Positions 1-64,000 of a stretch of 64,000 nucleotides of DNA are shown here, in pieces. The stretch comes from Polynucleobacter antarcticus. GTDB taxonomy: Bacteria > Pseudomonadota > Gammaproteobacteria > Burkholderiales > Burkholderiaceae. Position 1 is the stretch's first letter, and the number at the start of each line of letters is the position of its first letter. The stretch lies in assembly GCF_013307245.1 (NCBI RefSeq), contig NZ_CP028941.1:1488001-1552000 (forward strand). The letters run 5' to 3'. The position numbers and the translations under genes were made by a program. The notes beneath the pieces were generated by a model, which worked only from the letters and a program-made list of their open reading frames with translations, had not been told where the DNA came from and did not search any database.

Positions 1-93
1 AACTTCAATCGCAGTTGGCCCTTTGCCATACGTTTTGGCAAGACCCTGCGCACTGAGTACGAGCGGATTGGATGTTTGGATCACATTACTCAT
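1..93 (-). CDS. lolD: LolD lipoprotein-releasing ABC ATPase, N-terminal fragment
   Basis: Only the first 31 codons lie in the window; the gene runs off the left edge. The start is the ATG at 91-93 on the minus strand. The fragment reads MSNVIQTSNPLVLSAQGLAK and then TYGKGPTAIEV, the usual opening strand of an ABC ATPase before the Walker A motif, which lies outside. Its ATG overlaps the end of the lolC/E gene by 8 bases (ATGAGTAA), the classic coupled arrangement of LolC/E permease and LolD ATPase. In the family LolD powers release of outer-membrane lipoproteins from the inner membrane to LolA. The assignment rests mainly on this neighbour. Confidence 0.75.
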   Translation of the reverse strand, partial: MSNVIQTSNPLVLSAQGLAKTYGKGPTAIEV

Positions 94-1354
94 AGCGTAA
101 TGCCTCCGCAGGCTGGACTTGGGCTGCTCGGCGACTAGGATATAAGGTAGCTAGTACTGACAAACCAAAAGCCATCAATCCCACTGTGACGACATCCGAT
201 AGGCGCACGTCAGAGGGTAGCTCGCTAATGAAATACACATCCCGTGGCAAAAAGCGGACTCTGAAAATAGCTTCAATAGCGGGAACAATCACATCAATAT
301 TGAGGGCAATCAGCAAACCGAGGCCCACACCCGCTAAAGAGCCTAATAAACCAATCGCTAAACCTTGTACTAAAAAGATGCGCTGAATGAGTCCAGGGCT
401 AGCTCCCATGGTTCTTAAGATCGCAATGTCTGCTTGTTTTTCATTGACCGTCATGACTAAAGTCGAGACCAGGTTAAATGCAGCAACGGCAATAATTAGA
501 GTCAAGATGATGAACATCATTTTTCTTTCGGTCTGCACCGCTGCAAACCAATTGCGATTAGAGCGTGACCAGTCCGTTACCCAAAGTGCTTGTGGCACTA
601 CTTGTGCCAGTTGAGAGGCTACCTCTGGTGCGCGCTGCATATTGTCGACCTTGACACGCAATCCAGAGGGATCTTGCAAGCGTAATAAAGCAGCAGCATC
701 CTTCCAATGCATGATCGCTAATGAACTATCGTATTCGTAATGGCCACTATCGATAATTCCGACTACTTGTAGAGTGCGCATTCTGGGCATTGCACCTGCT
801 GGCGTGAGATCACTCTCAGGAACGATCAAATTAATACGATCACCGACACCCGCACCAACGATGCTTGCTAATTGTGCGCCTAGCGCTACGCCAAAACCAC
901 CTGGCTTAAGATCCTCAATACTGCCAGAGGTAAATTGCTTAGGCAGATCAGATACCTTTCCTTCTTCACTAGGCAATACTCCACGAATCGACACACCGCG
1001 CATCACATTCTCGCGACTGAGTAGACCCTGCGAGCTCACCATCGGAGCTACCCCGATGACATGAGGCTGAGCTGCTACTTTGAGAGCTATAGGCTCCCAA
1101 TTGGCTAAACCATCTGGGGCAGTAATTTCTACATGAGAGAGCACGGAGAGCATGCGATCACGTACTTCTTTTTGAAAGCCGTTCATCACGGAGAGCACCA
1201 CAATCAGGGCAGCTACCCCCAATGCAATCCCTGCGGTGGAGATTCCCGAGATAAAGGATAAGAAGCCATCACGCTTACCCACGGTCTTGCGACGCTTGGA
1301 TCGGGTATAGCGTAGGCCTATTTCTAGCTCAATGGGGAGTCTCAACATAGCCAT
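86..1354 (-). CDS. lolC: Lipoprotein-releasing ABC transporter permease LolC/LolE
   Basis: This 422-residue protein has the LolC/E layout: a cytoplasmic N-terminus, a first membrane helix at about residues 35-60 (GISTAGIALGVAALIVVLSV), a large periplasmic domain, and three C-terminal membrane helices of the FtsX/MacB type from about residue 280 (ILTLIIAVAAFNLVSTLVMT). It ends with the family tail PSRRAAQVQPAEALRYE. With LolD, whose start overlaps its stop, it extracts mature lipoproteins from the inner membrane and passes them to LolA. Many betaproteobacteria carry a single LolC/E-type permease, so the choice between C and E is nominal. It is transcribed divergently from the gene at 1395, with a gap of only 40 bases. 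Confidence 0.93.
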   Translation of the reverse strand: MAMLRLPIELEIGLRYTRSKRRKTVGKRDGFLSFISGISTAGIALGVAALIVVLSVMNGFQKEVRDRMLSVLSHVEITAPDGLANWEPIALKVAAQPHVIGVAPMVSSQGLLSRENVMRGVSIRGVLPSEEGKVSDLPKQFTSGSIEDLKPGGFGVALGAQLASIVGAGVGDRINLIVPESDLTPAGAMPRMRTLQVVGIIDSGHYEYDSSLAIMHWKDAAALLRLQDPSGLRVKVDNMQRAPEVASQLAQVVPQALWVTDWSRSNRNWFAAVQTERKMMFIILTLIIAVAAFNLVSTLVMTVNEKQADIAILRTMGASPGLIQRIFLVQGLAIGLLGSLAGVGLGLLIALNIDVIVPAIEAIFRVRFLPRDVYFISELPSDVRLSDVVTVGLMAFGLSVLATLYPSRRAAQVQPAEALRYE

Positions 1355-1394
1355 AGTTTAGACAATTGGAGGCGCCAATGGATGGATTCTATAA

Positions 1395-2396
1395 ATGCCA
1401 CCTAAAATCAGGGGAATGACTGCAAATCTTCGACCCATCCCGCGCTTCACCCTGATGCTTTCAGGAGAAGATACTGCCGATCTAAGCACTGGTCCTCAGC
1501 ATACTCAGGACGCCCCACCTACAGGACTGCCACAAGAGCGGTTTTTACTGGGAGAGAAGCTGGCTATTGCACCCATCTGGCTATTAGGGCAAAGTGACTT
1601 GCCAGTAGATCCCCATCAGGTCATTGCCTGTTTGCAACCAGTGCACCTGCATGCGACTCGGGATCATTTGATCCTCATGGCTCAAAGTCAGATTGATCTG
1701 ACTGCAAAAGAATCCACTCAACTGTGCAATCTTGTCCTGCCTTATATCGAAGAAGACTTTAAACACACACTATTATTTCAAGGACAGCATGCCTGGTTTA
1801 TTCCTGCGGGTCCTTTCGCCAGCCTAGCGACTCATTCAATTGATCAGGCCCATGGCCGCAATATAGATTGGTGGATGCCACGTGATACTCATGAAGAAGG
1901 CATTGCTAAGCTGTGGCGCAAACTCCAAAACGAAATTCAGATGCTATGGCACATTGATGCAGTAAACGAAGCTCGTGCGCAATCTGGATTGCCTAGTATT
2001 AATTCTCTTTGGATTAGCGGTATTGGAAAACTACAGGATGTACAGACACCAGACTGCTTGCAGAATACAAGCTGCCTCTACGGTAACCATCCCTTATTAA
2101 AGGGATTGGCAAAATATCTTAGCATTGCTCATCAAGCTGAAATCGCTTTTCCTGAGTTAATACATGCTGAGCATCGAGGAAACATATTTGCCTGGTTAGA
2201 TAAGCCTCAAGACATTTGGCAGGACTTGAGCCAAGCCCTCATCAATCAAGCCATATCTGAATTGGAGATCATTGACTTTCCAGCAGGCAAAGCACGTCAT
2301 CGACTCATCACAGCAAGAGACCTTCATCGCAAGTCATGGGCCTTCTGGAAAAAACCTGAGCGATTAAGTTGGAAAGAAATCATTTCAGAATCATGA
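1395..2396 (+). CDS. Conserved hypothetical protein upstream of recJ (COG4255-like)
   Basis: This 333-residue soluble protein has no signal peptide or membrane helix and no catalytic motif I can identify. It is rich in Trp and His (for example NIDWWMPRD near residue 155). Betaproteobacteria often carry a related protein just before recJ, sometimes annotated as a phosphoglycerate-mutase-like regulatory protein; I recall it as COG4255 but cannot verify this. Its TGA overlaps the recJ ATG (ATGA at 2393-2396), so the two are translationally coupled. A second possible start is the ATG at 1416 (MTANLRPIPR), but the AGGGG there sits almost on the codon. Function unknown. Confidence 0.75.
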   Translation: MPPKIRGMTANLRPIPRFTLMLSGEDTADLSTGPQHTQDAPPTGLPQERFLLGEKLAIAPIWLLGQSDLPVDPHQVIACLQPVHLHATRDHLILMAQSQIDLTAKESTQLCNLVLPYIEEDFKHTLLFQGQHAWFIPAGPFASLATHSIDQAHGRNIDWWMPRDTHEEGIAKLWRKLQNEIQMLWHIDAVNEARAQSGLPSINSLWISGIGKLQDVQTPDCLQNTSCLYGNHPLLKGLAKYLSIAHQAEIAFPELIHAEHRGNIFAWLDKPQDIWQDLSQALINQAISELEIIDFPAGKARHRLITARDLHRKSWAFWKKPERLSWKEIISES

Positions 2397-4138
2397 GTAC
2401 ATTTTCACAGCGTCCCTTCTCTGAGCGCACGGCTACTTGGCTAGAGCAAAGTGGCTTGCATCCCTTACTCGCAAGATTATTTGCAGCCCGCGGGGTTGAT
2501 AAGCCCGATGAGCTATCCCTTGACCTCAAGCAACTCCTCTCACCACTAGAGTTAAAAAATTGCATTAGCACTGCCGCTCTATTAGCCGATATTCTGGAAC
2601 GTCAAGAACCCATGTTAGTCGTCGCAGACTACGACTGTGATGGGGCTACAGCCTGTGCAGTAGCGGTACGTGGCATGAAAATGTTAGGCGGCACGAATAC
2701 TCCAATTCAATTCTTAGTGCCAAACCGTTTTACGATGGGCTATGGACTGACTCCTGAGGTAGTTAATTTGGCTGCGCAGCAAATTCCTAAACCCAAATAC
2801 CTCATTACAGTAGATAACGGTATTGCTAGTGAAGCAGGCGTTGATCGCGCACATGAATTAGGTATGCAAGTGATTGTGACTGATCATCATTTACCAGGAG
2901 ATCGACTCCCCAAAGCTGTAGCGATTGTGAATCCCAATCAACCAGGATGCCCCTTTCCTAGTAAAGCATTAGCTGGCGTTGGTGTGATGTTTTATTTACT
3001 GGTAGCGCTGCGGGCTGAGTTGCGTCGACGAGGTCAATTTACTACCGAGAATCAACCTAAGGTTGAAAATCTACTCGATCTTGTAGCGCTAGGAACCGTC
3101 GCAGACGTTGCCCAACTCGATCGCAATAACCGCATCCTGGTTTCTAATGGATTAAAACGGATTCGAGCAGGAACTGCACAAGCAGGAATGGCCGCACTCT
3201 TTCAGGTAGCGGTCCGTGACCCCCGCAAAGCGAGTGCCTTTGATTTAGGCTTTGCCATTGGACCCCGCCTCAATGCAGCTGGTCGCCTTGCCGATATGAC
3301 TTTGGGTATTCGCTTGCTACTCAGTGATAGTCCCGATGAAGCCATAGTCCTTGCACAAGAGTTAGATCGCATCAATCGTGAACGTAGGGGTATTGAATCG
3401 GGTATGCAGGAAGCAGCATTAGCGCATCTAGCAGAAGATGAATTAGCGGGCACGATGATGGAGCGTAATAGCATCTGCCTTTGGAACCCAGAATGGCATC
3501 AGGGTGTTGTGGGTATAGTGGCCTCCCGCCTCAAAGAACGATTTAATCGTCCTGCTATTGTGTTTGCACCTGCGGATGGGGTTGCTAGTGAAGAATTGCG
3601 CGGCTCCGGACGATCTATTAGTGGATTTCATTTGCGGGATGCCTTAGATATCGTTTCCAAACGAGAGCCAGGTTTAATTCTGAAATTTGGTGGCCATGCT
3701 ATGGCAGCAGGTCTGAGTATCCGTAAATCTGACTTTGAAAAGTTCGATCAGGTCTTTCAAAAAGCAGCTGATGAATTACTCAATGATGAGCTGCTAGAGC
3801 GCCGTCATATTCACGATGGTGTGTTGGCGCCATCAGAATTTAATACGGACACTGGGGATCTGCTAGCAGAAGAAATCTGGGGGCAAGGCTTTCCTCAGCC
3901 CATTTTTTATGGCGAATTTGAGATTGCTCAGCAAAGCCTCATGAAAGAGAAGCACCTGCGGCTCCAGCTCCGCCCTATAGGGGATGGTCACCTTGCCAGC
4001 AAACCATTAACTGGCGTCTGGTTTAACCGCACCCAAACTTTGCCCGCTAAGGCAAAACTAGCCTACCGCCTCGTGACAGACCGCTTTCAGGGGCAGGCTC
4101 GGGTACAACTCATGATTGAGGCACATGATGAGGGATAG
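2393..4138 (+). CDS. recJ: Single-stranded-DNA-specific exonuclease RecJ
   Basis: The product is about 581 residues when started at the ATG at 2393, which overlaps the upstream stop; an earlier in-frame ATG at 2369 lies inside the upstream gene. RecJ is the 5'-3' single-strand exonuclease of RecF-pathway recombination and base-excision/mismatch repair. The DHH phosphoesterase signature is clear: DYDCDG at residues 79-84, the VTDHH motif near residue 165, and the C-terminal DHHA1 glycine motif [10 protein letters not shown]. Length matches the family (about 560-580). The recJ-prfB-lysS order that follows is typical of Burkholderiales. Confidence 0.96.
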
Positions 4139-4166
4139 GCTGCAATAACCCCATTATAATTGGGGA

Positions 4167-5271
4167 ATGGAAGCCGAACAACTCAACACTATCTCAAATA
4201 CCCTCTCCGATCTGCTCACCCGTGAGCAAGCACTTCGGGGGTATCTTTGACTTCGAAGTAAAGTCACGCCGCCTTACTGAAGTCAATTCTATTTTAGAAG
4301 ATCCCACGATTTGGGATGATCAAAAAAAAGCCCAAGCCCTTGGCAAAGAAAAGAAGTTATTAGATGGTGTAGTTGCCACCCTGACCTCTTTAAACAGCAA
4401 TATCACTGGCGCCATCGAATTATTCGATATGGCTAAAGAAGAAAGTGATTTTGAAACGATTGGCGCTATCGAGACAGATGTCGGCAGCTACAGCAAAATT
4501 ATTGGTGATCTTGAGTTCCGTCGCATGTTTCATAATGAAATGGATCCTTGCAGCTGCTTTATTGATATTCAAGCAGGCGCCGGTGGCACAGAAGCGTGTG
4601 ACTGGGCCAGTATGTTGTTTCGTCAATACCTTAAGTATTGCGAACGCAAAGGCTACAAAACAGAAATCCTAGAAGAGTCTGATGGTGACGTCGCTGGTAT
4701 TAAGAGCGCCACCATCAAAGTAGATGGTGAATATGCTTACGGGCACCTGCGTTCCGAAACTGGGGTGCACCGCTTAGTCCGTAAATCTCCATTTGATTCC
4801 TCAAATGGTCGCCATACTTCCTTTGCCAGTATTTATGTCTATCCGGAAGTCGATGATTCGATTGAGATTGATGTCAATCCAGCGGATATCCGGACGGACA
4901 CCTATCGCGCTTCTGGTGCGGGCGGTCAGCATATTAATAAAACAGACTCCGCAGTACGCTTAACGCATATTCCAACCGGTATCGTGGTGCAATGTCAAAA
5001 CGATCGTAGCCAGCATCGCAATCGAGCGGAAGCCATGACAATGCTGAAGTCACGACTTTACGAACATGAAATGCAAAAGCGGCGTGTTGAGCAAGACAAA
5101 CTTGAGGCCAGTAAAACCGATGTGGGCTGGGGTCATCAGATCCGTTCCTATGTATTAGATCAAAGCCGCATTAAAGACTTACGTACAAACCTTGAGATCT
5201 CTAATACCCAAAAAGTCTTAGATGGCGATCTGGATGCCTTTATTGAAGCGAGCCTAAAACAAGGCGTCTGA
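4167..5271 (+). CDS. prfB: Peptide chain release factor 2, made by programmed +1 frameshift
   Basis: RF2 ends translation at UGA and UAA. The gene has two frames. The first runs from the ATG at 4167 for 27 codons to an in-frame TGA at 4248-4250. The second resumes at GAC (4249) and runs to 5271, giving about 367 residues, the usual RF2 length. The slip site CGGGGGTATCTTTGAC (4236-4251) nearly matches the Escherichia coli site, with an internal Shine-Dalgarno-like GGGGG before CTT-TGA-C. The SPF anticodon-like tripeptide ([10 protein letters not shown]) and the catalytic GGQ ([12 protein letters not shown]) are both present. Starting at 4222, as a naive call would, loses the true N-terminus. 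RF2 level would be autoregulated through the slip. Confidence 0.97.
4236..4251 (+). promoter_or_regulatory. prfB programmed +1 frameshift site
   Basis: The sequence is CGGGGGTATCTTTGAC. In frame 0 it reads CGG-GGG-TAT-CTT-TGA; after the slip the ribosome reads GAC. The internal Shine-Dalgarno-like run lies three bases before the CTT slip codon, as in enterobacterial prfB. Low RF2 would allow the slip and so more RF2. Confidence 0.95.
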
Positions 5272-5304
5272 TCGTCTGATGCATTCCCACTATTTTAGTA
5301 ATCA

Positions 5305-6858
5305 ATGAATCCTATGAACGATAAAACAGCCCAACCCGTAATCACTGAAGCCCTTGATGAAAATCACATCATTGCTGAGCGCCGTGAAAAATTAGCCAAG
5401 CTTCGTAAAGGTGGGGTTGCCTTTCCGAATGATTTTGTTCCAACGCATTTAGCAGTAGATCTACACACCCACTATGACAGCCTCAACAAAGAGGATATGG
5501 CTGCGAAGAAAGTGCACGTCAAGGTTGCAGGACGCATGGTGCTCAAGCGCGTGATGGGTAAAGCGAGCTTTGCAACGATTCAAGATCGTAGTGGTCAGAT
5601 TCAGTTCTATATTAGCGATGAAATCAGTGGTGAAGATATTCATGCTGCCTTTAAGCACTGGGATATGGGTGATTTCATTGCGGCGGAAGGACATTTATTC
5701 AAAACCAATAAGGGGGAGCTATCGGTAGAGTGTAGTAAGTTACGCCTACTCAGTAAATCACTGCGTCCCTTACCTGATAAGTTTCACGGCCTTTCTGATT
5801 TAGAGACCAAATACCGTCAACGCTATGTAGACTTGATTGTGAACCCCGAGAGTCGCAACACGTTTAGAGTGCGAAGTAATACGATTGCTTCTTTACGTCG
5901 TCATATGCTCGATGCGGATTTTATGGAAGTAGAAACGCCGATGTTGCACCCTATTCCAGGTGGAGCCACAGCGAAACCATTTATGACGCATCACAATGCC
6001 CTAGACATGCAGATGTTCTTGCGCATCGCGCCTGAGCTCTATCTCAAGCGTTTAGTTGTGGGTGGTTTTGAGCGCGTCTTTGAAATTAATCGCAACTTCC
6101 GCAATGAAGGGGTAAGCCCACGCCATAACCCAGAATTCACGATGATGGAATTCTATGCGGCCTATACTGATTACCGTTGGCTGATGGATTTCACTGAAGG
6201 CTTGATTCGCTCAGCTGCAATGGATGCCCAAGGTACTGCTGTACTAACGCATCAAGGTCGTGAATTAGATCTGAGTAAGCCTTTCCAACGCTTAACGATT
6301 ACTGAAGCCATCCTCAAGTACTGCGGCCTCTCCAATAAAACGTACGAAGCAGCCCAATTAGAAGATATTGCTTTTATTCGTACTGAGTTAAAAAAGGGTG
6401 GTGAGAACCCCGATAGCCCTAACCTGAAAAACGCTGGTATTGGCGCGCTGCAATTAGCCTTATTTGAGTTGGTCGCTGAATCCCATCTATGGGAGCCAAC
6501 ATACATCATTGACTATCCTATCGAAGTGAGTCCCCTCGCACGTGAATCGGATACTCGTCCTGGTGTCACTGAGCGCTTTGAGTTATTCATTACAGGTCGC
6601 GAAATTGCCAATGGCTTCTCTGAGCTCAATGATGCTGAAGATCAAGCAAACCGTTTCCGTAAACAAGTAGAACAAAAGGAAGCCGGTGACGAGGAAGCGA
6701 TGTATTTTGACCATGACTTCATTCGCGCCTTGGAATACGGCATGCCCCCAACTGGCGGGTGCGGTATTGGGATTGATCGTCTGGTAATGCTATTGACCGA
6801 TGTACCCAACATTCGGGATGTTATTTTGTTCCCGCATCTACGGCGCGAAGAAGAATAA
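5305..6858 (+). CDS. lysS: Lysyl-tRNA synthetase (class II)
   Basis: This 517-residue class II lysyl-tRNA synthetase attaches lysine to tRNA-Lys. An N-terminal OB-fold tRNA-binding domain spans about residues 60-160 ([20 protein letters not shown]). The catalytic domain shows motif 2 ([20 protein letters not shown]) and motif 3 ([16 protein letters not shown]). Length is slightly above the usual 500 because of a short N-terminal tail. The start is the ATG at 5305 or the second at 5314 (MNDKTAQP); homology cannot separate them. It lies 33 bases after prfB and is followed by a strong hairpin terminator. Confidence 0.97.
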
Positions 6859-6879
6859 TGACTTGTTTTGAGTTGCATT

Positions 6880-6909
6880 AAAAAAGCCGCAGATTCTGCG
6901 GCTTTTTTT
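6880..6909. terminator. Bidirectional terminator between lysS and the OsmC gene
   Basis: A GCCGCAG / CTGCGGC stem with a short ATT loop is flanked by an A run on the left and a T run on the right. It can therefore end transcription of the convergent lysS (plus) and osmC-like (minus) genes. Confidence 0.9.
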
Positions 6910-6940
6910 CTTACTTTATTGTCCAATGCATGCCACCACA

Positions 6941-7393
6941 TTAGGGGCTTGGATATAGCTGCTTCAACTCACTATCAATCACCGTCACATTCACTGGAAT
7001 CCCTAAGCTAACACTGGAAGACACGGTGCAGAAGTCTTGAAACTGGGCTAGCACCCGATCTAGATTTTCCATAGTAGAGCCTGGAACTCCGATCTGAATG
7101 TCTACATGGATTGCTAAGATACGCAAACGGTTTTGATCGTTTCTGCCAATCTGGCAACTTGCCCGAGTTTCAATAGGCTCAGGATTTTGCTTAAATTTTC
7201 TTAAAGCAAATAGTAGAGAGTCTGATAAACAATTGGCAACGCCAGCTAATAGAAATTGAGAGGGAGTAGCGCCTTGAGATTGTCCTAAGGGAGGAGGTTC
7301 ATCTCCAAAAATAGGGTCTTGGTCTTTATTGTAATAAATAGCAAAGCGATAATCTGCTTGCTGGACTAGTCTGACTGATGGCTCGCTGCTCAT
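6941..7393 (-). CDS. OsmC/Ohr family protein
   Basis: This 150-residue protein has the OsmC fold. The first conserved Cys is in the helix motif LLAGVANCLSDSL (about residue 57) and the second in DFCTVSSSVSLGIPV (about residue 121); together they form the thiol peroxidase pair of the family. Family members reduce organic hydroperoxides or act in stress responses. The N-terminal strand with DEPPPLGQSQGATPSQFLL is the usual OsmC lead-in. It is convergent with lysS and shares its terminator. No OhrR regulator is adjacent, so the physiological substrate is open. Confidence 0.85.
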   Translation of the reverse strand: MSSEPSVRLVQQADYRFAIYYNKDQDPIFGDEPPPLGQSQGATPSQFLLAGVANCLSDSLLFALRKFKQNPEPIETRASCQIGRNDQNRLRILAIHVDIQIGVPGSTMENLDRVLAQFQDFCTVSSSVSLGIPVNVTVIDSELKQLYPSP

Positions 7394-7433
7394 AAAGACT
7401 CCAATGACTTAAAAGATCATATTAGCAAATGTA

Positions 7434-7916
7434 CTAATAGATTCCAGGGATTAATTTTTTTACTTTTAGCTGATAATCTTGATATTGTGGAAAGCGTATG
7501 ATCAGCCATTTCTCCTCCCGCCGAGTTTTTACATCAAAAAATAAGACGAGCGCGAAGACTTCAAGCAAAATCCAGATGTGTGGGTATATCAATAAAAAAC
7601 CCAAGGCAACTAGCAGTACTCCAAAATAAATTGGGTGGCGCACAAGGCGATATAAACCACTCTGCACTAACTGAGCATTCTCTTTAGGACAAGGCAAAGG
7701 GGTTAAATTTTTCCCCAAATGATAGGCTGCCACCACCGTAAAAATCAGCCCTGCACTAGCTATCAATATCCCGAATATCTCAAAATAAGGGGCTAAAAAC
7801 TCTTTTGAGCTGGGTATTAATAACATTCCCTTAGGGCCGAATAAAAGGAGGCCAATTAATAGTGCCTGGATCAGTACGTACCCAAGGCCCCTATCAAGCA
7901 GAGATAAGTGCTTCAT
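7434..7916 (-). CDS. Isoprenylcysteine carboxyl methyltransferase (ICMT)/PEMT-like membrane protein
   Basis: This 160-residue membrane protein has about four helices. It carries the cofactor-binding signature of the ICMT/PEMT-like family: LYRLVRHPIYFGVLLVALGF near residues 88-107, followed by a basic/acidic segment TRREEKWLIIRFPQYQDY. Family members methylate lipid or prenyl acceptors with S-adenosylmethionine, but bacterial members mostly lack a known substrate. The gene lies 40 bases upstream of the OsmC gene in the same direction and may be co-transcribed with it. Confidence 0.82.
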   Translation of the reverse strand: MKHLSLLDRGLGYVLIQALLIGLLLFGPKGMLLIPSSKEFLAPYFEIFGILIASAGLIFTVVAAYHLGKNLTPLPCPKENAQLVQSGLYRLVRHPIYFGVLLVALGFLLIYPHIWILLEVFALVLFFDVKTRREEKWLIIRFPQYQDYQLKVKKLIPGIY

Positions 7917-8045
7917 AAACTGTTTACCTTGTTTTGATCATCGTTGAGTGGATAGGATATTTTGATATAAGCCCAGAACCTTAATGTCTGAAGGAAATGG
8001 TGAGATTGAGGATAATAGTAATACTTCATTATTAATAGACTCATT

Positions 8046-8822
8046 ATGGCTGCATACAACACCGAAACCGTTTTATCCGTTCACCACTGGAATGACACCC
8101 TGTTTAGCTTCACAACTACCAGAAATAAAGGCTTGCGCTTTCGTAGTGGTCATTTTTTGATGATTGGCCTTGAAGTTGAGGGCAAGCCCTTAGTCAGAGC
8201 TTACAGCGTTGCCAGTCCCCATTACGAAGAACATTTAGAGTTTTTGAGTATTAAGGTTCAGGAAGGGCCCCTCACCTCACGACTCCAAAAAATTCAGGTT
8301 GGTGATCCCGTTTTGGTAAGCGAAAAGTCTGTTGGCACACTCGTAATTGACGACTTGAATCCAGGAAAACATCTTTATTTGTTTAGCACTGGTACTGGCC
8401 TTGCGCCATTTATGAGCATCATTCGAGATCCTGATACCTATGATAAGTTCGAGAAGGTGGTTCTTATTCATGGCGTACGCCTGGTGAGTGAGCTGGCCTA
8501 TGGAGAGTACATCAAAAACGAACTTACACAAGATGAGTACCTAGGTGAACTCATCCGTGAAAAATTAATCTATTACCCAACTGTCACCCGAGAGGCCTTC
8601 AAGCACACTGGTCGCTTAACCACAGCGATTGAATCTGGCCAACTTTTCCAAGATATTGGTTTACCGCCTTTAGATCCAGCAGTAGATCGCGCGATGATAT
8701 GTGGCAGCCCCTCGATGCTGAAAGAAACTGCTGCCATGTTAGATGCAAAGGGCTTTACGGTATCGCCCAGCCTGGGTCAATTAGGTGACTATGTCTTTGA
8801 ACGTGCTTTTGTAGAGAAGTAG
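8046..8822 (+). CDS. fpr: Ferredoxin/flavodoxin-NADP reductase
   Basis: This 258-residue FAD protein moves electrons between NADPH and ferredoxin or flavodoxin. The FAD-binding segment LVRAYSVASPHYEEHLEFLS (near residues 50-70) holds the RxYS motif. The NADP site has STGTGLAPFMSIIRDP and the later MICGSPSMLKE. The C-terminus FERAFVEK matches the bacterial FPR subclass ending in aromatic-containing VEK. In betaproteobacteria FPR serves redox stress and Fe-S supply. It is preceded by a 129-base gap and is convergent with the SDR gene. Confidence 0.93.
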   Translation: MAAYNTETVLSVHHWNDTLFSFTTTRNKGLRFRSGHFLMIGLEVEGKPLVRAYSVASPHYEEHLEFLSIKVQEGPLTSRLQKIQVGDPVLVSEKSVGTLVIDDLNPGKHLYLFSTGTGLAPFMSIIRDPDTYDKFEKVVLIHGVRLVSELAYGEYIKNELTQDEYLGELIREKLIYYPTVTREAFKHTGRLTTAIESGQLFQDIGLPPLDPAVDRAMICGSPSMLKETAAMLDAKGFTVSPSLGQLGDYVFERAFVEK

Positions 8823-8841
8823 TCTTATCGAAAGAAAAAAA

Positions 8842-9621
8842 TTAGGCTTCTATTTTTTTACGATAAAAAGTTGGAGAACTAAAAGCCTGTTGCACAGGCA
8901 TGACCTCTAAAGTATTGACATTGACATGTGCAGGCAAGGTGGCCGCCCAAAAAATAGTTTCAGCCATATCATCTGGCGTCAGAGCTTCAATACCCTCGTA
9001 TACTTTTTTTGCTCTGTCATCATCTTTTAATCTGACATTAGAGAATTCTGTACCTGAAATCATGCCAGGCTCAATAGAGCTCACTCGCAAACCAGTATTA
9101 GCTAATGAAGTGCGTAGATCCGCAGTGTATTGATGGACAAATGCTTTAGTGCTGCCATAAACATTACTGCCAGGATACGGATAGGTACCAGCAACAGAGC
9201 CGACGTTAAATATATGTCCATGCTGGCGCTCAATCATCCCTGGCAAGACGGCAGTGGTCATATTCATTAAACCCTTGATATTGGTATCAATCATCTGGAA
9301 CCACTCTAAGAGTTCTGCCTTATAAGCTGGCTCTAAGCCCAATGCAAGGCCCGCATTATTCACAAGAACATGGATATTTTTGAAATCAGCTGGAATGCTG
9401 CTTATAAAATTTCCTATTTCAACGTGGTCAGTAACATCGAGCTGGGCAATATACAGTTGATCATGCTGGTCTTGAGGGATAGAGTGATAGAGGCTATCGA
9501 GTCGTTCAGTACGACGCCCAGTAGCAATGACCTTGTAACCCTCGGCGAGAAAGCGAGTAGCGATTGCCCGACCAATACCTGCAGTGGCGCCTGTTACTAG
9601 TACTACTGAATCTCTATTCAT
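8842..9621 (-). CDS. SDR-family reductase, YdfG-like (3-hydroxy acid/malonic semialdehyde type)
   Basis: This 259-residue classical short-chain dehydrogenase has the cofactor motif VTGATAGIGRAIA (about residues 9-21), an R-R pair after the second strand suggesting NADP, the NNAG motif, and the Ser-Tyr-Lys triad in GSVAGTYPYPGSNVYGSTKA. The C-terminal LEVMPVQQAF resembles the YdfG group, which reduces malonic semialdehyde and oxidises 3-hydroxy acids or serine. The exact substrate cannot be told from sequence. It stands alone between a convergent fpr and the small gene at 9693. Confidence 0.88.
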   Translation of the reverse strand: MNRDSVVLVTGATAGIGRAIATRFLAEGYKVIATGRRTERLDSLYHSIPQDQHDQLYIAQLDVTDHVEIGNFISSIPADFKNIHVLVNNAGLALGLEPAYKAELLEWFQMIDTNIKGLMNMTTAVLPGMIERQHGHIFNVGSVAGTYPYPGSNVYGSTKAFVHQYTADLRTSLANTGLRVSSIEPGMISGTEFSNVRLKDDDRAKKVYEGIEALTPDDMAETIFWAATLPAHVNVNTLEVMPVQQAFSSPTFYRKKIEA

Positions 9622-9692
9622 TTTTGCGAGGTCTATGGATTTAAGTCAACGTCTCTTTATAGAATATAAAGCAAATTTCATATAAATTAACA

Positions 9693-9851
9693 TCAGTCTT
9701 CAATCTGAAAATATACCTCAGGATTCACTTGGACTCTAATTTGGGGAGTAACTACAGTATTTTCACCTTTAATTGCGGTACAAATTATCTCAGCGGTAAA
9801 TGTCAATAAATCCTCAATGGAGGTCTGCCGATTTTCATCAATACATCTCAT
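9693..9851 (-). CDS. Small hypothetical protein (52 aa)
   Basis: This short reading frame starts at the ATG at 9849-9851, preceded by a good ribosome site (GAGGAAAG, three bases before the codon). A longer in-frame start at 9875 exists but lacks such a site. The product is acidic with a hydrophobic centre (DLLTFTAEIICTAI) and no recognised motif. It lies just after the TSUP gene on the same strand and may be the last gene of that operon. I do not recognise it; it could be spurious. Confidence 0.4.
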   Translation of the reverse strand: MRCIDENRQTSIEDLLTFTAEIICTAIKGENTVVTPQIRVQVNPEVYFQIED

Positions 9852-9936
9852 GCTTCTTTCCTCTGCCAAACTCATTTAATAGAGTTACAGCATAGGCTCT
9901 CATTCGACACCTGAAAAGAATAAATAAATTATTTAC

Positions 9937-10692
9937 TTATAGTGATTTTGATATAAGCAAAAGTAGCAAGTTAAAGCCTGAATTTCCTATTAATAGGATC
10001 AAACAAAGGCGCCTGATAGCCTCGTGTGACAAATCATGCCTTTTGAGTAGGTAAGAAGCCATCTCCATGCCAACCCAATAAGCTGGAATAGCAGCGAACA
10101 GATAGGTAAGCCATCCCACGCTACCGCCTATCAAACTCGCTGCCACGATTGCGCATACAGAGATGCCAGAGATAAACTGGGACAACAATGCTCGCGTTCT
10201 TTCGAATGGGTGATCGGTAGCGTTAAGATAAAGGGCTGCTGGTGGGCCGCCTATTCCACAAGAACCTAGCAAGAGGCCCGATAAGCCTCCCGCAAAACCA
10301 TCGAACAGCTTAGAGATGGCTATTCTAAAATGAGGTCTCAGCAATAAATAAGATGCAAACAGAAGCACTAGTACGCTGGTAAACGCTTTTATTAGCCAAA
10401 TTGGTGCAAAGCTTCCAAGCCAAAGCCCGAGTGGTAGCAAGACACCAGCAAAAAATAACATTCTCCAAAGTCGTGGGCGATCATCTGAATGCACTTTCCA
10501 ATGGCGCGATAATAAAATGCCACCAAAAATTTCAGCACTCATGACAATCGGAATGAGAAAGGGGAGTGGGAAAACCCACATCAAGAGGGGCGACATAATC
10601 AGCGCACCTCCAAAACCACTTAAACGCCTTATCCAACCTCCAAATACTGACGCAAAAATCAGTAGTAGGAGGGGATACAGGCTTTCAGAAAT
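9937..10692 (-). CDS. TauE/SafE (TSUP) family anion exporter, probable non-AUG start
   Basis: This integral membrane protein of the TSUP family exports sulfite, sulfoacetate or similar anions in known members. The first ATG (10596) falls inside the family's N-terminal glycine motif. The frame continues upstream with LLLLIFASVFGG and RRLSGFGGALIM, a normal first TSUP helix, but has no ATG, GTG or TTG before an in-frame TGA. The best start is ATT at 10690-10692, six bases after GAGGT (10699-10703) and overlapping the stop of the ABC ATPase gene. That gives about 251 residues, a normal TSUP length. It is the last transporter gene of the biotin-carrier/ABC operon, so export of a product of that pathway is likely. 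Confidence 0.82.
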   Translation of the reverse strand: MSESLYPLLLLIFASVFGGWIRRLSGFGGALIMSPLLMWVFPLPFLIPIVMSAEIFGGILLSRHWKVHSDDRPRLWRMLFFAGVLLPLGLWLGSFAPIWLIKAFTSVLVLLFASYLLLRPHFRIAISKLFDGFAGGLSGLLLGSCGIGGPPAALYLNATDHPFERTRALLSQFISGISVCAIVAASLIGGSVGWLTYLFAAIPAYWVGMEMASYLLKRHDLSHEAIRRLCLILLIGNSGFNLLLLLISKSL

Positions 10693-11468
10693 TAGCGGAC
10701 CTCACTGTCATCATGCTCCCCAGCAATAAGGTCACGAATTTGACGGCGAATGGCGAGATACGCTGGGGTATCCTCAACCATTTTTCGCGGCTCGGGCACC
10801 CGAATGATTTCTTTTACTTTACCTGGTCTGCGTGTCATCACAACAATCACATCTGAGAGATTTATAGCTTCCTCGATGCTGTGCGTCACCAACACTACAG
10901 TTTTACTTTCTTCATTCAAGATGCGGATCATTTCAGCCTGCATCAGTGCGCGATTTTGTGCATCCAAAGCTGCAAATGGCTCATCCATTAAAAGCACAGT
11001 GGGGTCTACGACAAGAGCTCTAGCAATTGAAACCCGTTGACGCATACCACCAGATAGTTGATGGGGATAGTGAGTCGTAAACTGACTTAAACCAACGAGT
11101 GCTGCAAATCTCATCACTATTTGATTGATTTCACTAGAGCTAATTCCCTTAATCTTTAAGCCAAAAGCAATATTGTCAAAGACGGTTAACCAAGGAAATA
11201 AAGCATAGTCTTGAAATACCATCGAGCGATCAGCCCCTGGACCCTTAACCTCTTTTCCAGCACATTCAATTCTGCCTGCGCTTGGAACTTCAAATCCAGC
11301 AATCAGATTAAGTAAGGTAGTTTTTCCGCAACCACTATGGCCTAAGATTGAACAAAATTCATTTTTATTTACATTCATAGACACATCCTCGATGGCAAGA
11401 ACTTCTTGCCCTTTGGAATGCATCGATGGATATATTTTTCTTACGTGCTCTACTTTAAGTGCCAGCAT
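10692..11468 (-). CDS. ABC transporter ATPase, nitrate/sulfonate/taurine type
   Basis: This 258-residue ATPase has Walker A GHSGCGKTTLLN, the Q-loop MVFQDYALFPWL, the signature LSGGMRQRVSIARAL, Walker B VLLMDEPFAAL and the switch His VLVTHSIEEA. It belongs to the SsuB/TauB/NrtD group that energises uptake of sulfonates, nitrate and related anions. Permease and binding-protein genes lie directly upstream. Its stop overlaps the likely start of the TSUP exporter gene. The substrate is probably an organosulfonate given the surrounding genes, but this is inference. Confidence 0.92.
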   Translation of the reverse strand: MLALKVEHVRKIYPSMHSKGQEVLAIEDVSMNVNKNEFCSILGHSGCGKTTLLNLIAGFEVPSAGRIECAGKEVKGPGADRSMVFQDYALFPWLTVFDNIAFGLKIKGISSSEINQIVMRFAALVGLSQFTTHYPHQLSGGMRQRVSIARALVVDPTVLLMDEPFAALDAQNRALMQAEMIRILNEESKTVVLVTHSIEEAINLSDVIVVMTRRPGKVKEIIRVPEPRKMVEDTPAYLAIRRQIRDLIAGEHDDSEVR

Positions 11469-11508
11469 TTTTTTATCTGCTTCTAATATGAGAATAAATA
11501 GGAATATA

Positions 11509-12282
11509 TTATCCGTTTAACGCTCTAGACCATGGCATGAGCTTTTGAGAAGTCACCCGAATCAATCGATCTAAACATAATCCAATTAAGCCAATAGATA
11601 GCATACCGACCAAAATATAATCCGTACGTAATACGGTTCGAGCGTCATTGATCAAAAATCCAAGACCTGAATTAGCGCCTACGAGTTCAGCAGCCACTAA
11701 AGCCATCCAACCTACCCCTAAACCGATCCGAACACCAGTGACAATCTGGGGTAGTGCAGCACGTAGTACCACCCGAGTAATCACACCCCATGATTGAGCA
11801 CCTAAGCAGCGCGCAGCACGTATTAAGTTAGGCTCCACATTTTTAACGGCATCAATCGTGTTTAAAAGAATAGGGAAAAATATTCCTAAGAAAATAATAA
11901 ATTGATTTTGAACGTTACCTACACCAAACCACAGAATACTCAAGGGAATCCAAGCGATTGGAGGAATAGGACGAAGAATTTCCACAATCGGATCAACTTG
12001 CTCATTGATCCACTTAAAGCAGCCCATCACAATCCCCAGAGGAATTGCAACGGACGCATAGCAAAAAGCAATAAACTCCCTAGATAAGCTGTCAAATACA
12101 TGCTTCCAGATTTCTCCGGATTGCAGTAATTCAAAACCTCCTTTTGCCACACCCGAAGGTGGCGGCAAAAGAGTGGCTTCAGTTTTATCCAAGATAAACC
12201 GACTGGCGTACTCCCAGCTGGCCAGCAATATAATCAGTAAGACAAGGCGACGAGATTGCTTGAGAAAATTGATAATTGGCAT
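11509..12282 (-). CDS. ABC transporter permease, SsuC/TauC-like
   Basis: This 257-residue inner-membrane permease has about six helices. The EAA loop that contacts the ATPase is visible as LIRAARCLGAQSWGVITRVV (near residues 154-173), followed by LPQIVTGVRIGLGVGWMALV as in SsuC/TauC. It lies 5 bases after the binding-protein gene (12288) and 40 bases before the ATPase gene (11468), completing a three-gene importer. Permeases of this group handle sulfonates, nitrate or aromatic anions. Confidence 0.92.
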   Translation of the reverse strand: MPIINFLKQSRRLVLLIILLASWEYASRFILDKTEATLLPPPSGVAKGGFELLQSGEIWKHVFDSLSREFIAFCYASVAIPLGIVMGCFKWINEQVDPIVEILRPIPPIAWIPLSILWFGVGNVQNQFIIFLGIFFPILLNTIDAVKNVEPNLIRAARCLGAQSWGVITRVVLRAALPQIVTGVRIGLGVGWMALVAAELVGANSGLGFLINDARTVLRTDYILVGMLSIGLIGLCLDRLIRVTSQKLMPWSRALNG

Positions 12283-12287
12283 AGGAC

Positions 12288-13571
12288 TTATTTCTTATAT
12301 ACCTTACCAGCAAATGACCAATCTCTAGTGAGATCACCCTTCTCTGGGAAAGCTTGTGGCTTAGAGGTATTTAAGGAATTCATGTAGGTCGGATAAGGCG
12401 TCTTATCCATTGGTGTTGACCAATTTTCTGGCAAAAAGGAAGGGCGAGTAATCGTAGCCCAACCTAACTTTTCAAATGTCTTATCCATAAACCGAGTGTC
12501 TACAGCACGAGCAAAATCAATGCCTGTTAACTTATTTTGAATACGCTTATTTTCATATAACCAAGTGTAAATTGGCTCATTTGCACGGCCCCAGAAAACA
12601 GGTATTGGATAAATAAAATTGGGCTTATAAAGCAAGTTGTAGTCTGAAATCTGCTGACGCAAAATTTCTTTAGAATAATTCTTTAGGTTCGGATCTTCTT
12701 GCATCACAGCAACCGCTTCATCAGGATTTTTTCTGATCCAAAGAGTGGCCTCGGCTATTGCATCAGTAAACGCTTGAACTACATCAGGGGCGTTATCAAT
12801 CACCTCTTGACGAGCATAGAAGGTGCCTGCATAAATATTGTAAGGAAAACTATCGCTGATGATTCTGGCATTTTTACGCTCTTTTGTCATAATGGTTGGA
12901 GTAGGATCCCATGGCACTACAGCGTCAATACCTTTGGGCATCGCCATTTGCTCGCCTGGGGGCATATTCTTTAGAATAATATCTTTGCCAATCTCAATCC
13001 CATTTGCCTTGGCAGCCGCCTGAACATAAAACTCTGCGGACGATCCGGTAACGATACCAATAGTAGCTGGCGGATTTGAGCCCTTGAAATCCTTAAAGGA
13101 CTTAATCTTTGAATCAATAGGAACTAACATTGCATGCAATAAATTTACATTTACTACCGCAATAGTTTTTACGGGTATGTTTTTATCTACCAATGATGTA
13201 AAAGGAAAATTACCACCATTACCAAACTGAAAGCGTCCAGAGATGATGACCTCATTAATCGCAGGGCCTGATGGAAACGCTTGTAGCTTAGATTCGATAC
13301 CACGTTTGGACAGAAAACCCTTCTTATCCATTACTAAGTTCACTGTATTTTGACCGGACCAAGGTGGTTGAAACGCAATTTGTAAAGGCCACCAACCTTT
13401 CTCCTTTAGCCATGCCACAGATTTTGCTGAAATCTTTTCATCAGCGCCCTCGGGCCAGCCATAGTCATTAAATTTGGCAGTATTTTGAGCCATCGATAAC
13501 ATCGGTGCCCCAGATAACATAGCAACTGCCAGTACTGAAAACAAACGACGCGATGCGTTAAATTCTTTCAT
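12288..13571 (-). CDS. ABC transporter periplasmic substrate-binding protein, NrtA/TauA type
   Basis: This 427-residue protein has an N-terminal signal peptide (basic KEFNASRR then LFSVLAVAMLSGAPMLSMAQ). The body matches COG0715-type binding proteins (GIVTGSSAEFYVQAAAKANG; AVVPWDPTPTIM). It is about 100 residues longer than SsuA or TauA, closer to NrtA length, so its ligand may differ from simple alkanesulfonates. It delivers the ligand to the permease encoded next. It is 73 bases downstream of the carboxyltransferase gene, in the same operon, so the imported compound is likely the substrate of, or feeds, the biotin-dependent step. Confidence 0.9.
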   Translation of the reverse strand: MKEFNASRRLFSVLAVAMLSGAPMLSMAQNTAKFNDYGWPEGADEKISAKSVAWLKEKGWWPLQIAFQPPWSGQNTVNLVMDKKGFLSKRGIESKLQAFPSGPAINEVIISGRFQFGNGGNFPFTSLVDKNIPVKTIAVVNVNLLHAMLVPIDSKIKSFKDFKGSNPPATIGIVTGSSAEFYVQAAAKANGIEIGKDIILKNMPPGEQMAMPKGIDAVVPWDPTPTIMTKERKNARIISDSFPYNIYAGTFYARQEVIDNAPDVVQAFTDAIAEATLWIRKNPDEAVAVMQEDPNLKNYSKEILRQQISDYNLLYKPNFIYPIPVFWGRANEPIYTWLYENKRIQNKLTGIDFARAVDTRFMDKTFEKLGWATITRPSFLPENWSTPMDKTPYPTYMNSLNTSKPQAFPEKGDLTRDWSFAGKVYKK

Positions 13572-13644
13572 TACAGTCTCCTAAATAATTGAAATAAGTA
13601 CACAACACTACACAGCGAAACGTCTAAAACTTAACTCGTAAAGC

Positions 13645-15102
13645 TTAACTCGTGAAACTTAACTCTATACCACCTAACTTCGTTCTAATATTTTTATACT
13701 CTTTTTTCATTAGTAAATACTTTACCAACTCTGTAAATGGCTGCAATTCAGACCCTTGTTTAATTGCTTGTGCGGCACCATCCTTTAATCCCATAGCCAA
13801 GTTTTCAGGGTAAAAGGCATGCAAACTCAACTGCTCTTTACTTACAGAGCGACCCCATTTTTTTCTCAGGCCAGGCAATGCCGGCTCAATGAGATCTCCG
13901 GGCCTCCGAGAGGCGTCGTAATCAACATTCGCCCTACCCATCACCAGCGCGCTTGGTGTACCCGCCAACCTACCATAGTGTCCCTTGAGATAAAGTCTTA
14001 CTTCATCTGGAATGGTTTTATAGCGTTCACCCTGGACTACATTAAGAACAGCTTGTGTCACGATATATTGGGCAAAGGGACTAACTAAAATTGGGTAGCC
14101 TAAGTCTTCACGTACCCTTGCGGTCTCTTCCAAAATCTCTGCTTCTCGGTGCGCAATGCCCATAGTTGCAAGCTGTGCTCGTAAATTGGAGATCATTCCC
14201 CCTGGAATTTGATGCTCGTACAGAGCGGGGTCATAGCTTGCTATTTCCCCACGTGAGAAGTTATCGCGCGAGCAAATCCAATCGAAATATTCGTCAATCT
14301 TTTGCAAGGCCGTAGCGTTCATTTGAGGAGCTCTACCAAGACGTTTTGCGCTAGCATAAACGTCGAGAACTGAAGGCAAAGAGGCCCCGTTAGCCAAACA
14401 ATCCGTAGCGACATAGCCGTAAGCAAACCCAGCTTTAATCGCTTCCTCGTAGACGAGCGGTGCTAAGCCAGATTGGCAATGGGAATGTAATTTAATTGGA
14501 ATGCCTTGAGCTGCAGTAACGATTGCAGGAAAAAGTGTAGCGGCACGCTCTGGCGTCAACAAACCAGTGGGGTCTTTAACCGAAATAAAATCCACCTTCA
14601 TCTTAACAAGCTCGAGGGTTCTAGCAATAAAGTACGCATCATCATGCACGGGGCTTAATGCGTAGGTGAGCATTGCATTGACCAACATGCCGTATTTTTT
14701 TCCAGTCTTTACGGATGATTCAACATTGCGATTGTCATTTAGTGCGTCATATACGGTAAGTACTTTAACGCCTGAGTTTGCTAATAATTCAATATTGAGA
14801 TCAACGACATCATCAGCAAACAATTCAAATGTATAGATGCTCTGGCCCCGAGTTAAGGCATCAGTGGGAGTTTGCAGTTGATTGCTCAGGAACTCCATCC
14901 GCCTCCAAGGATCCTCCCTCAGAAAGCGGACCATCACATCAAATACAGCTCCCCCTAAAATATTAATATAGGCAAACCCAGCTTGATCAATATCTGCTAA
15001 AGCTGGATACATCTGGGGGGTTGTCATGCGAGTAGACCAGAGGCACTGATGCGCGTCACGCAATGTGACGTCGATAAGCTCAAAAGGTTTTTTGATAGCC
15101 AT
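13645..15102 (-). CDS. Biotin-dependent carboxyltransferase subunit (OadA/PycB-like)
   Basis: This 485-residue protein resembles the carboxyltransferase domain of oxaloacetate decarboxylase alpha, pyruvate carboxylase B and transcarboxylase 5S. It has the DVTLRDAHQCLWSTRM motif (about residues 11-26), the catalytic lysine region VDFISVKDPTGLLTPERA, and metal-binding histidines in KLHSHCQSGLAP. It lacks a fused biotinyl domain; instead its ATG overlaps the TGA of the separate carrier gene. No biotin carboxylase subunit is encoded in the window. The gene may decarboxylate or transcarboxylate an acid brought in by the ABC importer, or borrow AccC from elsewhere. The substrate is not known. Confidence 0.85.
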   Translation of the reverse strand: MAIKKPFELIDVTLRDAHQCLWSTRMTTPQMYPALADIDQAGFAYINILGGAVFDVMVRFLREDPWRRMEFLSNQLQTPTDALTRGQSIYTFELFADDVVDLNIELLANSGVKVLTVYDALNDNRNVESSVKTGKKYGMLVNAMLTYALSPVHDDAYFIARTLELVKMKVDFISVKDPTGLLTPERAATLFPAIVTAAQGIPIKLHSHCQSGLAPLVYEEAIKAGFAYGYVATDCLANGASLPSVLDVYASAKRLGRAPQMNATALQKIDEYFDWICSRDNFSRGEIASYDPALYEHQIPGGMISNLRAQLATMGIAHREAEILEETARVREDLGYPILVSPFAQYIVTQAVLNVVQGERYKTIPDEVRLYLKGHYGRLAGTPSALVMGRANVDYDASRRPGDLIEPALPGLRKKWGRSVSKEQLSLHAFYPENLAMGLKDGAAQAIKQGSELQPFTELVKYLLMKKEYKNIRTKLGGIELSFTS

Positions 15103-15662
15103 CAGGAAACGTCAACCACCATTAATGCCTGCCCAGCACTAATACTGGCGCCATCTTCTACCAATATTTTTGTGATTCGACCATTACATTCTGCGGGGAT
15201 CGTATTGAGTAATTTCATCACCTCAACAATGCAAACATCGGTTTTTGAAGTAACCACATCACCAAGCTCAACAAATGGTGGCGAACCAGGACTTGGCCTT
15301 CGAAAGAAAGTACCAATCATTGGGCTGGTAATTAAGCGCTCTGATGCAGAAATACTGAGTGCAGGCGCTAAAGCAGGATTTACTGGTGCTGCCGTTATGG
15401 TGGTTGTGGCAACTTGTGGCGCGACATAAGGAGCTGGTACAGCAGTAGGAGTAGGTGCTCCCACTGATATCTCGATTTCAAATTCATCCGTCTTGTAGCC
15501 AAAAGTAGTGAAGGTGCCGGCGTCCTTAATTAAAGAAACAATCTCTTTCACTTGCTTCATAGTGAACTCGGGTGGCATTTGCACTGTATTTTTTGCTTTT
15601 TGAACCAATGCCTTTCCAGTCACCCTTTTCTTCAAAGCGGGAGTAGCCTTTTTACTTGTCAC
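15102..15662 (-). CDS. Biotin carboxyl carrier protein, AccB-like
   Basis: This 186-residue carrier has a very basic N-terminus, an AccB-like region (MKQVKEIVSLIKDAG), an Ala/Pro/Thr linker at about residues 70-105, and a C-terminal biotinyl domain. The biotin-accepting lysine is K150 in IVEVMKLLNTIPAE, where E. coli AccB has EAMKMMN. The start is GTG at 15660-15662; no ATG lies upstream in frame before a stop. It heads an operon with carboxyltransferase, ABC importer and TSUP exporter, so it is probably a dedicated carrier and not the housekeeping AccB. Confidence 0.85.
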   Translation of the reverse strand: MTSKKATPALKKRVTGKALVQKAKNTVQMPPEFTMKQVKEIVSLIKDAGTFTTFGYKTDEFEIEISVGAPTPTAVPAPYVAPQVATTTITAAPVNPALAPALSISASERLITSPMIGTFFRRPSPGSPPFVELGDVVTSKTDVCIVEVMKLLNTIPAECNGRITKILVEDGASISAGQALMVVDVS

Positions 15663-15822
15663 AGTTGGCTTCTTTTTTACCTTCGCAGGGGTATTTTTTT
15701 TTAATTTGCACAGTCTCGTGTTTTTAGTTAATATTTATTTAATGGAATATAAGGTATCATCTGATGAAATGCTTTAAGGGTAAACACTTAAAAAAACATA
15801 AAATAGTAAAAATTTCTACTTA
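15663..15822. promoter_or_regulatory. Divergent promoter region between the BCCP operon and iclR
   Basis: This is a 160-base AT-rich gap between two divergent operons. It contains an 11-base inverted repeat TCATCTGATGA (15757-15767) and a second pair TTTAAG/CTTAAA (15773-15778 and 15787-15792). Either could be an operator for the IclR protein encoded at 15823. Binding is inferred, not shown. Confidence 0.4.
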
Positions 15823-16635
15823 ATGTCACAAAAGCTCTCCCGCATAACCCCTCCATTCGAAATATTCGAAGACTCAGCCAAATCGAGCATGGCTGAAAAG
15901 GTTCTCCTCATCCTAGAGACCATCGCACAATCTGAATTTCCCCTAACGCTAGAATCTATTTCTACTAGCAATGGATTGGCAAAACCCACTGCCTTTAGGC
16001 TTTTAAATACCCTAGTTGCGCAAGGTTTTATAGAGCGTGATCCTAACGGAAGACGTTTTCAGCCCAGTGCTAAGCTTAGGCTGATTGGAATTAATATTCT
16101 CTCCGTAGACTCCATTCGATCTCAGCGTGTGGCGGTGATGAGGCGTCTGGTTGAACAAATTGGCGAAACATGCAACTTTAATATCCTGGATGGCAATAAA
16201 GTAATGTATCTCGATCGAATTGAGACCAGTGCACCCATCCGTTTACATATCGATGTTGGTACACGCGTTCCCCTGCACTGCACTGCAAGCGGCAAGTTAT
16301 TTCTCTCTGCAATGACGGAGCTGCAAGTGAGAAACTCCCTTGGGGCTGAGCCATTTGAACGTCATACTAACAACACCTTGACAAGCTATGAAATGCTTTT
16401 GCCTGAGTTAGAGAAAATTCGCGTGAATGGCTATGCTCTTGATGAATCTGCTTTTCTTGAGGGCTTTATTGGCATAGCGGTACCAGTCAATAATTCAAAA
16501 CATAAAACTTTTGCCACCATTACTGCGCACGGTCCAGCACCACGCATGCAAGAAAGCTCTATTGAGTTTTATTTAGAGCCTTTAAAGCAAGCCGCCATTG
16601 ATATTCAAAGCACTCTCTCTGAATCTAGTATTTAA
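15823..16635 (+). CDS. IclR family transcriptional regulator
   Basis: This 270-residue regulator has an N-terminal winged helix (EKVLLILETIAQ, then LAKPTAFRLLNTLVAQGFIE) and a C-terminal IclR effector domain (LHIDVGTRVPLHCTASGKLF; LDESAFLEGFIGIAVPV). IclR proteins sense small organic acids and control neighbouring catabolic operons. It is divergent from the BCCP/ABC operon and lies 19 bases before the beta-keto-acid cleavage gene, so it probably controls both. I recall that isethionate gene clusters often carry an IclR regulator (IseR), which fits the adjacent GMC oxidoreductase. Confidence 0.92.
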   Translation: MSQKLSRITPPFEIFEDSAKSSMAEKVLLILETIAQSEFPLTLESISTSNGLAKPTAFRLLNTLVAQGFIERDPNGRRFQPSAKLRLIGINILSVDSIRSQRVAVMRRLVEQIGETCNFNILDGNKVMYLDRIETSAPIRLHIDVGTRVPLHCTASGKLFLSAMTELQVRNSLGAEPFERHTNNTLTSYEMLLPELEKIRVNGYALDESAFLEGFIGIAVPVNNSKHKTFATITAHGPAPRMQESSIEFYLEPLKQAAIDIQSTLSESSI

Positions 16636-16654
16636 TTTACCGATAGGATCTTCT

Positions 16655-17485
16655 ATGACAAGTCCCGTAATCATTACCGTAGCAATGACTGGCTCTATAC
16701 CGCGCACAAAAGATTGCCCAGGACTTCCAGTAACGACCTCCCAGCAGATCGAAGAAACACATAAAGCATTTGAAGCAGGTGCCACATTAGCCCACATTCA
16801 CGTCCGCAATCCAGATGAAACTCCTAGCTCAGATCCCGAGTTATTCGGTATCGTACAAGCAGGTATTCAGAAACACTGCCCTGGCATGATTGTGCAATTT
16901 TCAACCGGTGGGCGTGGGCGTGATCAAGCGGCACGAGGCGGAATGCTCTCTCATCGACCAGATATGGCTTCGCTTGCCACTGGTTCTGTGAATTTTCCTA
17001 ATGGCATCTATGAGAATCCACCTGACTTTGTTGATGGCCTAGCCAGTGAGATGTTGAAATATGACATCAAGCCAGAAATTGAAATATTTGATTTAGCCAT
17101 GCTGTATAACGCGGCAAACTTAATTGAAAAAGGCCTCTTGAAAGCCCCTGCACATGTCCAATTTGTCATGGGGATACCAAATGCAATGCCTGCAAGACGC
17201 AGTATTTTAGAGTTCTTACTTTCAGAACTAAAAGCAGTGATGCCTGATGCAACATGGACAGCTGCTGGTGTAGCGCGCTACCAATTACCTGTAAATGAAT
17301 GGACACTCGAACTTGGCGGCCATGTGAGGACTGGACTTGAAGACAATGTGCGCTTTGATAAAACCAGGTTAGCAAAAGACAATGCTGAGTTAGTGGCACG
17401 ATTGGCTGGTATGGCTCCTGCCTATGGTCGTTCTGTAGCAACAGTGGCACAAGCACGCGAAATTCTCGGACTGAAAAAGCATTAA
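16655..17485 (+). CDS. Beta-keto acid cleavage enzyme family protein (BKACE, DUF849)
   Basis: The protein is about 276 residues from the ATG at 16655, which follows AGGATC at a suitable distance; an upstream in-frame start lies inside iclR. BKACE enzymes react a beta-keto acid with acetyl-CoA to give acetoacetate and a new acyl-CoA, using a metal ion. The metal histidines are H47 and H49 in AHIHVRNP, and a glutamate near the C-terminus sits in GGHVRTGLEDN. The FSTGGRGRDQ stretch is also typical. The side-chain specificity cannot be read directly. Next to GMC oxidoreductase and sulfoacetyl-CoA genes it might yield a sulfonated acyl-CoA; that is speculation. Confidence 0.88.
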   Translation: MTSPVIITVAMTGSIPRTKDCPGLPVTTSQQIEETHKAFEAGATLAHIHVRNPDETPSSDPELFGIVQAGIQKHCPGMIVQFSTGGRGRDQAARGGMLSHRPDMASLATGSVNFPNGIYENPPDFVDGLASEMLKYDIKPEIEIFDLAMLYNAANLIEKGLLKAPAHVQFVMGIPNAMPARRSILEFLLSELKAVMPDATWTAAGVARYQLPVNEWTLELGGHVRTGLEDNVRFDKTRLAKDNAELVARLAGMAPAYGRSVATVAQAREILGLKKH

Positions 17486-17491
17486 GTGAAT

Positions 17492-19099
17492 ATGGAACAT
17501 CAATCTTTTGATTACATTGTTGTAGGTGCCGGTTCATCTGGCTGCGTATTAGCCAATAGATTATCGAAAGATCCTCAAAACTCAGTATGCCTAGTTGAGG
17601 CTGGACCTAAGGATCGCTCGCCCTGGATTCATTTACCAATTGGCTATGCAAAAACCATGTGGGATCCAAAGCTCAATTGGAAATTTCAAACTGAGCCAGA
17701 TCCTGGAATGAATCAGCGCCAAATTTATTGGCCCAGAGGTAAAACTCTGGGAGGCTCAAGCTCTATTAACGGCTTAATTTTTATTAGAGGCCAAAAAGAA
17801 GACTACAACACCTGGCGAGATCTTGGAAATCCCGGTTGGGGTTGGGACGATGTTCTGCCTTACTTCAAAAAGGCTGAGGGCAATGACCGACTAGGCGAGC
17901 CACTCCATTCTCAAACGGGCCCCCTCAAAGCCTCATCTATTCCAAAGAAGCATCCCTTAGTAGAGGTGTTTAAAAAAACTGCTAATTTACTAGGCGTTCC
18001 AAGTACAGATGACTTTAATAATCTCACTCAGGAAGGAGTGGGCTACTACCAACTCACAACTCATAAAGGTTTTCGCTGTAGTACTGCTGTAGCTTATCTC
18101 AAGCCAGCTAAGTCACGTGAAAACTTACATATTTTGACGAATAGTCAAGTCTGTAAAGTACTCTTTGAGAATAAAAAAGCTGTCGGGATTGAGATTATTC
18201 AACAGGGCGTTAAGAAAGTTATTCGCGCAAATAAAGAAGTTATTCTAAGTGCCGGCGCAATTCAAAGCCCTCAAATCCTTCAGCTCTCTGGTATCGGTCC
18301 CGCTAAACTTTTAAAAGAATTTAATATCCCCGTTATTCATGATCTTCCTGGGGTTGGAGAAAATCTTCAAGATCATCTGCAACATCGGTTGATCTATGAG
18401 TTAAATCAACCGATCTCAACCAATGATCAACTCTCATCTTGGTTTGGTCAATTAAAAATGGGCTTAGAGTGGCTGCTATTTCGGGGCGGACCGCTCTCCA
18501 TCGGCATTAATCAAGGTGGCCTGTTTACCCGTGTCATGAAAGACTCTAAAACACCGGACATCCAATTTCATTTAGCGACACTATCAGCGGAGATGGCGGG
18601 TGGACAAGTTCACCCCTTCTCTGGCTTTACGATGTCAGTATGCCAATTAAGACCAGAGTCTCGAGGGCACGTACGTATTCAATCTAGTGATCCTTTGGTC
18701 CCTCCAAAAATGTTTGCTAACTACCTCAATACCCAATATGACCGAGAGACCAGCATTGCTGCTGTGAAGTTTGCCCGCAAGTTAGCTCAGACTGAACCAC
18801 TTCGCTCCCTGATTGTGAGAGAAGTAAAACCCAATCAAGTGGAGTCTGATGAAGAAATTTTAGAATTTTGTCGCAATTATGGCGCCACAATCTTTCATCC
18901 AACAGGAACCTGCCAAATGGGTCCTGACAATAATCCATTAGCAGTGTTAGATGCATCGCTTCGAGTGCGTGGAGTTAAAGGTTTAAGGGTGGTTGATTGT
19001 TCCGCTATGCCAACCCTGCCCTCTGGTAATACTAACTGGCCTGCAGTCATGCTGGCCGAAAGAGCCGCTGATTTAATTTTAGGTCAAATCCAATCTTGA
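17492..19099 (+). CDS. GMC-family FAD oxidoreductase (choline/isethionate dehydrogenase-like)
   Basis: This protein of about 535 residues oxidises a primary or secondary alcohol. It has the FAD dinucleotide motif YIVVGAGSSGCVLANRL near the N-terminus, the GMC signature GKTLGGSSSINGLIFIRGQ, and the C-terminal catalytic His and Asn in FHPTGTCQMG and PSGNTNWPAVM. The start is ATG 17492, with GTG 17486 also possible. In Cupriavidus, as I recall, isethionate is oxidised to sulfoacetaldehyde by a GMC-type enzyme (IseJ) in a cluster with an IclR regulator. That is attractive here, since Xsc, which consumes sulfoacetaldehyde, is encoded nearby. Choline or another alcohol remains possible. Confidence 0.9.
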   Translation: MEHQSFDYIVVGAGSSGCVLANRLSKDPQNSVCLVEAGPKDRSPWIHLPIGYAKTMWDPKLNWKFQTEPDPGMNQRQIYWPRGKTLGGSSSINGLIFIRGQKEDYNTWRDLGNPGWGWDDVLPYFKKAEGNDRLGEPLHSQTGPLKASSIPKKHPLVEVFKKTANLLGVPSTDDFNNLTQEGVGYYQLTTHKGFRCSTAVAYLKPAKSRENLHILTNSQVCKVLFENKKAVGIEIIQQGVKKVIRANKEVILSAGAIQSPQILQLSGIGPAKLLKEFNIPVIHDLPGVGENLQDHLQHRLIYELNQPISTNDQLSSWFGQLKMGLEWLLFRGGPLSIGINQGGLFTRVMKDSKTPDIQFHLATLSAEMAGGQVHPFSGFTMSVCQLRPESRGHVRIQSSDPLVPPKMFANYLNTQYDRETSIAAVKFARKLAQTEPLRSLIVREVKPNQVESDEEILEFCRNYGATIFHPTGTCQMGPDNNPLAVLDASLRVRGVKGLRVVDCSAMPTLPSGNTNWPAVMLAERAADLILGQIQS

Positions 19100-20373
19100 A
19101 AAATTGGCGATTGCCCTTTTTTCGATGGCTTCCTGAATATCGGACTCCAGGCACTATTCGTGCAGATGTCTTAGCAGGATTAACAGGCGCAATAGTCGTT
19201 ATGCCACAAGGCATTGCATTTGCATTACTTGCTGGTATGCCACCCCAATATGGTCTTTATGCGGCAATGGTCCCATGTTTGATTGCGGCATTATTTGGTT
19301 CCAGCCGACTCATGGTGACTGGCCCCGCAAATGCGATCTCCCTAACGACGATGGCATTAATAGGCCCACTGGCGCAAGCTGAATCGAGTCAGTACGTCAC
19401 CTATGTCTTAACTTTGAGTTTTTTGGTAGGAGCGCTACAGCTGATCTTGGGACTGAGCAAAGCGGGTAAATGGGTAGAAAAAGTACCTCATTCTGTCATT
19501 GTTGGTTTTACTGTTGGCGCAGCCATTCTCATTATCAATAGTCAGCTTGGCACCCTACTTGGAGTAGCGATTCCGAGAGGACAAAATGTGTTCGAAACAA
19601 TGTTTGCTGTTGGCATTGGCCTGCAAAATCATCAATGGCAAATAAGTGCTCCAGCTTTGGTATTGTTCACCCTACTCGCTATTTGGATGTGGGGACCACT
19701 CAATCGATTCATACCCGCCATGCTCGCTGCAGTCGTTCTAGGTAGTATTGCGGCCGCCCTCATTGAGATCTACCTTCCGACTCTTGGGGCATTTAAGAGG
19801 GTACAGGATATACCTGGGGCATTTCCACCATTTTCTATTCCAGACTTAAGTCCGGAGACGCTGCAGAAACTCTTCAGTGCCGCACTGATCATGACGCTAC
19901 TCGCCTCTACTGAAGCAATGGCAATAGCCCGTGCGATCTCTTTAAAAACCAAAGACCAATTTAATGCCAACCAAGAATTTATTGGCCAAGGATTAGCCAA
20001 TGTATTTGGTTCTTTTTTCTCAGCCTATCCTGCCAGCGGCTCATTTAATCGCACAGGTGTCAACTTAGCCTCTGGGGCAAAGACACCGCTCTCTGCAATT
20101 TGCGCTGTGTTGTTTTTATTAATTTTATTGATATTTCTTGCGCCACTAGCCAAACACATACCCTATGTGGTGATTGCCACTTTGTTACTAGTAGTTGCTT
20201 GGAAGCTCATTGATTTAAAACAGATTCGTCACGAATTTAGTTTGGGGTATCGTGCATGGGTTCCAATGCTAGTAACGGGCATCCTTACTATTACGATCCC
20301 CTTAGAATGGGCGATTCTTACTGGAATATTTAGCTCAATTTTGATTGAGCGGACTACTAAGAAAAAGAGTTAG
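19096..20373 (+). CDS. SulP-family anion transporter lacking a STAS domain
   Basis: This 425-residue membrane protein has the SulP core: about 10-12 helices, the motif MPQGIAFALLAGMPPQYGLYAAMVPCL with its AGMPPQYGLYA signature, and GSFFSAYPASGSFNRTGVNL. It stops just after the membrane region (EWAILTGIFSSILIERTTKKKS), so the usual cytoplasmic STAS domain is missing. It starts with TTG whose last bases overlap the GMC stop (TTGA), implying coupling. SulP proteins carry sulfate, bicarbonate or dicarboxylates; here export of sulfate/sulfite or uptake of a sulfonate is plausible. It ends convergently, overlapping the acyl-CoA ligase gene by 4 bases. Confidence 0.9.
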   Translation: MKNWRLPFFRWLPEYRTPGTIRADVLAGLTGAIVVMPQGIAFALLAGMPPQYGLYAAMVPCLIAALFGSSRLMVTGPANAISLTTMALIGPLAQAESSQYVTYVLTLSFLVGALQLILGLSKAGKWVEKVPHSVIVGFTVGAAILIINSQLGTLLGVAIPRGQNVFETMFAVGIGLQNHQWQISAPALVLFTLLAIWMWGPLNRFIPAMLAAVVLGSIAAALIEIYLPTLGAFKRVQDIPGAFPPFSIPDLSPETLQKLFSAALIMTLLASTEAMAIARAISLKTKDQFNANQEFIGQGLANVFGSFFSAYPASGSFNRTGVNLASGAKTPLSAICAVLFLLILLIFLAPLAKHIPYVVIATLLLVVAWKLIDLKQIRHEFSLGYRAWVPMLVTGILTITIPLEWAILTGIFSSILIERTTKKKS

Positions 20374-21899
20374 GCTTGATAAAGGTCTAGTAGCTTTAAG
20401 CGCTGTACTTTTCCAGAAGGTCCGCGTGGAAGGTCATCCATGAATAATATGATTTTAGGGCTTCTCAACTTACCTAGCTCTTGTAAGCAAAATGCACGCA
20501 TAGCTTCTTCCGAGCAAACGGCGCCTTCCTTGAGAACAATACAGGCCATAATCTCTTGGCCATAATTACTATCTGGAATACCAACCGCTGCAGCATCTAA
20601 TACTGCTGGATGCTTTAAGATCGCCTCATCGATTTCTCGAGGGGCTATATTCTCACCACCTTTAATAATTAACTCCTTCAGTCGACCCGTAATGAAGTAA
20701 AAGCCATCATCATCACGCATACCAAGATCGCCTGTTTTGAGCCACCCATCAGCATCAAAGGCTTTCGAAGTTTCAGCTTCAGCTTTGTAATACGCATTTA
20801 ATACATTGCCACCGCGCAAACAAATCTCACCATTCGTATTATTACCAAGTAATCTACCATCGGGATCAATCACTTTAGCCTCTACTCCACAAGGAAGACC
20901 TGGGCTGCCATAGCGTCTAGTTTCATCATGGGGGTTGCAAAATACCATGGAGGCGGACTCGGTCATTCCCATACCTTCGATCAGAGTAATACCAAAAAGG
21001 GCTTCAAATTCACGATGGTGCTCGGGTGGCAATGGGGATGAAGCAGAACGACCAAAACGAATGAACCTCAAATCGTGCTGTGAAGGTATCCGACCTCCAC
21101 TCTTCGCTGCATTAATCAAGTAGGCAATGATGGTAGGAACCATATTGATCCAGGTGCATTGATATTCAATTGCTAGGTCCCACCAAGCTGAGACTGAAAA
21201 TGCGTGCGGCGCTACCACAGAGCCTCCAGAAACAAATGGAGTAATAGTAGAGATTGACTGTCCATTGATGTGATAAATAGGCAGTGAACTTAATACAGTA
21301 TCTGCTTGAGTCAATGAGTGCCATGCTGCCATTGAACGTGCTGCATGTAATAAATTAGCATGGCTGAGTATCACCCCCTTTGGGGTTCCAGTAGTACCAG
21401 AGGTATACATCAACAATGCAGCTTGGGTAGTCTTTACTACAGGAAGCACACCTTCCTGGCAGCTCATAAATGGCCCCTCTACCGCATCAGGATCGAGCTC
21501 TATCAACAGAAATTTTCTTTTAGATTTTTCTAAGGCAGCAAATAGGCTTTTCTTTTTATCAGGCGAATAGAACAACACCTCAATATCGCTGTGATCTAAA
21601 ACCCATGCTAATTGATCAGTTGGCGCTAATAAATTGAGTGGAGTAATTACGCGACCACAAGCCATAGTGGCGATAAAAACAGTGCTAGTTTGTCGGCCAT
21701 TTTGCATATATAGGCCAACATGCCCAGTAGGACTAATCTTTTTTTGTTCCAGCCATGAGGAAAAATGACGCGCTTCTTTTGCTAACTGTCCGTAACTAAG
21801 AATTGCCTTTGTTTCAGGCGCAAATAAAAATGTTTTGCTACCTTGCACTTTTTCCCAGTGCAACAACACCTCACCTAAATGCATGCAGGAAGCACTCAT
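20370..21899 (-). CDS. sauT: AMP-forming acyl-CoA synthetase, SauT-like (sulfoacetate-CoA ligase candidate)
   Basis: This 509-residue ANL-family ligase has the AMP-binding P-loop LLMYTSGTTGTPKGVILSH (about residues 165-183), the hinge GRLKELIIKGGENIAPREID, and the C-terminal lysine motif GPSGKVQRLKL. It lies 16 bases after an acylating aldehyde dehydrogenase gene of the SauS type. In Cupriavidus necator SauT activates sulfoacetate to sulfoacetyl-CoA and SauS reduces it. The role is assigned from this pairing plus xsc nearby; alone, the ligase could take other short acids. Confidence 0.75.
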   Translation of the reverse strand: MSASCMHLGEVLLHWEKVQGSKTFLFAPETKAILSYGQLAKEARHFSSWLEQKKISPTGHVGLYMQNGRQTSTVFIATMACGRVITPLNLLAPTDQLAWVLDHSDIEVLFYSPDKKKSLFAALEKSKRKFLLIELDPDAVEGPFMSCQEGVLPVVKTTQAALLMYTSGTTGTPKGVILSHANLLHAARSMAAWHSLTQADTVLSSLPIYHINGQSISTITPFVSGGSVVAPHAFSVSAWWDLAIEYQCTWINMVPTIIAYLINAAKSGGRIPSQHDLRFIRFGRSASSPLPPEHHREFEALFGITLIEGMGMTESASMVFCNPHDETRRYGSPGLPCGVEAKVIDPDGRLLGNNTNGEICLRGGNVLNAYYKAEAETSKAFDADGWLKTGDLGMRDDDGFYFITGRLKELIIKGGENIAPREIDEAILKHPAVLDAAAVGIPDSNYGQEIMACIVLKEGAVCSEEAMRAFCLQELGKLRSPKIILFMDDLPRGPSGKVQRLKLLDLYQA

Positions 21900-21915
21900 T
21901 AATATAGCCTAAAAA

Positions 21916-23322
21916 TCAAGCTTGGGGAAAACGAGTGAAATAGGTTTTCAGTAAATCCTCAACCTTAGGCACCTTTTCAGCAATCGGTCTAACCACTCTA
22001 GTGATATTGAGATAATGACGATAGTTCATATTGTCAGAGAAATTATTTTTACCCCACGTACCGCAGCCCATTGAAAGGGAAAATGGTAAGCCATTTTCAA
22101 AGCTTCCCCCAGTGGCAATAGCATGCGCTTGATTGACAATAATTCGAGCTACTGGTAGTTGCTGCGCTAAGGTGGCCGCACGAGTCTCCATCACCTCACC
22201 GGATTGAGCGGTATGGAGCCCAACGGAATGTCCTGCGCCTTGATAGGCATATACATTACAAATCAAATCCTGAGCCGCTTCAAAATTAGCTACCTTCCAA
22301 ACTGTTAAAACCGGGCTGAGTTTTTCGCCAGAAAATGGTGCTGATGGGCCAAAGCCCGTTTCTTCAACCATAAAAAATTTGGCAGACTTTGCCTTGGGAT
22401 TTTGCAACTGTGCGCGCTCAGCAATCATCGCCGCACTTTGGGCAGTTAATGTTGAAGTAAGTTTACCGTTACTAAACATCACATCATGAAGTCGCTTTTT
22501 ATCTGCGGCATCTAACATCAGTCCGCCGGCAGACTCAAGAGCGCTAATAGCTTGCTCATATATCTGTGCGCAAATCACTACCCCATTTTCACTTGAGCAA
22601 CTCGTTGCATTATCAAAAGTTTTGGATTGTAAGATCTTACTAGCTGCACTCGATAAATCTGCGTATTCATCAATGATGACCAACACATTACCAGCACCCA
22701 CACCAAAGGCTGGGGTACCGCAAGTATAGGCTGCACGAATATTCGCTTGAGATCCAGTAGCAACCACTAAATCCGCTAAACGCATTAATTCATTCGTGGC
22801 ATCTTTAGTGATGGGCGATGGCAATACCTGAACCAAATCACGGGGAGCATTCACTAGATCCAACTGCGCATGCACAAACTCTATTAAACGTGCGCAAGTA
22901 GACTGGCCCTTCGGAGAAGGTGCAACGACAACTGCATTGCGACACTTCAATGCATTCAGAATTTTATTAATCGGCGTAGCCCCTGGGTTGGTAGATGGCG
23001 TAATGGCAGCAACCACACCAACAGGACGACCGTATTCAGTCAATCCTGTTTTTAAATCCTCAGAAATCACCCCAACAGTTTTAGCATGACTTAAATCTCG
23101 GACCAACCCCAAAGTTTTCCGAAAATTTTTCTTAAATTTATCAGCCACATCACCCAACCCAGTGTCATGCACCGCAAGCTCAGCCAATTCCTGATTTCGC
23201 TGAGGCTCTAATATTGCCCATGCCACTGCCTCAATCACTAAATCAACTTGTGCTTGGTTGTATTGCTCATAAACTTTTTGAGCAATACGTCCACGTTCGA
23301 TAATGCTTTCTACTACAGTCAT
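21916..23322 (-). CDS. sauS: Acylating aldehyde dehydrogenase, sulfoacetaldehyde dehydrogenase (SauS)-like
   Basis: This 468-residue member of the CoA-acylating aldehyde dehydrogenase family (EutE/AdhE-like) has catalytic C242 in FDNATSCSSENGVVI and the cofactor region VVAAITPSTNPGATPINK. SauS converts sulfoacetyl-CoA and NADPH to sulfoacetaldehyde. The pairing with an AMP ligase and the nearby sulfoacetaldehyde acetyltransferase gene support SauS over an ethanolamine or butanol-type enzyme, since no microcompartment or alcohol dehydrogenase genes are nearby. It is in an operon with the Bug binding protein upstream (gap 55 bases) and SauT downstream. Confidence 0.82.
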   Translation of the reverse strand: MTVVESIIERGRIAQKVYEQYNQAQVDLVIEAVAWAILEPQRNQELAELAVHDTGLGDVADKFKKNFRKTLGLVRDLSHAKTVGVISEDLKTGLTEYGRPVGVVAAITPSTNPGATPINKILNALKCRNAVVVAPSPKGQSTCARLIEFVHAQLDLVNAPRDLVQVLPSPITKDATNELMRLADLVVATGSQANIRAAYTCGTPAFGVGAGNVLVIIDEYADLSSAASKILQSKTFDNATSCSSENGVVICAQIYEQAISALESAGGLMLDAADKKRLHDVMFSNGKLTSTLTAQSAAMIAERAQLQNPKAKSAKFFMVEETGFGPSAPFSGEKLSPVLTVWKVANFEAAQDLICNVYAYQGAGHSVGLHTAQSGEVMETRAATLAQQLPVARIIVNQAHAIATGGSFENGLPFSLSMGCGTWGKNNFSDNMNYRHYLNITRVVRPIAEKVPKVEDLLKTYFTRFPQA

Positions 23323-23377
23323 CTTTACTATCCTAATAAATTAAAGCGCATAAACAGGGTGTACCGGATTCAAAAGA

Positions 23378-24349
23378 TTACATTTGGATACCAGAATCTT
23401 TAGCAACTGCCTTCCACTTCACGATCTCCTTGCTAACAGCAGCTCCTAACTGCTCTGGCGAACTACCAACAGCAACAGCCCCTTGACCAAGTAATTTTTC
23501 TTTCACTGCAGGTTGCTCAAGAGTTTTGATAGTCGCCTTATATAGAGTATCTATGATGACTTTTGGAGTTTTAGCGGGTACGAACATTGCATACCAAGAA
23601 TCTACTTCGAAGTCTTTGAACCCTAGCTCCGCCATTGTTGGGACATCAGGGAAAAGAGGTGAGCGCTTAACAGTGGATACCGCTAAAGCACGCAACTTTC
23701 CTGTTTTGACAAAGTTCGCTGCAGCTGGAATGGAGACCCACAATAAAGGAACCTGCCCACCCATAGTGTCTGTCACTGCTGGGCCGCCGCCTTTATACGG
23801 TATGTGAATCATTTGCACACCGCCGCCACTCGCCATCATTGCACCAGCAAAGTGTCCAGGGGAGCCGTTGCCTACTGATGCAAAAGCAATTTCTCCCGGC
23901 TTAGACTTAGCCAGGGCAATCACATCTTTTACAGATTGCGCAGGAAAATTAGGATTGGCAACCAAAATCTGCGGTAGAGATGCCACCAAAGATACAGGCA
24001 AGAAATCTTTCTCAGTATCAAATGCCAATTTGGGATAAATGGCAGGATTAATTGTGTGCGAAGAAAGTGTAAAAAGTACGGTGTAACCATCTGACGGTGA
24101 TTGCGCAGCAATTGCAGTGCCAACTGACCCTCCAGCTCCACCGCGGTTATCAATAATAATTTGCTGGCCAAGAGCCTGACTTAAGGGCTCCTGCACAATA
24201 CGAGCAATCACATCTGTCCCCCCACCAGGTGGATAAGGAACAATAAATTTAATAGGTTTTGTCGGCCAAGCCTGAGCGTTGACCGCCTGAGTAAAACTGA
24301 ATGAAGACGCCAAAAGAACAATAGCGACTAATAGATTGCTTCTACGCAT
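23378..24349 (-). CDS. Bug/TctC-family periplasmic binding protein
   Basis: This 323-residue protein has a signal peptide (MRRSNLLVAIVLLASSFSF then TQAVNAQA) and the Bug signatures WPTKPIKFIVPYPPGGGTDVIA and IIDNRGGAGGSVGTAIAA. These proteins bind carboxylates or amides and present them to tripartite tricarboxylate transporters. No TctA/TctB membrane genes lie in the window, so it must pair with a distant transporter or act as a sensor. As first gene of the SauS-SauT operon it probably binds sulfoacetate. Its promoter faces that of the iclR gene at 24542. Confidence 0.9.
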   Translation of the reverse strand: MRRSNLLVAIVLLASSFSFTQAVNAQAWPTKPIKFIVPYPPGGGTDVIARIVQEPLSQALGQQIIIDNRGGAGGSVGTAIAAQSPSDGYTVLFTLSSHTINPAIYPKLAFDTEKDFLPVSLVASLPQILVANPNFPAQSVKDVIALAKSKPGEIAFASVGNGSPGHFAGAMMASGGGVQMIHIPYKGGGPAVTDTMGGQVPLLWVSIPAAANFVKTGKLRALAVSTVKRSPLFPDVPTMAELGFKDFEVDSWYAMFVPAKTPKVIIDTLYKATIKTLEQPAVKEKLLGQGAVAVGSSPEQLGAAVSKEIVKWKAVAKDSGIQM

Positions 24350-24430
24350 AATTAAATCTCCTATTTAAGTTTTGTAATAGATTTATATTAGTCCTTATTG
24401 ATGATCCTCTTCAGGATAATTCATCTTACT

Positions 24431-24449
24431 AAACGGAACAAGTTGTTTC
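24431..24449. promoter_or_regulatory. Operator-like repeat A (AAACGGAAC-N3-TTGTT)
   Basis: The sequence AAACGGAACAAGTTGTTTC contains near-inverted arms GGAACAA/TTGTTTC. The same AAACGGAAC-N3-TTGTT pattern occurs upstream of xsc at 33262-33280. It lies in the 192-base gap between the Bug/sauS/sauT operon and the divergent iclR operon. A binding site for the IclR protein encoded at 24542 is the natural inference. Confidence 0.6.
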
Positions 24450-24488
24450 ATATAGGTAAAAATACTTTCGTTTTTACTAGAATTAAGG

Positions 24489-24515
24489 GTTTTGTTCAAT
24501 TAGAATGAACAAAAC
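24489..24515. promoter_or_regulatory. Operator-like perfect inverted repeat (10-bp arms)
   Basis: GTTTTGTTCA (24489-24498) and TGAACAAAAC (24506-24515) are exact reverse complements separated by 7 bases. The repeat ends 26 bases before the iclR start, a good position for autoregulation. The arm GTTTTGTTC also appears upstream of xsc (33271-33279). Confidence 0.7.
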
Positions 24516-24541
24516 ACCGCAATTCATGAGATATTAGAACT

Positions 24542-25342
24542 ATGATTGAATTAGACCTTACTGACCAGCTTGATACCGCTAAAAGAGACAATTCCGGCGA
24601 AAACTCTTCAATGCTAAAGGGTGTCGTGATTTTGGAGGCACTGGTGGGCCTGAAGCAACCTGCTACATTGGCTCAACTGATGCAAATTACCGGCATGCCG
24701 AAAGCATCCCTGCATAGAACCTTAGCTATTTTTGAAGAGGCTGGCTTGGTAGCGAGAGAGCCGGGGGGGAGAACCTATGCTCCGGGAGAGCGTTTATCTA
24801 GCCTAGCTATGTCGACGCTAACTCACGATACAGTCTCTGCAATACGACATACTATTTTGCGCAAACTGGTTTCAGACCTTGGAGAAACCTGCAATCTTGC
24901 TGTACTCAGAAGAGGCGAACTCTTTTATCTAGACCGTGTTGAAGCCAATTGGGCCTTACGTCTTCACCTACCACCGGGTACTGTATTGCCACCTCACTGC
25001 AGCGCTAGTGGAAAACTGCTGTTGGCCTTTAAGTCATTAGAGGATCGCACTAGAATTCTAGAAAATTTACCTCTCGAACAATTTACTCACAGAACCATCA
25101 CCGATCTCCATCTACTGGAATCAGAATTAGAGAGAATTGTTTCTACGGGGTATGCAGTTGATAACGAAGAGTATGTCTTGGGCGTTTCTTGTGTAGCGGT
25201 GCCAGTGAGAGATCTTTCGGGTGAGGTAGTTGCTGCTATTGCAGTTCATGCAGCAACTGCTAGATTACCTTTAAATCAAGCGATGGAGCACATCCCTAAG
25301 CTTAAAGCGGCAGCTGAGCGCATTTCTCAAACTTTGGCCTAA
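24542..25342 (+). CDS. IclR family regulator, likely controller of sulfoacetate/xsc genes
   Basis: This 266-residue protein has an N-terminal winged helix (LKGVVILEALVGL; MPKASLHRTLAIFEEAGLVA) and an IclR ligand domain (LHLPPGTVLPPHCSASGKLL; VDNEEYVLGVSCVAVPV). It is distinct from the IclR at 15823. It is divergent from Bug-sauS-sauT and lies 39 bases upstream of pta-soeABC in the same direction. The two inverted repeats just upstream, one matching a site before xsc, suggest that it coordinates sulfoacetyl-CoA formation, Xsc, Pta and sulfite oxidation. The inducer is unknown but could be a sulfonated acid. Confidence 0.9.
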   Translation: MIELDLTDQLDTAKRDNSGENSSMLKGVVILEALVGLKQPATLAQLMQITGMPKASLHRTLAIFEEAGLVAREPGGRTYAPGERLSSLAMSTLTHDTVSAIRHTILRKLVSDLGETCNLAVLRRGELFYLDRVEANWALRLHLPPGTVLPPHCSASGKLLLAFKSLEDRTRILENLPLEQFTHRTITDLHLLESELERIVSTGYAVDNEEYVLGVSCVAVPVRDLSGEVVAAIAVHAATARLPLNQAMEHIPKLKAAAERISQTLA

Positions 25343-25381
25343 TCCTTTAACTCACGATAACCCTCAAGGATAAAGTTCAAC

Positions 25382-26293
25382 GTGGAATACCCGCTTTTAG
25401 AGAAGATGATCAATGATGCCAAAAGCGAACTGCCTCTTGGAGTTGTATATCCACTGAGTATCCCAGCGCTTGAGACAGTCTTTGAGCTTATTAAAAGACA
25501 ACTATGTATTCCCATCTTAATTGGGCCAAAAGATCTCATTCACAAGCTCGCCGAAAGTAAAGATCTATCTTTAATTGGCATTGAAATTGTTGACACCCCC
25601 AATGACCCTATAGAGGCAACCAAAAAAGCAGTGCAAATGGTGAAAGAGGGCAAGCTGTTGGCCTTGATGAAGGGCTCCCTACATACTGAAGATCTCATGG
25701 GATCTATTGTGAGTCGGGATGGATTGCGCACTGCCAATAGAATCAGTCATCTATTTTTATTTGAACTGGCGCGGTACCATAAACTTATCGGTGTGAGTGA
25801 CGCAGTGGTCAATATTGCCCCGAATGCCGCACTCAAACGAGAAATACTTTCTAATAGTTTGAATGCTCTCAATAAGCTTGGAATTCAAAATGCTAAGGTA
25901 GCTATTATTGCGGCGACAGAGGTGATTAATCCTGCTATGCAATCGACTACTGATGCAAAGGAAATTGTTGATGCCCATCAGATCAACCCTATTTTTCCTG
26001 ACACAATTATTGAAGGGCCTTTTGGCTTTGACAACGCCATATCTCTAGAGTCAGCCAAAATAAAAGGTATCGATTCACAAGTGGCTGGAGATCCGGATTT
26101 GCTCTTAGTGCCAGATTTACAAGTGGGGAATATTCTTTATAAGTCCTTCATTTATATGGCCAGTGCTGAATGTGCTGGAGCTATTTTGGGCGCTCAAGTA
26201 CCTATTATTCTTACCTCTAGATCTGATTCCGTCTTCTCTAGAGTAGCCTCTACTGCGATGGCTATTTTGCTCGCTAAACCTTCTAATCATTGA
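25382..26293 (+). CDS. pta: Phosphate acetyltransferase (Pta/Ptb family)
   Basis: This 303-residue protein of the phosphate acetyl/butyryltransferase family is read from a GTG start, with AAGGA a short distance upstream. Motifs include LMKGSLHTEDLMGSIVSR, TEVINPAMQSTTDA and the C-terminal VPIILTSRSDSVFSRVAS. In sulfonate users the short Pta works after Xsc, converting acetyl phosphate plus CoA to acetyl-CoA. Its place upstream of soeABC and near xsc supports this. A phosphate butyryltransferase role is less likely, since no butyrate kinase is present. Its stop overlaps the TTG start of soeA. Confidence 0.88.
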   Translation: MEYPLLEKMINDAKSELPLGVVYPLSIPALETVFELIKRQLCIPILIGPKDLIHKLAESKDLSLIGIEIVDTPNDPIEATKKAVQMVKEGKLLALMKGSLHTEDLMGSIVSRDGLRTANRISHLFLFELARYHKLIGVSDAVVNIAPNAALKREILSNSLNALNKLGIQNAKVAIIAATEVINPAMQSTTDAKEIVDAHQINPIFPDTIIEGPFGFDNAISLESAKIKGIDSQVAGDPDLLLVPDLQVGNILYKSFIYMASAECAGAILGAQVPIILTSRSDSVFSRVASTAMAILLAKPSNH

Positions 26294-29190
26294 GTCAATT
26301 TATGTTCAAAATCTTTTCGAACGATCCAGTTCACGATCCCATTAATAAGCAGGCACCTGCAACTGAAATCAAAAAAACTACTTGTTATATGTGTGCATGC
26401 CGTTGTGGTATTCGTGCTCATCTACGAGATGGTGAATTGGTTTATATAGATGGCAATCCTGATCACCCCCTCAATAAAGGTGTGATTTGCGCTAAGGGCT
26501 CAGCTGGAATCATGAAGCAAAAATCGCCTGCTCGTATCACTCAACCACTTTTAAGAAAGGCTGGGAGTGATAGAGGTGCCGGAGAATTTGAACCCATCAG
26601 CTGGGATAAGGCATTCGAAATTTTAGCGGAACGTCTAGCAAAGATTCGTGCCACAGATCCTAAAAAGTTTGCGCTATTTACAGGTCGCGATCAAATGCAA
26701 GCGCTAACTGGTTTGTTTGCTAGACAATTTGGGACTCCTAACTATGCAGCTCATGGCGGATTTTGCTCCGTCAATATGGCGGCAGGCATGATTTACACCA
26801 TCGGCGGCAGCTTCTGGGAATTTGGTGGGCCTGATCTCGATCAAGCTAAATTATTCGTCATGATTGGTACTGCTGAAGATCACCACAGTAATCCAATGAA
26901 GATTGCCTTATCAAAATTCAAAAGAGATGGTGGGCGCTTTATATCGATCAATCCGATTAGGACTGGTTACTCTGCGATTGCAGATGAGTGGATTCCGATT
27001 AAGCCGGGTACTGACGGCGCTCTCTTCATGGCATTAATGCATGAACTTATCCGCCTTGAAAAATATGATGCGCCCTTCTTAAAGCGTTACAGCAACTCAT
27101 CCCAACTGGTTTGTATGGATTCAGGTCCAGAAGAAGGTTTGTTTTTGTATGATCCAGATTCAGATCCGATTAATACGGATTTGCCACACAATAAATACAT
27201 TTGGGACGAACAGTCGCAAAGTGCTAAAGCATGTTTTGCCTCAGGGACTAAGCCCGCATTATTGGGTGAATACATCATGGGCCCCGGTCCACATCAAGGT
27301 AAAAAGGTGGTTCCTGCATTTGAGTTGCTCAGAAGACAAGTTCTTGAAACAACGCCTGAATGGGCTGCTGCTATTACGAGTATTTCAGCGGAAAGAATTC
27401 GTAAGCTTGCACTAGAGATGGCTGATACCGCCTTTGGCCAAGAGTTTTCTTTGCCTATTTCATGGACGGACTCATGGGGCGAGAAGCACGACTCTGTGAT
27501 CGGCCGGCCAGTAGCATTTCATGCGATGCGTGGATTATCAGCACACTCTAATGGCTTTCAAACGACCCGCGGATTGGCAGTCTTAATGTCTTTGCTCGGT
27601 ACCATTGATCGTCCTGGAGGCTTTCGCCACAAGGCGCCTTATCCAAGACAAGTACCGCCCAACGCCAAGCCACCCTCTTGCGAAAATGATATTAAGCCCA
27701 ATACGCCTTTGGCAAAGCCACCATTAGGTTGGCCTACCCAACCAGAGGATCTCGCTTTAGATTCTCAAGGCACACCATTGCGAATTGATAAAGCTTACTC
27801 TTGGGAGCATCCATTAGCAGCCCATGGATTAATGCATAACGTCATCACCAATGCGGTCAAGGGAGACCCCTACTCTATCGATACACTCATGATTTTCATG
27901 GCAAATATGTCATGGAACTCCACCATGAATACTATGGAAGTACGAGATCATCTCAACTCCAAAAATGAAGATGGTGAATTTAAGATCCCATTTCTAGTCG
28001 TCTGTGATGCATTCCAATCTGAAATGGTGGACTTTGCAGACCTAGTTCTACCTGACACTACGTATCTTGAGCGCCATGATGTCATGAGTATGTTGGATCG
28101 GCCAATCTCAGAATTTGATGGCCCTGTCGACTCTGTGCGTATTCCCGTATTAGAGCCTCTAGGAGAATGTAAGCCATTCCAAGAAGTATTGATTGAGCTA
28201 GCCTCACGTTTAAAGTTTCCAGCATTTACAACGCCAGATGGAGACAGGAAGTTTAAAGACTATCCAGACTTCATTACTCGCTTTCAGACCGCCCCGGATT
28301 CAGGGGTAGGATTTCTAGGTGGATGGCGAGGCGAGAATGGGGATAAACCTCTAAAAGGTGAGCCCAATGCTAACCAGTGGAAAAAATATGAGGAAAATAA
28401 TTGTGTTCATCAATACCACATGCCAAAAGAGCATCAGTACATGCGCAACTGGAATAAAGGATATCTCGACTTCTCAAAAGAAAATGCTCTGAGACAAAAG
28501 AATGATCCCATCATGATTGCGATCTATTCAGATATTCTGCAAAAATTTAGACTGGCATCAACCGGTAAGCGCCCCGGCGCGCAACCACCAGAGCATCTTA
28601 AAGCACGTATCTTTAAATATTTCGATCCATTGCCATTTTGGTATCCGCCTCTTGAAGATGAAGTAACAGATTTAAATAAATTTACCCTGAATGCAATCAC
28701 GCAACGTCCCATGGCGATGTACCACTCTTGGGATTCTCAAAATGCATGGCTAAGACAAATCCACAGCCATAATTACTTGTACGTCAATACGCAAACTGCG
28801 CTTAATGCTGGTATTGCCGATGGCGCATGGATGTGGATTGAATCCCAATGGGGTAAGGTGAGATGTATGGCGAGACACTCCGAGGCAGTTGATCCAGGAA
28901 CAGTGTGGACTTGGAATGCTATTGGTAAAGCTGAATCTGCATGGAGTCTTAGCAGTGATGCTGATGAATCCAAAAAAGGCTTCCTATTGAACCACCTCAT
29001 CTCAGAGGAGCTATCTTTGGGCGGATTTAAAGTCAGTAATTCTGATCCCATTACAGGTCAAGCAGGCTGGTATGACGTGAGAGTCCGGTTGGCTCCTGCA
29101 GATGAAAATGAACCCTTGGAAACCTGGCCTCAAGTTAAGGCCTTTGAAGTTCCTGGAATGTCACTCAAAAAATCAGGGGAAACAAAGTGA
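26290..29190 (+). CDS. soeA: Molybdopterin oxidoreductase, SoeA-like sulfite dehydrogenase catalytic subunit
   Basis: This 966-residue Mo-bisPGD enzyme binds an N-terminal [4Fe-4S] cluster through C32, C35, C39 and C67 (TCYMCACRCG; GVICAKGS). C159 in HGGFCSVN is the likely Mo ligand. There is no twin-arginine signal, so it faces the cytoplasm, as in SoeABC of purple sulfur bacteria and roseobacters, where it oxidises sulfite to sulfate and feeds quinone. Subunits B and C follow with overlapping ends. The start is TTG 26290 (overlapping the pta stop) or ATG 26302. Other family members (polysulfide or DMSO reductase) are possible, but the sulfonate setting favours sulfite. Confidence 0.85.
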   Translation: MSQFMFKIFSNDPVHDPINKQAPATEIKKTTCYMCACRCGIRAHLRDGELVYIDGNPDHPLNKGVICAKGSAGIMKQKSPARITQPLLRKAGSDRGAGEFEPISWDKAFEILAERLAKIRATDPKKFALFTGRDQMQALTGLFARQFGTPNYAAHGGFCSVNMAAGMIYTIGGSFWEFGGPDLDQAKLFVMIGTAEDHHSNPMKIALSKFKRDGGRFISINPIRTGYSAIADEWIPIKPGTDGALFMALMHELIRLEKYDAPFLKRYSNSSQLVCMDSGPEEGLFLYDPDSDPINTDLPHNKYIWDEQSQSAKACFASGTKPALLGEYIMGPGPHQGKKVVPAFELLRRQVLETTPEWAAAITSISAERIRKLALEMADTAFGQEFSLPISWTDSWGEKHDSVIGRPVAFHAMRGLSAHSNGFQTTRGLAVLMSLLGTIDRPGGFRHKAPYPRQVPPNAKPPSCENDIKPNTPLAKPPLGWPTQPEDLALDSQGTPLRIDKAYSWEHPLAAHGLMHNVITNAVKGDPYSIDTLMIFMANMSWNSTMNTMEVRDHLNSKNEDGEFKIPFLVVCDAFQSEMVDFADLVLPDTTYLERHDVMSMLDRPISEFDGPVDSVRIPVLEPLGECKPFQEVLIELASRLKFPAFTTPDGDRKFKDYPDFITRFQTAPDSGVGFLGGWRGENGDKPLKGEPNANQWKKYEENNCVHQYHMPKEHQYMRNWNKGYLDFSKENALRQKNDPIMIAIYSDILQKFRLASTGKRPGAQPPEHLKARIFKYFDPLPFWYPPLEDEVTDLNKFTLNAITQRPMAMYHSWDSQNAWLRQIHSHNYLYVNTQTALNAGIADGAWMWIESQWGKVRCMARHSEAVDPGTVWTWNAIGKAESAWSLSSDADESKKGFLLNHLISEELSLGGFKVSNSDPITGQAGWYDVRVRLAPADENEPLETWPQVKAFEVPGMSLKKSGETK

Positions 29191-29843
29191 GCTCTACTAA
29201 ACAACTTGCCCTCGTTATTGATCTGAATGTTTGTGTTGGCTGTCATGCTTGCGTGACTTCCTGTAAAGAGTGGAACACTTCAGGATCCGCCGGACCACTG
29301 ACCGATCTCAATGCCTATGGCGCAAGCCCTAGCGGCACCTTCTTTAATCGCGTTCAGACCTTTGAAGCCGGCACCTTTCCCAATACTCAAACCGTCCACT
29401 TTCCTAAATCATGCTTGCACTGTGAGGAGCCCCCTTGCGTGCCCGTCTGCCCTACTGGAGCAAGCTACAAACGCAAAGAAGATGGCATTGTCTTGGTTGA
29501 CTACGATAAGTGTATTGGCTGCAGCTACTGCTCATGGGCCTGCCCTTATGGCGCTCGAGAGCTTGATCAAGAACGTCAAGTAATGACAAAATGCACTCTG
29601 TGTGTTGATCGAATCTATAGCGAAACTCTGCCTGAATCCGAAAGAAAGCCTGCCTGTGTCATGGCTTGCCCAACGAGTGCTCGTATTTTTGGCGATATCC
29701 ATGATCCAGAATCGGATGCTAGTAAAGCTATTGCCGAGCGCTCAGGATACGCCTTGATGCCAGAATGGGAAACGCAACCTGCCAATCACTATTTACCCCG
29801 ATCCATTATGGAAACGATTGAAGCGGCAAGGAGCGATAGTTAA
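29187..29843 (+). CDS. soeB: Four-cluster ferredoxin subunit, SoeB-like
   Basis: This 218-residue electron-transfer subunit carries four [4Fe-4S] cysteine groups. The first is C16-C19-C22-C26 (VCVGCHACVTSC). The others include CLHCEEPPCVPVCPTGA, CIGCSYCSWACPYGA and CTLCVDRI with CVMACP. It starts with GTG overlapping the soeA stop, and its own TAA overlaps the soeC ATG by one base. It would pass electrons from SoeA to the membrane subunit. Close relatives are DmsB and PsrB types. Confidence 0.9.
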   Translation: MSSTKQLALVIDLNVCVGCHACVTSCKEWNTSGSAGPLTDLNAYGASPSGTFFNRVQTFEAGTFPNTQTVHFPKSCLHCEEPPCVPVCPTGASYKRKEDGIVLVDYDKCIGCSYCSWACPYGARELDQERQVMTKCTLCVDRIYSETLPESERKPACVMACPTSARIFGDIHDPESDASKAIAERSGYALMPEWETQPANHYLPRSIMETIEAARSDS

Positions 29844-30778
29844 TGCGCCCACAATTCTCGATCATTTTTTTCACAACCCTCGCTGGCTTAGCTCAAGGCT
29901 TACTATTTTTTGCAGCCCTACTTAACTTATTCACCCCAGTTCTACCTACAGCATTTTTAACCCATCTTGCCTTACCGATGAGCCTAGGACTCCTTGCGTT
30001 GGGCTTAGTGGCATCGTTTTTTCACTTAGGTCACCCTGAACGTGCATGGCGTGCCGCCACGATGTGGAGAACCTCTTGGCTGTCTAGAGAGGTGATTGCG
30101 CTACCCGCACTAATAGCCATCACATGCTTAATTTATTTCTATGCCTTTATAAGTGAAGTACCTCAATGGCTTTGGCTCGCACTACTCATCATGACAATCA
30201 TTCTTTGGGTATGTACTGCCAAAATTTATCAATGCATCCGTTTTATTCAAGAGTGGTCGCACCCTTCAACCCTCACTAACTTTACCCTTTTGGGCATGAC
30301 TTCCGGCTTGATTCTTCTAGAACTGCTCCTACTTATTTGGAATAAACCGATTGAGGGCTTAGAGGATAGTGGTTTATCGATCGCTATATTTTGTCTCTTA
30401 TTTGTATCTCTTAATCTGAAGCTATGGATCTGGCGTCGTAACAAAGGTCTGAAACCAATCTCTAATTTAGCCACAGCGACTGGGATTAAAGGTAACCCTA
30501 TTCGACAAACCTCGATGGGATTGATGGGTGGCAGTTTTAATACTCGAGAATTTTTTCATCATCAAACAGATCGTGTTATCAGCAACATTCGTAAGATCAT
30601 TCTTTTGTGTGCTTACGTACTACCTATGATCCTCATTGCAATTAGTATAAATACGATCAATATCGGTGTAATCGCTTTAGTACTATTTATTCATATAGCG
30701 GGCTTACTTGCTGAAAGATGGATGTTCTTTGCGGAGGCAAATCATCCCCAAAACTTGTACTACCAAAGGGTTTCTTAA
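29843..30778 (+). CDS. soeC: DmsC-like membrane anchor subunit, SoeC-like
   Basis: This 311-residue protein has about eight membrane helices. It contains the DmsC-family segment FFHLGHPERAWRAATMWRTS (about residues 60-79). It anchors the molybdoenzyme and exchanges electrons with quinone. The order A-B-C with overlaps matches SoeABC. A distinguishing feature is the long cytoplasmic loop near residues 210-245. It ends 16 bases before the nitroreductase gene. Confidence 0.88.
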   Translation: MRPQFSIIFFTTLAGLAQGLLFFAALLNLFTPVLPTAFLTHLALPMSLGLLALGLVASFFHLGHPERAWRAATMWRTSWLSREVIALPALIAITCLIYFYAFISEVPQWLWLALLIMTIILWVCTAKIYQCIRFIQEWSHPSTLTNFTLLGMTSGLILLELLLLIWNKPIEGLEDSGLSIAIFCLLFVSLNLKLWIWRRNKGLKPISNLATATGIKGNPIRQTSMGLMGGSFNTREFFHHQTDRVISNIRKIILLCAYVLPMILIAISINTINIGVIALVLFIHIAGLLAERWMFFAEANHPQNLYYQRVS

Positions 30779-30794
30779 GTAAAACTATTTAGCA

Positions 30795-31364
30795 ATGGAT
30801 GTGTTCGCGGAAAAACTGATTCATGGCAGAGTCCATGTATCTCCAAAGAGGCTGGTAGAGCCAGGCCCTAATACCAATCAAAAAGAGCAGATCTTATTAG
30901 CGGCAAATGCCGCCCCTGATCATGGCAGGATGGTTCCGTGGCGCTTTATTGAGATACAAGAAAGTAGTCGATCCGCTTTAGGTGAAGTCTTTTCCCAATG
31001 TTTATTTGATCGCGATACAAACGCTACCAGAGCTCAACTTCAAGAAGCAAGAGAAAAAGCTTTTCGTGGGCCATTATTGCTCTTGGCTATTGCCAATTAC
31101 CAAGACCTCAATAGTGACATCAGCAAACAGGAGAAATTAATCTCTCTTGGTTGTGCTATCCAGAATATCCTTCTAAGTGCCTATGCTCTTGGATTTGGCT
31201 CTGGGTTGTCAAGCGGTAGAGCACTGCAAAGCGACAGAATTCGGATGCTTTTTCAACTCTCTAGCGAAGAAGAGCCCATCTGCTTTATTACGATTGGAAC
31301 GGTGCTGAAAAATAAACTGGATCGTATTAGGCCAAGTCTTTCTGAGTATCACTCTATCTTCTAA
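30795..31364 (+). CDS. Nitroreductase family protein, YdjA-like
   Basis: This 189-residue FMN-dependent family member has the short YdjA layout: LLAANAAPDHGRMVPWRFIE near residue 35 and LISLGCAIQNILLSAYALGF near residue 117. Substrates of such enzymes are poorly known. It lies 16 bases after soeC and before the shared terminator at 31384, so it is co-transcribed with the sulfite dehydrogenase. A role in sulfonate use is possible but not evident from sequence. Confidence 0.85.
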   Translation: MDVFAEKLIHGRVHVSPKRLVEPGPNTNQKEQILLAANAAPDHGRMVPWRFIEIQESSRSALGEVFSQCLFDRDTNATRAQLQEAREKAFRGPLLLLAIANYQDLNSDISKQEKLISLGCAIQNILLSAYALGFGSGLSSGRALQSDRIRMLFQLSSEEEPICFITIGTVLKNKLDRIRPSLSEYHSIF

Positions 31365-31383
31365 TCGATATTTTTACATCAGT

Positions 31384-31412
31384 AAAAAGCCCAGCTAGAA
31401 GCTGGGCTTTTT
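31384..31412. terminator. Bidirectional terminator between nitroreductase and xsc
   Basis: The stem AAGCCCAGC/GCTGGGCTT with a short TAGAA loop is flanked by A and T runs. It serves the plus-strand soe operon and the minus-strand xsc gene, which converge here. Confidence 0.92.
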
Positions 31413-31429
31413 CATGCAACAAGATTAAT

Positions 31430-33238
31430 TTATACGTAATCTTTATATTTATCCAAGAAGCGTACTGGCTTAGACAAGGCATCTCGACGGAATGGATCAC
31501 CGAGTTCACGAGTACACATAATCTCGATTACACAAGTCTTGCCTTCTTTCATCTGCATCTCCACAGCCTTCTTTAGCGCGGGACCTACTTGATCTAGTTG
31601 ATCTACCACTATACCCTCAGCGCCCATCGATTGAGCAATTGCTGCAAAGCTTGGGCTTTCTAACTCGCCAGCAACAAACCGACGGCCATAAAAATCAACC
31701 TGGTTCTTTTTCTCAGCACCCCATTGACGATTATGAAACACCACTGCAGTTACTGGAATGTCATGACGCACAGCAGTCAAAATTTCCACCATACTCATAG
31801 CCCATGCACCATCACCAGCATAAGCAATTGCTGGACGCTCTGGTGCTGCAGCCTTGGCACCAATCACTGTTGGCAATGCATAGCCACAGTTTCCAAAACT
31901 CATGGGGGCTAAAAAGCTTCTAGGCCTCTCAAAACGGAGGTAACTATTAGCAACAGAGTTAATGTTGCCAATGTCAGTGGATACCATGACATCCGCAGGC
32001 ATTGCTTTTTCAAGCTCACGCAACACTTGGCGTGGATGTAAATAATTACCACCGGTAGGTGTCTTCTCTTTCTTTTGCTCTTCAATCATATCCAAGCTAA
32101 AAGAGTCTTTTTCGTGAGTCCACTCATCAAGCTCTTTTTCCCATGATGCTTTTTCTGCAGCAATGGTTTTAGCGCGCTCAGCTTTAGAGGCATCACATAC
32201 CAAGGTTTTGCCTTGCAGACGCTTTGTAAGGGCAATCGCAGCTGCTTTGGCATCTCCACAAATACCTACTGAGATTTTCTTCACCAAGCCCAGCATTTTA
32301 TTGTCTGCATCAATTTGAATAATCTTGGCATTTTTAGGCCAGTAGTCCATACCATGTTGAGGTAATGTTCCAAACGGTCCAAGACGAGAGCCCAAGGCGA
32401 CTACGACATCAGCCTGAGCAATTAACTTCATGGCCGCTTTAGAGCCTTGATAGCCCAGTGGGCCGCACCATAAAGGATGGCTGGCTGGGAAAGAGTCATT
32501 ATGTAAGTAGCTATTAACTACTGGCGCGCCCAAACGTTCTGCGAGAGCCTTGCACTCCTCAACCGCATCCCCCATCACCACTCCACCACCAGAAATAATC
32601 ACTGGGAACTTTGCGTTAGCTAACAGTTCAGCTGCCTCATCCAAACTCTTTTCGCCACCATGACCGCGATCCAATCGATTTGGCTGTGGAATTTCTACTT
32701 CGATTTCACCATAAAAATAATCACGGGGAATATTTAATTGGGTTGGCCCCATCTCCGACATGGCCCGGTCAAAGCAACGCCCTGTAAATTCGGCCATTCG
32801 CTTTGGATTGTTCACGTGCCCCTGGTACTTCGTAAACTCCTCAAACATCGGTAATTGATTAGCTTCTTGAAAGCCTCCCAAACCCATACCCATGGTGCCT
32901 GTTTCTGGGGTAATCATCACCACTGGAGTGTGTGCCCAGTAAGCCGCCGCAATAGCTGTGACACAGTTACTAATACCAGGACCATTCTGGGCAATCACCA
33001 CACCATGACGACCACTAACACGTGCATAGCCATCAGCCATGTGTGCACCACCTTGCTCATGCACTACTGGAATCAAACGAATTCCTGCGGGGGCAAATAT
33101 GTCCATAGCATCCATAAAAGCCGAGCCCATAATGCCAAAAATATCAGTGACCTGATTTGCAGCCATGGTTTCCACAAAGGCTTCGGAAGGGGTCATTTTT
33201 TGTGGGCCAGTAGGTAAATTAGCGCCGGACTTAGACAT
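31430..33238 (-). CDS. xsc: Sulfoacetaldehyde acetyltransferase (Xsc)
   Basis: This 602-residue thiamine diphosphate enzyme converts sulfoacetaldehyde plus phosphate to acetyl phosphate and sulfite, the desulfonation step for taurine, isethionate and sulfoacetate. The N-terminal Xsc-type stretch MTPSEAFVETMAANQVTDIF (about residues 15-34), GIMGSAFMDAMD and the catalytic glutamate region VHEQGGAHMADGYARV are present. The cofactor motif is GDGAWAMSMVEILTAVRHD through to HNRQWGAEKKNQ. Length and these segments favour Xsc over acetolactate synthase. It is divergent from a CobS/CobT-like pair; an operator-like repeat lies 24 bases upstream of its start. Confidence 0.93.
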   Translation of the reverse strand: MSKSGANLPTGPQKMTPSEAFVETMAANQVTDIFGIMGSAFMDAMDIFAPAGIRLIPVVHEQGGAHMADGYARVSGRHGVVIAQNGPGISNCVTAIAAAYWAHTPVVMITPETGTMGMGLGGFQEANQLPMFEEFTKYQGHVNNPKRMAEFTGRCFDRAMSEMGPTQLNIPRDYFYGEIEVEIPQPNRLDRGHGGEKSLDEAAELLANAKFPVIISGGGVVMGDAVEECKALAERLGAPVVNSYLHNDSFPASHPLWCGPLGYQGSKAAMKLIAQADVVVALGSRLGPFGTLPQHGMDYWPKNAKIIQIDADNKMLGLVKKISVGICGDAKAAAIALTKRLQGKTLVCDASKAERAKTIAAEKASWEKELDEWTHEKDSFSLDMIEEQKKEKTPTGGNYLHPRQVLRELEKAMPADVMVSTDIGNINSVANSYLRFERPRSFLAPMSFGNCGYALPTVIGAKAAAPERPAIAYAGDGAWAMSMVEILTAVRHDIPVTAVVFHNRQWGAEKKNQVDFYGRRFVAGELESPSFAAIAQSMGAEGIVVDQLDQVGPALKKAVEMQMKEGKTCVIEIMCTRELGDPFRRDALSKPVRFLDKYKDYV

Positions 33239-33261
33239 AAAGCTCTCCTAGATATTCAATT

Positions 33262-33280
33262 AAACGGAACGTTTTGTTCT
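33262..33280. promoter_or_regulatory. Operator-like repeat upstream of xsc
   Basis: AAACGGAACGTTTTGTTCT contains the inverted pair GAAC/GTTC. It shares AAACGGAAC-N3-TTGTT with the element at 24431-24449 and GTTTTGTTC with the palindrome at 24489. It lies between xsc (minus) and the CobS-like gene (plus). Probably bound by the IclR protein encoded at 24542. Confidence 0.6.
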
Positions 33281-33382
33281 ACAATAGTCATAATAATGGC
33301 TTAATTTTCATAAAGTCAAGCATATAAACCCCAATATGGAATATATTTCACAAGACAGTAAGACTTCTAAAGGGATGTAAAA

Positions 33383-34369
33383 ATGGCTGAAAGCCCCTCA
33401 TCAAGTGATTTATCCTGTTTTCAACCTGATCAAATGGTTACCCTGCATTCCGCTTTCCCAGAATGCAAGGGATTTGCCGATTTTTCGATTCCATCTTTTA
33501 GTAATGCATCAGACCTAGTTCCAGAATCAGACCCTGCCTATCAACTGAATCCTGAGGCTAGTTTATCTATCTTGGCTGGATTTGCCTATAACCGCAGAGT
33601 GATGTTGCAAGGGATGCATGGCACTGGAAAATCTACCCATATTGAACAAGTAGCGGCACGTCTCAATTGGCCTTGCTTAAGGATTAACCTCGATGGGCAA
33701 ATTACCCGCATGGACCTCATCGGTAAAGACATGATTGCCATTGAAGATGGCAAACAAATCACCCGCTTTCAGGAAGGTTTAATTCCCTGGAGTCTGCAGC
33801 GCCCAATCGCACTGATCCTAGATGAATATGATGCTGGTCAGCCAGATGTCATGTTTGTAATTCAGCGCATGCTGGAACGTGAGGGACGACTTACTCTCCT
33901 CGATCAAAATAGAGTAATCAAACCCCATTCTGCCTTCCGAATATTTGCTACTAGCAATACCGTCGGTCTAGGTAATTGGAATGGTCTATACCAAGGTACC
34001 CAATTACTGAATCATGGACAAATGGATCGGTGGGATATCGTTGCTGCACTCGACTACCTAGAGCCAATTGAAGAACAAAAGATTTTGCTGGCAAAAGTTC
34101 CCGAGCTCTCTTCTGAACAATCAGGCCAAATGATTGCACTTGCCAATCTCACTAGAAAAGGATTTGAAGCAGGCGATCTATCCACACTCATGTCTACCAG
34201 AACCCTCATTACTTGGGGTGAAAATTGGCGCATTTTCAAAGATCTTCAGCTTGCATTTACCTTAGCATTTTTAAATAAATGTGAAACTGAAGAAAAAGCG
34301 TTGGTTGCAGAATACTTTCAACGCTGCTTCTCCAGTGAACTCTATTTAAAACAGTCGTCAACTTCATAA
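33383..34369 (+). CDS. CobS-like AAA+ ATPase (MoxR/CobS group)
   Basis: This 328-residue AAA+ protein has Walker A GMHGTGKST (about residues 77-85), Walker B ALILDEYDA (about residues 138-146) and the sensor segment FRIFATSNTVGLG. The sequence resembles CobS, the ATPase subunit of aerobic cobaltochelatase. No CobN chelatase subunit or other cobalamin gene lies in the window. It is 16 bases upstream of a CobT-like VWA protein. Such ATPase/VWA pairs also act as activating chaperones of metalloenzymes (as CbbQ/CbbO do), which is more plausible beside xsc and soeABC. It is annotated from sequence similarity only. Confidence 0.85.
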   Translation: MAESPSSSDLSCFQPDQMVTLHSAFPECKGFADFSIPSFSNASDLVPESDPAYQLNPEASLSILAGFAYNRRVMLQGMHGTGKSTHIEQVAARLNWPCLRINLDGQITRMDLIGKDMIAIEDGKQITRFQEGLIPWSLQRPIALILDEYDAGQPDVMFVIQRMLEREGRLTLLDQNRVIKPHSAFRIFATSNTVGLGNWNGLYQGTQLLNHGQMDRWDIVAALDYLEPIEEQKILLAKVPELSSEQSGQMIALANLTRKGFEAGDLSTLMSTRTLITWGENWRIFKDLQLAFTLAFLNKCETEEKALVAEYFQRCFSSELYLKQSSTS

Positions 34370-34385
34370 GCATTAGACGGGCCCT

Positions 34386-36116
34386 GTGCAAAGCCAAACT
34401 CACAACGATGTCGAGCAACAACAGCAATATGGCGCCATCATTAGATCCCTATCGGGGAATGTGACCGCCCAAATCAGGGACTGGCAGTTGTTTTACCGAG
34501 CCGAACCATATGGGAGCATAGCGCCTCACCTGCATTTAGATAGTTTAAAAACAGACTGGACTGAGCCAAGAGGAGTGCTTGATGGTATTGCTATGCGCTT
34601 ACGATACTCTGACGTCAAGTTACATCAATCACTAAGCCCCGAGGGCATGGTGGAATCACTTGTATTTGAAGTATTAGAGCAAATCCGAGTGGAAAGTATT
34701 TGCCCGGATAGCTATAAGGGTAGTAAGCAAAATATGCAGACCCAATTTGTAGCTTGGATGCAGCAATTTATTGCAACTGGGGGAGTAGAAGGCAGTATTG
34801 GGCTCTTGTTAATCACCGTATTTTCAACAGTATGGATGAAGCTAAACAGCCATGAAATCCCACAACTCTTACAAGATATTGTGGAGGCTACTCGCGCCGG
34901 CATTGCAGATGGCATGGGAGGCTTGCTAGTTGAGCTTAAAAGACATCGAAATAAGCAATTAGCTTACGCAAAAATATCCAACGAGATAGTTAAGCTTGTT
35001 GCCCAGCTGATCGATGAAGAATATCGACATAATCCCAGTATTCGAACAAAACGAAAGCAGCACAGTAGCGCTTTTCTAAAAATTGAATGGGTGCCGCCGC
35101 AGAAAAGCAACCCTGCAATAAGTACGACATCTCCCGGTCAATCCCTCGTTGAAAAAAATCATTTCCTTAAGCAATCTCTCGGTAAATATCACGTCTTCAG
35201 CTCAGCTTACGATACCGAGATTGAAGCAAAGAAAAAGATCAGACCCGCACAGTTAGCTATTTATCAGGAAGAGTTGAACTGCGCAATAGCTGCCCAAACT
35301 ATTCCCTGGGCAAAACTCACACGCCTATACCAACAAATTTTTTTTAGATCCGTTCCTAAAAAATGGCAAATCACTGAGTCTGAAGGATTGCTTGATCGAC
35401 GTTATTTAATCCGTTCTGTCACGTCTCCATTACAACCCGCTCTTAATAAGCAACTTTCTAAAGATATTGAGATATGTGCAAAAGTTGCCATTCTCATCGA
35501 TTGCTCCGGCTCCATGAAAGAGCAGCGCACCCAAATTGCTTGCAGCGTAGATGCCCTAGTAAGGATCCTAGAGCAGGCAGGCATTCAAACTGAAGTGCTT
35601 GGCTACAGTACTAATAGTTGGCAAGGTGGCAGACCCTTTAAAGAGTGGCGGAAAGGCGGGCAGGAAGCAAATCCTGGGCGCCTAAATGAACGAGCCCATT
35701 GGATCTTTAAAGATTTTAAGACCAACTGGCGAAGATCAAGGGCTGGTATTGCAGCGCTCTTAAGGCCTGAAATTTATGCTGAAAGTGTTGATGGGGAGGC
35801 ACTGTTATGGGCAGCAGAACGTTTACAAAAGAGCGATGCCAATAAAAGCTCAAATAAAAAGCTTATTCTTTTTTCAGATGGCTGCCCCATGGATCGCGCT
35901 ACGATTGAGGCTAATGGTGAAGAATTTCTGAAAAATCATTTACTACAAGCAGTGACCTGGTGTCAGCATCAGCCTCATCTAGAATTATGGGGGTGTGGCA
36001 TCGGCGAAGAGCTACGAGCACATTTTAAAAATAGATTGAGTTGGGATTTAAGTAAAGACAATACAACCGAACGACTTATTCACTGGGCCAAAGAGTTTAA
36101 ATCGAAAATTGTCTAG
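34386..36116 (+). CDS. CobT-like protein with C-terminal VWA domain
   Basis: This 576-residue protein, probably read from GTG 34386, has a CobT-like N-terminal region and a C-terminal von Willebrand A domain. The metal-binding MIDAS motif is VAILIDCSGSMKEQRTQ near residue 370, with LFSDGCPMDRAT later. With the CobS-like ATPase it should form an ATPase/adaptor pair that remodels a client, by metal insertion or release of inhibitors. The client is unknown; CobN is absent here. Its stop overlaps the convergent GntR gene stop by three bases. Confidence 0.83.
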   Translation: MQSQTHNDVEQQQQYGAIIRSLSGNVTAQIRDWQLFYRAEPYGSIAPHLHLDSLKTDWTEPRGVLDGIAMRLRYSDVKLHQSLSPEGMVESLVFEVLEQIRVESICPDSYKGSKQNMQTQFVAWMQQFIATGGVEGSIGLLLITVFSTVWMKLNSHEIPQLLQDIVEATRAGIADGMGGLLVELKRHRNKQLAYAKISNEIVKLVAQLIDEEYRHNPSIRTKRKQHSSAFLKIEWVPPQKSNPAISTTSPGQSLVEKNHFLKQSLGKYHVFSSAYDTEIEAKKKIRPAQLAIYQEELNCAIAAQTIPWAKLTRLYQQIFFRSVPKKWQITESEGLLDRRYLIRSVTSPLQPALNKQLSKDIEICAKVAILIDCSGSMKEQRTQIACSVDALVRILEQAGIQTEVLGYSTNSWQGGRPFKEWRKGGQEANPGRLNERAHWIFKDFKTNWRRSRAGIAALLRPEIYAESVDGEALLWAAERLQKSDANKSSNKKLILFSDGCPMDRATIEANGEEFLKNHLLQAVTWCQHQPHLELWGCGIGEELRAHFKNRLSWDLSKDNTTERLIHWAKEFKSKIV

Positions 36117-36832
36117 GTAAGTAGTTCATTAAAGTATTCATGATTTGTTGTATTTAGCGTAGAAATTCTCCACTCGAGTGGTTCATCTTGAATATTGATC
36201 GCCACTCTACGAATCTGCAGCACTGGAGACTCTGGCTTCAGCTTTAGCCATAAAGCATGCTGCTTGCCTGCTAAAGTAGCACGTACTCTTTCATGCGTTT
36301 TAACAACGGACTGCCCATAGCGCATTTGATATAGCTGGTAAATACTACCTTCCCGTTTTTCAAATGTACTCTGAGTAAGACCTTTAAATCTCTTCTTATC
36401 TAGCGTGATGTGATCAATCATTACGCACTCATCCACCAAGAATAAGCGGTTGACAACTCGCCAAACAGGAGCGCCTTCTTTCAAACCCAGCTTATGAGCC
36501 TCTTCATGACTAGCTAATGCGCCATCAAAAGACACTGTTTCAACACGTGGATAGATTTTTTTATCTACATCCCATCGAACCACATGAAAAAAATAATACA
36601 GTAAGCGTTTTGCATCATGTTCAGCAATATAGGTGCCTTTTCCCTGTCGCCTAACAACAATACCTTCGGAGACCAGCTCATCAAAAGCTTTACGCAAGGT
36701 ACCAATAGATACATCCATCTCCTTGGCAAGATCTTTTTCTGATGGGAGAGGTTCTCCCATCAGAAATCGACCTCTGACTAAATCTTCGGTGATCTTACTT
36801 TTAACTTCTTGATAAGCTGCCAAAGATTTCAT
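36113..36832 (-). CDS. GntR family regulator with UTRA domain (HutC type)
   Basis: This 239-residue regulator has an N-terminal GntR winged helix (FLMGEPLPSEKDLAKEMDVS; GTLRKAFDELVSEGIVVRRQ) and a C-terminal UTRA effector domain (PVWRVVNRLFLVDECVMIDH; PVLQIRRVAINIQ). It lies 7 bases after suyB as the last gene of comC-suyA-suyB, so it probably controls sulfolactate use and its own operon. Candidate operators are the TTGCAA palindromes upstream of comC. Confidence 0.9.
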   Translation of the reverse strand: MKSLAAYQEVKSKITEDLVRGRFLMGEPLPSEKDLAKEMDVSIGTLRKAFDELVSEGIVVRRQGKGTYIAEHDAKRLLYYFFHVVRWDVDKKIYPRVETVSFDGALASHEEAHKLGLKEGAPVWRVVNRLFLVDECVMIDHITLDKKRFKGLTQSTFEKREGSIYQLYQMRYGQSVVKTHERVRATLAGKQHALWLKLKPESPVLQIRRVAINIQDEPLEWRISTLNTTNHEYFNELLT

Positions 36833-36839
36833 CGACTAC

Positions 36840-38012
36840 CTATGCAGACTCATACAAACGGGTCATGACAAATTCGCGATGGCCCAAAATCTCAGCTGCA
36901 GTTAACTCACCATTTGCTGTTCTTAAGAGTGCGTCTATGAGCTTATCACCAGCGCTATCCAGAGTTTCCTCACGGCGCAAGATGCCGGATACATCGACAT
37001 CAATGTGTTCGGACATAGTGCGGACTGTCTTTGAATTAGCGCATAGTTTAATTACCGGCAATATCGGATTACCAATGACATTACCCTGCCCAGTTGGGAA
37101 GAGGTGAGCAGCAAAACCAGAAGCTGCGCACAGGGTAACCATCTCAGCTGCAGCAGAGGATGAATCCATAAAATGTAAACCTGGAATCAATGGAGTTTCT
37201 GCCTTATCTAATACTCCGTCGACAATGCACTTTTTACCAATCTTTTGAATATTTCCGAGTGCCTTCTCTTCAATAGTTGTCAGGCCTCCAGCAATGTTTC
37301 CTTTGGTTGGCTGTGAGTCAGACAAATCACTGGTCTTATTCTTCTCAATAACATCTTGGTAGCGATCAAACATATGACGAAATTTAGCCTTAACTTCAGG
37401 GGTGCGGCAACGTGCCTCAACCAAATGCTCACCGCCAGTAAGCTCCGTAGTTTCACCAAACACTAAGGTAGCGCCAATTTCATATAACTTATCAAATGCA
37501 TTTCCGACAGATGGATTAGATCCACAGCCAGATGTCGTATCGGATTCACCACACTTGGTAGAAACCCATAGCTCAGATAATGGAGCCGAAACTCGCTGTT
37601 GCTTGGAAGCGTGCTTCATCATGGCATAGGCCGCTTTGCTGGCACTGGCAATGGTTGAAGTATCACCATTACCGCTGATCCAGAATCCTTCGACAGGTTT
37701 ACCAGATTTTTTAATCCCATCAACAACCTTGCCAGTCCATTGCGACTCAATACCAATAACCACGACACCTGCAACGTTAGGGTTGCAACCTGCACCAATT
37801 AACGTTCTAAAGTGGAGATCAAGGTCTGCGCCGAACTGCAGACGCCCATAGGGATGTGGGATTGCAATAGTCCCTTTAATATTATTTGCCACCGCTTCAC
37901 ATGCAGCATTGGATAGATCATCTAATGGCAAGATGATGACATGATTGCGAATGCCCATACGCCCATTCTCACGGCGGTAACCCATAAAACTAGCTTCTTT
38001 TAAATTAATCAT
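36840..38012 (-). CDS. suyB: (2R)-Sulfolactate sulfo-lyase, large subunit SuyB
   Basis: This 390-residue protein of the UxaA/altronate-dehydratase family matches SuyB length. Motifs are [20 protein letters not shown] at the N-terminus, [20 protein letters not shown] near the middle, and [20 protein letters not shown]. With SuyA it cleaves (R)-3-sulfolactate to pyruvate and sulfite. Altronate dehydratase is the alternative, but a separate small SAF subunit, an adjacent ComC-type dehydrogenase and the lack of uronate genes favour SuyB. The gap to suyA is 40 bases. Confidence 0.88.
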
Positions 38013-38052
38013 TTTCTAACTTTCTGAATATCGTAATGAACACGTGTGTGGC

Positions 38053-38334
38053 TTACCAACGCTTAGTTTTGACATTTTGAACATGGGTATGCTCCCCTTT
38101 TTTAATTGGGGCAACTACCTTACCAATATCAACGCCATACTTAATGATGGTGTCGCCAGACTTAAGGTCTTGCAACGCGATCTTGTGTCCGATTGGAATA
38201 TCACTTTCAGATCTGATGTTCACTGTGCTATCACCCTCCATGACCCAGCCCACCAAATCCGTACCAGCTTTAATACCCTCAACCACGATAACGCCAACAA
38301 CGTCTCCTGGCTCATGCACGACAAAATGAATCAT
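38053..38334 (-). CDS. suyA: (2R)-Sulfolactate sulfo-lyase, small SAF subunit SuyA
   Basis: This 93-residue SAF-domain protein contains FVVHEPGDVVGVIVVEGIKA and IPIGHKIALQDLKSGDTIIK, the typical UxaA N-terminal unit found as the separate SuyA subunit. It partners SuyB, encoded next. It lies between comC (gap 31 bases) and suyB in one operon. The size fits SuyA. Confidence 0.88.
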   Translation of the reverse strand: MIHFVVHEPGDVVGVIVVEGIKAGTDLVGWVMEGDSTVNIRSESDIPIGHKIALQDLKSGDTIIKYGVDIGKVVAPIKKGEHTHVQNVKTKRW

Positions 38335-38365
38335 TTGCTTCTCCTTATTAATTTTTCAAAATAAA

Positions 38366-39373
38366 TTACTTCCAAGATCTCGTAATACCATCTTGTATCT
38401 CCCCAACTACTTGCTCGGTTACCACAACGCCAGAGGCTAGAGCTTGACTGCGCTGCTTAAAACGTCTTTGACCTGGTAATCGGATGCCTTTATCAGCTGT
38501 CAGTACCTTTAAAAAGTCGTTAAATCTATCTTGATATTTCGCCCCACCAGAAAGCCCTGGGTCAATAGTTATTAATAACTGACCAATTCGAGGTCGATTG
38601 CCGCGGGCATCAAAAAAGGAATCTGCCTCATATGAAAAGCGGCTGCCCGATAAACCAACTACGAGCAACTCGATCATCAATGCAAGCAAGGCACCTTTAT
38701 CACCACCCAAAGGAACCATCAACCCTTTCAATCCTTCCTGTGGATTAGTAGTAGGTTGACCATCTGCAGTGAGGGCCCACCCCTCAGGTATGGACTCCCC
38801 TTTCTTAGCGGCGACGAGTAGCTTACCGCGTGCTACTGCTGAGAGCGACATATCGATCACAAGAGGATCACCATTGGTATTAGGAAAAGCCGCAGCGATA
38901 GGATTAGTTCCAAAAATAGCCTTGCTTCCGCCAATCATTGGCATGGCAGCAGGGGTATTACCAAACAGCAGGGAGATATAGCCCGCACGGGCAGCAGCCT
39001 CAACAAAATGTCCAGCCACCCCAAAGTGATGGCTATTAGTCACAGCAACCAATCCTATTCCAGTCTTGGAGGCTAGGTTGACTGATAAATCAGTCGCAAA
39101 ACGTAGGGCTGGAAAAGCTAGTCCATCACGAGCATCGACCAATGCACCAGAACTCTTGTAAGGGCGGACTTTAATTTTTGGTGCGAGCTCAATGCGGCCA
39201 TTGATGGCATGACTGGCATATTGAGAAACACGAGCTAATCCATGAGACGCCAAACCATCTAATTCAGCCAGAGCTAAAAATTGAGCAGTCTCCAGGGCAG
39301 CTTTTTCACCAATACCTGCCGCCTCTAGACCTTTCGAGGCCAACTTAACCATGTCTTGATAAGAAAGATTCAA
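38366..39373 (-). CDS. comC: Ldh2-family dehydrogenase, ComC-like (R)-sulfolactate dehydrogenase
   Basis: This 335-residue member of the malate/L-lactate (type 2) dehydrogenase family has LAELDGLASHGLARVSQYAS near the N-terminus, the VTNSHHFGVAGHFVEAA motif, and IFGTNPIAAAFPNTNGDPLV. ComC interconverts (R)-sulfolactate and sulfopyruvate with NAD(P)H. It is the first gene of comC-suyA-suyB-gntR. The context supports ComC over ordinary lactate or ureidoglycolate dehydrogenase. The partner SlcC, which handles (S)-sulfolactate in other bacteria, is not in the window. Confidence 0.83.
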   Translation of the reverse strand: MNLSYQDMVKLASKGLEAAGIGEKAALETAQFLALAELDGLASHGLARVSQYASHAINGRIELAPKIKVRPYKSSGALVDARDGLAFPALRFATDLSVNLASKTGIGLVAVTNSHHFGVAGHFVEAAARAGYISLLFGNTPAAMPMIGGSKAIFGTNPIAAAFPNTNGDPLVIDMSLSAVARGKLLVAAKKGESIPEGWALTADGQPTTNPQEGLKGLMVPLGGDKGALLALMIELLVVGLSGSRFSYEADSFFDARGNRPRIGQLLITIDPGLSGGAKYQDRFNDFLKVLTADKGIRLPGQRRFKQRSQALASGVVVTEQVVGEIQDGITRSWK

Positions 39374-39614
39374 ATGTAGCTCCCAAATCTATTTTGCAAT
39401 GCAACAAAGTAGCTATGGTGGCAAACAACCCTATGCTTAGAATGCAGGGTTTCTATGACTTGACTTGGAATCAACACAGCGTTCAGAATAGATGACATTG
39501 CAACATCATATAGATGATTTAAATGACCTGCAAGGATAAGCAGTATTGGCTGGATAAAAGGCTCTCACATTGCCTAGAAATGATGAGCAAATAATTTAAC
39601 GATGGAGAAGCAAA
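39374..39614. promoter_or_regulatory. Divergent promoter region with TTGCAA palindromes
   Basis: This is a 241-base gap between comC (minus) and a Bug protein gene (plus). It holds TTGCAATGCAA (39394-39404) and ATGACATTGCAACATCAT (39492-39509); the second has outer arms ATGA/TCAT around TTGCAA. They may be operators for the GntR protein encoded at 36113. No other gene is seen here. Confidence 0.45.
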
Positions 39615-40604
39615 ATGTTTAAAAAGGTAATTTTTAATAATTTACGTAATACATTGATTTCCCTTGGGATCTTGGCGAGTATTGCTGCACCACTGACTAC
39701 TCAAGCTCAATCATGGCCAGATAAACCGGTTAAGCTCATCATTCCATTCGCACCTGGTGGAACGACCGATATTCTTGGGCGAATTCTGGCGCAACAAATG
39801 ACAACCGTACTGGGTCAAAACGTCATCGTTGAAAATAAAGGTGGTGCCGGCGGCAATATTGGCGCAGAAATAGTAGCGAATGCGCCGCCAAATGGTTACA
39901 CATTATTGCTAGCCTCCGGCAGTATGATGACTGTTAATCCGCATCTCTATCAGAAGTTACCTCTCAATTACATGACGGATTTGACCTACATAACGACTGT
40001 AGCTGGCGGCCCCATGTTGGTCTCTGTTAACCCAAATCTACCAGTCAATAATCTAAAAGAGTTAATTGCCCTAGCAAAAACCAAGCCACTGACTTTTGGT
40101 TCAGCTGGTATTGGCAGTCAAGTGCACATGGCTGGTGAAAATTTCAACTATGCAGCAGGTATTAATGCAACGCATGTGCCGTATAAAGGTGAAGCTCCAG
40201 CAATGAACGATTTAGTGTCTGGCCAAATTGACTTTATGGTTGGTAACCTTCCCGCAGCAGCTGGATTTGCAAAAGCTGGAAGAATTAAAGCGCTAGCAAT
40301 AACGAGCAGCAAGCGTGTCACTCAACTACCAGAGGTACCAACAGTTTCTGAAGCAGCCATCCCTGGATTCGTTAATCTTGGCTGGTTTGCATTAGCAGCG
40401 CCATCTGGAACGCCTAAAGCAATCGTAGAAAAAATTTCTGCGGCAACCCAAAAAGCTTTGGAGTCAGATGCAATGCGCAAGAGTCTTGAGCTTAACGGTT
40501 TGACTGGCATTATTACTAGCCAAAAAGATCTGGAAGTACAGATTAAAAATGAGTCGGCCAATTGGGAAAAAGTGATTAAGGCGCGCAATATTAAGGCGCA
40601 ATAA
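39615..40604 (+). CDS. Bug/TctC-family periplasmic binding protein
   Basis: This 329-residue protein has a signal peptide (RNTLISLGILASIAAPLTTQ then AQ) and Bug motifs WPDKPVKLIIPFAPGGTTDI and VIVENKGGAGGNIGAEIVA. It is divergent from comC-suyAB and convergent with the TSUP exporter gene. Sulfolactate or another carboxylate is a likely ligand. As with the protein at 23378, no TctA/TctB genes accompany it. The ribosome site GGAGAAG lies a few bases upstream of the ATG. Confidence 0.9.
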   Translation: MFKKVIFNNLRNTLISLGILASIAAPLTTQAQSWPDKPVKLIIPFAPGGTTDILGRILAQQMTTVLGQNVIVENKGGAGGNIGAEIVANAPPNGYTLLLASGSMMTVNPHLYQKLPLNYMTDLTYITTVAGGPMLVSVNPNLPVNNLKELIALAKTKPLTFGSAGIGSQVHMAGENFNYAAGINATHVPYKGEAPAMNDLVSGQIDFMVGNLPAAAGFAKAGRIKALAITSSKRVTQLPEVPTVSEAAIPGFVNLGWFALAAPSGTPKAIVEKISAATQKALESDAMRKSLELNGLTGIITSQKDLEVQIKNESANWEKVIKARNIKAQ

Positions 40605-40614
40605 TTGTTATTCG

Positions 40615-40644
40615 GTTGCCATTACACAATATCGTAATGGCAAC
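40615..40644. terminator. Hairpin terminator between Bug and TSUP genes
   Basis: GTTGCCATTAC (40615-40625) pairs perfectly with GTAATGGCAAC (40634-40644) over an 8-base loop. A TTTT run follows on the plus strand. It lies between convergent genes and can serve the Bug gene, and less strongly the TSUP gene. Confidence 0.85.
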
Positions 40645-40646
40645 TT

Positions 40647-41366
40647 TTAGAACTGCCTTAACACCAATAGTAGTCCTGAAAATAGCAAAATCAGCCCATA
40701 TATGCGTTGGACACCTGCCATACTCATCTTAGAATGCATGCGAGTACCAAGCCACATGCCTAGACCCATAGGAAAAACTAAGGCGATAGCAAGACCAAAT
40801 ATGTTGGAACTCAAAAGCAAACCGGTCACAATCATAAAAATGAGTCTGAGGAAAGTCAGCATCAAAATAGCGAATGCCATAGTGGCTCTCACTACATGAG
40901 GATTTGCAATTCGCATTTGCAAATATGAAGCATAAATTGCGCCACCGGTAGCGAAGAGCGCTGTAAAAATTCCACCGGCTATCCCAAAAGGTAAAGCCCA
41001 CCACTGATTAATTTTTTTATGCACATCAGATTTTCGAATCATGAGCACTCTTACCCCATTGAGGGTAGCAAAACATCCTAAGATCGCTAGTAGTGGTTCG
41101 CTTGGAGCGGAGAGTAATAATGTTATGCCGATCAGCATACCAAGCAAAGTGAAGGGTAGTATCCAGATTAGCTCGGCCTTATCCGCCTCCCCCGACAAAC
41201 GTCGACCCAAATATAGCGATGCAACAATATCGATTAGCACCATCACTGGAACTATCGATTGAAGTGGATAGAATTGCGCCAAAATGGGTACAGCAACTAA
41301 GGATGCGCCGAAACCAGAAATTCCAAAAATAAAATAGGCAATGAAGATGGCCAATGAAGCCATCAC
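40647..41366 (-). CDS. TauE/SafE (TSUP) family exporter, second copy
   Basis: This 239-residue membrane protein has the TSUP pattern: helix 1 with FGISGFGASLVAVPIL and a second repeat with LPFGIAGGIFTALFATGGAI. Family members export sulfite, sulfoacetate or C2/C3 anions. The start is GTG 41366 or ATG 41363. It lies 32 bases after the reductase flavoprotein gene on the same strand, so it is the last gene of that operon. Linking an anion exporter to a fumarate-reductase/fumarase-like operon is unusual and hints that the pathway releases an inorganic anion such as sulfite. Confidence 0.88.
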   Translation of the reverse strand: MMASLAIFIAYFIFGISGFGASLVAVPILAQFYPLQSIVPVMVLIDIVASLYLGRRLSGEADKAELIWILPFTLLGMLIGITLLLSAPSEPLLAILGCFATLNGVRVLMIRKSDVHKKINQWWALPFGIAGGIFTALFATGGAIYASYLQMRIANPHVVRATMAFAILMLTFLRLIFMIVTGLLLSSNIFGLAIALVFPMGLGMWLGTRMHSKMSMAGVQRIYGLILLFSGLLLVLRQF

Positions 41367-41398
41367 AAGTGAAGTAGGTTCAATGAACTCAAAAATAA

Positions 41399-43129
41399 TT
41401 AAGCCTCAACTAGGATCGTCTCACCTGGTTTGACTAAATTAAATAGTACTGGCCTATTTTCAATACGTAATTGATCTTGGTCTAACTTCACGGCAGTGAA
41501 ATAGGAAGTTTCTAAATCCCCTGGTTTGGGAAAGTCCTCTCGATAATGAGCGCCTCGCGAGTTTTCACGGGCAATCGCAGCTTCGGTAACAGACTTGCTC
41601 ACCAAGATAAGATTACGTAGGTTCATCCAATCTTGCCAAGTGAGGTTATAAGCACGCTGCAGGTCTCCAACACCCATCTGGTTAAGAGATTGTTCTAGTG
41701 CATCTAGTTTTACTTTAGCCCGAAGTAAACTTTCCTCAGTGCGAGAGATACCAACATCATTCCACATACAGTCTGCAAGTTGATCGCGAATGACCTCGAT
41801 GTCGCCTGGTGCACGAAGTAAAGGAGCCTCATGTGCCTGAATACTAGCGGCAACCTCTTCCATATTGCATGGCGCTAAGGTTTGATTCGTCACCCACTTT
41901 GCCATCACATCACCGGCAATGCCCCCAAAAACTGTAGAGTTAGCAACCCCATTGCCACCTAAGCGGTTTGCGCCGTGAACACCACCTGTATCTTCACCTG
42001 CAGCAAAAAGGCCTGGTAGATCGGTGCTGCAATCTTTGCGGAATACCAAACCACCCATCATGTAATGGGCTGTTGGCACTACCTCTACTAGATCTTGAGC
42101 TAAATCAAAGCCACTATCTGCACAGCGCTCCACCATACCTTTGAATAATTTGCGGACGTTCTCAGGGCCTAAGTGACTCATCTGAATATAAACACCGCCA
42201 TTAGGTGTGGAACGTCCTGCTCGAATTTCTGAATTAATAGACCGCGAAACAATATCACGCGTAGCACGCTCATTGCGTGAGTCGTAATTACCCATGAAAC
42301 GCTCTTTATCGCCATTTAGTAAATATCCACCAGCACCGCGCAAGCCCTCCTCCAATACCGTGCCTGTCATGCGCGTACCTGGTCCAGCTAGTAGACCAGT
42401 AGGATGAAACTGCACCATCTCCATATCTCTAAGAACCAAGCCAGCACGCAGGGCCATGGCTAAGCCATCACAACTTTTATCACCCGATGGAGTGTGATAC
42501 TTGTACATGGTTGGACCACCACCTGTTGCCAGCAGAACGGCTTTGGCTCTTACCAAGGAAAACTCACCCGTTTGCATATCAATCATCAGTACTCCAGCCA
42601 ATGACTTGCCGTCAGCGCTATGAATTAACTCTATAGCGCGATATTCTTCTAAGCGATGAATGCCGCGAGCCCAGACTTGCTCAGCTAATCGATTGATAAT
42701 TTCAATACCGGTTAAATCACCTTTATGCACCGTTCGATCAAATGTTTGACCTGCAAATGCTTTTTGATGAATAGTGCCGTCTGGATTACGATCAAAGAAG
42801 CAGCCTAACTCATTTTCAAGTTCACGAATACGCTCAACAGAAATGCTGGCTAATGTCCAAGCCAAATCCTGATCACATAACCATTTTCCACCCTCAATCG
42901 TATCCATAAAGTGCCGCTCAACCGAATCACCTTCTGCAAGTGCTACGTTGTACCCGCCCTGCACCATACGCGTACAGCCACACTTACCTAAAAGACCTTT
43001 GACAGCAATCGTAATATGTAAATTTGGATTTGTTTGATGGGCATGCAACGCAGCAAATAGTCCTGCACCGCCAGAACCTAAAATCAAAATATCAGTTTCT
43101 ATAGTCTTCATATTAGTTGGTGCATTCAT
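41399..43129 (-). CDS. Fumarate reductase/succinate dehydrogenase-like flavoprotein without covalent-FAD histidine
   Basis: This 576-residue flavoprotein has the FAD motif ILILGSGGAGLFAALHA, the HPTGLLAGPG loop, active-site candidates in TAHYMMGG and HGANRLGGN, and an Arg-rich RNERATRDIVSR segment. Where FrdA/SdhA have the His that bonds FAD covalently (SHTVAA), this protein has C52 (GCTRMVQGG), so FAD is probably held non-covalently. Dedicated Fe-S and membrane subunits are encoded upstream. It should oxidise succinate or a related dicarboxylate, or reduce the unsaturated partner. Its ATG overlaps the stop of the hydratase beta gene. It is likely an accessory enzyme and not the main SDH. Confidence 0.85.
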   Translation of the reverse strand: MNAPTNMKTIETDILILGSGGAGLFAALHAHQTNPNLHITIAVKGLLGKCGCTRMVQGGYNVALAEGDSVERHFMDTIEGGKWLCDQDLAWTLASISVERIRELENELGCFFDRNPDGTIHQKAFAGQTFDRTVHKGDLTGIEIINRLAEQVWARGIHRLEEYRAIELIHSADGKSLAGVLMIDMQTGEFSLVRAKAVLLATGGGPTMYKYHTPSGDKSCDGLAMALRAGLVLRDMEMVQFHPTGLLAGPGTRMTGTVLEEGLRGAGGYLLNGDKERFMGNYDSRNERATRDIVSRSINSEIRAGRSTPNGGVYIQMSHLGPENVRKLFKGMVERCADSGFDLAQDLVEVVPTAHYMMGGLVFRKDCSTDLPGLFAAGEDTGGVHGANRLGGNGVANSTVFGGIAGDVMAKWVTNQTLAPCNMEEVAASIQAHEAPLLRAPGDIEVIRDQLADCMWNDVGISRTEESLLRAKVKLDALEQSLNQMGVGDLQRAYNLTWQDWMNLRNLILVSKSVTEAAIARENSRGAHYREDFPKPGDLETSYFTAVKLDQDQLRIENRPVLFNLVKPGETILVEA

Positions 43130-43737
43130 GATTCAATTCCTAGACTTTTTAATACATCCATCTTATTGCGAGCAACATCACTCTTCACTTCCTGATAAAT
43201 ACTCCCGCCATGACTATCCATCGCCACCAGCAATGGGCCAAAGTCCCGAATTTTAAAGCGCCATAAAGACTCTGGATTCAGATCATCCATATCAACGTCT
43301 TCAATTTGCTCAATCCAAGTAGTTTCCAAAGCAGCAGTACCCCCAATGATGGCCAAGTAAACGCCGCCCAACTCTGAAAAAGCGGCGGCTGAAGCTTCAC
43401 GCATACCGCCCTTACCTACGATGATCCGAACACCATTTTGTGTCATGAGCGGTCGTGTAAAACGCTCCATACGATCTGAAGTGGTAGTGCCAATACAAAT
43501 AGCTTGGTAGCCAGCAGGAAACTCGGTACTCGGTACTACCTTACGAACATTAGGAGCAGTATGAATAACCGCATGACCAGACAAGTCAAACTTCGTCTTG
43601 CGATCATGATCAAACATGTGTATCTGGGTCGCATCCCGAATACCAAATAAAGTATTTTGCAATGTCACCGTATCATTAATTTTTAGGCGACGGATATCGG
43701 CTTCACTAACCGGCATAGGGAGATCATAATGAGCCAT
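43126..43737 (-). CDS. Class I fumarase-type hydratase, beta subunit
   Basis: This 203-residue subunit matches the C-terminal swivelling domain of class I fumarase or tartrate dehydratase TtdB. Motifs include GTTTSDRMERFTRPLM, IIVGKGGM and a C-terminal GPLLVAMDSHGGSIY. Several positions differ from FumA (for example the usual Gly-Pro before TTS is Gly-Thr here), so the substrate may differ from fumarate. It lies 9 bases after the alpha gene. Confidence 0.86.
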   Translation of the reverse strand: MAHYDLPMPVSEADIRRLKINDTVTLQNTLFGIRDATQIHMFDHDRKTKFDLSGHAVIHTAPNVRKVVPSTEFPAGYQAICIGTTTSDRMERFTRPLMTQNGVRIIVGKGGMREASAAAFSELGGVYLAIIGGTAALETTWIEQIEDVDMDDLNPESLWRFKIRDFGPLLVAMDSHGGSIYQEVKSDVARNKMDVLKSLGIES

Positions 43738-43746
43738 TATTTTTTC

Positions 43747-44622
43747 CTAAAAACCATACTCAACACCACTAGGCGTCAATGTGGCACGCGCACGGCGCGC
43801 TGAATGGCACTGCATGTTGACTGCTACAGGGTTCATCGTAATGTGGGTGGCCGCCAGTTCAACATGTACTGCAAAGGCTGTCCCATCTCCACCTAAGCCT
43901 TGAGGTCCAATACCCAGGCGATTCACAGCCGCACTTAATTCTTTCTCCAGTTTGGCGCCCTCTTCATCTGTACATTGACTCCCAATTGGCCTAGTTGCAG
44001 CCCGCTTAGCCATAGCAACGCATTGATCTGATGTGCCGCCTACCCCAACCCCAACAATTGTAGGGGGGCAAGTTTTCCCGCCTGAAGCCACGACGCTTTC
44101 AATCACGAACGCCTTCACACCTAAGATTCCTTCCGCAGGAATCGCCATCTTTAGATAAGAATTATTTTCAGAGCCACTCCCCTTAGGAATCATTTCAATC
44201 TCAACTGATTCATCATCTGCACTAAAGTCCAAATGAATCGCTGGCATATCGATGCCGCAAGATGTGTGGTTGTTTTTACGCGTAATCGGATGGACTACCG
44301 AAGAGCGCAGTGGATACTCAGTAGTAGCCCGCTCACACCCTTTACGAATGGCAGCTTTCAGTGCCACTCCATCAAATTCAACATGACGACCAATTTTCAC
44401 GTTATAGATTGGCAGCCCCGTATCCTGACAAAGCAAATTGTCTTCCCGCTCAGCTACTGCAATATTGGTCACCATGGTTTGCAAGACAACCTGAGCGCGT
44501 GCATCCGTTTCTGACTTATTCAAGCGGTCAATCCCTTGCTTTACATCATCGGGTAGTTTTTTAAGTGCACGAATATACAACTCTTTGCATACCTCTTCCA
44601 CCAAATTCATCTGTAGTTGCAT
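43747..44622 (-). CDS. Class I fumarase-type hydratase, alpha subunit
   Basis: This 291-residue Fe-S subunit corresponds to the N-terminal part of class I fumarase (or TtdA). Cluster cysteines appear in NLLCQDTGLPIYNV, SGGKTCPPTIVGVGVGG and NMQCHSARRARA. It hydrates a C4 unsaturated dicarboxylate, such as fumarate or mesaconate, or dehydrates tartrate/malate. Lying between membrane-anchor and flavoprotein genes of a reductase-like complex, it probably processes the product of that complex. Confidence 0.88.
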   Translation of the reverse strand: MQLQMNLVEEVCKELYIRALKKLPDDVKQGIDRLNKSETDARAQVVLQTMVTNIAVAEREDNLLCQDTGLPIYNVKIGRHVEFDGVALKAAIRKGCERATTEYPLRSSVVHPITRKNNHTSCGIDMPAIHLDFSADDESVEIEMIPKGSGSENNSYLKMAIPAEGILGVKAFVIESVVASGGKTCPPTIVGVGVGGTSDQCVAMAKRAATRPIGSQCTDEEGAKLEKELSAAVNRLGIGPQGLGGDGTAFAVHVELAATHITMNPVAVNMQCHSARRARATLTPSGVEYGF

Positions 44623-44633
44623 CTTGCCCCCGC

Positions 44634-44993
44634 TTAATCTGCTAATGCTAAAAATAACAGACCAGAAATGATCGAAATCACAATGGCTGCCTGAATCCAG
44701 CCTTTACGCAATCCTCGCCATGCGCCAAATTCAATCATCAACAAGCGCACACCCCCTATCAAATGGATGGTCAACAAGGTAACTAAACCCCACTCTCCAA
44801 CTTTTACCATCCAAAAATCTGTTAGCTTTAAATGCCTATCCAATTCAGCTGCGCCAAATAATGATTGGGATAGCAGATAAAAGTGAATTGGTAAAAAGCA
44901 AGCCAATAGGAGTCCCGACACACGATGCGCCATGTAAATCAAATAAGATGAATGGGACTTAGCGCGGCGATCTAATGTGGGTCTATTACTCAT
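44634..44993 (-). CDS. Membrane anchor subunit of the reductase-like complex (SdhC-like)
   Basis: The product is about 119 residues from the ATG at 44991-44993, which overlaps the upstream stop (ATGA). It has three helices, with possible heme or quinone ligands in MAHRVSGLLLACFLPIHFYL and LLTIHLIGGVRLLMIEF. A longer frame upstream is not used, because it would overlap the neighbouring anchor gene. It anchors the flavoprotein/Fe-S subunits in the inner membrane. Confidence 0.8.
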   Translation of the reverse strand: MSNRPTLDRRAKSHSSYLIYMAHRVSGLLLACFLPIHFYLLSQSLFGAAELDRHLKLTDFWMVKVGEWGLVTLLTIHLIGGVRLLMIEFGAWRGLRKGWIQAAIVISIISGLLFLALAD

Positions 44994-45382
44994 TGCCCTA
45001 CCCCGCCAGTGAACACCCCAATGACGGCAGTCGTTCCCAATACAAGAATGAGGCAAGCCAAGATCCATGGTAAGACAGTAAGCTTATCGGATTGCGGAAA
45101 ATTTTCTCGCAGAATATTAGCGACCCCAATAGGGGCATGCACAAAACAAGCCAGTACAAATACTTCGTAAAAAATTGCAAACAGCCAGTTACCTTGGGTG
45201 CGACCTAGAATCTCGCCAGCAGTCAAGCCACCTCTAATTGCATAAAACATAATCAGTAAATGGACCGCCACGCACAACCCCAGCACCATCGCACTAATCC
45301 GTTGCGCATACCAAAGCTTGGCTTGTAAGACTGCAGTACTGCTCACTACTGAAGGCATTACTGCACTCACAACTTGCCCCAC
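44990..45382 (-). CDS. Membrane anchor subunit of the reductase-like complex (SdhD/FrdC-like)
   Basis: This 130-residue membrane protein has three helices, with histidines in LCVAVHLLIMFYAIRGG and LACFVHAPIGVANILREN. It overlaps the Fe-S subunit gene (45367) by 16 bases and the next anchor gene by 4 bases. Both anchors together suggest a two-anchor, quinone-linked complex of the SDH type. Confidence 0.8.
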   Translation of the reverse strand: MGQVVSAVMPSVVSSTAVLQAKLWYAQRISAMVLGLCVAVHLLIMFYAIRGGLTAGEILGRTQGNWLFAIFYEVFVLACFVHAPIGVANILRENFPQSDKLTVLPWILACLILVLGTTAVIGVFTGGVGQ

Positions 45383-46098
45383 TTAGTACCTCGTACCGCA
45401 GCCCTAGCAACCAATTTTTTTAAGCCTGATATCCCTGCTGTAGGTGCTAATTGCTTAGGGCAACGCTCTGTACAGCTGCCATGCGTATGGCAAGTATGGC
45501 AACCTGCATCACCAGCAACCGCTCGCAATCGATCTAGCTGCTGCACATCGCGCACATCATTCGTCAAGGTCCAAGCGCGATTTAACGCTGCAGGACCTAA
45601 ATAATTTGACCGACTCGCCACAACATCACACGAGGCATAGCACACTGCACAACCAATACACTCAATACCTGCATTGGCTAATTGACGCTCCTCAGAGTCA
45701 GGTCTTACCTTGGCAAAGTCATCGTAACGGGTTTGCTCACCCTGAAAAAAACCAACCGCTCCCTTCCACTTATTAAAGAACTCACGCATATCTGTAGCAA
45801 GATCTTTAATAACAGGTAGATTATTTAGGGGCGCGATCTCTAACGAGTCGCCCTCAACAATTTTCGCTACATGAGTTCGGCAGGTCCAGCGAGCAACGCC
45901 ATTGACTGTCATAGCGCAGGAACCGCACATTCCAACACGACAGGCAAAACGATAGCTAAGGGTTGGATCGAGCTTTCTTTGTATAAAGGTCACGACATCC
46001 AATACTGTTTGATTGGAGTTGCGTGGCACTAGATACTCAACAAATTCACCTTGTTCAGTACCTCGCCAAACTTTGACTTTGAGGGTGGGTTCAGACAT
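45367..46098 (-). CDS. Fe-S subunit of the reductase-like complex (SdhB/FrdB-like)
   Basis: This 243-residue protein has a [2Fe-2S] N-terminal domain (CRVGMCGSCAMTVNG with a later C in RWTCRTHV) and a C-terminal domain with CIGCAVCYASCDV and CHTHGSCTERCPKQ. This is the normal three-cluster pattern of SdhB/FrdB. It is the first gene of the operon sdhB-like, two anchors, hydratase alpha and beta, flavoprotein, TSUP. The order differs from the usual sdhCDAB, again suggesting a specialised set. A LysR gene is divergent 88 bases away. Confidence 0.88.
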   Translation of the reverse strand: MSEPTLKVKVWRGTEQGEFVEYLVPRNSNQTVLDVVTFIQRKLDPTLSYRFACRVGMCGSCAMTVNGVARWTCRTHVAKIVEGDSLEIAPLNNLPVIKDLATDMREFFNKWKGAVGFFQGEQTRYDDFAKVRPDSEERQLANAGIECIGCAVCYASCDVVASRSNYLGPAALNRAWTLTNDVRDVQQLDRLRAVAGDAGCHTCHTHGSCTERCPKQLAPTAGISGLKKLVARAAVRGTKWGKL

Positions 46099-46186
46099 GA
46101 AAGGATTATATCCCTAGATAGTAAAGAATAAATCGAATATAATTTTCTTTCAGATAAAGTAATTATTTATAATTAAGAAGCCGATT

Positions 46187-47074
46187 TTGCCTATGTCAAG
46201 CATTAAAGTCCTTAAAAACTTCCTCGCAATCACACGCCATAAAAGCGTGGCCGCAGCTGCGAGGGAAATTGGGCTCACTGCTGCTGCTTTAGGCCAACAG
46301 ATACAACAGCTCGAAAATGATATTGGATTAGAGCTATTTGATAGAACCAAACGTTCCCTGACATTAAATCGATATGGCCAAGACTTAATAGAGTCTATTA
46401 CTGAAATCGTTGCCCACTATGAATCTTTGGGCTCAAGCTTTAAATCTGAACTCAGTGGCAGTATTGTGCTTGGGGCTCTCGTCTCAACGCTAATGGGGGC
46501 TTTTGGCCAAACTGTAAATGAACTCAAGCAACTCTATCCAGAACTCGATATCAAACTCATTGCTGGTCTTTCCAGTAACTTCTTGGATCAGGTCATCGAT
46601 GGAAGTCTTGATGCCGCAATAGTGACTGAATCACCTTACGCGCTCCCTCAACATGTTCAATGGACAGAGTTATACACCGAACCTATGGTGTTAATTTATC
46701 CCAATCTAAAGAATAGAAATAAAAAGGTATCTGACTTGCGGCCTGAAAATCTACCGTTTATTCGATTTGAAAGAAACACATGGACGGGTCACTTGGTTGA
46801 TCAAACTATTCGAGCTAATAAATTGATCATTAAAGAAGGCATGGAACTCAACTCAGTTGAGGCGATTATTGAACTTGTTAGACAAGGCCTTGGATATTCG
46901 ATCGTGCCTAAATTAGCTAACATTGCTTGGTCGCAAGATCGCCAACTCATCATTCAAAATCTTCCTGGAAAAGCCATCTTTCGCAAGGTAGGTCTCTTAG
47001 AGCGTAAAAAACATAGTCGCCAAAATATTACTCAAGTGATCAAGCAACACTTTCCATCACAAACTGCCAAATAG
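46187..47074 (+). CDS. LysR family transcriptional regulator
   Basis: This 295-residue LysR protein has an N-terminal helix-turn-helix (HKSVAAAAREIGLTAAALGQ; LGLELFDRTKRSLTL is similar to the segment seen here) and a periplasmic-binding-like effector domain. The start is TTG 46187, six bases after AAGAAG, or ATG 46193. It is divergent from the reductase/hydratase/TSUP operon and most likely activates it in response to the pathway substrate. LysR regulators usually bind the shared 88-base promoter region; no clear T-N11-A pair stood out. Confidence 0.9.
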   Translation: MPMSSIKVLKNFLAITRHKSVAAAAREIGLTAAALGQQIQQLENDIGLELFDRTKRSLTLNRYGQDLIESITEIVAHYESLGSSFKSELSGSIVLGALVSTLMGAFGQTVNELKQLYPELDIKLIAGLSSNFLDQVIDGSLDAAIVTESPYALPQHVQWTELYTEPMVLIYPNLKNRNKKVSDLRPENLPFIRFERNTWTGHLVDQTIRANKLIIKEGMELNSVEAIIELVRQGLGYSIVPKLANIAWSQDRQLIIQNLPGKAIFRKVGLLERKKHSRQNITQVIKQHFPSQTAK

Positions 47075-47083
47075 GCTAAAGAA

Positions 47084-47104
47084 AAGCCACCCCGAGGGAT
47101 GGCT
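47084..47104. terminator. Hairpin terminator after the LysR gene
   Basis: AGCCACCC (47085-47092) pairs, with one G-T pair, with GGATGGCTT near 47098-47105. A T-rich tail (CTTTTCTTT) follows on the minus strand, with weaker T content on the plus strand. It lies just after the LysR stop. Confidence 0.6.
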
Positions 47105-47241
47105 TAAAGTAAGACTATGGAGGTAAAAAAATGAACTACATGCTTATGTTAGCCTGAAGTACATTTGATAACGAAGGTAAATGCGCTGATACCGTGCATG
47201 ATGTTCATTATTGGTGCAAATAGGCTAGCAACAAACTTAGT

Positions 47242-47610
47242 TCACTTACAGGGATACCTTGCCTCAAAGAAGCGCATAAGAGTTTTGGCAGCACGCTCCT
47301 GATTAAATTGAGGATTACGCTGATTCCATACCAAAAACTCTTGCAGGATGGACTCTCTCGTGCCAGTAGCAGATGTAATACAAATTCCGGGCTTCAGTTT
47401 TGGATTACGACTAGCTAAATAGGCTTGATACACACCCTCTCCAAATCCAAAACAAAAGTTTTGTGCCGCTTCATCATTAAGGTCTTTACACAGTTCAACC
47501 AGTGCTTGAGTAGATGCATCATTTTTTGGCAAACTTGCTTGGGAAAATGCATTTGATTGCATCAACAGCACTGCGCTGATGGTGATTAAAGTAGCTCGGA
47601 ATAAGTTCAT
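47242..47610 (-). CDS. Small secreted protein, Rap1a/Tai-like
   Basis: The protein is about 122 residues from the ATG at 47608-47610, preceded by GAGAG; the longer frame upstream overlaps the DUF3300 gene and is not used. It has a signal peptide (FRATLITISAVLLMQSNAFS) and a small domain with conserved cysteines (LVELCKDLND; AQNFCFGFGEGVYQAYL; GICITSATG). This resembles the Rap1a/Tai periplasmic domain known from type VI immunity proteins, but no secretion-system genes are nearby, so an immunity role is not supported. Confidence 0.7.
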   Translation of the reverse strand: MNLFRATLITISAVLLMQSNAFSQASLPKNDASTQALVELCKDLNDEAAQNFCFGFGEGVYQAYLASRNPKLKPGICITSATGTRESILQEFLVWNQRNPQFNQERAAKTLMRFFEARYPCK

Positions 47611-47626
47611 CAATGTTCTCTCTAAA

Positions 47627-48751
47627 TTAGCGCCTAAATCCACCCATGTGGCCGCCACCGAATCCACCGCGACTACCTCCACCACCATAACGACTATCAC
47701 TGAAACGATCATTACGAGCCTGATCTCTCATAGCATTCTCTTGCGCAGCTTCACGGTAGGTATTCGGGTTACTACGATCCTGCTGCGCATCAGCACGCGC
47801 TTCTTGATTTAGACGATCAGCTTGAGTACGCTCTTGCGGTGTAGCATTTTTTTGAAACGCGTTATCCGCCCTTTGACCTGCAGATTTGGCATCTTGTCGA
47901 TCTTGAGGGGTAGCGTTATTTTTCCAGTCACTCAACAAACGTTGTTGATTTTGGATACTACTTGGGCCAATTAAGCCTCTCGAAGATCGTACTGGTGAAG
48001 TGGTGTTATTAACATTAATCGTACCATTTGACCAACTCGGTGTTGCCCAGAAAGACTCCCCCACAGCCAAGCCTAAGCCAAAGGACATTGCGCCCCAGGC
48101 TGGATTATAAGCAGGATATGGTGGGTAATCTGAATAAGGCCATGCCCCATACACTACTGTTGGGTTGTAACTTGGGACATAGACGATCTGAGTATTAGCA
48201 GGGAAAATTAAGATATTCGAATTAGGATTTGTGCTCACAGTCATTTGCTGACTGGACTTTAAGGTGCCTGCCTGAATAGCGCGTTTGCGTAAAGCCTGTA
48301 CCGCTTTCATAGTGTCTGCGGACTGTAATTTATAAGCGTTACCAAGATTTTGGGTCCACTGTAATTTACTTCCCATCATGTCAAAAGCTTGTGGAAAGGT
48401 CATCACTGATTTAACGCTATCGTTCCAAGACTGGGCCTTTAAAGCATCTTGAAGAGCAGGTCCACTTAAATTCATATTCCCTCTTCGCCAGTTGTATGCC
48501 TCAGCAACTTCAAGTGGGTATGTCGATGCCAATAGCATCAAAGACAGTAAAGAATCTGGATAAAGCGCTATTGGTGAAACCAATGACTGTAATTGCGCAG
48601 ACGATATCAGCTGTGGCGCATCCCCATAAGCACTCTGTGTATAGCTTGGAGGAAATGCAGCACTTTGCGCATAGGGATCACCGTCATTAGCACAAGCGCT
48701 TAAGAGTAAGGCGCTTCCAATCACACTCCATACTGAATACCGACTTTTCAT
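47627..48751 (-). CDS. DUF3300 lipoprotein
   Basis: This protein of about 374 residues starts at ATG 48751. It has a lipoprotein signal: a hydrophobic stretch WSVIGSALLLSACAND with the lipobox LSAC. The DUF3300 core is clear (LQSLVSPIALYPDSLLSLML; ALKAQSWNDSVKSVMTFP; YVPSYNPTVVYG). The C-terminus is low-complexity and charged, ending in a Gly-rich GGGSRGGFGGGHMGGFRR. DUF3300 proteins are envelope lipoproteins of unknown function. It probably forms an operon with the small secreted protein 16 bases downstream. Confidence 0.85.
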   Translation of the reverse strand: MKSRYSVWSVIGSALLLSACANDGDPYAQSAAFPPSYTQSAYGDAPQLISSAQLQSLVSPIALYPDSLLSLMLLASTYPLEVAEAYNWRRGNMNLSGPALQDALKAQSWNDSVKSVMTFPQAFDMMGSKLQWTQNLGNAYKLQSADTMKAVQALRKRAIQAGTLKSSQQMTVSTNPNSNILIFPANTQIVYVPSYNPTVVYGAWPYSDYPPYPAYNPAWGAMSFGLGLAVGESFWATPSWSNGTINVNNTTSPVRSSRGLIGPSSIQNQQRLLSDWKNNATPQDRQDAKSAGQRADNAFQKNATPQERTQADRLNQEARADAQQDRSNPNTYREAAQENAMRDQARNDRFSDSRYGGGGSRGGFGGGHMGGFRR

Positions 48752-48786
48752 ATACAAACCTTTTCGTATATTGACTACTGACTTAC

Positions 48787-49125
48787 TTAGTGATTTTCTT
48801 TAGCGTGATTAATAGAGTATTTAGGTATTTCAATCACAATATCTTGCCGCGCTACGATTGCCTGACATGACAAGCGAGATTGTGGACTGAGCCCCCATGC
48901 ACGATCAAGCATATCCTCTTCGTTCTCATCAGGAACATTCAGACTCTGAAAACCTTCTTTTATGATCACATGACAAGTCGTACAAGCACACACCATGTCA
49001 CAAGCGTGTTCAATTGGAATGCTATTTTCTAATAAGGCTTCGCAGATCGAGGTTCCAGGAGCTACTTCAACAACAGCCCCTTCAGGACAATATTCACTAT
49101 GAGGTAAAACAACGATTTGGGTCAT
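48787..49125 (-). CDS. fdx: ISC-type [2Fe-2S] ferredoxin
   Basis: This 112-residue adrenodoxin-like ferredoxin has cluster cysteines in HACDMVCACTTCHV and a later LSCQAIV. It donates electrons for Fe-S cluster assembly on IscU. It is the last gene of iscRSUA-hscBA-fdx; no iscX follows. Confidence 0.96.
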   Translation of the reverse strand: MTQIVVLPHSEYCPEGAVVEVAPGTSICEALLENSIPIEHACDMVCACTTCHVIIKEGFQSLNVPDENEEDMLDRAWGLSPQSRLSCQAIVARQDIVIEIPKYSINHAKENH

Positions 49126-49137
49126 GATTGGTTTCTA

Positions 49138-51003
49138 TTAAATTTCTGCAACATTTTTACCTGCCAAAGCTTTTTGAATACTGGCATTCATCCGAATTTG
49201 TGCAAAGTCATCAGTCGCCTTCGCAGCATGATCTATCGCTTTTCGAAGAACTGCACTATCGGTTTCGTCATTTAGGACGGTTTGTAACAGTGCCATTTCT
49301 TGATCGATTACCTGTTGCTCATTTGTATCGAGCAGCCCACGATCATTAGCTAAGGCGGTTTGCACCGCATCTAGTAAACGCTGGGCATTGACCTGCTCTT
49401 CTCGTAAAGATCTACTGAGGAGATCCACCTTGGCGGATGCAAATCCATCTTGTAACATGCGAGCAATCTCAGCATCCGTCAACCCATAGGATGGTTTGAT
49501 ATCGATAGAGGCCTGAACGCCAGAGCCTTGCTCTGTTGCGCTCACTGAAAGCAATCCATCGGCATCTACCTGAAAGGTCACCCGAATTCGTGCAGCACCT
49601 GCTGCCATCGGTGGAATACCTCGCAACTCAAACCGACCTAAAGCGCGACAGTCTTGCACTAATTCGCGCTCGCCCTGCACCACCTGAAGAGCCAGTGCCG
49701 TTTGACCATCTTTAAAGGTTGTGAAATCCTGTGCCCGCGCAACGGGGATTGGCGTATTGCGTGGAATAATCTTTTCTACTAAACCGCCCATTGTTTCAAT
49801 GCCAAGTGAGAGTGGAATAACATCCAATAAGAGCCACTCATCATCCTTACTTTGATTGCCAGCCAAAAGATCTGCTTGCATAGCAGCGCCCAAAGCAACT
49901 ACCTGATCAGGGTTGAGATTATTCAAAGGCTTTGTACCAAATAACTCACCCACTGCACGTTGAACATGCGGCATACGGGTTGCGCCACCAACCATCACTA
50001 CACCCTTGACCTCATCTGCTTTGAGACCAGCATCTCGCAAGGCTTTTTTGACAGCGACAATTGTCTTTTGAATGAGGTTCTGTGTGATCTCAAAAAATTG
50101 GGCTTGGCTAATTCCGACATTCACGATCGTGCCATCTGCCAATGTTTCATGGACACGGGCTAAGGGATTTTGGCTTAACTGCTCTTTTGCATGTTTACAA
50201 GACAGGAGCAATCTACGGTGATCCTGAGTAGATAGCGGCGGCAATTTAGACTGCTCAATCACCCAACAATAAAGACGATGATCAAAATCATCACCACCTA
50301 GCGCAGAGTCACCACCCGTAGACAGCACTTCAAATACGCCTCGACTCATCCGTAAAATAGAGATGTCGAAGGTACCACCACCGAGATCGTAAACTGCATA
50401 GATCCCTTCAGAGGCGTTATCGAGGCCATAAGCAATTGCTGCAGCCGTTGGCTCATTGAGTAAGCGCAATACCTCAATGCCAGCTAGCTGTGCCGCATCT
50501 TTAGTGGCCTGGCGTTGGGCATCATCAAAATAGGCGGGGACGGTAATGACCGCACCCACAATCTCATCATTGACTGAATCTTCAGCCAACTGTCTTAAGC
50601 GTGCAAGTATTTCTGCAGAGACTTCAATAGGACTCTTGTCACCAGCAACAGTTCGTATTTTCAACATGCCGGGCTGATCTACAAAATCATAGGGTGCACT
50701 TTCGATATTCTCCACATCTACGATACCGCGGCCCATAAATCGTTTTACAGAGGCAATCGTATTTTTAGGATCAGAGACAATACTTTCTAGAGCTTCAAAT
50801 CCAGCCTGCGTTCTGCCGTTAGGCAAATAGCGCACTACCGAAGGCAATAGTTCGCGCCCCTCTACATCGGGGAGTACTTGAGGCAAAGCATCTCGTACTA
50901 GTGCTACTAATGAGTTTGTAGTGCCGAGATCAATACCTACTGCAATACGGCGCTGATGCGGCGCTAGCGATTTACCAGGTTCGGAGATTTGTAATAAAGC
51001 CAT
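49138..51003 (-). CDS. hscA: Fe-S protein assembly chaperone HscA
   Basis: This 621-residue Hsp70 chaperone has the nucleotide-binding motifs [13 protein letters not shown] at the N-terminus and [19 protein letters not shown] near residue 200, plus a substrate-binding domain ([21 protein letters not shown]). HscA with HscB drives transfer of Fe-S clusters from IscU. It lies 18 bases after hscB. Confidence 0.97.
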
Positions 51004-51021
51004 GAGGATGTGAGTGTAAAG

Positions 51022-51561
51022 TTATACCAATGCCGAGATAGCATCATCTAACTCAAGCGCAAATTTATCAATAAATAGTAAGCCGCGCAGTAATTCAGCG
51101 GCACGCTCATAGTTCTTCGCAACATCAATGGCTTGAGTCACCTCCAGAAGGATCTCTTTTTTGGATGCCTCCACTTCAAGCATCAAGGCCTCAAGTGCAG
51201 ACAAATCTTCAGCCTGATCATCCAACTGTTCGCGCCAATCCATCTGCCGCATCAGAAATGCAGCCGGCATGGCGGTATTGGTCTCTAATTTGGCATCTAC
51301 ACCATGCAATCGGCAGAGATAGAGTCCACGCTGGATGGGGTTCTTGAGTGTTTGAAGAGCGGTGTTTGCGAAGGTTGCCATTTGCATGGCAAGCCGTTGA
51401 TCGGTATCAGTACCGCGAGCATGTCGATCGGGATGCACTTCCTTTTGGATAGCTAGGTAAGCCCGATCCAAACCAGCTAAGTCAATATTGAAATGCTGTT
51501 CCAGTCCAAAGAAACGAAAGTAATCGTCAGACGCGGAAGGATTCGCCACAACCACACTCAT
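51022..51561 (-). CDS. hscB: J-domain co-chaperone HscB
   Basis: This 179-residue protein has an N-terminal J domain ([20 protein letters not shown], then the invariant HPD in VHPDRHA) and a C-terminal IscU-binding helical bundle. It stimulates HscA ATPase. The assigned start overlaps the end of iscA by 35 bases; later GTG codons at 51555 and 51549 shorten the overlap only slightly. Confidence 0.95.
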
Positions 51562-51850
51562 CTTTTACGTTCGGGTTTGTGAACTTGAAGCCTTCGTTCA
51601 AACCTTCACGCACAAAATCTAATTCAGTACCATCTAAATAAGCTAAGCTCTTAGGATCAATAAATACCTGAATCCCATTGGACTCAAACATCGTATCTTC
51701 TGGAGCGGCGGCATCCACGTACTCCAGCTGATACGCCAAACCAGAACAGCCTGTAGTCCGAACGCCTAAACGTAAACCACAGCCCTTTCCACGCTTATCT
51801 AAATTGCGCTGAACGTGTTTTGCCGCTTTGTCAGTTAAGGTAATTGCCAT
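51527..51850 (-). CDS. iscA: A-type Fe-S carrier IscA
   Basis: This 107-residue A-type carrier has the three cysteines in [19 protein letters not shown] and [11 protein letters not shown]. It delivers clusters to client proteins. It lies 27 bases after iscU and overlaps hscB. Confidence 0.96.
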
Positions 51851-51877
51851 GATGAGAACCTATTCTTTACTATTTTC

Positions 51878-52264
51878 TTACTGAGCAGGATGCTTCTCTT
51901 TGTAATCGGCAACCGCTGCCTTAATGGCATCTTCAGCCAATATAGAGCAATGAATTTTTACAGGCGGCAAAGCCAATTCTTCAGCAATCAAAGAGTTCTT
52001 AATCTCTAAAGCTTGATCTAAAGTTTTGCCTTTGACCCACTCGGTTACCAAAGAAGAGGAAGCAATTGCAGAGCCGCAACCATAGGTCTTGAACTTCGCA
52101 TCTTCAATAATGCCTTGGTCATTCACACGAATCTGCAGCTTCATCACATCGCCGCACGCTGGTGCACCCACCATGCCGGTGCCAATGTTGTCATCAGCCT
52201 TGGAGAATGAACCCACGTTGCGGGGATTCTCATAATGATCGATTACTTTGTCGCTATATGCCAT
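51878..52264 (-). CDS. iscU: Fe-S scaffold IscU
   Basis: This 128-residue scaffold has the three ligand cysteines in GAPACGDVMKLQI, YGCGSAIASSSL and VKIHCSILAE, and the HscA-binding LPPVK motif in ALPPVKIHC. It assembles [2Fe-2S] clusters from IscS sulfur. It lies between iscS and iscA. Confidence 0.97.
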   Translation of the reverse strand: MAYSDKVIDHYENPRNVGSFSKADDNIGTGMVGAPACGDVMKLQIRVNDQGIIEDAKFKTYGCGSAIASSSLVTEWVKGKTLDQALEIKNSLIAEELALPPVKIHCSILAEDAIKAAVADYKEKHPAQ

Positions 52265-52307
52265 GATATTTCCTTATTCTCTGTTCGTTATTTCAATAAA
52301 GGCTTAC

Positions 52308-53567
52308 TTAATGCGCTGCCCACTTAATAGTGCTGAGATCAATTCCGTCTTTAAACATTTCCCACAGTGGTGAGAGCTCGCGTAACTTTGCAATCTTCTC
52401 TTTCACCAGCTTGATCGTAAAATCTACTTCCTCTTCAGTTGTAAAGCGTCCCAAAGTAAAGCGAATGGAGCTATGGGCTAACTCATCATTACGGCCCAAG
52501 GCACGCAATACATAAGAAGGCTCTAAAGAGGCAGAGGTGCAGGCAGAGCCAGAGGAGATCGCCAAATCTTTGAGCGCCATCAACATCGATTCACCTTCAA
52601 CGTAGTTAAAACTAATATTGAGGTTATGGGGAACCCGTTGATCCATATCGCCATTGACATACACTTCTTCAATATCTTTGAGGCCTGCCAATAAACGATC
52701 ACGTAAAGCACGAATCCGTTTATTTTCTTCAGCCATTTCGATACGGGCAATTCGGAAAGCTTCGCCCATACCAACAATTTGATGTACTGCTAAGGTGCCG
52801 GAACGCATGCCGCGCTCATGACCGCCACCATGAATCTGAGATTCAAGTCGAATGCGTGGCTTACGACGCACAAACAATGCGCCCATCCCTTTAGGGCCAT
52901 AAGTCTTGTGTGCAGAAAAGCTCATGAGGTCAACTTTGGTTTTTTCCAAGTCAATCTCCACCTTGCCAGTAGCCTGCGCTGCATCGACATGCAAAATCGC
53001 TCCGCGAGCACGGCATAATTCACCAATCGCAGGGATGTCTTGGACCACACCAATTTCATTATTGACGTACATGATCGAAACCAAAATAGTGCCGGGCTTC
53101 ATCGCTGTCTCTAGTTGTGCAAAGTCAATCAAGCCATTAGGCAGCACATCTAAGTACGTCACCTCAAATCCTTCACGCTCTAGATCACGGCAAGTATCTA
53201 AGGTAGCCTTATGTTCAGTCTTCACGGTGATGATGTGATTGCCACGCTCTTTATAGAAATGGGCAGCGCCTTTCAAAGCCAAATTAATACTCTCTGTCGC
53301 GCCGCTCGTCCAAACAATTTCTCTGGGATCGGCATGCACTAATTGGGCTACTTCTGAACGCGCCCACTCAACAGCCTCTTCAGCAGCCCAGCCATAGGCA
53401 TGACTCCGAGAAGCTGCATTACCAAACTGCTCACGCAGGTAAGGCATCATTTTGTCCACGGCACGTGGGTCAATTGGAGTCGTAGAGGAGTAATCCATAT
53501 ACACCGGAAAGTGTTTTGGACTAAACATAGGGATTGCTTGCTGAGGAATGTCTTGTGGTGCGTTCAT
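52308..53567 (-). CDS. iscS: Cysteine desulfurase IscS
   Basis: This 419-residue PLP enzyme takes sulfur from cysteine for clusters and tRNA thiolation. The PLP lysine is in [18 protein letters not shown] and the sulfur-accepting cysteine in [14 protein letters not shown]. The N-terminus is about 15-20 residues longer than the E. coli protein ([20 protein letters not shown]). It lies 11 bases after iscR. Confidence 0.96.
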
Positions 53568-53578
53568 AGTTTTCTTCT

Positions 53579-54148
53579 TTAACTGTGCTGAGCTAGATTA
53601 AACACGGAATTAACAAGGGGCTGTTTTGGAACAGCATCTTGCTTAGTAATTACTGCAGACTGAGTCTTGTCAGCTTTGACCGCCTCAATCTTGATCTTCT
53701 TGGTACGCAAATCTTGCAAGACAATACCGCGCCCTGCTTGCTGCTGAACCAAATCTCTCAAAGAAACAGAGTTTAAATACTCCACCATCTTAGAGTTGAG
53801 ATTCGTCCAAAGATCATGGGTCATGCAATGGCCTTGATTTTCTTCATCAGTATGGCAATTGCCTTTACCACCACATTGGGTTGCATCTAAGGGCTCATCT
53901 ACCGCCACAATAATGTCCGCCACACTAATTTCATTGGGCTTACGTGCGAGTGTATAACCGCCGCCAGGGCCACGAGTGCTCTCGACAATATTGAAACGGC
54001 GCAATTTGCCGAACAACTGTTCTAAATAAGAAAGGGAAATCTTCTGCCTTTGGCTAATTCCGGCCAAAGTTACAGGCCCGTGCGTCTCACGCAGGGCTAA
54101 ATCAATCATTGCGGTTACTGCAAAACGACCTTTGGTTGTAAGTCTCAT
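53579..54148 (-). CDS. iscR: Fe-S cluster regulator IscR
   Basis: This 189-residue Rrf2-family regulator starts [19 protein letters not shown], with a winged helix ([19 protein letters not shown]). The [2Fe-2S] cysteines are in [19 protein letters not shown]. With a cluster it represses the isc operon. It is the first gene, and IscR-like sites lie just upstream. Confidence 0.95.
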
Positions 54149-54198
54149 ATGTCACCTTGGTAATGGATTGTTATGGACAGCTAACAGTCGGGCGGGTA

Positions 54199-54253
54199 AT
54201 ACCCGACCATTCCACTCAACTTTACCATATTCCCGACCAATTTGCTCGGGAAT
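54199..54253 (-). promoter_or_regulatory. IscR operator sites upstream of iscR
   Basis: A 25-base inverted repeat at 54229-54253 has outer arms ATTCCCGA and TCGGGAAT around an AT-rich centre, matching the spacing of type 1 IscR sites. A second, weaker site starts at 54199 with ATACCCGACC. Both lie within 105 bases of the iscR start, so feedback control is expected. Confidence 0.75.
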
Positions 54254-54317
54254 TACTCCATACACCCAAATACCCCTTGCAATAGGCTTAAGGAGCGATT
54301 ATCGAGGGGGAAAGGCC

Positions 54318-56504
54318 TCAAACCCCATCGCGAGAACGGGCTCCAAATGCCATTTCCTTGACCTTGGTGAGGCGATCTCGGGTGCTGGCAGCCTTCTCAA
54401 ACTCCAAATTCTTAGCTTCAGAATTCATTTGCTTCTCTAGGCGCTTGATTTCACCAGACAAGTCCTTTTCACTCATATCTTCGTAGCGGGCACGCTCCTG
54501 TTCTACCTGCATCTCAGAGCGCTTCTCTTTGACGTCATACACACCATCAATAATGTCTTTGATGCGCTTTTGAACGCCACGGGGCTCAATACCATTCTCT
54601 TTATTAAAGATGATCTGCTTTGTCCTACGACGCTCCGTTTCATCCATTGCCCGTTTCATAGAATTGGTTATCCGATCGGCATACAGAATCGCTTTGCCGC
54701 GTACATTTCGGGCGGCTCTGCCAATCGTTTGAATCAAACTGCGCTCCGATCGTAAGAAACCTTCTTTATCTGCATCGAGAATGGCCACTAAAGAAACCTC
54801 TGGAATATCGAGACCTTCTCGTAGCAAATTAATACCGACCAAAACATCGAAAACACCAAGGCGCAAATCACGCAAGATTTCTACACGCTCTACCGTATCG
54901 ATATCAGAGTGCACATAACGCACCTTTACGCCGTTATCCGACAAGTAATCAGTAAGTTGCTCTGCCATACGCTTAGTTAACACAGTCACTAATACACGTT
55001 CCTGCACTTTGACGCGCTCATGAATTTGACCGAGCAAATCATCGACCTGTGTACTTGCTGGTAATACTTCAATTTCAGGGTCTACCAAGCCAGTAGGTCT
55101 TGCCACTTGCTCAACCACTTGTCCTGTATGGGTGTTTTCATAATCAGCGGGAGTTGCTGAAACAAAAATTGTTTGACGCATTTTGGTTTCAAATTCACTG
55201 AACTTGAGTGGCCGGTTATCCATTGCAGAAGGCAAACGAAAGCCAAATTCAACCAAAGTATGTTTGCGTGATTTATCACCGTTGTACATGGCATTGAGCT
55301 GCCCCATCAAGACATGACTCTCATCTAAAAACATTAGGGCATCATTGGGCAAGTAGTCGACTAAGGTAGGTGGCGCCTCACCAGGCATGGCGCCAGAGAG
55401 ATGGCGTGAGTAATTCTCAATGCCTTTGCAAAAGCCTAATTCATTCAACATTTCCAAATCGAAACGGGTGCGTTGCTCTAGGCGCTGGGTCTCTACCAGC
55501 TTGCCATCCTTCACGAACTCATCTAAACGAATCCGCAACTCTGCCTTAATGGTTTCAATTGCTTTAAGAACGGTCTCCCGTGGAGTAACGTAGTGTGAAC
55601 TGGGGTACACCGTAAAGCGCGGAATCTTTTGACGGATTTTTCCAGTCAACGGATCAAAAAATTGCAAGCTCTCGATTTCATCATCAAACAACTCTACGCG
55701 GACAGCTAGCTCATTATGTTCTGCTGGAAAAATATCAATCGTGTCACCGCGCACTCGAAATACACCACGCTTAAAATCCGTTTCGTTGCGGTCATATTGC
55801 ATGGCAATTAAGCGCATCAAAATATCGCGCTGACTCATCTTGTCACCCGGACGTAAAGTCATCACCATACTGTGATAGTCGCCAGGGTTACCGATACCGT
55901 AAATAGCGGATACCGTGGCCACAATAATGACATCACGTCGCTCTAATAAACTTTTTGTTGCCGAGAGACGCATCTGCTCAATATGCTCATTAATCGAGGA
56001 ATCTTTTTCAATGAACAAGTCGCGCTGCGGAACGTAAGCCTCAGGTTGATAGTAGTCGTAGTAACTCACAAAATACTCCACTGCATTTTTCGGAAAAAAT
56101 TCTCGAAATTCGCTATAAAGCTGAGCAGCCAAAGTCTTATTGGGAGCAAAAATAATGGCGGGTCTGCCAGTTCTGGCAATCACATTCGCCATTGTGAAAG
56201 TCTTACCGGAGCCCGTCACCCCTAAAAGGGTCTGAAAGGTTAAACCATCCTCAATTCCAGCCACTAATGCATCAATAGCTGCCGGCTGATCCCCAGCGGG
56301 TGCGAATGGCTGATACAGGTGAAATGGGGAATCTGGGAAAGAAACAAACTTTGCCGGGTCCAAATCATGACCCACCTCACCCAAAGGATCAGCCTGTGGG
56401 CCTTTTTGGGCCATTGGAATAGCTGGATCAACAGGTTTATTGGCAGAAGTTTTAGGTGACTTTGGGGGCATCTCAGCTATCATTTCATCTGTGGCTTTAG
56501 TCAC
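54318..56504 (-). CDS. uvrB: Excinuclease ABC subunit UvrB
   Basis: This 728-residue DNA repair helicase has Walker [19 protein letters not shown], the beta-hairpin [15 protein letters not shown] (seen as [20 protein letters not shown]), the DEAD-like box [14 protein letters not shown] and a C-terminal UvrC-binding UVR motif ([20 protein letters not shown]). It loads damage sites for UvrC incision. The N-terminus is extended by about 50 low-complexity residues ([17 protein letters not shown]). No clear LexA box was found in the 148-base gap to the divergent aminotransferase gene. Confidence 0.97.
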
Positions 56505-56652
56505 AGCGAATTTTGTACAAACAATGATTTTGCCGTTTTTATGCAGAAATAGCCAAACTCAGTGGTAAATATTGGTGATTGTGACAAATGGAGCTTGATT
56601 TAAGCCTGATGAATACAAAAATAATTCCTGACCTACTACCAATAAACCTCCC

Positions 56653-57852
56653 ATGACCTTGTTTGCCTCCGTCCAGCTAGCCCCTAAAGACCCTATATTT
56701 GGCCTCACTGAATCTTATGTTGCCGATCAACGCCCCGATAAGGTGAATTTAGGTGTGGGGGTTTACTATACGGACGAAGGCAAGGTGCCGCTCTTAAAAG
56801 CTGTGATTAAAGCAGAGGAGGCTATTGTTGCTAAACAATCCCCTCGCAGCTATATTCCGATTGAAGGTCCCAACCCATTTAATAGTGCAGTACAAACTTT
56901 ATTGTTTGGCGCTCAGTCCACACTGATTCAAGAGGGTCGGGTAGTCACTGCTGAATGTCTTGGTGGTACAGGCGCATTGCGTGTTGGTGCTGACTTTATT
57001 AAACGTCTTAACCTCAACGCTCCCTGCGCGATCACCAACCCTACTTGGGAAAATCATCGCGGTATTTTTGAATCTGCCGGCTTTGAAGTCATTGACTACA
57101 CCTACTTTGATGGCCAAACCCGAGGCGTTGACTTTGCGGGCATGGTGAAGTCCTTAGAGTCCCTCAAACAAAACACTACCGTACTGCTGCATGCTTGTTG
57201 CCACAATCCTACTGGTGCTGATATTACCGAGGCGCAATGGGCTCAGGTAATTGAAATTTGCAAAGCAAAGCAACTGATTCCATTTTTAGATATTGCCTAT
57301 CAAGGCTTTGCAGACGGCATTGAACAAGACGGTATCGCTGTGCGCCTATTTGCGCAATCTGGCCTGTCCTTTTTTGTATCTAGCTCGTTCTCCAAGTCTC
57401 TCTCACTCTACGGTGAGCGTGTTGGTGCACTGTCTATCGTCACCCAAAGTAAAGATGAGTCTATACGTGTGTTGTCTCAATTAAAGCGTGTGATTCGGAC
57501 TAATTATTCCAATCCTCCAACGCATGGTGCGGCCATTACTGCCGCTATTTTGAATACCCCTGAGCTGAGAAAAATGTGGGAAGAAGAATTGGCGGAGATG
57601 CGCGATCGCATTAAAGCAATGCGCCAAGGCCTAGTAGAAAAACTTGCTGCTGCTGGAGTCAAACAAGACTTCTCATTTATTAATACGCAGCGTGGGATGT
57701 TCTCTTATTCTGGCCTCACGGCAGCGCAAGTAGAGACTTTACAGAAAGAAGATGGGATTTATGCCCTCTCAACAGGCCGTATTTGTGTAGCTGCACTCAA
57801 TACCAAAAATATTGATAGAGTAGCCAAAGCAATTGCTCGCGTTTTAGCTTAA
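56653..57852 (+). CDS. Aromatic/aspartate aminotransferase (class I)
   Basis: This 399-residue PLP enzyme of the AspC/TyrB group has the PLP lysine in SSSFSKSLSLYGERVGAL and the substrate-binding arginine near the C-terminus (STGRICVAALNTKNI). It begins ASVQLAPKDPIFGLTESYVA. It transfers amino groups between aspartate or aromatic amino acids and 2-oxoglutarate; the choice between tyrB and aspC is not secure. It is 32 bases upstream of phaZ. Confidence 0.93.
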   Translation: MTLFASVQLAPKDPIFGLTESYVADQRPDKVNLGVGVYYTDEGKVPLLKAVIKAEEAIVAKQSPRSYIPIEGPNPFNSAVQTLLFGAQSTLIQEGRVVTAECLGGTGALRVGADFIKRLNLNAPCAITNPTWENHRGIFESAGFEVIDYTYFDGQTRGVDFAGMVKSLESLKQNTTVLLHACCHNPTGADITEAQWAQVIEICKAKQLIPFLDIAYQGFADGIEQDGIAVRLFAQSGLSFFVSSSFSKSLSLYGERVGALSIVTQSKDESIRVLSQLKRVIRTNYSNPPTHGAAITAAILNTPELRKMWEEELAEMRDRIKAMRQGLVEKLAAAGVKQDFSFINTQRGMFSYSGLTAAQVETLQKEDGIYALSTGRICVAALNTKNIDRVAKAIARVLA

Positions 57853-57884
57853 CAAACAGTTACACTGCATCATCAGGAGGCAAC

Positions 57885-59183
57885 ATGCTATATCAGTTAC
57901 ATGAGTTTCAAAAAGCCTTGTTAGAACCGGTGAGCTCTTGGGCTCGTGCTGCTTCTGCCGCTTTTACTGACACGTCTAATCCAGCATCCAAAATTCCTGG
58001 CTCTGAGCGCCTAGCCGCAAGTTACGAGCTCCTGTATCGCCTCGGAAAAGAATATAAAAAGCCAGAGTTCGGTATTCGCTCAGTACAAGCTCATGGACGC
58101 GAAGTTGCCATTCATGAAATAACAACACTTGCCAAGCCGTTTTGTAAGCTCGTTCGCTTTAAACGCTTCTCCGATGATATTGAAGTCATTCAGAAATTAA
58201 AAGAAGATCCAGTGGTATTAGTTGTTGCTCCGCTCTCAGGTCATCACTCCACCTTACTGCGCGATACCGTCAGCACGCTTTTGCAAGACCACAAGGTCTA
58301 TATTACCGATTGGATTGATGCGCGCATTGTTCCTGCCGAGGCGGGTGAGTTTAGTTTGGATGACTATGTGCATTATGTGCAAGACTTCATTCGTACTATT
58401 GGTGCGGAAAATCTTCATGTCATTTCCGTTTGCCAACCGACCGTGCCTGTGCTTGGTGCTATCTCACTTATGGCTTCCGCTGGTGAAAAAACACCCACCT
58501 CCATGATCATGATGGGCGGACCGATTGATGCGCGTAAGTCTCCTACCGCAGTCAATAATTTAGCAGACCAAAAATCCTATGGCTGGTTTGAAAGCCATGT
58601 CGTTTATAAGGTGCCGCCTAACTATCCGGGCGCAGGTCGTCTGGTTTATCCCGGGTTCTTACAGCACACGGGCTTTATTGCCATGAACCCAAAAAATCAT
58701 ATGCAATCGCATTGGGATTTCTTCCAAAACCTCGTGCGTGGTGATGAGCAAGATACTGCATCGCATATTCGTTTCTATGATGAATACAACGCAGTATTGG
58801 ATATGGATGCCAAGTACTACTTAGATACTATTAAGACGGTTTTTCAAGAACATGCCCTACCCAATGGCACATGGCAAGTGGCAGGCAAATTAGTTAAGCC
58901 GCAAGATATTAATAAGACCGCCTTGTTAACTATTGAAGGTGAGTTAGACGATATTTCAGGTAGCGGACAAACGCGGGCAGCCCACGCACTTTGTAGCGGC
59001 ATTGATAAATCAAGCAAGGCGCATTACGAAGTTGCTGGTGCTGGTCACTACGGTATCTTTGCGGGTCGCCGTTGGCGTGAAAAGGTGTATCCAAAAATTA
59101 ATTCTTTCATTCGTGAACATCAAGTCGTACAAAAAAAGACTAAGGCACGCCCACCAAAACTGGGAAGTAAGAAGTCTGTATAA
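57885..59183 (+). CDS. phaZ: Intracellular polyhydroxyalkanoate depolymerase
   Basis: This 432-residue alpha/beta-hydrolase lacks a signal peptide. The nucleophile is Cys183 in HVISVCQPTVPV, the same residue number and context as PhaZ of Cupriavidus necator. Other motifs are VVLVVAPLSGHHSTLLRDTV (oxyanion side) and the catalytic His in VAGAGHYGIFAGRRWRE. It releases hydroxyalkanoate from stored PHA granules. Together with the acetyl-CoA-yielding sulfonate genes this suggests a carbon-storing lifestyle. Confidence 0.95.
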   Translation: MLYQLHEFQKALLEPVSSWARAASAAFTDTSNPASKIPGSERLAASYELLYRLGKEYKKPEFGIRSVQAHGREVAIHEITTLAKPFCKLVRFKRFSDDIEVIQKLKEDPVVLVVAPLSGHHSTLLRDTVSTLLQDHKVYITDWIDARIVPAEAGEFSLDDYVHYVQDFIRTIGAENLHVISVCQPTVPVLGAISLMASAGEKTPTSMIMMGGPIDARKSPTAVNNLADQKSYGWFESHVVYKVPPNYPGAGRLVYPGFLQHTGFIAMNPKNHMQSHWDFFQNLVRGDEQDTASHIRFYDEYNAVLDMDAKYYLDTIKTVFQEHALPNGTWQVAGKLVKPQDINKTALLTIEGELDDISGSGQTRAAHALCSGIDKSSKAHYEVAGAGHYGIFAGRRWREKVYPKINSFIREHQVVQKKTKARPPKLGSKKSV

Positions 59184-59236
59184 ATCCATAGCGCGACTTT
59201 CGGGTCGTGCTGATGGTTTTAGGCTCTCCATTTTTG

Positions 59237-59929
59237 ATGAATATCCAGCAAACGAGAGCACTTGCTGATCTTCTTGAGGATGCTCTTCCCCAAACCCAAT
59301 GTACTAAATGTGGTTATCCCGATTGCCGAGGGTATGCAGAGGCTTTAGCTACTGGAGAAGCTCTACCAAATCGTTGCCCTCCAGGCGGAGTAGAGGGTAT
59401 TACTAGGCTGAGTAATATCTTGGTCTCTATTTATCCCCAAGATGCCTTTGAACTGCATCCTCAGATTGATCCTGGGTGCGGTATAGAACGGCCTCGGCCT
59501 GTTGCATTGATAGACTCCCAAACCTGTATTGGCTGCACGCTCTGTATTCAGGCATGTCCCGTAGATGCGATCGTAGGGGCTTCGAAACAAATGCATATTG
59601 TTTTGAGTGATTGGTGTACTGGTTGTGATCTATGCATTCCGCCCTGCCCCGTAGACTGCATCACCATGATTAATGTGACTGAATCGCAGACGGGATGGAA
59701 TGCCTGGTCAAGTGATTTAGCCGATACAGCACGTAACCGTTATCACAGCCGAGACCAAAGATTGGATCGTGAAGAGCGCGATAACGATGAGCGCCTCGCA
59801 AAAAAAGCTGCTGCTAAATTAGTTGTAGTAAATGCTGAGCATCCGGACTCGGACGAGGCGAAGAAAGAACAAGAAAGAAAGCGGGCTATTATTGCAGCCG
59901 CCATTGCTAGAGCACAGCAAAAAGCATGA
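59237..59929 (+). CDS. RnfB-like Fe-S electron transport protein
   Basis: The protein is about 230 residues from the ATG at 59237; earlier in-frame starts (GTG 59207, ATG 59213) lack a better ribosome site. It has an Fe-S domain with LPQTQCTKCGYPDCRGYAEA and CPPGG, then two [4Fe-4S] ferredoxin motifs (CIGCTLCIQACPVDA; CTGCDLCIPPCPVDC). The C-terminus is a charged, probably coiled tail (KKEQERKRAIIAAAIARAQQ). Burkholderiales carry this stand-alone RnfB-like protein next to nth, without a full Rnf complex; electron donation to the Nth cluster has been suggested but is unproven. Confidence 0.88.
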   Translation: MNIQQTRALADLLEDALPQTQCTKCGYPDCRGYAEALATGEALPNRCPPGGVEGITRLSNILVSIYPQDAFELHPQIDPGCGIERPRPVALIDSQTCIGCTLCIQACPVDAIVGASKQMHIVLSDWCTGCDLCIPPCPVDCITMINVTESQTGWNAWSSDLADTARNRYHSRDQRLDREERDNDERLAKKAAAKLVVVNAEHPDSDEAKKEQERKRAIIAAAIARAQQKA

Positions 59930-60585
59930 TGAATCTAGCAAATCGTCATGCCTTCTTCGAACAACTCAAGGCGAACAATCCCCATCCTGAAACTGAACTT
60001 GAATACAGCTCACCATTTGAGTTACTAATTGCAGTATTACTTTCTGCTCAAGCCACCGATATCTCTGTCAATAAAGGCACTCGTCAGCTCTTTAAGATAG
60101 CCAATACCCCGCAAGCACTTTTAGACTTGGGAGAGGAAGGCGTTAAACCCTACATTCAACATATTGGCTTATTTAACTCCAAAGGAAGACATATTCAGGA
60201 GACCTGTCGTCTACTTCTAGATCACCATGATGGTGAAGTACTTCAAGATCGTAAAGCCTTAGAGGCTCTTCCTGGCGTTGGTCGAAAAACAGCGAACGTG
60301 ATTCTCAATACTGCGTTTGGACACCCCACGATGGCAGTAGATACTCACATCTTTAGAGTCTCAAATCGTACTGGGCTAGCCCCTGGTAAAGATGTGGTGA
60401 AGGTGGAGGAGCAACTACTCAAACGAATACCAAAAGAATTTTTACAAGATGCACATCACTGGTTAATTTTGCATGGACGATATACCTGCAAAGCGCGCAA
60501 TCCAGAATGCGAACAATGTATTGTTGAACCTCTTTGTGGTTTCAAACAAAAAACAGGTAAAGGAAAAGTACGTGGCGATATTTAA
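59926..60585 (+). CDS. nth: Endonuclease III
   Basis: This 219-residue base-excision glycosylase/AP lyase has the helix-hairpin-helix LEALPGVGRKTANVILNTAF with its catalytic Lys, the catalytic Asp in TMAVDTHIFRVSNR, and the [4Fe-4S] cysteines in YTCKARNPECEQCIVEPLC. It removes oxidised pyrimidines. Its ATG overlaps the RnfB-like stop (ATGA). Confidence 0.97.
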   Translation: MMNLANRHAFFEQLKANNPHPETELEYSSPFELLIAVLLSAQATDISVNKGTRQLFKIANTPQALLDLGEEGVKPYIQHIGLFNSKGRHIQETCRLLLDHHDGEVLQDRKALEALPGVGRKTANVILNTAFGHPTMAVDTHIFRVSNRTGLAPGKDVVKVEEQLLKRIPKEFLQDAHHWLILHGRYTCKARNPECEQCIVEPLCGFKQKTGKGKVRGDI

Positions 60586-61003
60586 CCCAAGCCGTGAAGA
60601 AGTGCGTCGCTTTTTTTGCGACACCTGGAGCAAGAAACTGGAAAATCATATTCTGACCCCCATGGAAACGATTGCTAGCGATTGGATGGTTCAGCATCCT
60701 GAATATCATTCCCTTCTGGCGGACCCAGAGGGTGCGGTGGCACAAGACTACACACCAGAACGTGGTGAGACCAACCCTTTCTTGCACCTCTCAATGCATC
60801 TGTCGATTAGCGAGCAAATCTCTATTGATCAACCACCGGGCATTAAAGAGATCGCTGAAAATTTAACTAAGAAGTTAGGATCAATACACGAAGCCCAGCA
60901 CGCTATGATGGAATGTTTGGGACAAGTCATGTGGGAGGCACAACGCGAGGGTCAGGCATTGAGCCCCGAAAAATACTTAGAGGCTCTTAAAAAGCTAAGT
61001 TAA
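60572..61003 (+). CDS. DUF1841 protein
   Basis: The protein is about 143 residues when started at GTG 60572, which follows AGGAAAAG and gives the family's start (compare IFNPSREEVRRFFCDTW). A longer frame upstream would run inside nth. DUF1841 proteins are conserved in betaproteobacteria next to nth and have no known function. It is predicted to be soluble and helical. Confidence 0.85.
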   Translation: MAIFNPSREEVRRFFCDTWSKKLENHILTPMETIASDWMVQHPEYHSLLADPEGAVAQDYTPERGETNPFLHLSMHLSISEQISIDQPPGIKEIAENLTKKLGSIHEAQHAMMECLGQVMWEAQREGQALSPEKYLEALKKLS

Positions 61004-61031
61004 AACTAATTTAGAGTTGAGTTGGAGTCCA

Positions 61032-61484
61032 TTAGTGCAGAGCTGCAATCGCAGACTTAATGGCACTAGGCAGACCTTTGGCTAAGCGTTTTCTTTCAGC
61101 CAATGTTGATGCTAAAGTTTCTTGTGTTCTTTGCGACCAAACCGATCCTGGAAAAAAGGCATCGTCTTTATACCTAGGAATAATGTGCCAATGAATATGG
61201 GGCACCATATTACCTAAGCTCGCTAGATTTACTTTATCAGGATGCATCACCAGACGCACAGCCTCTTCCACTGCAAACACCAAAGTCATAAGGTGCTCGC
61301 GCTCCCCATAACTCAGATCCGTCATTTCAGCGATATGGTGATTCCAGATCACACGGCAAAAGCCTGGAAGGTCGGGATCATTAATCAAAACAATCCTGCA
61401 GTCATCACCACGCCATATCAGCTCAGTGGATGCATCTTCAGCTACAAGCTGGAGTTCTACTTGGCAAAGCGGGCAATCAGTCAT
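61032..61484 (-). CDS. HIT family protein
   Basis: This 150-residue nucleotide hydrolase/transferase has the histidine triad HIHWHIIPR near residue 96 and an N-terminal Cys pair DCPLCQ. HIT proteins cleave nucleoside phosphoramidates or dinucleotides. It lies downstream of aceA, after that gene's terminator, so it probably has its own promoter or relies on read-through. Confidence 0.9.
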   Translation of the reverse strand: MTDCPLCQVELQLVAEDASTELIWRGDDCRIVLINDPDLPGFCRVIWNHHIAEMTDLSYGEREHLMTLVFAVEEAVRLVMHPDKVNLASLGNMVPHIHWHIIPRYKDDAFFPGSVWSQRTQETLASTLAERKRLAKGLPSAIKSAIAALH

Positions 61485-61504
61485 TCTAAGAATGTAAACG
61501 AAAA

Positions 61505-61543
61505 CGGCATCTAAGTCACCCTTATGAGGTCATTTAGATGCCG
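61505..61543 (-). terminator. Terminator of the isocitrate lyase gene
   Basis: CGGCATCTAA (61505-61514) and TTAGATGCCG (61534-61543) are exact reverse complements, a 10-base stem with a 19-base loop. On the minus strand it is followed by TTTTCGTTT, so it ends aceA transcription just before the HIT gene. Confidence 0.85.
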
Positions 61544-61568
61544 CAGCAATACAAACTACTTGGATTAA

Positions 61569-62867
61569 TTAGTGGAACTGTTCTTCTTCTGTAGATCCGG
61601 TTAATGCAGTTACCGAGGATTTGCCCCCCTGAATCACCGTCGTGACATCATCGAAGTACCCAGTACCCACTTCCTGCTGATGGGATACAAAGGTATAACC
61701 CCGATCACGTGCAGCAAATTCTGGCTCTTGTACTTTTTCGATATAGGCAGTCATACCGCGTTGCATATAGTCTTGCGCTAAATCAAACATGTTGTACCAC
61801 ATAGAGTGAATACCAGCGAGGGTGATAAATTGATACTTGTATCCCATAGCTCCAAGCTCACGCTGGAACTTTGCAATCGTTGCATCATCTAAATTCTTTT
61901 TCCAGTTGAATGAAGGTGAGCAGTTGTAAGCCAACATCTTGCCAGGAAACTTCGAACGAATCGCTTCAGCAAACTTACGAGCAAAGTCTAGATCAGGCGT
62001 ACCTGTCTCACACCACACCATGTCAGCATAGGCAGCGTATGCCAAGCCACGAGAAATCGCTTGGTCTAATCCCTTACGTGTTTTATAAAAGCCTTCGGGT
62101 GTGCGCTCACCAGTTAAAAACGGCTTATCGTTTTCATCATAGTCAGAGGTTAATAAGTCCGCTGCTTCTGCATCCGTGCGAGCCAAAATAATAGTAGGTA
62201 CGCCCATGACATCGGCTGCTAAACGTGCAGAAATCAACTTCTGAACCGACTCTGCTGTTGGTAGCAAGACTTTGCCACCTAAGTGTCCGCATTTTTTTAC
62301 AGAAGACAATTGGTCTTCGAAGTGCACACCTGCTGCACCCTGCTTAATCAGAGCCTTACTCAATTCAAAAGCATTCAATACACCACCGAAGCCTGCTTCA
62401 GCATCAGCCACGATAGGAGCGTAATACTCGATGTAACCAGCATCCCCTTTATTAACCCCTTTAGCAGTTTGAATTTCATCAGCACGCTGAAAAGAATTGT
62501 TAATCCGTTCTACCATTTTGGGTACTGAGTCCACTGGATATAACGATTGATCTGGGTACATTGCCGCAGAAGAATTACCATCCGCAGCCACTTGCCAGCC
62601 TGATAAGTAAATCGCTTGAACGCCTGCTTTTACTTGTTGCATAGCTTGGCCACCAGTCAATGCACCTAAGCAGTTCACATAGGCTTCGTTGTTGACCAAT
62701 TCCCACAGTCTTTCAGCGCCATGCTTTGCTAATGTGTGCTCAATTTTTAATGAGCCACGCAAACGTACAACATCTTCTGCTGTATAGCCACGAGTAATAC
62801 CCTTCCAACGTGGATTGGTATCCCAATCTTTTTGAATTGCTGCGATTTCTGCTTTGCGGTCTGCCAT
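61569..62867 (-). CDS. aceA: Isocitrate lyase
   Basis: This 432-residue enzyme cleaves isocitrate to glyoxylate and succinate in the glyoxylate shunt. The catalytic loop is [13 protein letters not shown] near residue 190, and [20 protein letters not shown] and [13 protein letters not shown] are typical. The shunt is needed for growth on acetyl-CoA sources, which the sulfoacetate route would supply. Malate synthase is not in the window. Palindromes upstream suggest specific regulation. Confidence 0.97.
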
Positions 62868-63172
62868 GCTTTTCTCCCTAGATGAATGAAGTACTTCATT
62901 ACGTTAAATATGAAAACACAAGTCTTATGTCTTATATAAGAGTTTATAGAGAAAAGTAGCGCGCGCAAGGATTAATTATTCTACTAATGAATATATATTC
63001 ATCAATAAAATCATATACTTAAATAGTATTTATTACAATGTGGAATTGGGCGTCATCTTGCGAGAAGGACTATTTCCCCTATTGAGACCCTGCGTTTTAC
63101 CAGTGGAAATATCTTTTCATATTATGAAATATGGTGGGGGATAAGTTCCCGGCTAGGCAAAGCTTGCCTAAG
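62868..63172. promoter_or_regulatory. aceA upstream region with three ATGAA/TTCAT palindromes
   Basis: This 305-base gap has no gene that I can support. It holds a perfect 16-base palindrome AATGAAGTACTTCATT (62885-62900), a perfect 16-base palindrome ATGAATATATATTCAT (62987-63002), and an inverted repeat TTTCATATTATGAAA (63114-63128). The first lies within 20-35 bases of the aceA start. These may be operators for a regulator of the glyoxylate shunt. Confidence 0.6.
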
Positions 63173-64000
63173 CTAGATTGGACTGGGCTTCGATGCAATC
63201 ATGTTTGCCACCCTAAAGCCCGTCAAAATAATCATGAGTTGTAGGAAGGCTACGCCAATAAATAAAAACTGGGGGAGGTTGGCATCCAAAAAGAGTCCAA
63301 ATACCAGTGGGCTCAGAGCAGCGCCCAGATCAATTCCAGAATAGACAATGCCGTATACCCTACCCGATGCTCCAGAAGGTGTTGCACTACGCACCATGAG
63401 ATCCCGTGAAGGTGCAGCAATACCTAAGCCCGCACCAATCACTACAAACGGAATCACAATCGCTTCAAAGGGCACTAATCCTGTCGCTAACAATAAACCC
63501 ATTACGATATTCATCGCAAAACACCAAGTGATGATGCGCTCAGGATTACTAAATCTTTTCGCTAAGTAGCCACCAAGTAACATGCCGCCAGCACCACCGA
63601 GCGACATTAAAGTCAGAAAATAATTACCAGCGCTGACAGGCAATTCATAAATCTTTAGAAGTGCGCTGGGCGCAAAAGATTGCAGACCGGTCGTAGCGGC
63701 CATACTAAAGAAAAAGAAAATCCAACACAGCCACACTGCCGGTAGCTTAAGGAAAGCAAACGTGCTAGAGGAGCCCTCACCAGGATGAGCGGCGGCATGA
63801 CTCTCATGGGATTTTGCTTTACGTTCTTGGACGTTATCGATTAGCCGCTCGCGACCTAGCCAAAGGATTAATAAGATTAGTGCTTCTACTACGGCGGCAG
63901 ATAAAAAAGCGATACGCCAATCTGCAACACTGGCTACTGCCACCATAAAGGCTGGGGCTGCAGCCCATCCGATGTAACCCGTCACCCCATGAATAGAGTA
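63173..64000 (-). CDS. MFS transporter, C-terminal part (runs off the right edge)
   Basis: The gene begins beyond 64000; the in-window part is open to the edge (a GTG at 63985 is internal). About 275 residues are seen, corresponding to helices from roughly the fourth onward: WRIAFLSAAVVEALILLILW, a central loop VQERKAKSHESHAAAHPGEG, then six helices including LSLGG-type GGAGGMLLGGYLAKRFSNPE. This matches the 12-helix MFS fold. The substrate cannot be named. Confidence 0.88.
   Translation of the reverse strand, partial: YSIHGVTGYIGWAAAPAFMVAVASVADWRIAFLSAAVVEALILLILWLGRERLIDNVQERKAKSHESHAAAHPGEGSSSTFAFLKLPAVWLCWIFFFFSMAATTGLQSFAPSALLKIYELPVSAGNYFLTLMSLGGAGGMLLGGYLAKRFSNPERIITWCFAMNIVMGLLLATGLVPFEAIVIPFVVIGAGLGIAAPSRDLMVRSATPSGASGRVYGIVYSGIDLGAALSPLVFGLFLDANLPQFLFIGVAFLQLMIILTGFRVANMIASKPSPI

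Follow-up and report, generated by a model that had tools for sequence, protein, structure and literature searches.

A seven-gene operon in the 64,000-nucleotide stretch of Polynucleobacter antarcticus DNA analyzed here (the window) probably specifies the first steps of a 3-sulfopropionate breakdown pathway, in which the succinate–fumarate–malate steps are copied on a sulfonate. 3-Sulfopropionate is the sulfonate analogue of succinate, and its dehydrogenation to 3-sulfoacrylate followed by hydration yields sulfolactate. The observations behind this proposal are the order of the genes, the families to which they belong, their conservation and co-occurrence, and a residue signature.

The operon occupies positions 40647–46098 of the minus strand, and the open reading frame coordinates and Pfam matches bear out the initial annotation, which had described a reductase/hydratase/TSUP operon with a LysR regulator at this place and strand. 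Neighboring genes overlap or are separated by 9, 11 or 32 bases, and the divergent LysR gene starts 88 bases from FrdB. The complex II domain set (FAD_binding_2 and Succ_DH_flav_C, an iron-sulfur subunit, and membrane anchors) is present within this one operon, with one anchor scoring below its Pfam cut-off. Since the listed frame of the SdhC-like anchor overlaps its neighbor, its real start is probably further downstream. The possibility, raised by the initial annotation, that these genes are the core succinate dehydrogenase and fumarase is answered by separate open frames elsewhere in the genome for an SdhA-like protein (607 aa, C1:983243) and a class I fumarase (548 aa, C1:355449), so the operon represents a second set.

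Table 1 Features of the operon and its surroundings in the window.
Feature	Coordinates	Strand	Basis
GntR-type regulator, downstream of SuyB	36113..36832	-	NCBIfam GntR families, none past cut-off among those listed
SuyB-like subunit of (R)-sulfolactate sulfo-lyase	36840..38012	-	74.9% identity to C. pinatubonensis HN-2 UxaA-family protein
SuyA-like small subunit	38053..38334	-	No Pfam match; weak match to galactarate dehydratase N-terminus; similar small genes ahead of SuyB in related loci
Ldh_2 family dehydrogenase, ComC-like	38366..39373	-	Best NCBIfam match is the L-sulfolactate dehydrogenase model NF040650 with 219.8 bits (cut-off 500 missed)
TctC/Bug-type solute receptor, putative uptake	39615..40604	+	PF03401; BugT-like genes in many related loci
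TSUP/TauE exporter, putative sulfite exporter	40647..41366	-	PF01925 95.6 bits, cut-off passed
FrdA/SdhA-like flavoprotein, putative 3-sulfopropionate dehydrogenase	41399..43129	-	PF00890 (FAD_binding_2) and PF02910 (Succ_DH_flav_C)
Hydratase beta subunit, TtdB/FumA C-terminal type	43126..43737	-	PF05683 (Fumerase_C); TIGR00723 137.8 bits, just below 145.15
Class I fumarase-type hydratase of clade 1, alpha subunit, putative 3-sulfoacrylate hydratase	43747..44622	-	PF05681 (Fumerase); TIGR00722 and NF004885 passed; clade split vs FumA2
SdhC-like membrane anchor, 144 aa as listed	44634..45068	-	TIGR02970 57.6 bits, cut-off 52.3; PF01127
SdhD-like membrane anchor, 130 aa	44990..45382	-	PF01127 (Sdh_cyt) 20.9 bits, under cut-off 25.8
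FrdB/SdhB-like iron-sulfur subunit, 243 aa	45367..46098	-	PF13085 (Fer2_3) and Fer4; TIGR00384 182.4 bits, cut-off 88
Divergent LysR regulator	46187..47074	+	PF00126 and PF03466

The adjoining sulfonate island, which the initial annotation had also recognized, is well founded, as Xsc and SauS pass curated cut-offs and the reference protein for SuyB adjoins hpsN/hpsO in a known C3-sulfonate cluster of Cupriavidus pinatubonensis HN-2. SuyB scores 147.7 against the galactarate dehydratase model (cut-off 730.85), and NF040650 is the best of the five models listed for the ComC-like protein. A 541-aa TPP enzyme reaches the cut-off of none of its 25 listed models, and its assignment as a sulfopyruvate decarboxylase is a guess. 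Sulfonate islands can collect unrelated pathways, which we count against the 3-sulfopropionate reading.

The flavoprotein carries the residue signature. The catalytic residues Arg287, His232, His355 and Arg390 (E. coli FrdA numbering) are kept in all 92 aligned FrdA proteins, and in the same 92 proteins the flavin-linking His44 is replaced by Gly and Thr244 by Glu. Thr is present at position 244 in the P. antarcticus SdhA, in the third homologue of that genome, in E. coli FrdA, and in a Gemmatirosa homologue. The family also has a loop insertion carrying a basic residue (Arg or Lys). His44 is absent from the NadB-like homologue of P. antarcticus as well, and its loss is therefore not unique to the operon family. 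None of the 25 listed of 31 matching NCBIfam models reaches its cut-off with FrdA; TfrA is the best of those listed (524.1, cut-off 718), and TIGR01812 gives 447.4 (cut-off 567.3). An AlphaFold model built with 28 sequences has a mean pLDDT of 73.5, and as several flavin and substrate loops (45–63, 238–244, 250–256 and 382–393) are mostly below 50, we draw no structural reading from it.

The hydratase belongs to one of two fumarase-type clades, that of the window being clade 1, and clade-specific changes are found in both subunits. Its alpha subunit passes the NF004885 "fumarate hydratase" model (308.2, cut-off 276) and does not reach the cut-off of the tartrate dehydratase model, while the beta subunit reaches none of the cut-offs of its eight listed models. 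The passing of this fumarate hydratase model and of the succinate dehydrogenase anchor model counts against the 3-sulfopropionate reading. In clade 2, the CQDTG motif has Gly in 17/24 loci and Ala (CADTG) in 7/24. The clade-2 enzymes may produce the other enantiomer of sulfolactate, or may form malonate semialdehyde and sulfite by adding water at C3. Near 5/24 clade-2 loci there is a methylmalonate-semialdehyde-dehydrogenase-like gene, and Pfam scans of 20 neighbor proteins from four such loci revealed no clear linked pathway.

Proteobacteria, Rhodococcus, and haloarchaea all have operons homologous to that of the window. All six enzyme genes are found in one direction and within 9 kb in 82 of 106 related loci, which indicates that the grouping is not chance; the other 24 lie partly on short contigs. 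FumAB is missing from L075 and L080 although each locus has room for it, and anchors were undetected in Rhodococcus. Two haloarchaeal loci (Natribaculum and Haloarcula), on plasmids, lack FumAB and detectable anchors, and have a reduced set of FrdAB, an argininosuccinate-lyase-like protein, SuyAB, and TauE. In the locus of P. pantotrophus DSM 11072, only two thirds of FrdA was found, together with FumAB, YeiH, and NIPSNAP.

SuyAB is nearby in 34/67 clade-1 loci, 0/24 clade-2 loci, and 2/15 others, and in loci such as L011, L029, L044 and L061 the operon stands in a single gene run with SuyAB, SlcC, and ComC. Among loci with full flanks, 10/44 of clade 1 and 8/21 of clade 2 have no Suy, SlcC, ComC, TSUP, YeiH or sulfite-oxidase marker at all, and for all ten of these clade-1 loci SuyB is encoded elsewhere in the genome. 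SuyB is present in 42/45 examined clade-1 operon-bearing genomes, compared with 5/15 for clade 2 and a base rate of 16/397 genomes in a phylum sample, in which only 5 of 14 genomes with FrdA have it. A sample of 151 genomes from the genus itself contains FrdA in 64, SuyB in 72, and both in 59; the two share a contig in 53 of these 59 genomes, always within 10.1 kb. SuyB or Xsc is found in 58/61 operon-bearing genomes, Xsc being present in 10 of the 13 that are without SuyB. Co-occurrence so far above the base rate, together with the shared gene runs and the reduced haloarchaeal sets, points to sulfolactate as the hydration product, and hence to 3-sulfopropionate as the substrate. The initial annotation had the hydratase itself releasing sulfite, which this linkage renders less likely; hydration at C3 by the window's own clade-1 enzyme was accordingly set aside as the leading reading.

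The same data bear on whether the operon is a second succinate/fumarate or mesaconate/tartrate set that lies near sulfonate genes by accident. The fumarate hydratase and anchor models agree with such a set, and the authors of a Paracoccus study suggest that a cluster induced on sulfofucose is possibly tied to the Krebs cycle (PMC12421959). Nevertheless, the genome already has an SdhA-like gene and a fumarase, a sulfite-type exporter gene lies inside the operon, Thr244 is lost throughout the family, and SuyB is present in 42/45 examined clade-1 genomes, so that we regard an accidental neighborhood as very unlikely.

In the pathway we favor, 3-sulfopropionate would enter the cell, probably via a TctC/Bug-dependent carrier, and the anchored FrdAB complex would oxidize it to 3-sulfoacrylate, passing electrons to quinone. 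The two-subunit [4Fe-4S] hydratase would then add water to C2 of 3-sulfoacrylate, and with a malate-like geometry the immediate product would be (R)-sulfolactate, since a sulfomethyl group in place of carboxymethyl flips the R/S label. SuyAB enzymes convert (R)-sulfolactate to pyruvate and sulfite, a step that the adjoining SuyAB would perform, and the sulfite would leave through the TSUP protein or be oxidized inside the cell. Some homologues do adjoin a sulfite oxidase/dehydrogenase or YeiH-type exporters, although YeiH is near 11/106 loci only and sulfite oxidase near 8/106.

The initial annotation had placed sulfosuccinate at the head of this pathway, with dehydrogenation to sulfofumarate and hydration at the sulfonated carbon giving oxaloacetate and sulfite. 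Its frame of dehydrogenation, hydration, sulfite loss, and export holds up; the substrate is less likely, as the route to oxaloacetate needs no SuyAB, ComC or SlcC and leaves their linkage unexplained. The chemistry is sound, dicarboxylate-type catalytic residues are kept in FrdA and the hydratase, a TSUP gene lies within the operon, and a variant in which SuyAB splits a sulfomalate is also consistent with the gene order. However, the Thr244-to-Glu change and the loop insertion would alter one carboxylate site, while sulfosuccinate keeps both carboxylates. We found no known gene set for a sulfosuccinate pathway in the open-access literature with which to compare the operon. We consider this substrate unlikely.

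Another sulfonate could feed sulfolactate metabolism, or the flow could be reversed: dehydration of sulfolactate and reduction to 3-sulfopropionate would then serve as an electron sink, and the TSUP protein would export the product. Against this, the named operon hosts are largely aerobes, and SuyAB, sulfite oxidase, and YeiH-type exporters adjoining homologues speak for sulfite release. On the other hand, the change of His44 to Gly suggests a non-covalent flavin, and covalent linkage raises the flavin potential according to a passage of PMC5773532, so the missing His could favor reduction over oxidation. A TauE of another species is also called a probable 3-sulfopropionate exporter in a section of PMC11489063, and a TSUP protein therefore need not mean sulfite. 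Overall, either arrangement seems improbable.

Beyond the oxidative 3-sulfopropionate pathway of clade 1, a wider "sulfo-TCA" module is conceivable, an idea that we hold to be somewhat less likely than not. A distinct complex II subfamily, without His44 and with a rebuilt carboxylate pocket, would feed electrons from 3-sulfopropionate to the quinone pool, and might be combined with one of three alternative hydratases (the two fumarase-type clades and the haloarchaeal argininosuccinate-lyase-like protein) and a matching desulfonation end, SuyAB or, in 10/13 examined genomes without SuyB, Xsc. If the 3-sulfopropionate assignment is right, complex II and fumarase have been re-used on a sulfonate, and there would be grounds to re-annotate "succinate dehydrogenase" and "fumarate hydratase" genes in such clusters. 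With a named gene set, genomes and metagenomes could be used to test what becomes of this C3 sulfonate.

Our search of the open-access literature found no gene assignment for this gene set or for 3-sulfopropionate consumption. Passages of PMC11489063 (2024) name homotaurine and, in some Firmicutes, sulfoquinovose-derived dihydroxypropanesulfonate as sources of 3-sulfopropionate, show its use as an electron acceptor by Bilophila, a mechanism that a 2026 review terms unclear in the portion concerned (PMC12890257), and describe bacterial degradation as unreported apart from a thesis. That thesis (J. Mayer, Konstanz) is cited as tracing homotaurine through 3-sulfopropanoate and sulfoacrylate to sulfolactate in Roseovarius nubinhibens ISM, with metabolites that match our proposal and its sequence of steps and without named genes in the citing passages (PMC11489063). 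Cupriavidus necator H16 converts homotaurine to 3-sulfopropanoate. Compared with E. coli FrdABCD/SdhCDAB, the operon complex shares the four subunits, including the iron-sulfur subunit and two anchors, and the catalytic Arg and His, and differs in Gly for His44, Glu for Thr244, and the loop insertion with its basic residue. The hydratase shares the alpha and beta domains and the CQDTG and GKGGM motifs of two-subunit class I fumarases and TtdAB, but is set apart by its clade-specific changes in both subunits and its sulfonate context. XcbC of bacterial coenzyme M synthesis, which carries out sulfoacrylate chemistry, belongs to the argininosuccinate-lyase superfamily like the haloarchaeal protein, of which the Natribaculum representative scores higher with ArgH (323.3, cut-off passed) than with XcbC (260.4, cut-off missed). 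Finally, genes homologous to the SuyAB/SlcC/ComC module of Chromohalobacter, Paracoccus, and Cupriavidus adjoin the operon, although the window itself has no SlcC next to the operon; in that module sulfolactate comes from DHPS or sulfosugars, whereas here it would come from 3-sulfopropionate.

The gene layout first annotated, seven genes with a divergent LysR gene, is present in the window. Among the loci listed, those most like it in named records are from Polynucleobacter. The initial annotation had also called for a search for another SDH and fumarase, and a candidate for each was found: the genome, a single contig (C1) of 2.15 Mb, carries an SdhA-like open frame at C1:983243 and a class I fumarase open frame of 548 aa at C1:355449, so the operon is a second set. 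A third FrdA homologue at C1:338816 reads as NadB-like. These observations stand, and the pathway first proposed from them is supported in part: sulfosuccinate as its substrate now seems unlikely, and the operon probably acts on 3-sulfopropionate (3-SP). Succinate, fumarate and malate would correspond to 3-SP, 3-sulfoacrylate and sulfolactate, with a sulfonate substituting for one carboxylate. Because iron-sulfur hydratases bind the carboxylate and hydroxyl of one carbon, C2 is where the new hydroxyl is expected, and hydration with malate-like handedness would yield (R)-sulfolactate, the substrate of the sulfo-lyase SuyAB (PMC12421959, section 6). SlcC is absent between the receptor gene and ComC in the window, where several relatives have it, which fits a direct (R) product. 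We infer this mechanism as a whole, C2 hydration and (R) product included.

The FrdA alignment (92 members, from 91 loci and the window; mature E. coli numbering, with the alignment script counting one higher) keeps the catalytic His232, Arg287, His355 and Arg390. In all 92, His44 is replaced by Gly and Thr244, which we take to have a functional role in E. coli FrdA, by Glu; the loop ahead of position 244 is lengthened, and a basic residue precedes the Met/Ile/Leu-Thr-Gly step. The same Glu-Glu-Gly is present in the FrdA loci beyond the 92, Haloarcula and Rhodococcus included, and position 244 is Thr in the genome's own SdhA and third homologue, in E. coli FrdA and in one Gemmatirosa homologue. 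Taken by itself, the missing His44 says less, because the third homologue also lacks it and L-aspartate oxidase, as described in PMC5773532, holds FAD non-covalently. The signature marks a subfamily rebuilt at one substrate end and falls short of proof for a sulfonate.

Of 151 same-genus genomes, 64 have FrdA and 72 have SuyB. The two occur together in 59 (Fisher p = 6e-23, uncorrected for kinship); 5 have FrdA without SuyB, four of these being less than 90% complete, and 13 have SuyB without FrdA. The pair shares a contig in 53 of the 59, with starts at most 10,081 bases apart, and lies on separate contigs in 6; Xsc is found in only 32 of the 151. Two FrdA genes of this genus (G108, G113) each contain an internal TAG, possibly from decay or sequencing error. 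In a phylum sample of 397 genomes, with only three or four candidates scored per genome, FrdA was found in 14, SuyB in 16 and both in 5 (G000, G061, G358, G287, G375). We also assembled 61 operon-bearing genomes. Of these, 49 were hand-picked from the 80 contig loci, a choice that omits L003-L010 plus 23 further loci, most of them shorter; the phylum sample supplied 12 of its 14. SuyB lies anywhere in the genome in 42/45 with a clade-1 hydratase, the window's own type, in 5/15 with clade 2 and in 1/1 without FumA. SuyB or Xsc is present in 58 of the 61, with a phylum base rate for SuyB alone; G571, G575 and G499 have neither.

These two hydratase clades are separated at many otherwise fixed positions. 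Clade 1 comprises the window, many Betaproteobacteria and some Methylobacterium; clade 2 includes Paracoccus, Sulfitobacter, Pseudomonas MPC6, M. nodulans and Cupriavidus P-10. At position 66, in the CQDTG motif of the alpha subunit, 67/67 clade-1 members have Gln, and the 24 of clade 2 have Gly (17) or Ala (7). Beta Thr86 is Thr in 74/74 of clade 1 and Ala in 24/24 of clade 2; beta Arg89 and Lys109 are common to both. The loci number 106 (80 genome, 14 plasmid and 12 other genomic stretches, species duplicates kept), and reference proteins were mapped onto them by tblastn. The 80 are the best among the matches listed, ordered by likeness to the window's FrdA, and are therefore biased to its own type. 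SuyAB lies at 34/67 clade-1 loci, 0/24 clade-2 loci and 2/15 without a FumA call, at an identity threshold that misses the haloarchaeal SuyB of L092 (35%). As contig ends cut many loci, we drew the subset with at least 7 kb on each side, which gives 26/44, 0/21 and 1/3. A CoA-acylating methylmalonate-semialdehyde dehydrogenase-like gene (at least 55% identity to that of MPC6) lies near 5/24 clade-2 loci (L070, L084, L091, L145, L148) and 0/67 clade-1 loci; these five operons may be a SuyAB-free variant. Amidohydrolase or NIPSNAP genes occur at four of them. A 541-aa TPP enzyme (e.g. L083 11742-13367), found at 25/67 clade-1 and 4/24 clade-2 loci, exceeds no model cut-off among the 25 listed and is possibly a single-chain sulfopyruvate decarboxylase.

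The window also contains Xsc (1062.6 bits, cut-off 676.4) and SuyB-, SuyA- and ComC-like genes; its SuyB is 74.9% identical to a UxaA-family protein adjoining hpsN and hpsO in C. pinatubonensis HN-2. Near SauS, the place of SauT is occupied by the acyl-CoA-ligase-family protein, whose best model falls below cut-off, and together with the receptor the pair looks like sulfoacetate use. The molybdenum oxidoreductase set adjoins a Pta-type gene, with Xsc not far; we would name it SoeABC, a candidate for cytoplasmic sulfite oxidation.

Features of the window outside the operon
Positions	Feature	Remarks
9937-13571	Second TSUP gene and ABC transporter set	NMT1-type receptor
13645-15662	Biotin-dependent carboxylase-type parts	Adjoin the TSUP/ABC transporter set
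20370-23322	SauS and acyl-CoA-ligase-family gene	SauS 739.7 bits, cut-off 600
23378-24349	Bug-type receptor	Beside the SauS/ligase pair
26290-30778	Molybdenum oxidoreductase, Fe-S protein, DmsC-type anchor	966/218/311 aa, SoeABC-like sizes
33383-36116	ATPase-like gene and large protein	Between Xsc and SuyB block; read as CbbQ/CbbO-like

Farther afield, on Natribaculum and Haloarcula plasmids (L092, L129), FrdA and FrdB stand side by side with TauE, a gene annotated as argininosuccinate lyase and two SuyAB-like genes of the UxaA family, and these sets have no FumAB; on the Haloarcula plasmid there are also a transhydrogenase and a gene of the Ldh family. As ArgH, the lyase-like protein of Natribaculum scores above the cut-off (323.3 vs 279.5); it scores 260.4, below the cut-off of 575, against XcbC, which makes sulfoacrylate in coenzyme M synthesis. 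The lyase-like gene of both plasmids may encode a non-orthologous hydratase. R. jostii RHA1 has FumB, FumA, FrdA and FrdB, with homologues of ComC, SlcC, SuyB, SuyA and YeiH (35-61% identity) within about 27 kb.

According to PMC11489063, degradation of 3-SP had gone unreported; it cites J. Mayer's thesis for the route from 3-SP through sulfoacrylate to sulfolactate in Roseovarius nubinhibens. The Bilophila mechanism is termed unclear in PMC12890257, and in the open-access literature we found no paper naming genes for the steps from 3-SP to sulfolactate. P. pantotrophus NKNCYSA degrades homotaurine, according to the paper on a Paracoccus cluster. In another strain of the species, DSM 11072, FrdA is present over two thirds of its length, alongside FumAB, YeiH and NIPSNAP; FrdB and the anchors were not found. 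Judging from the layout in P. versutus, the published Paracoccus cluster would be the present operon.
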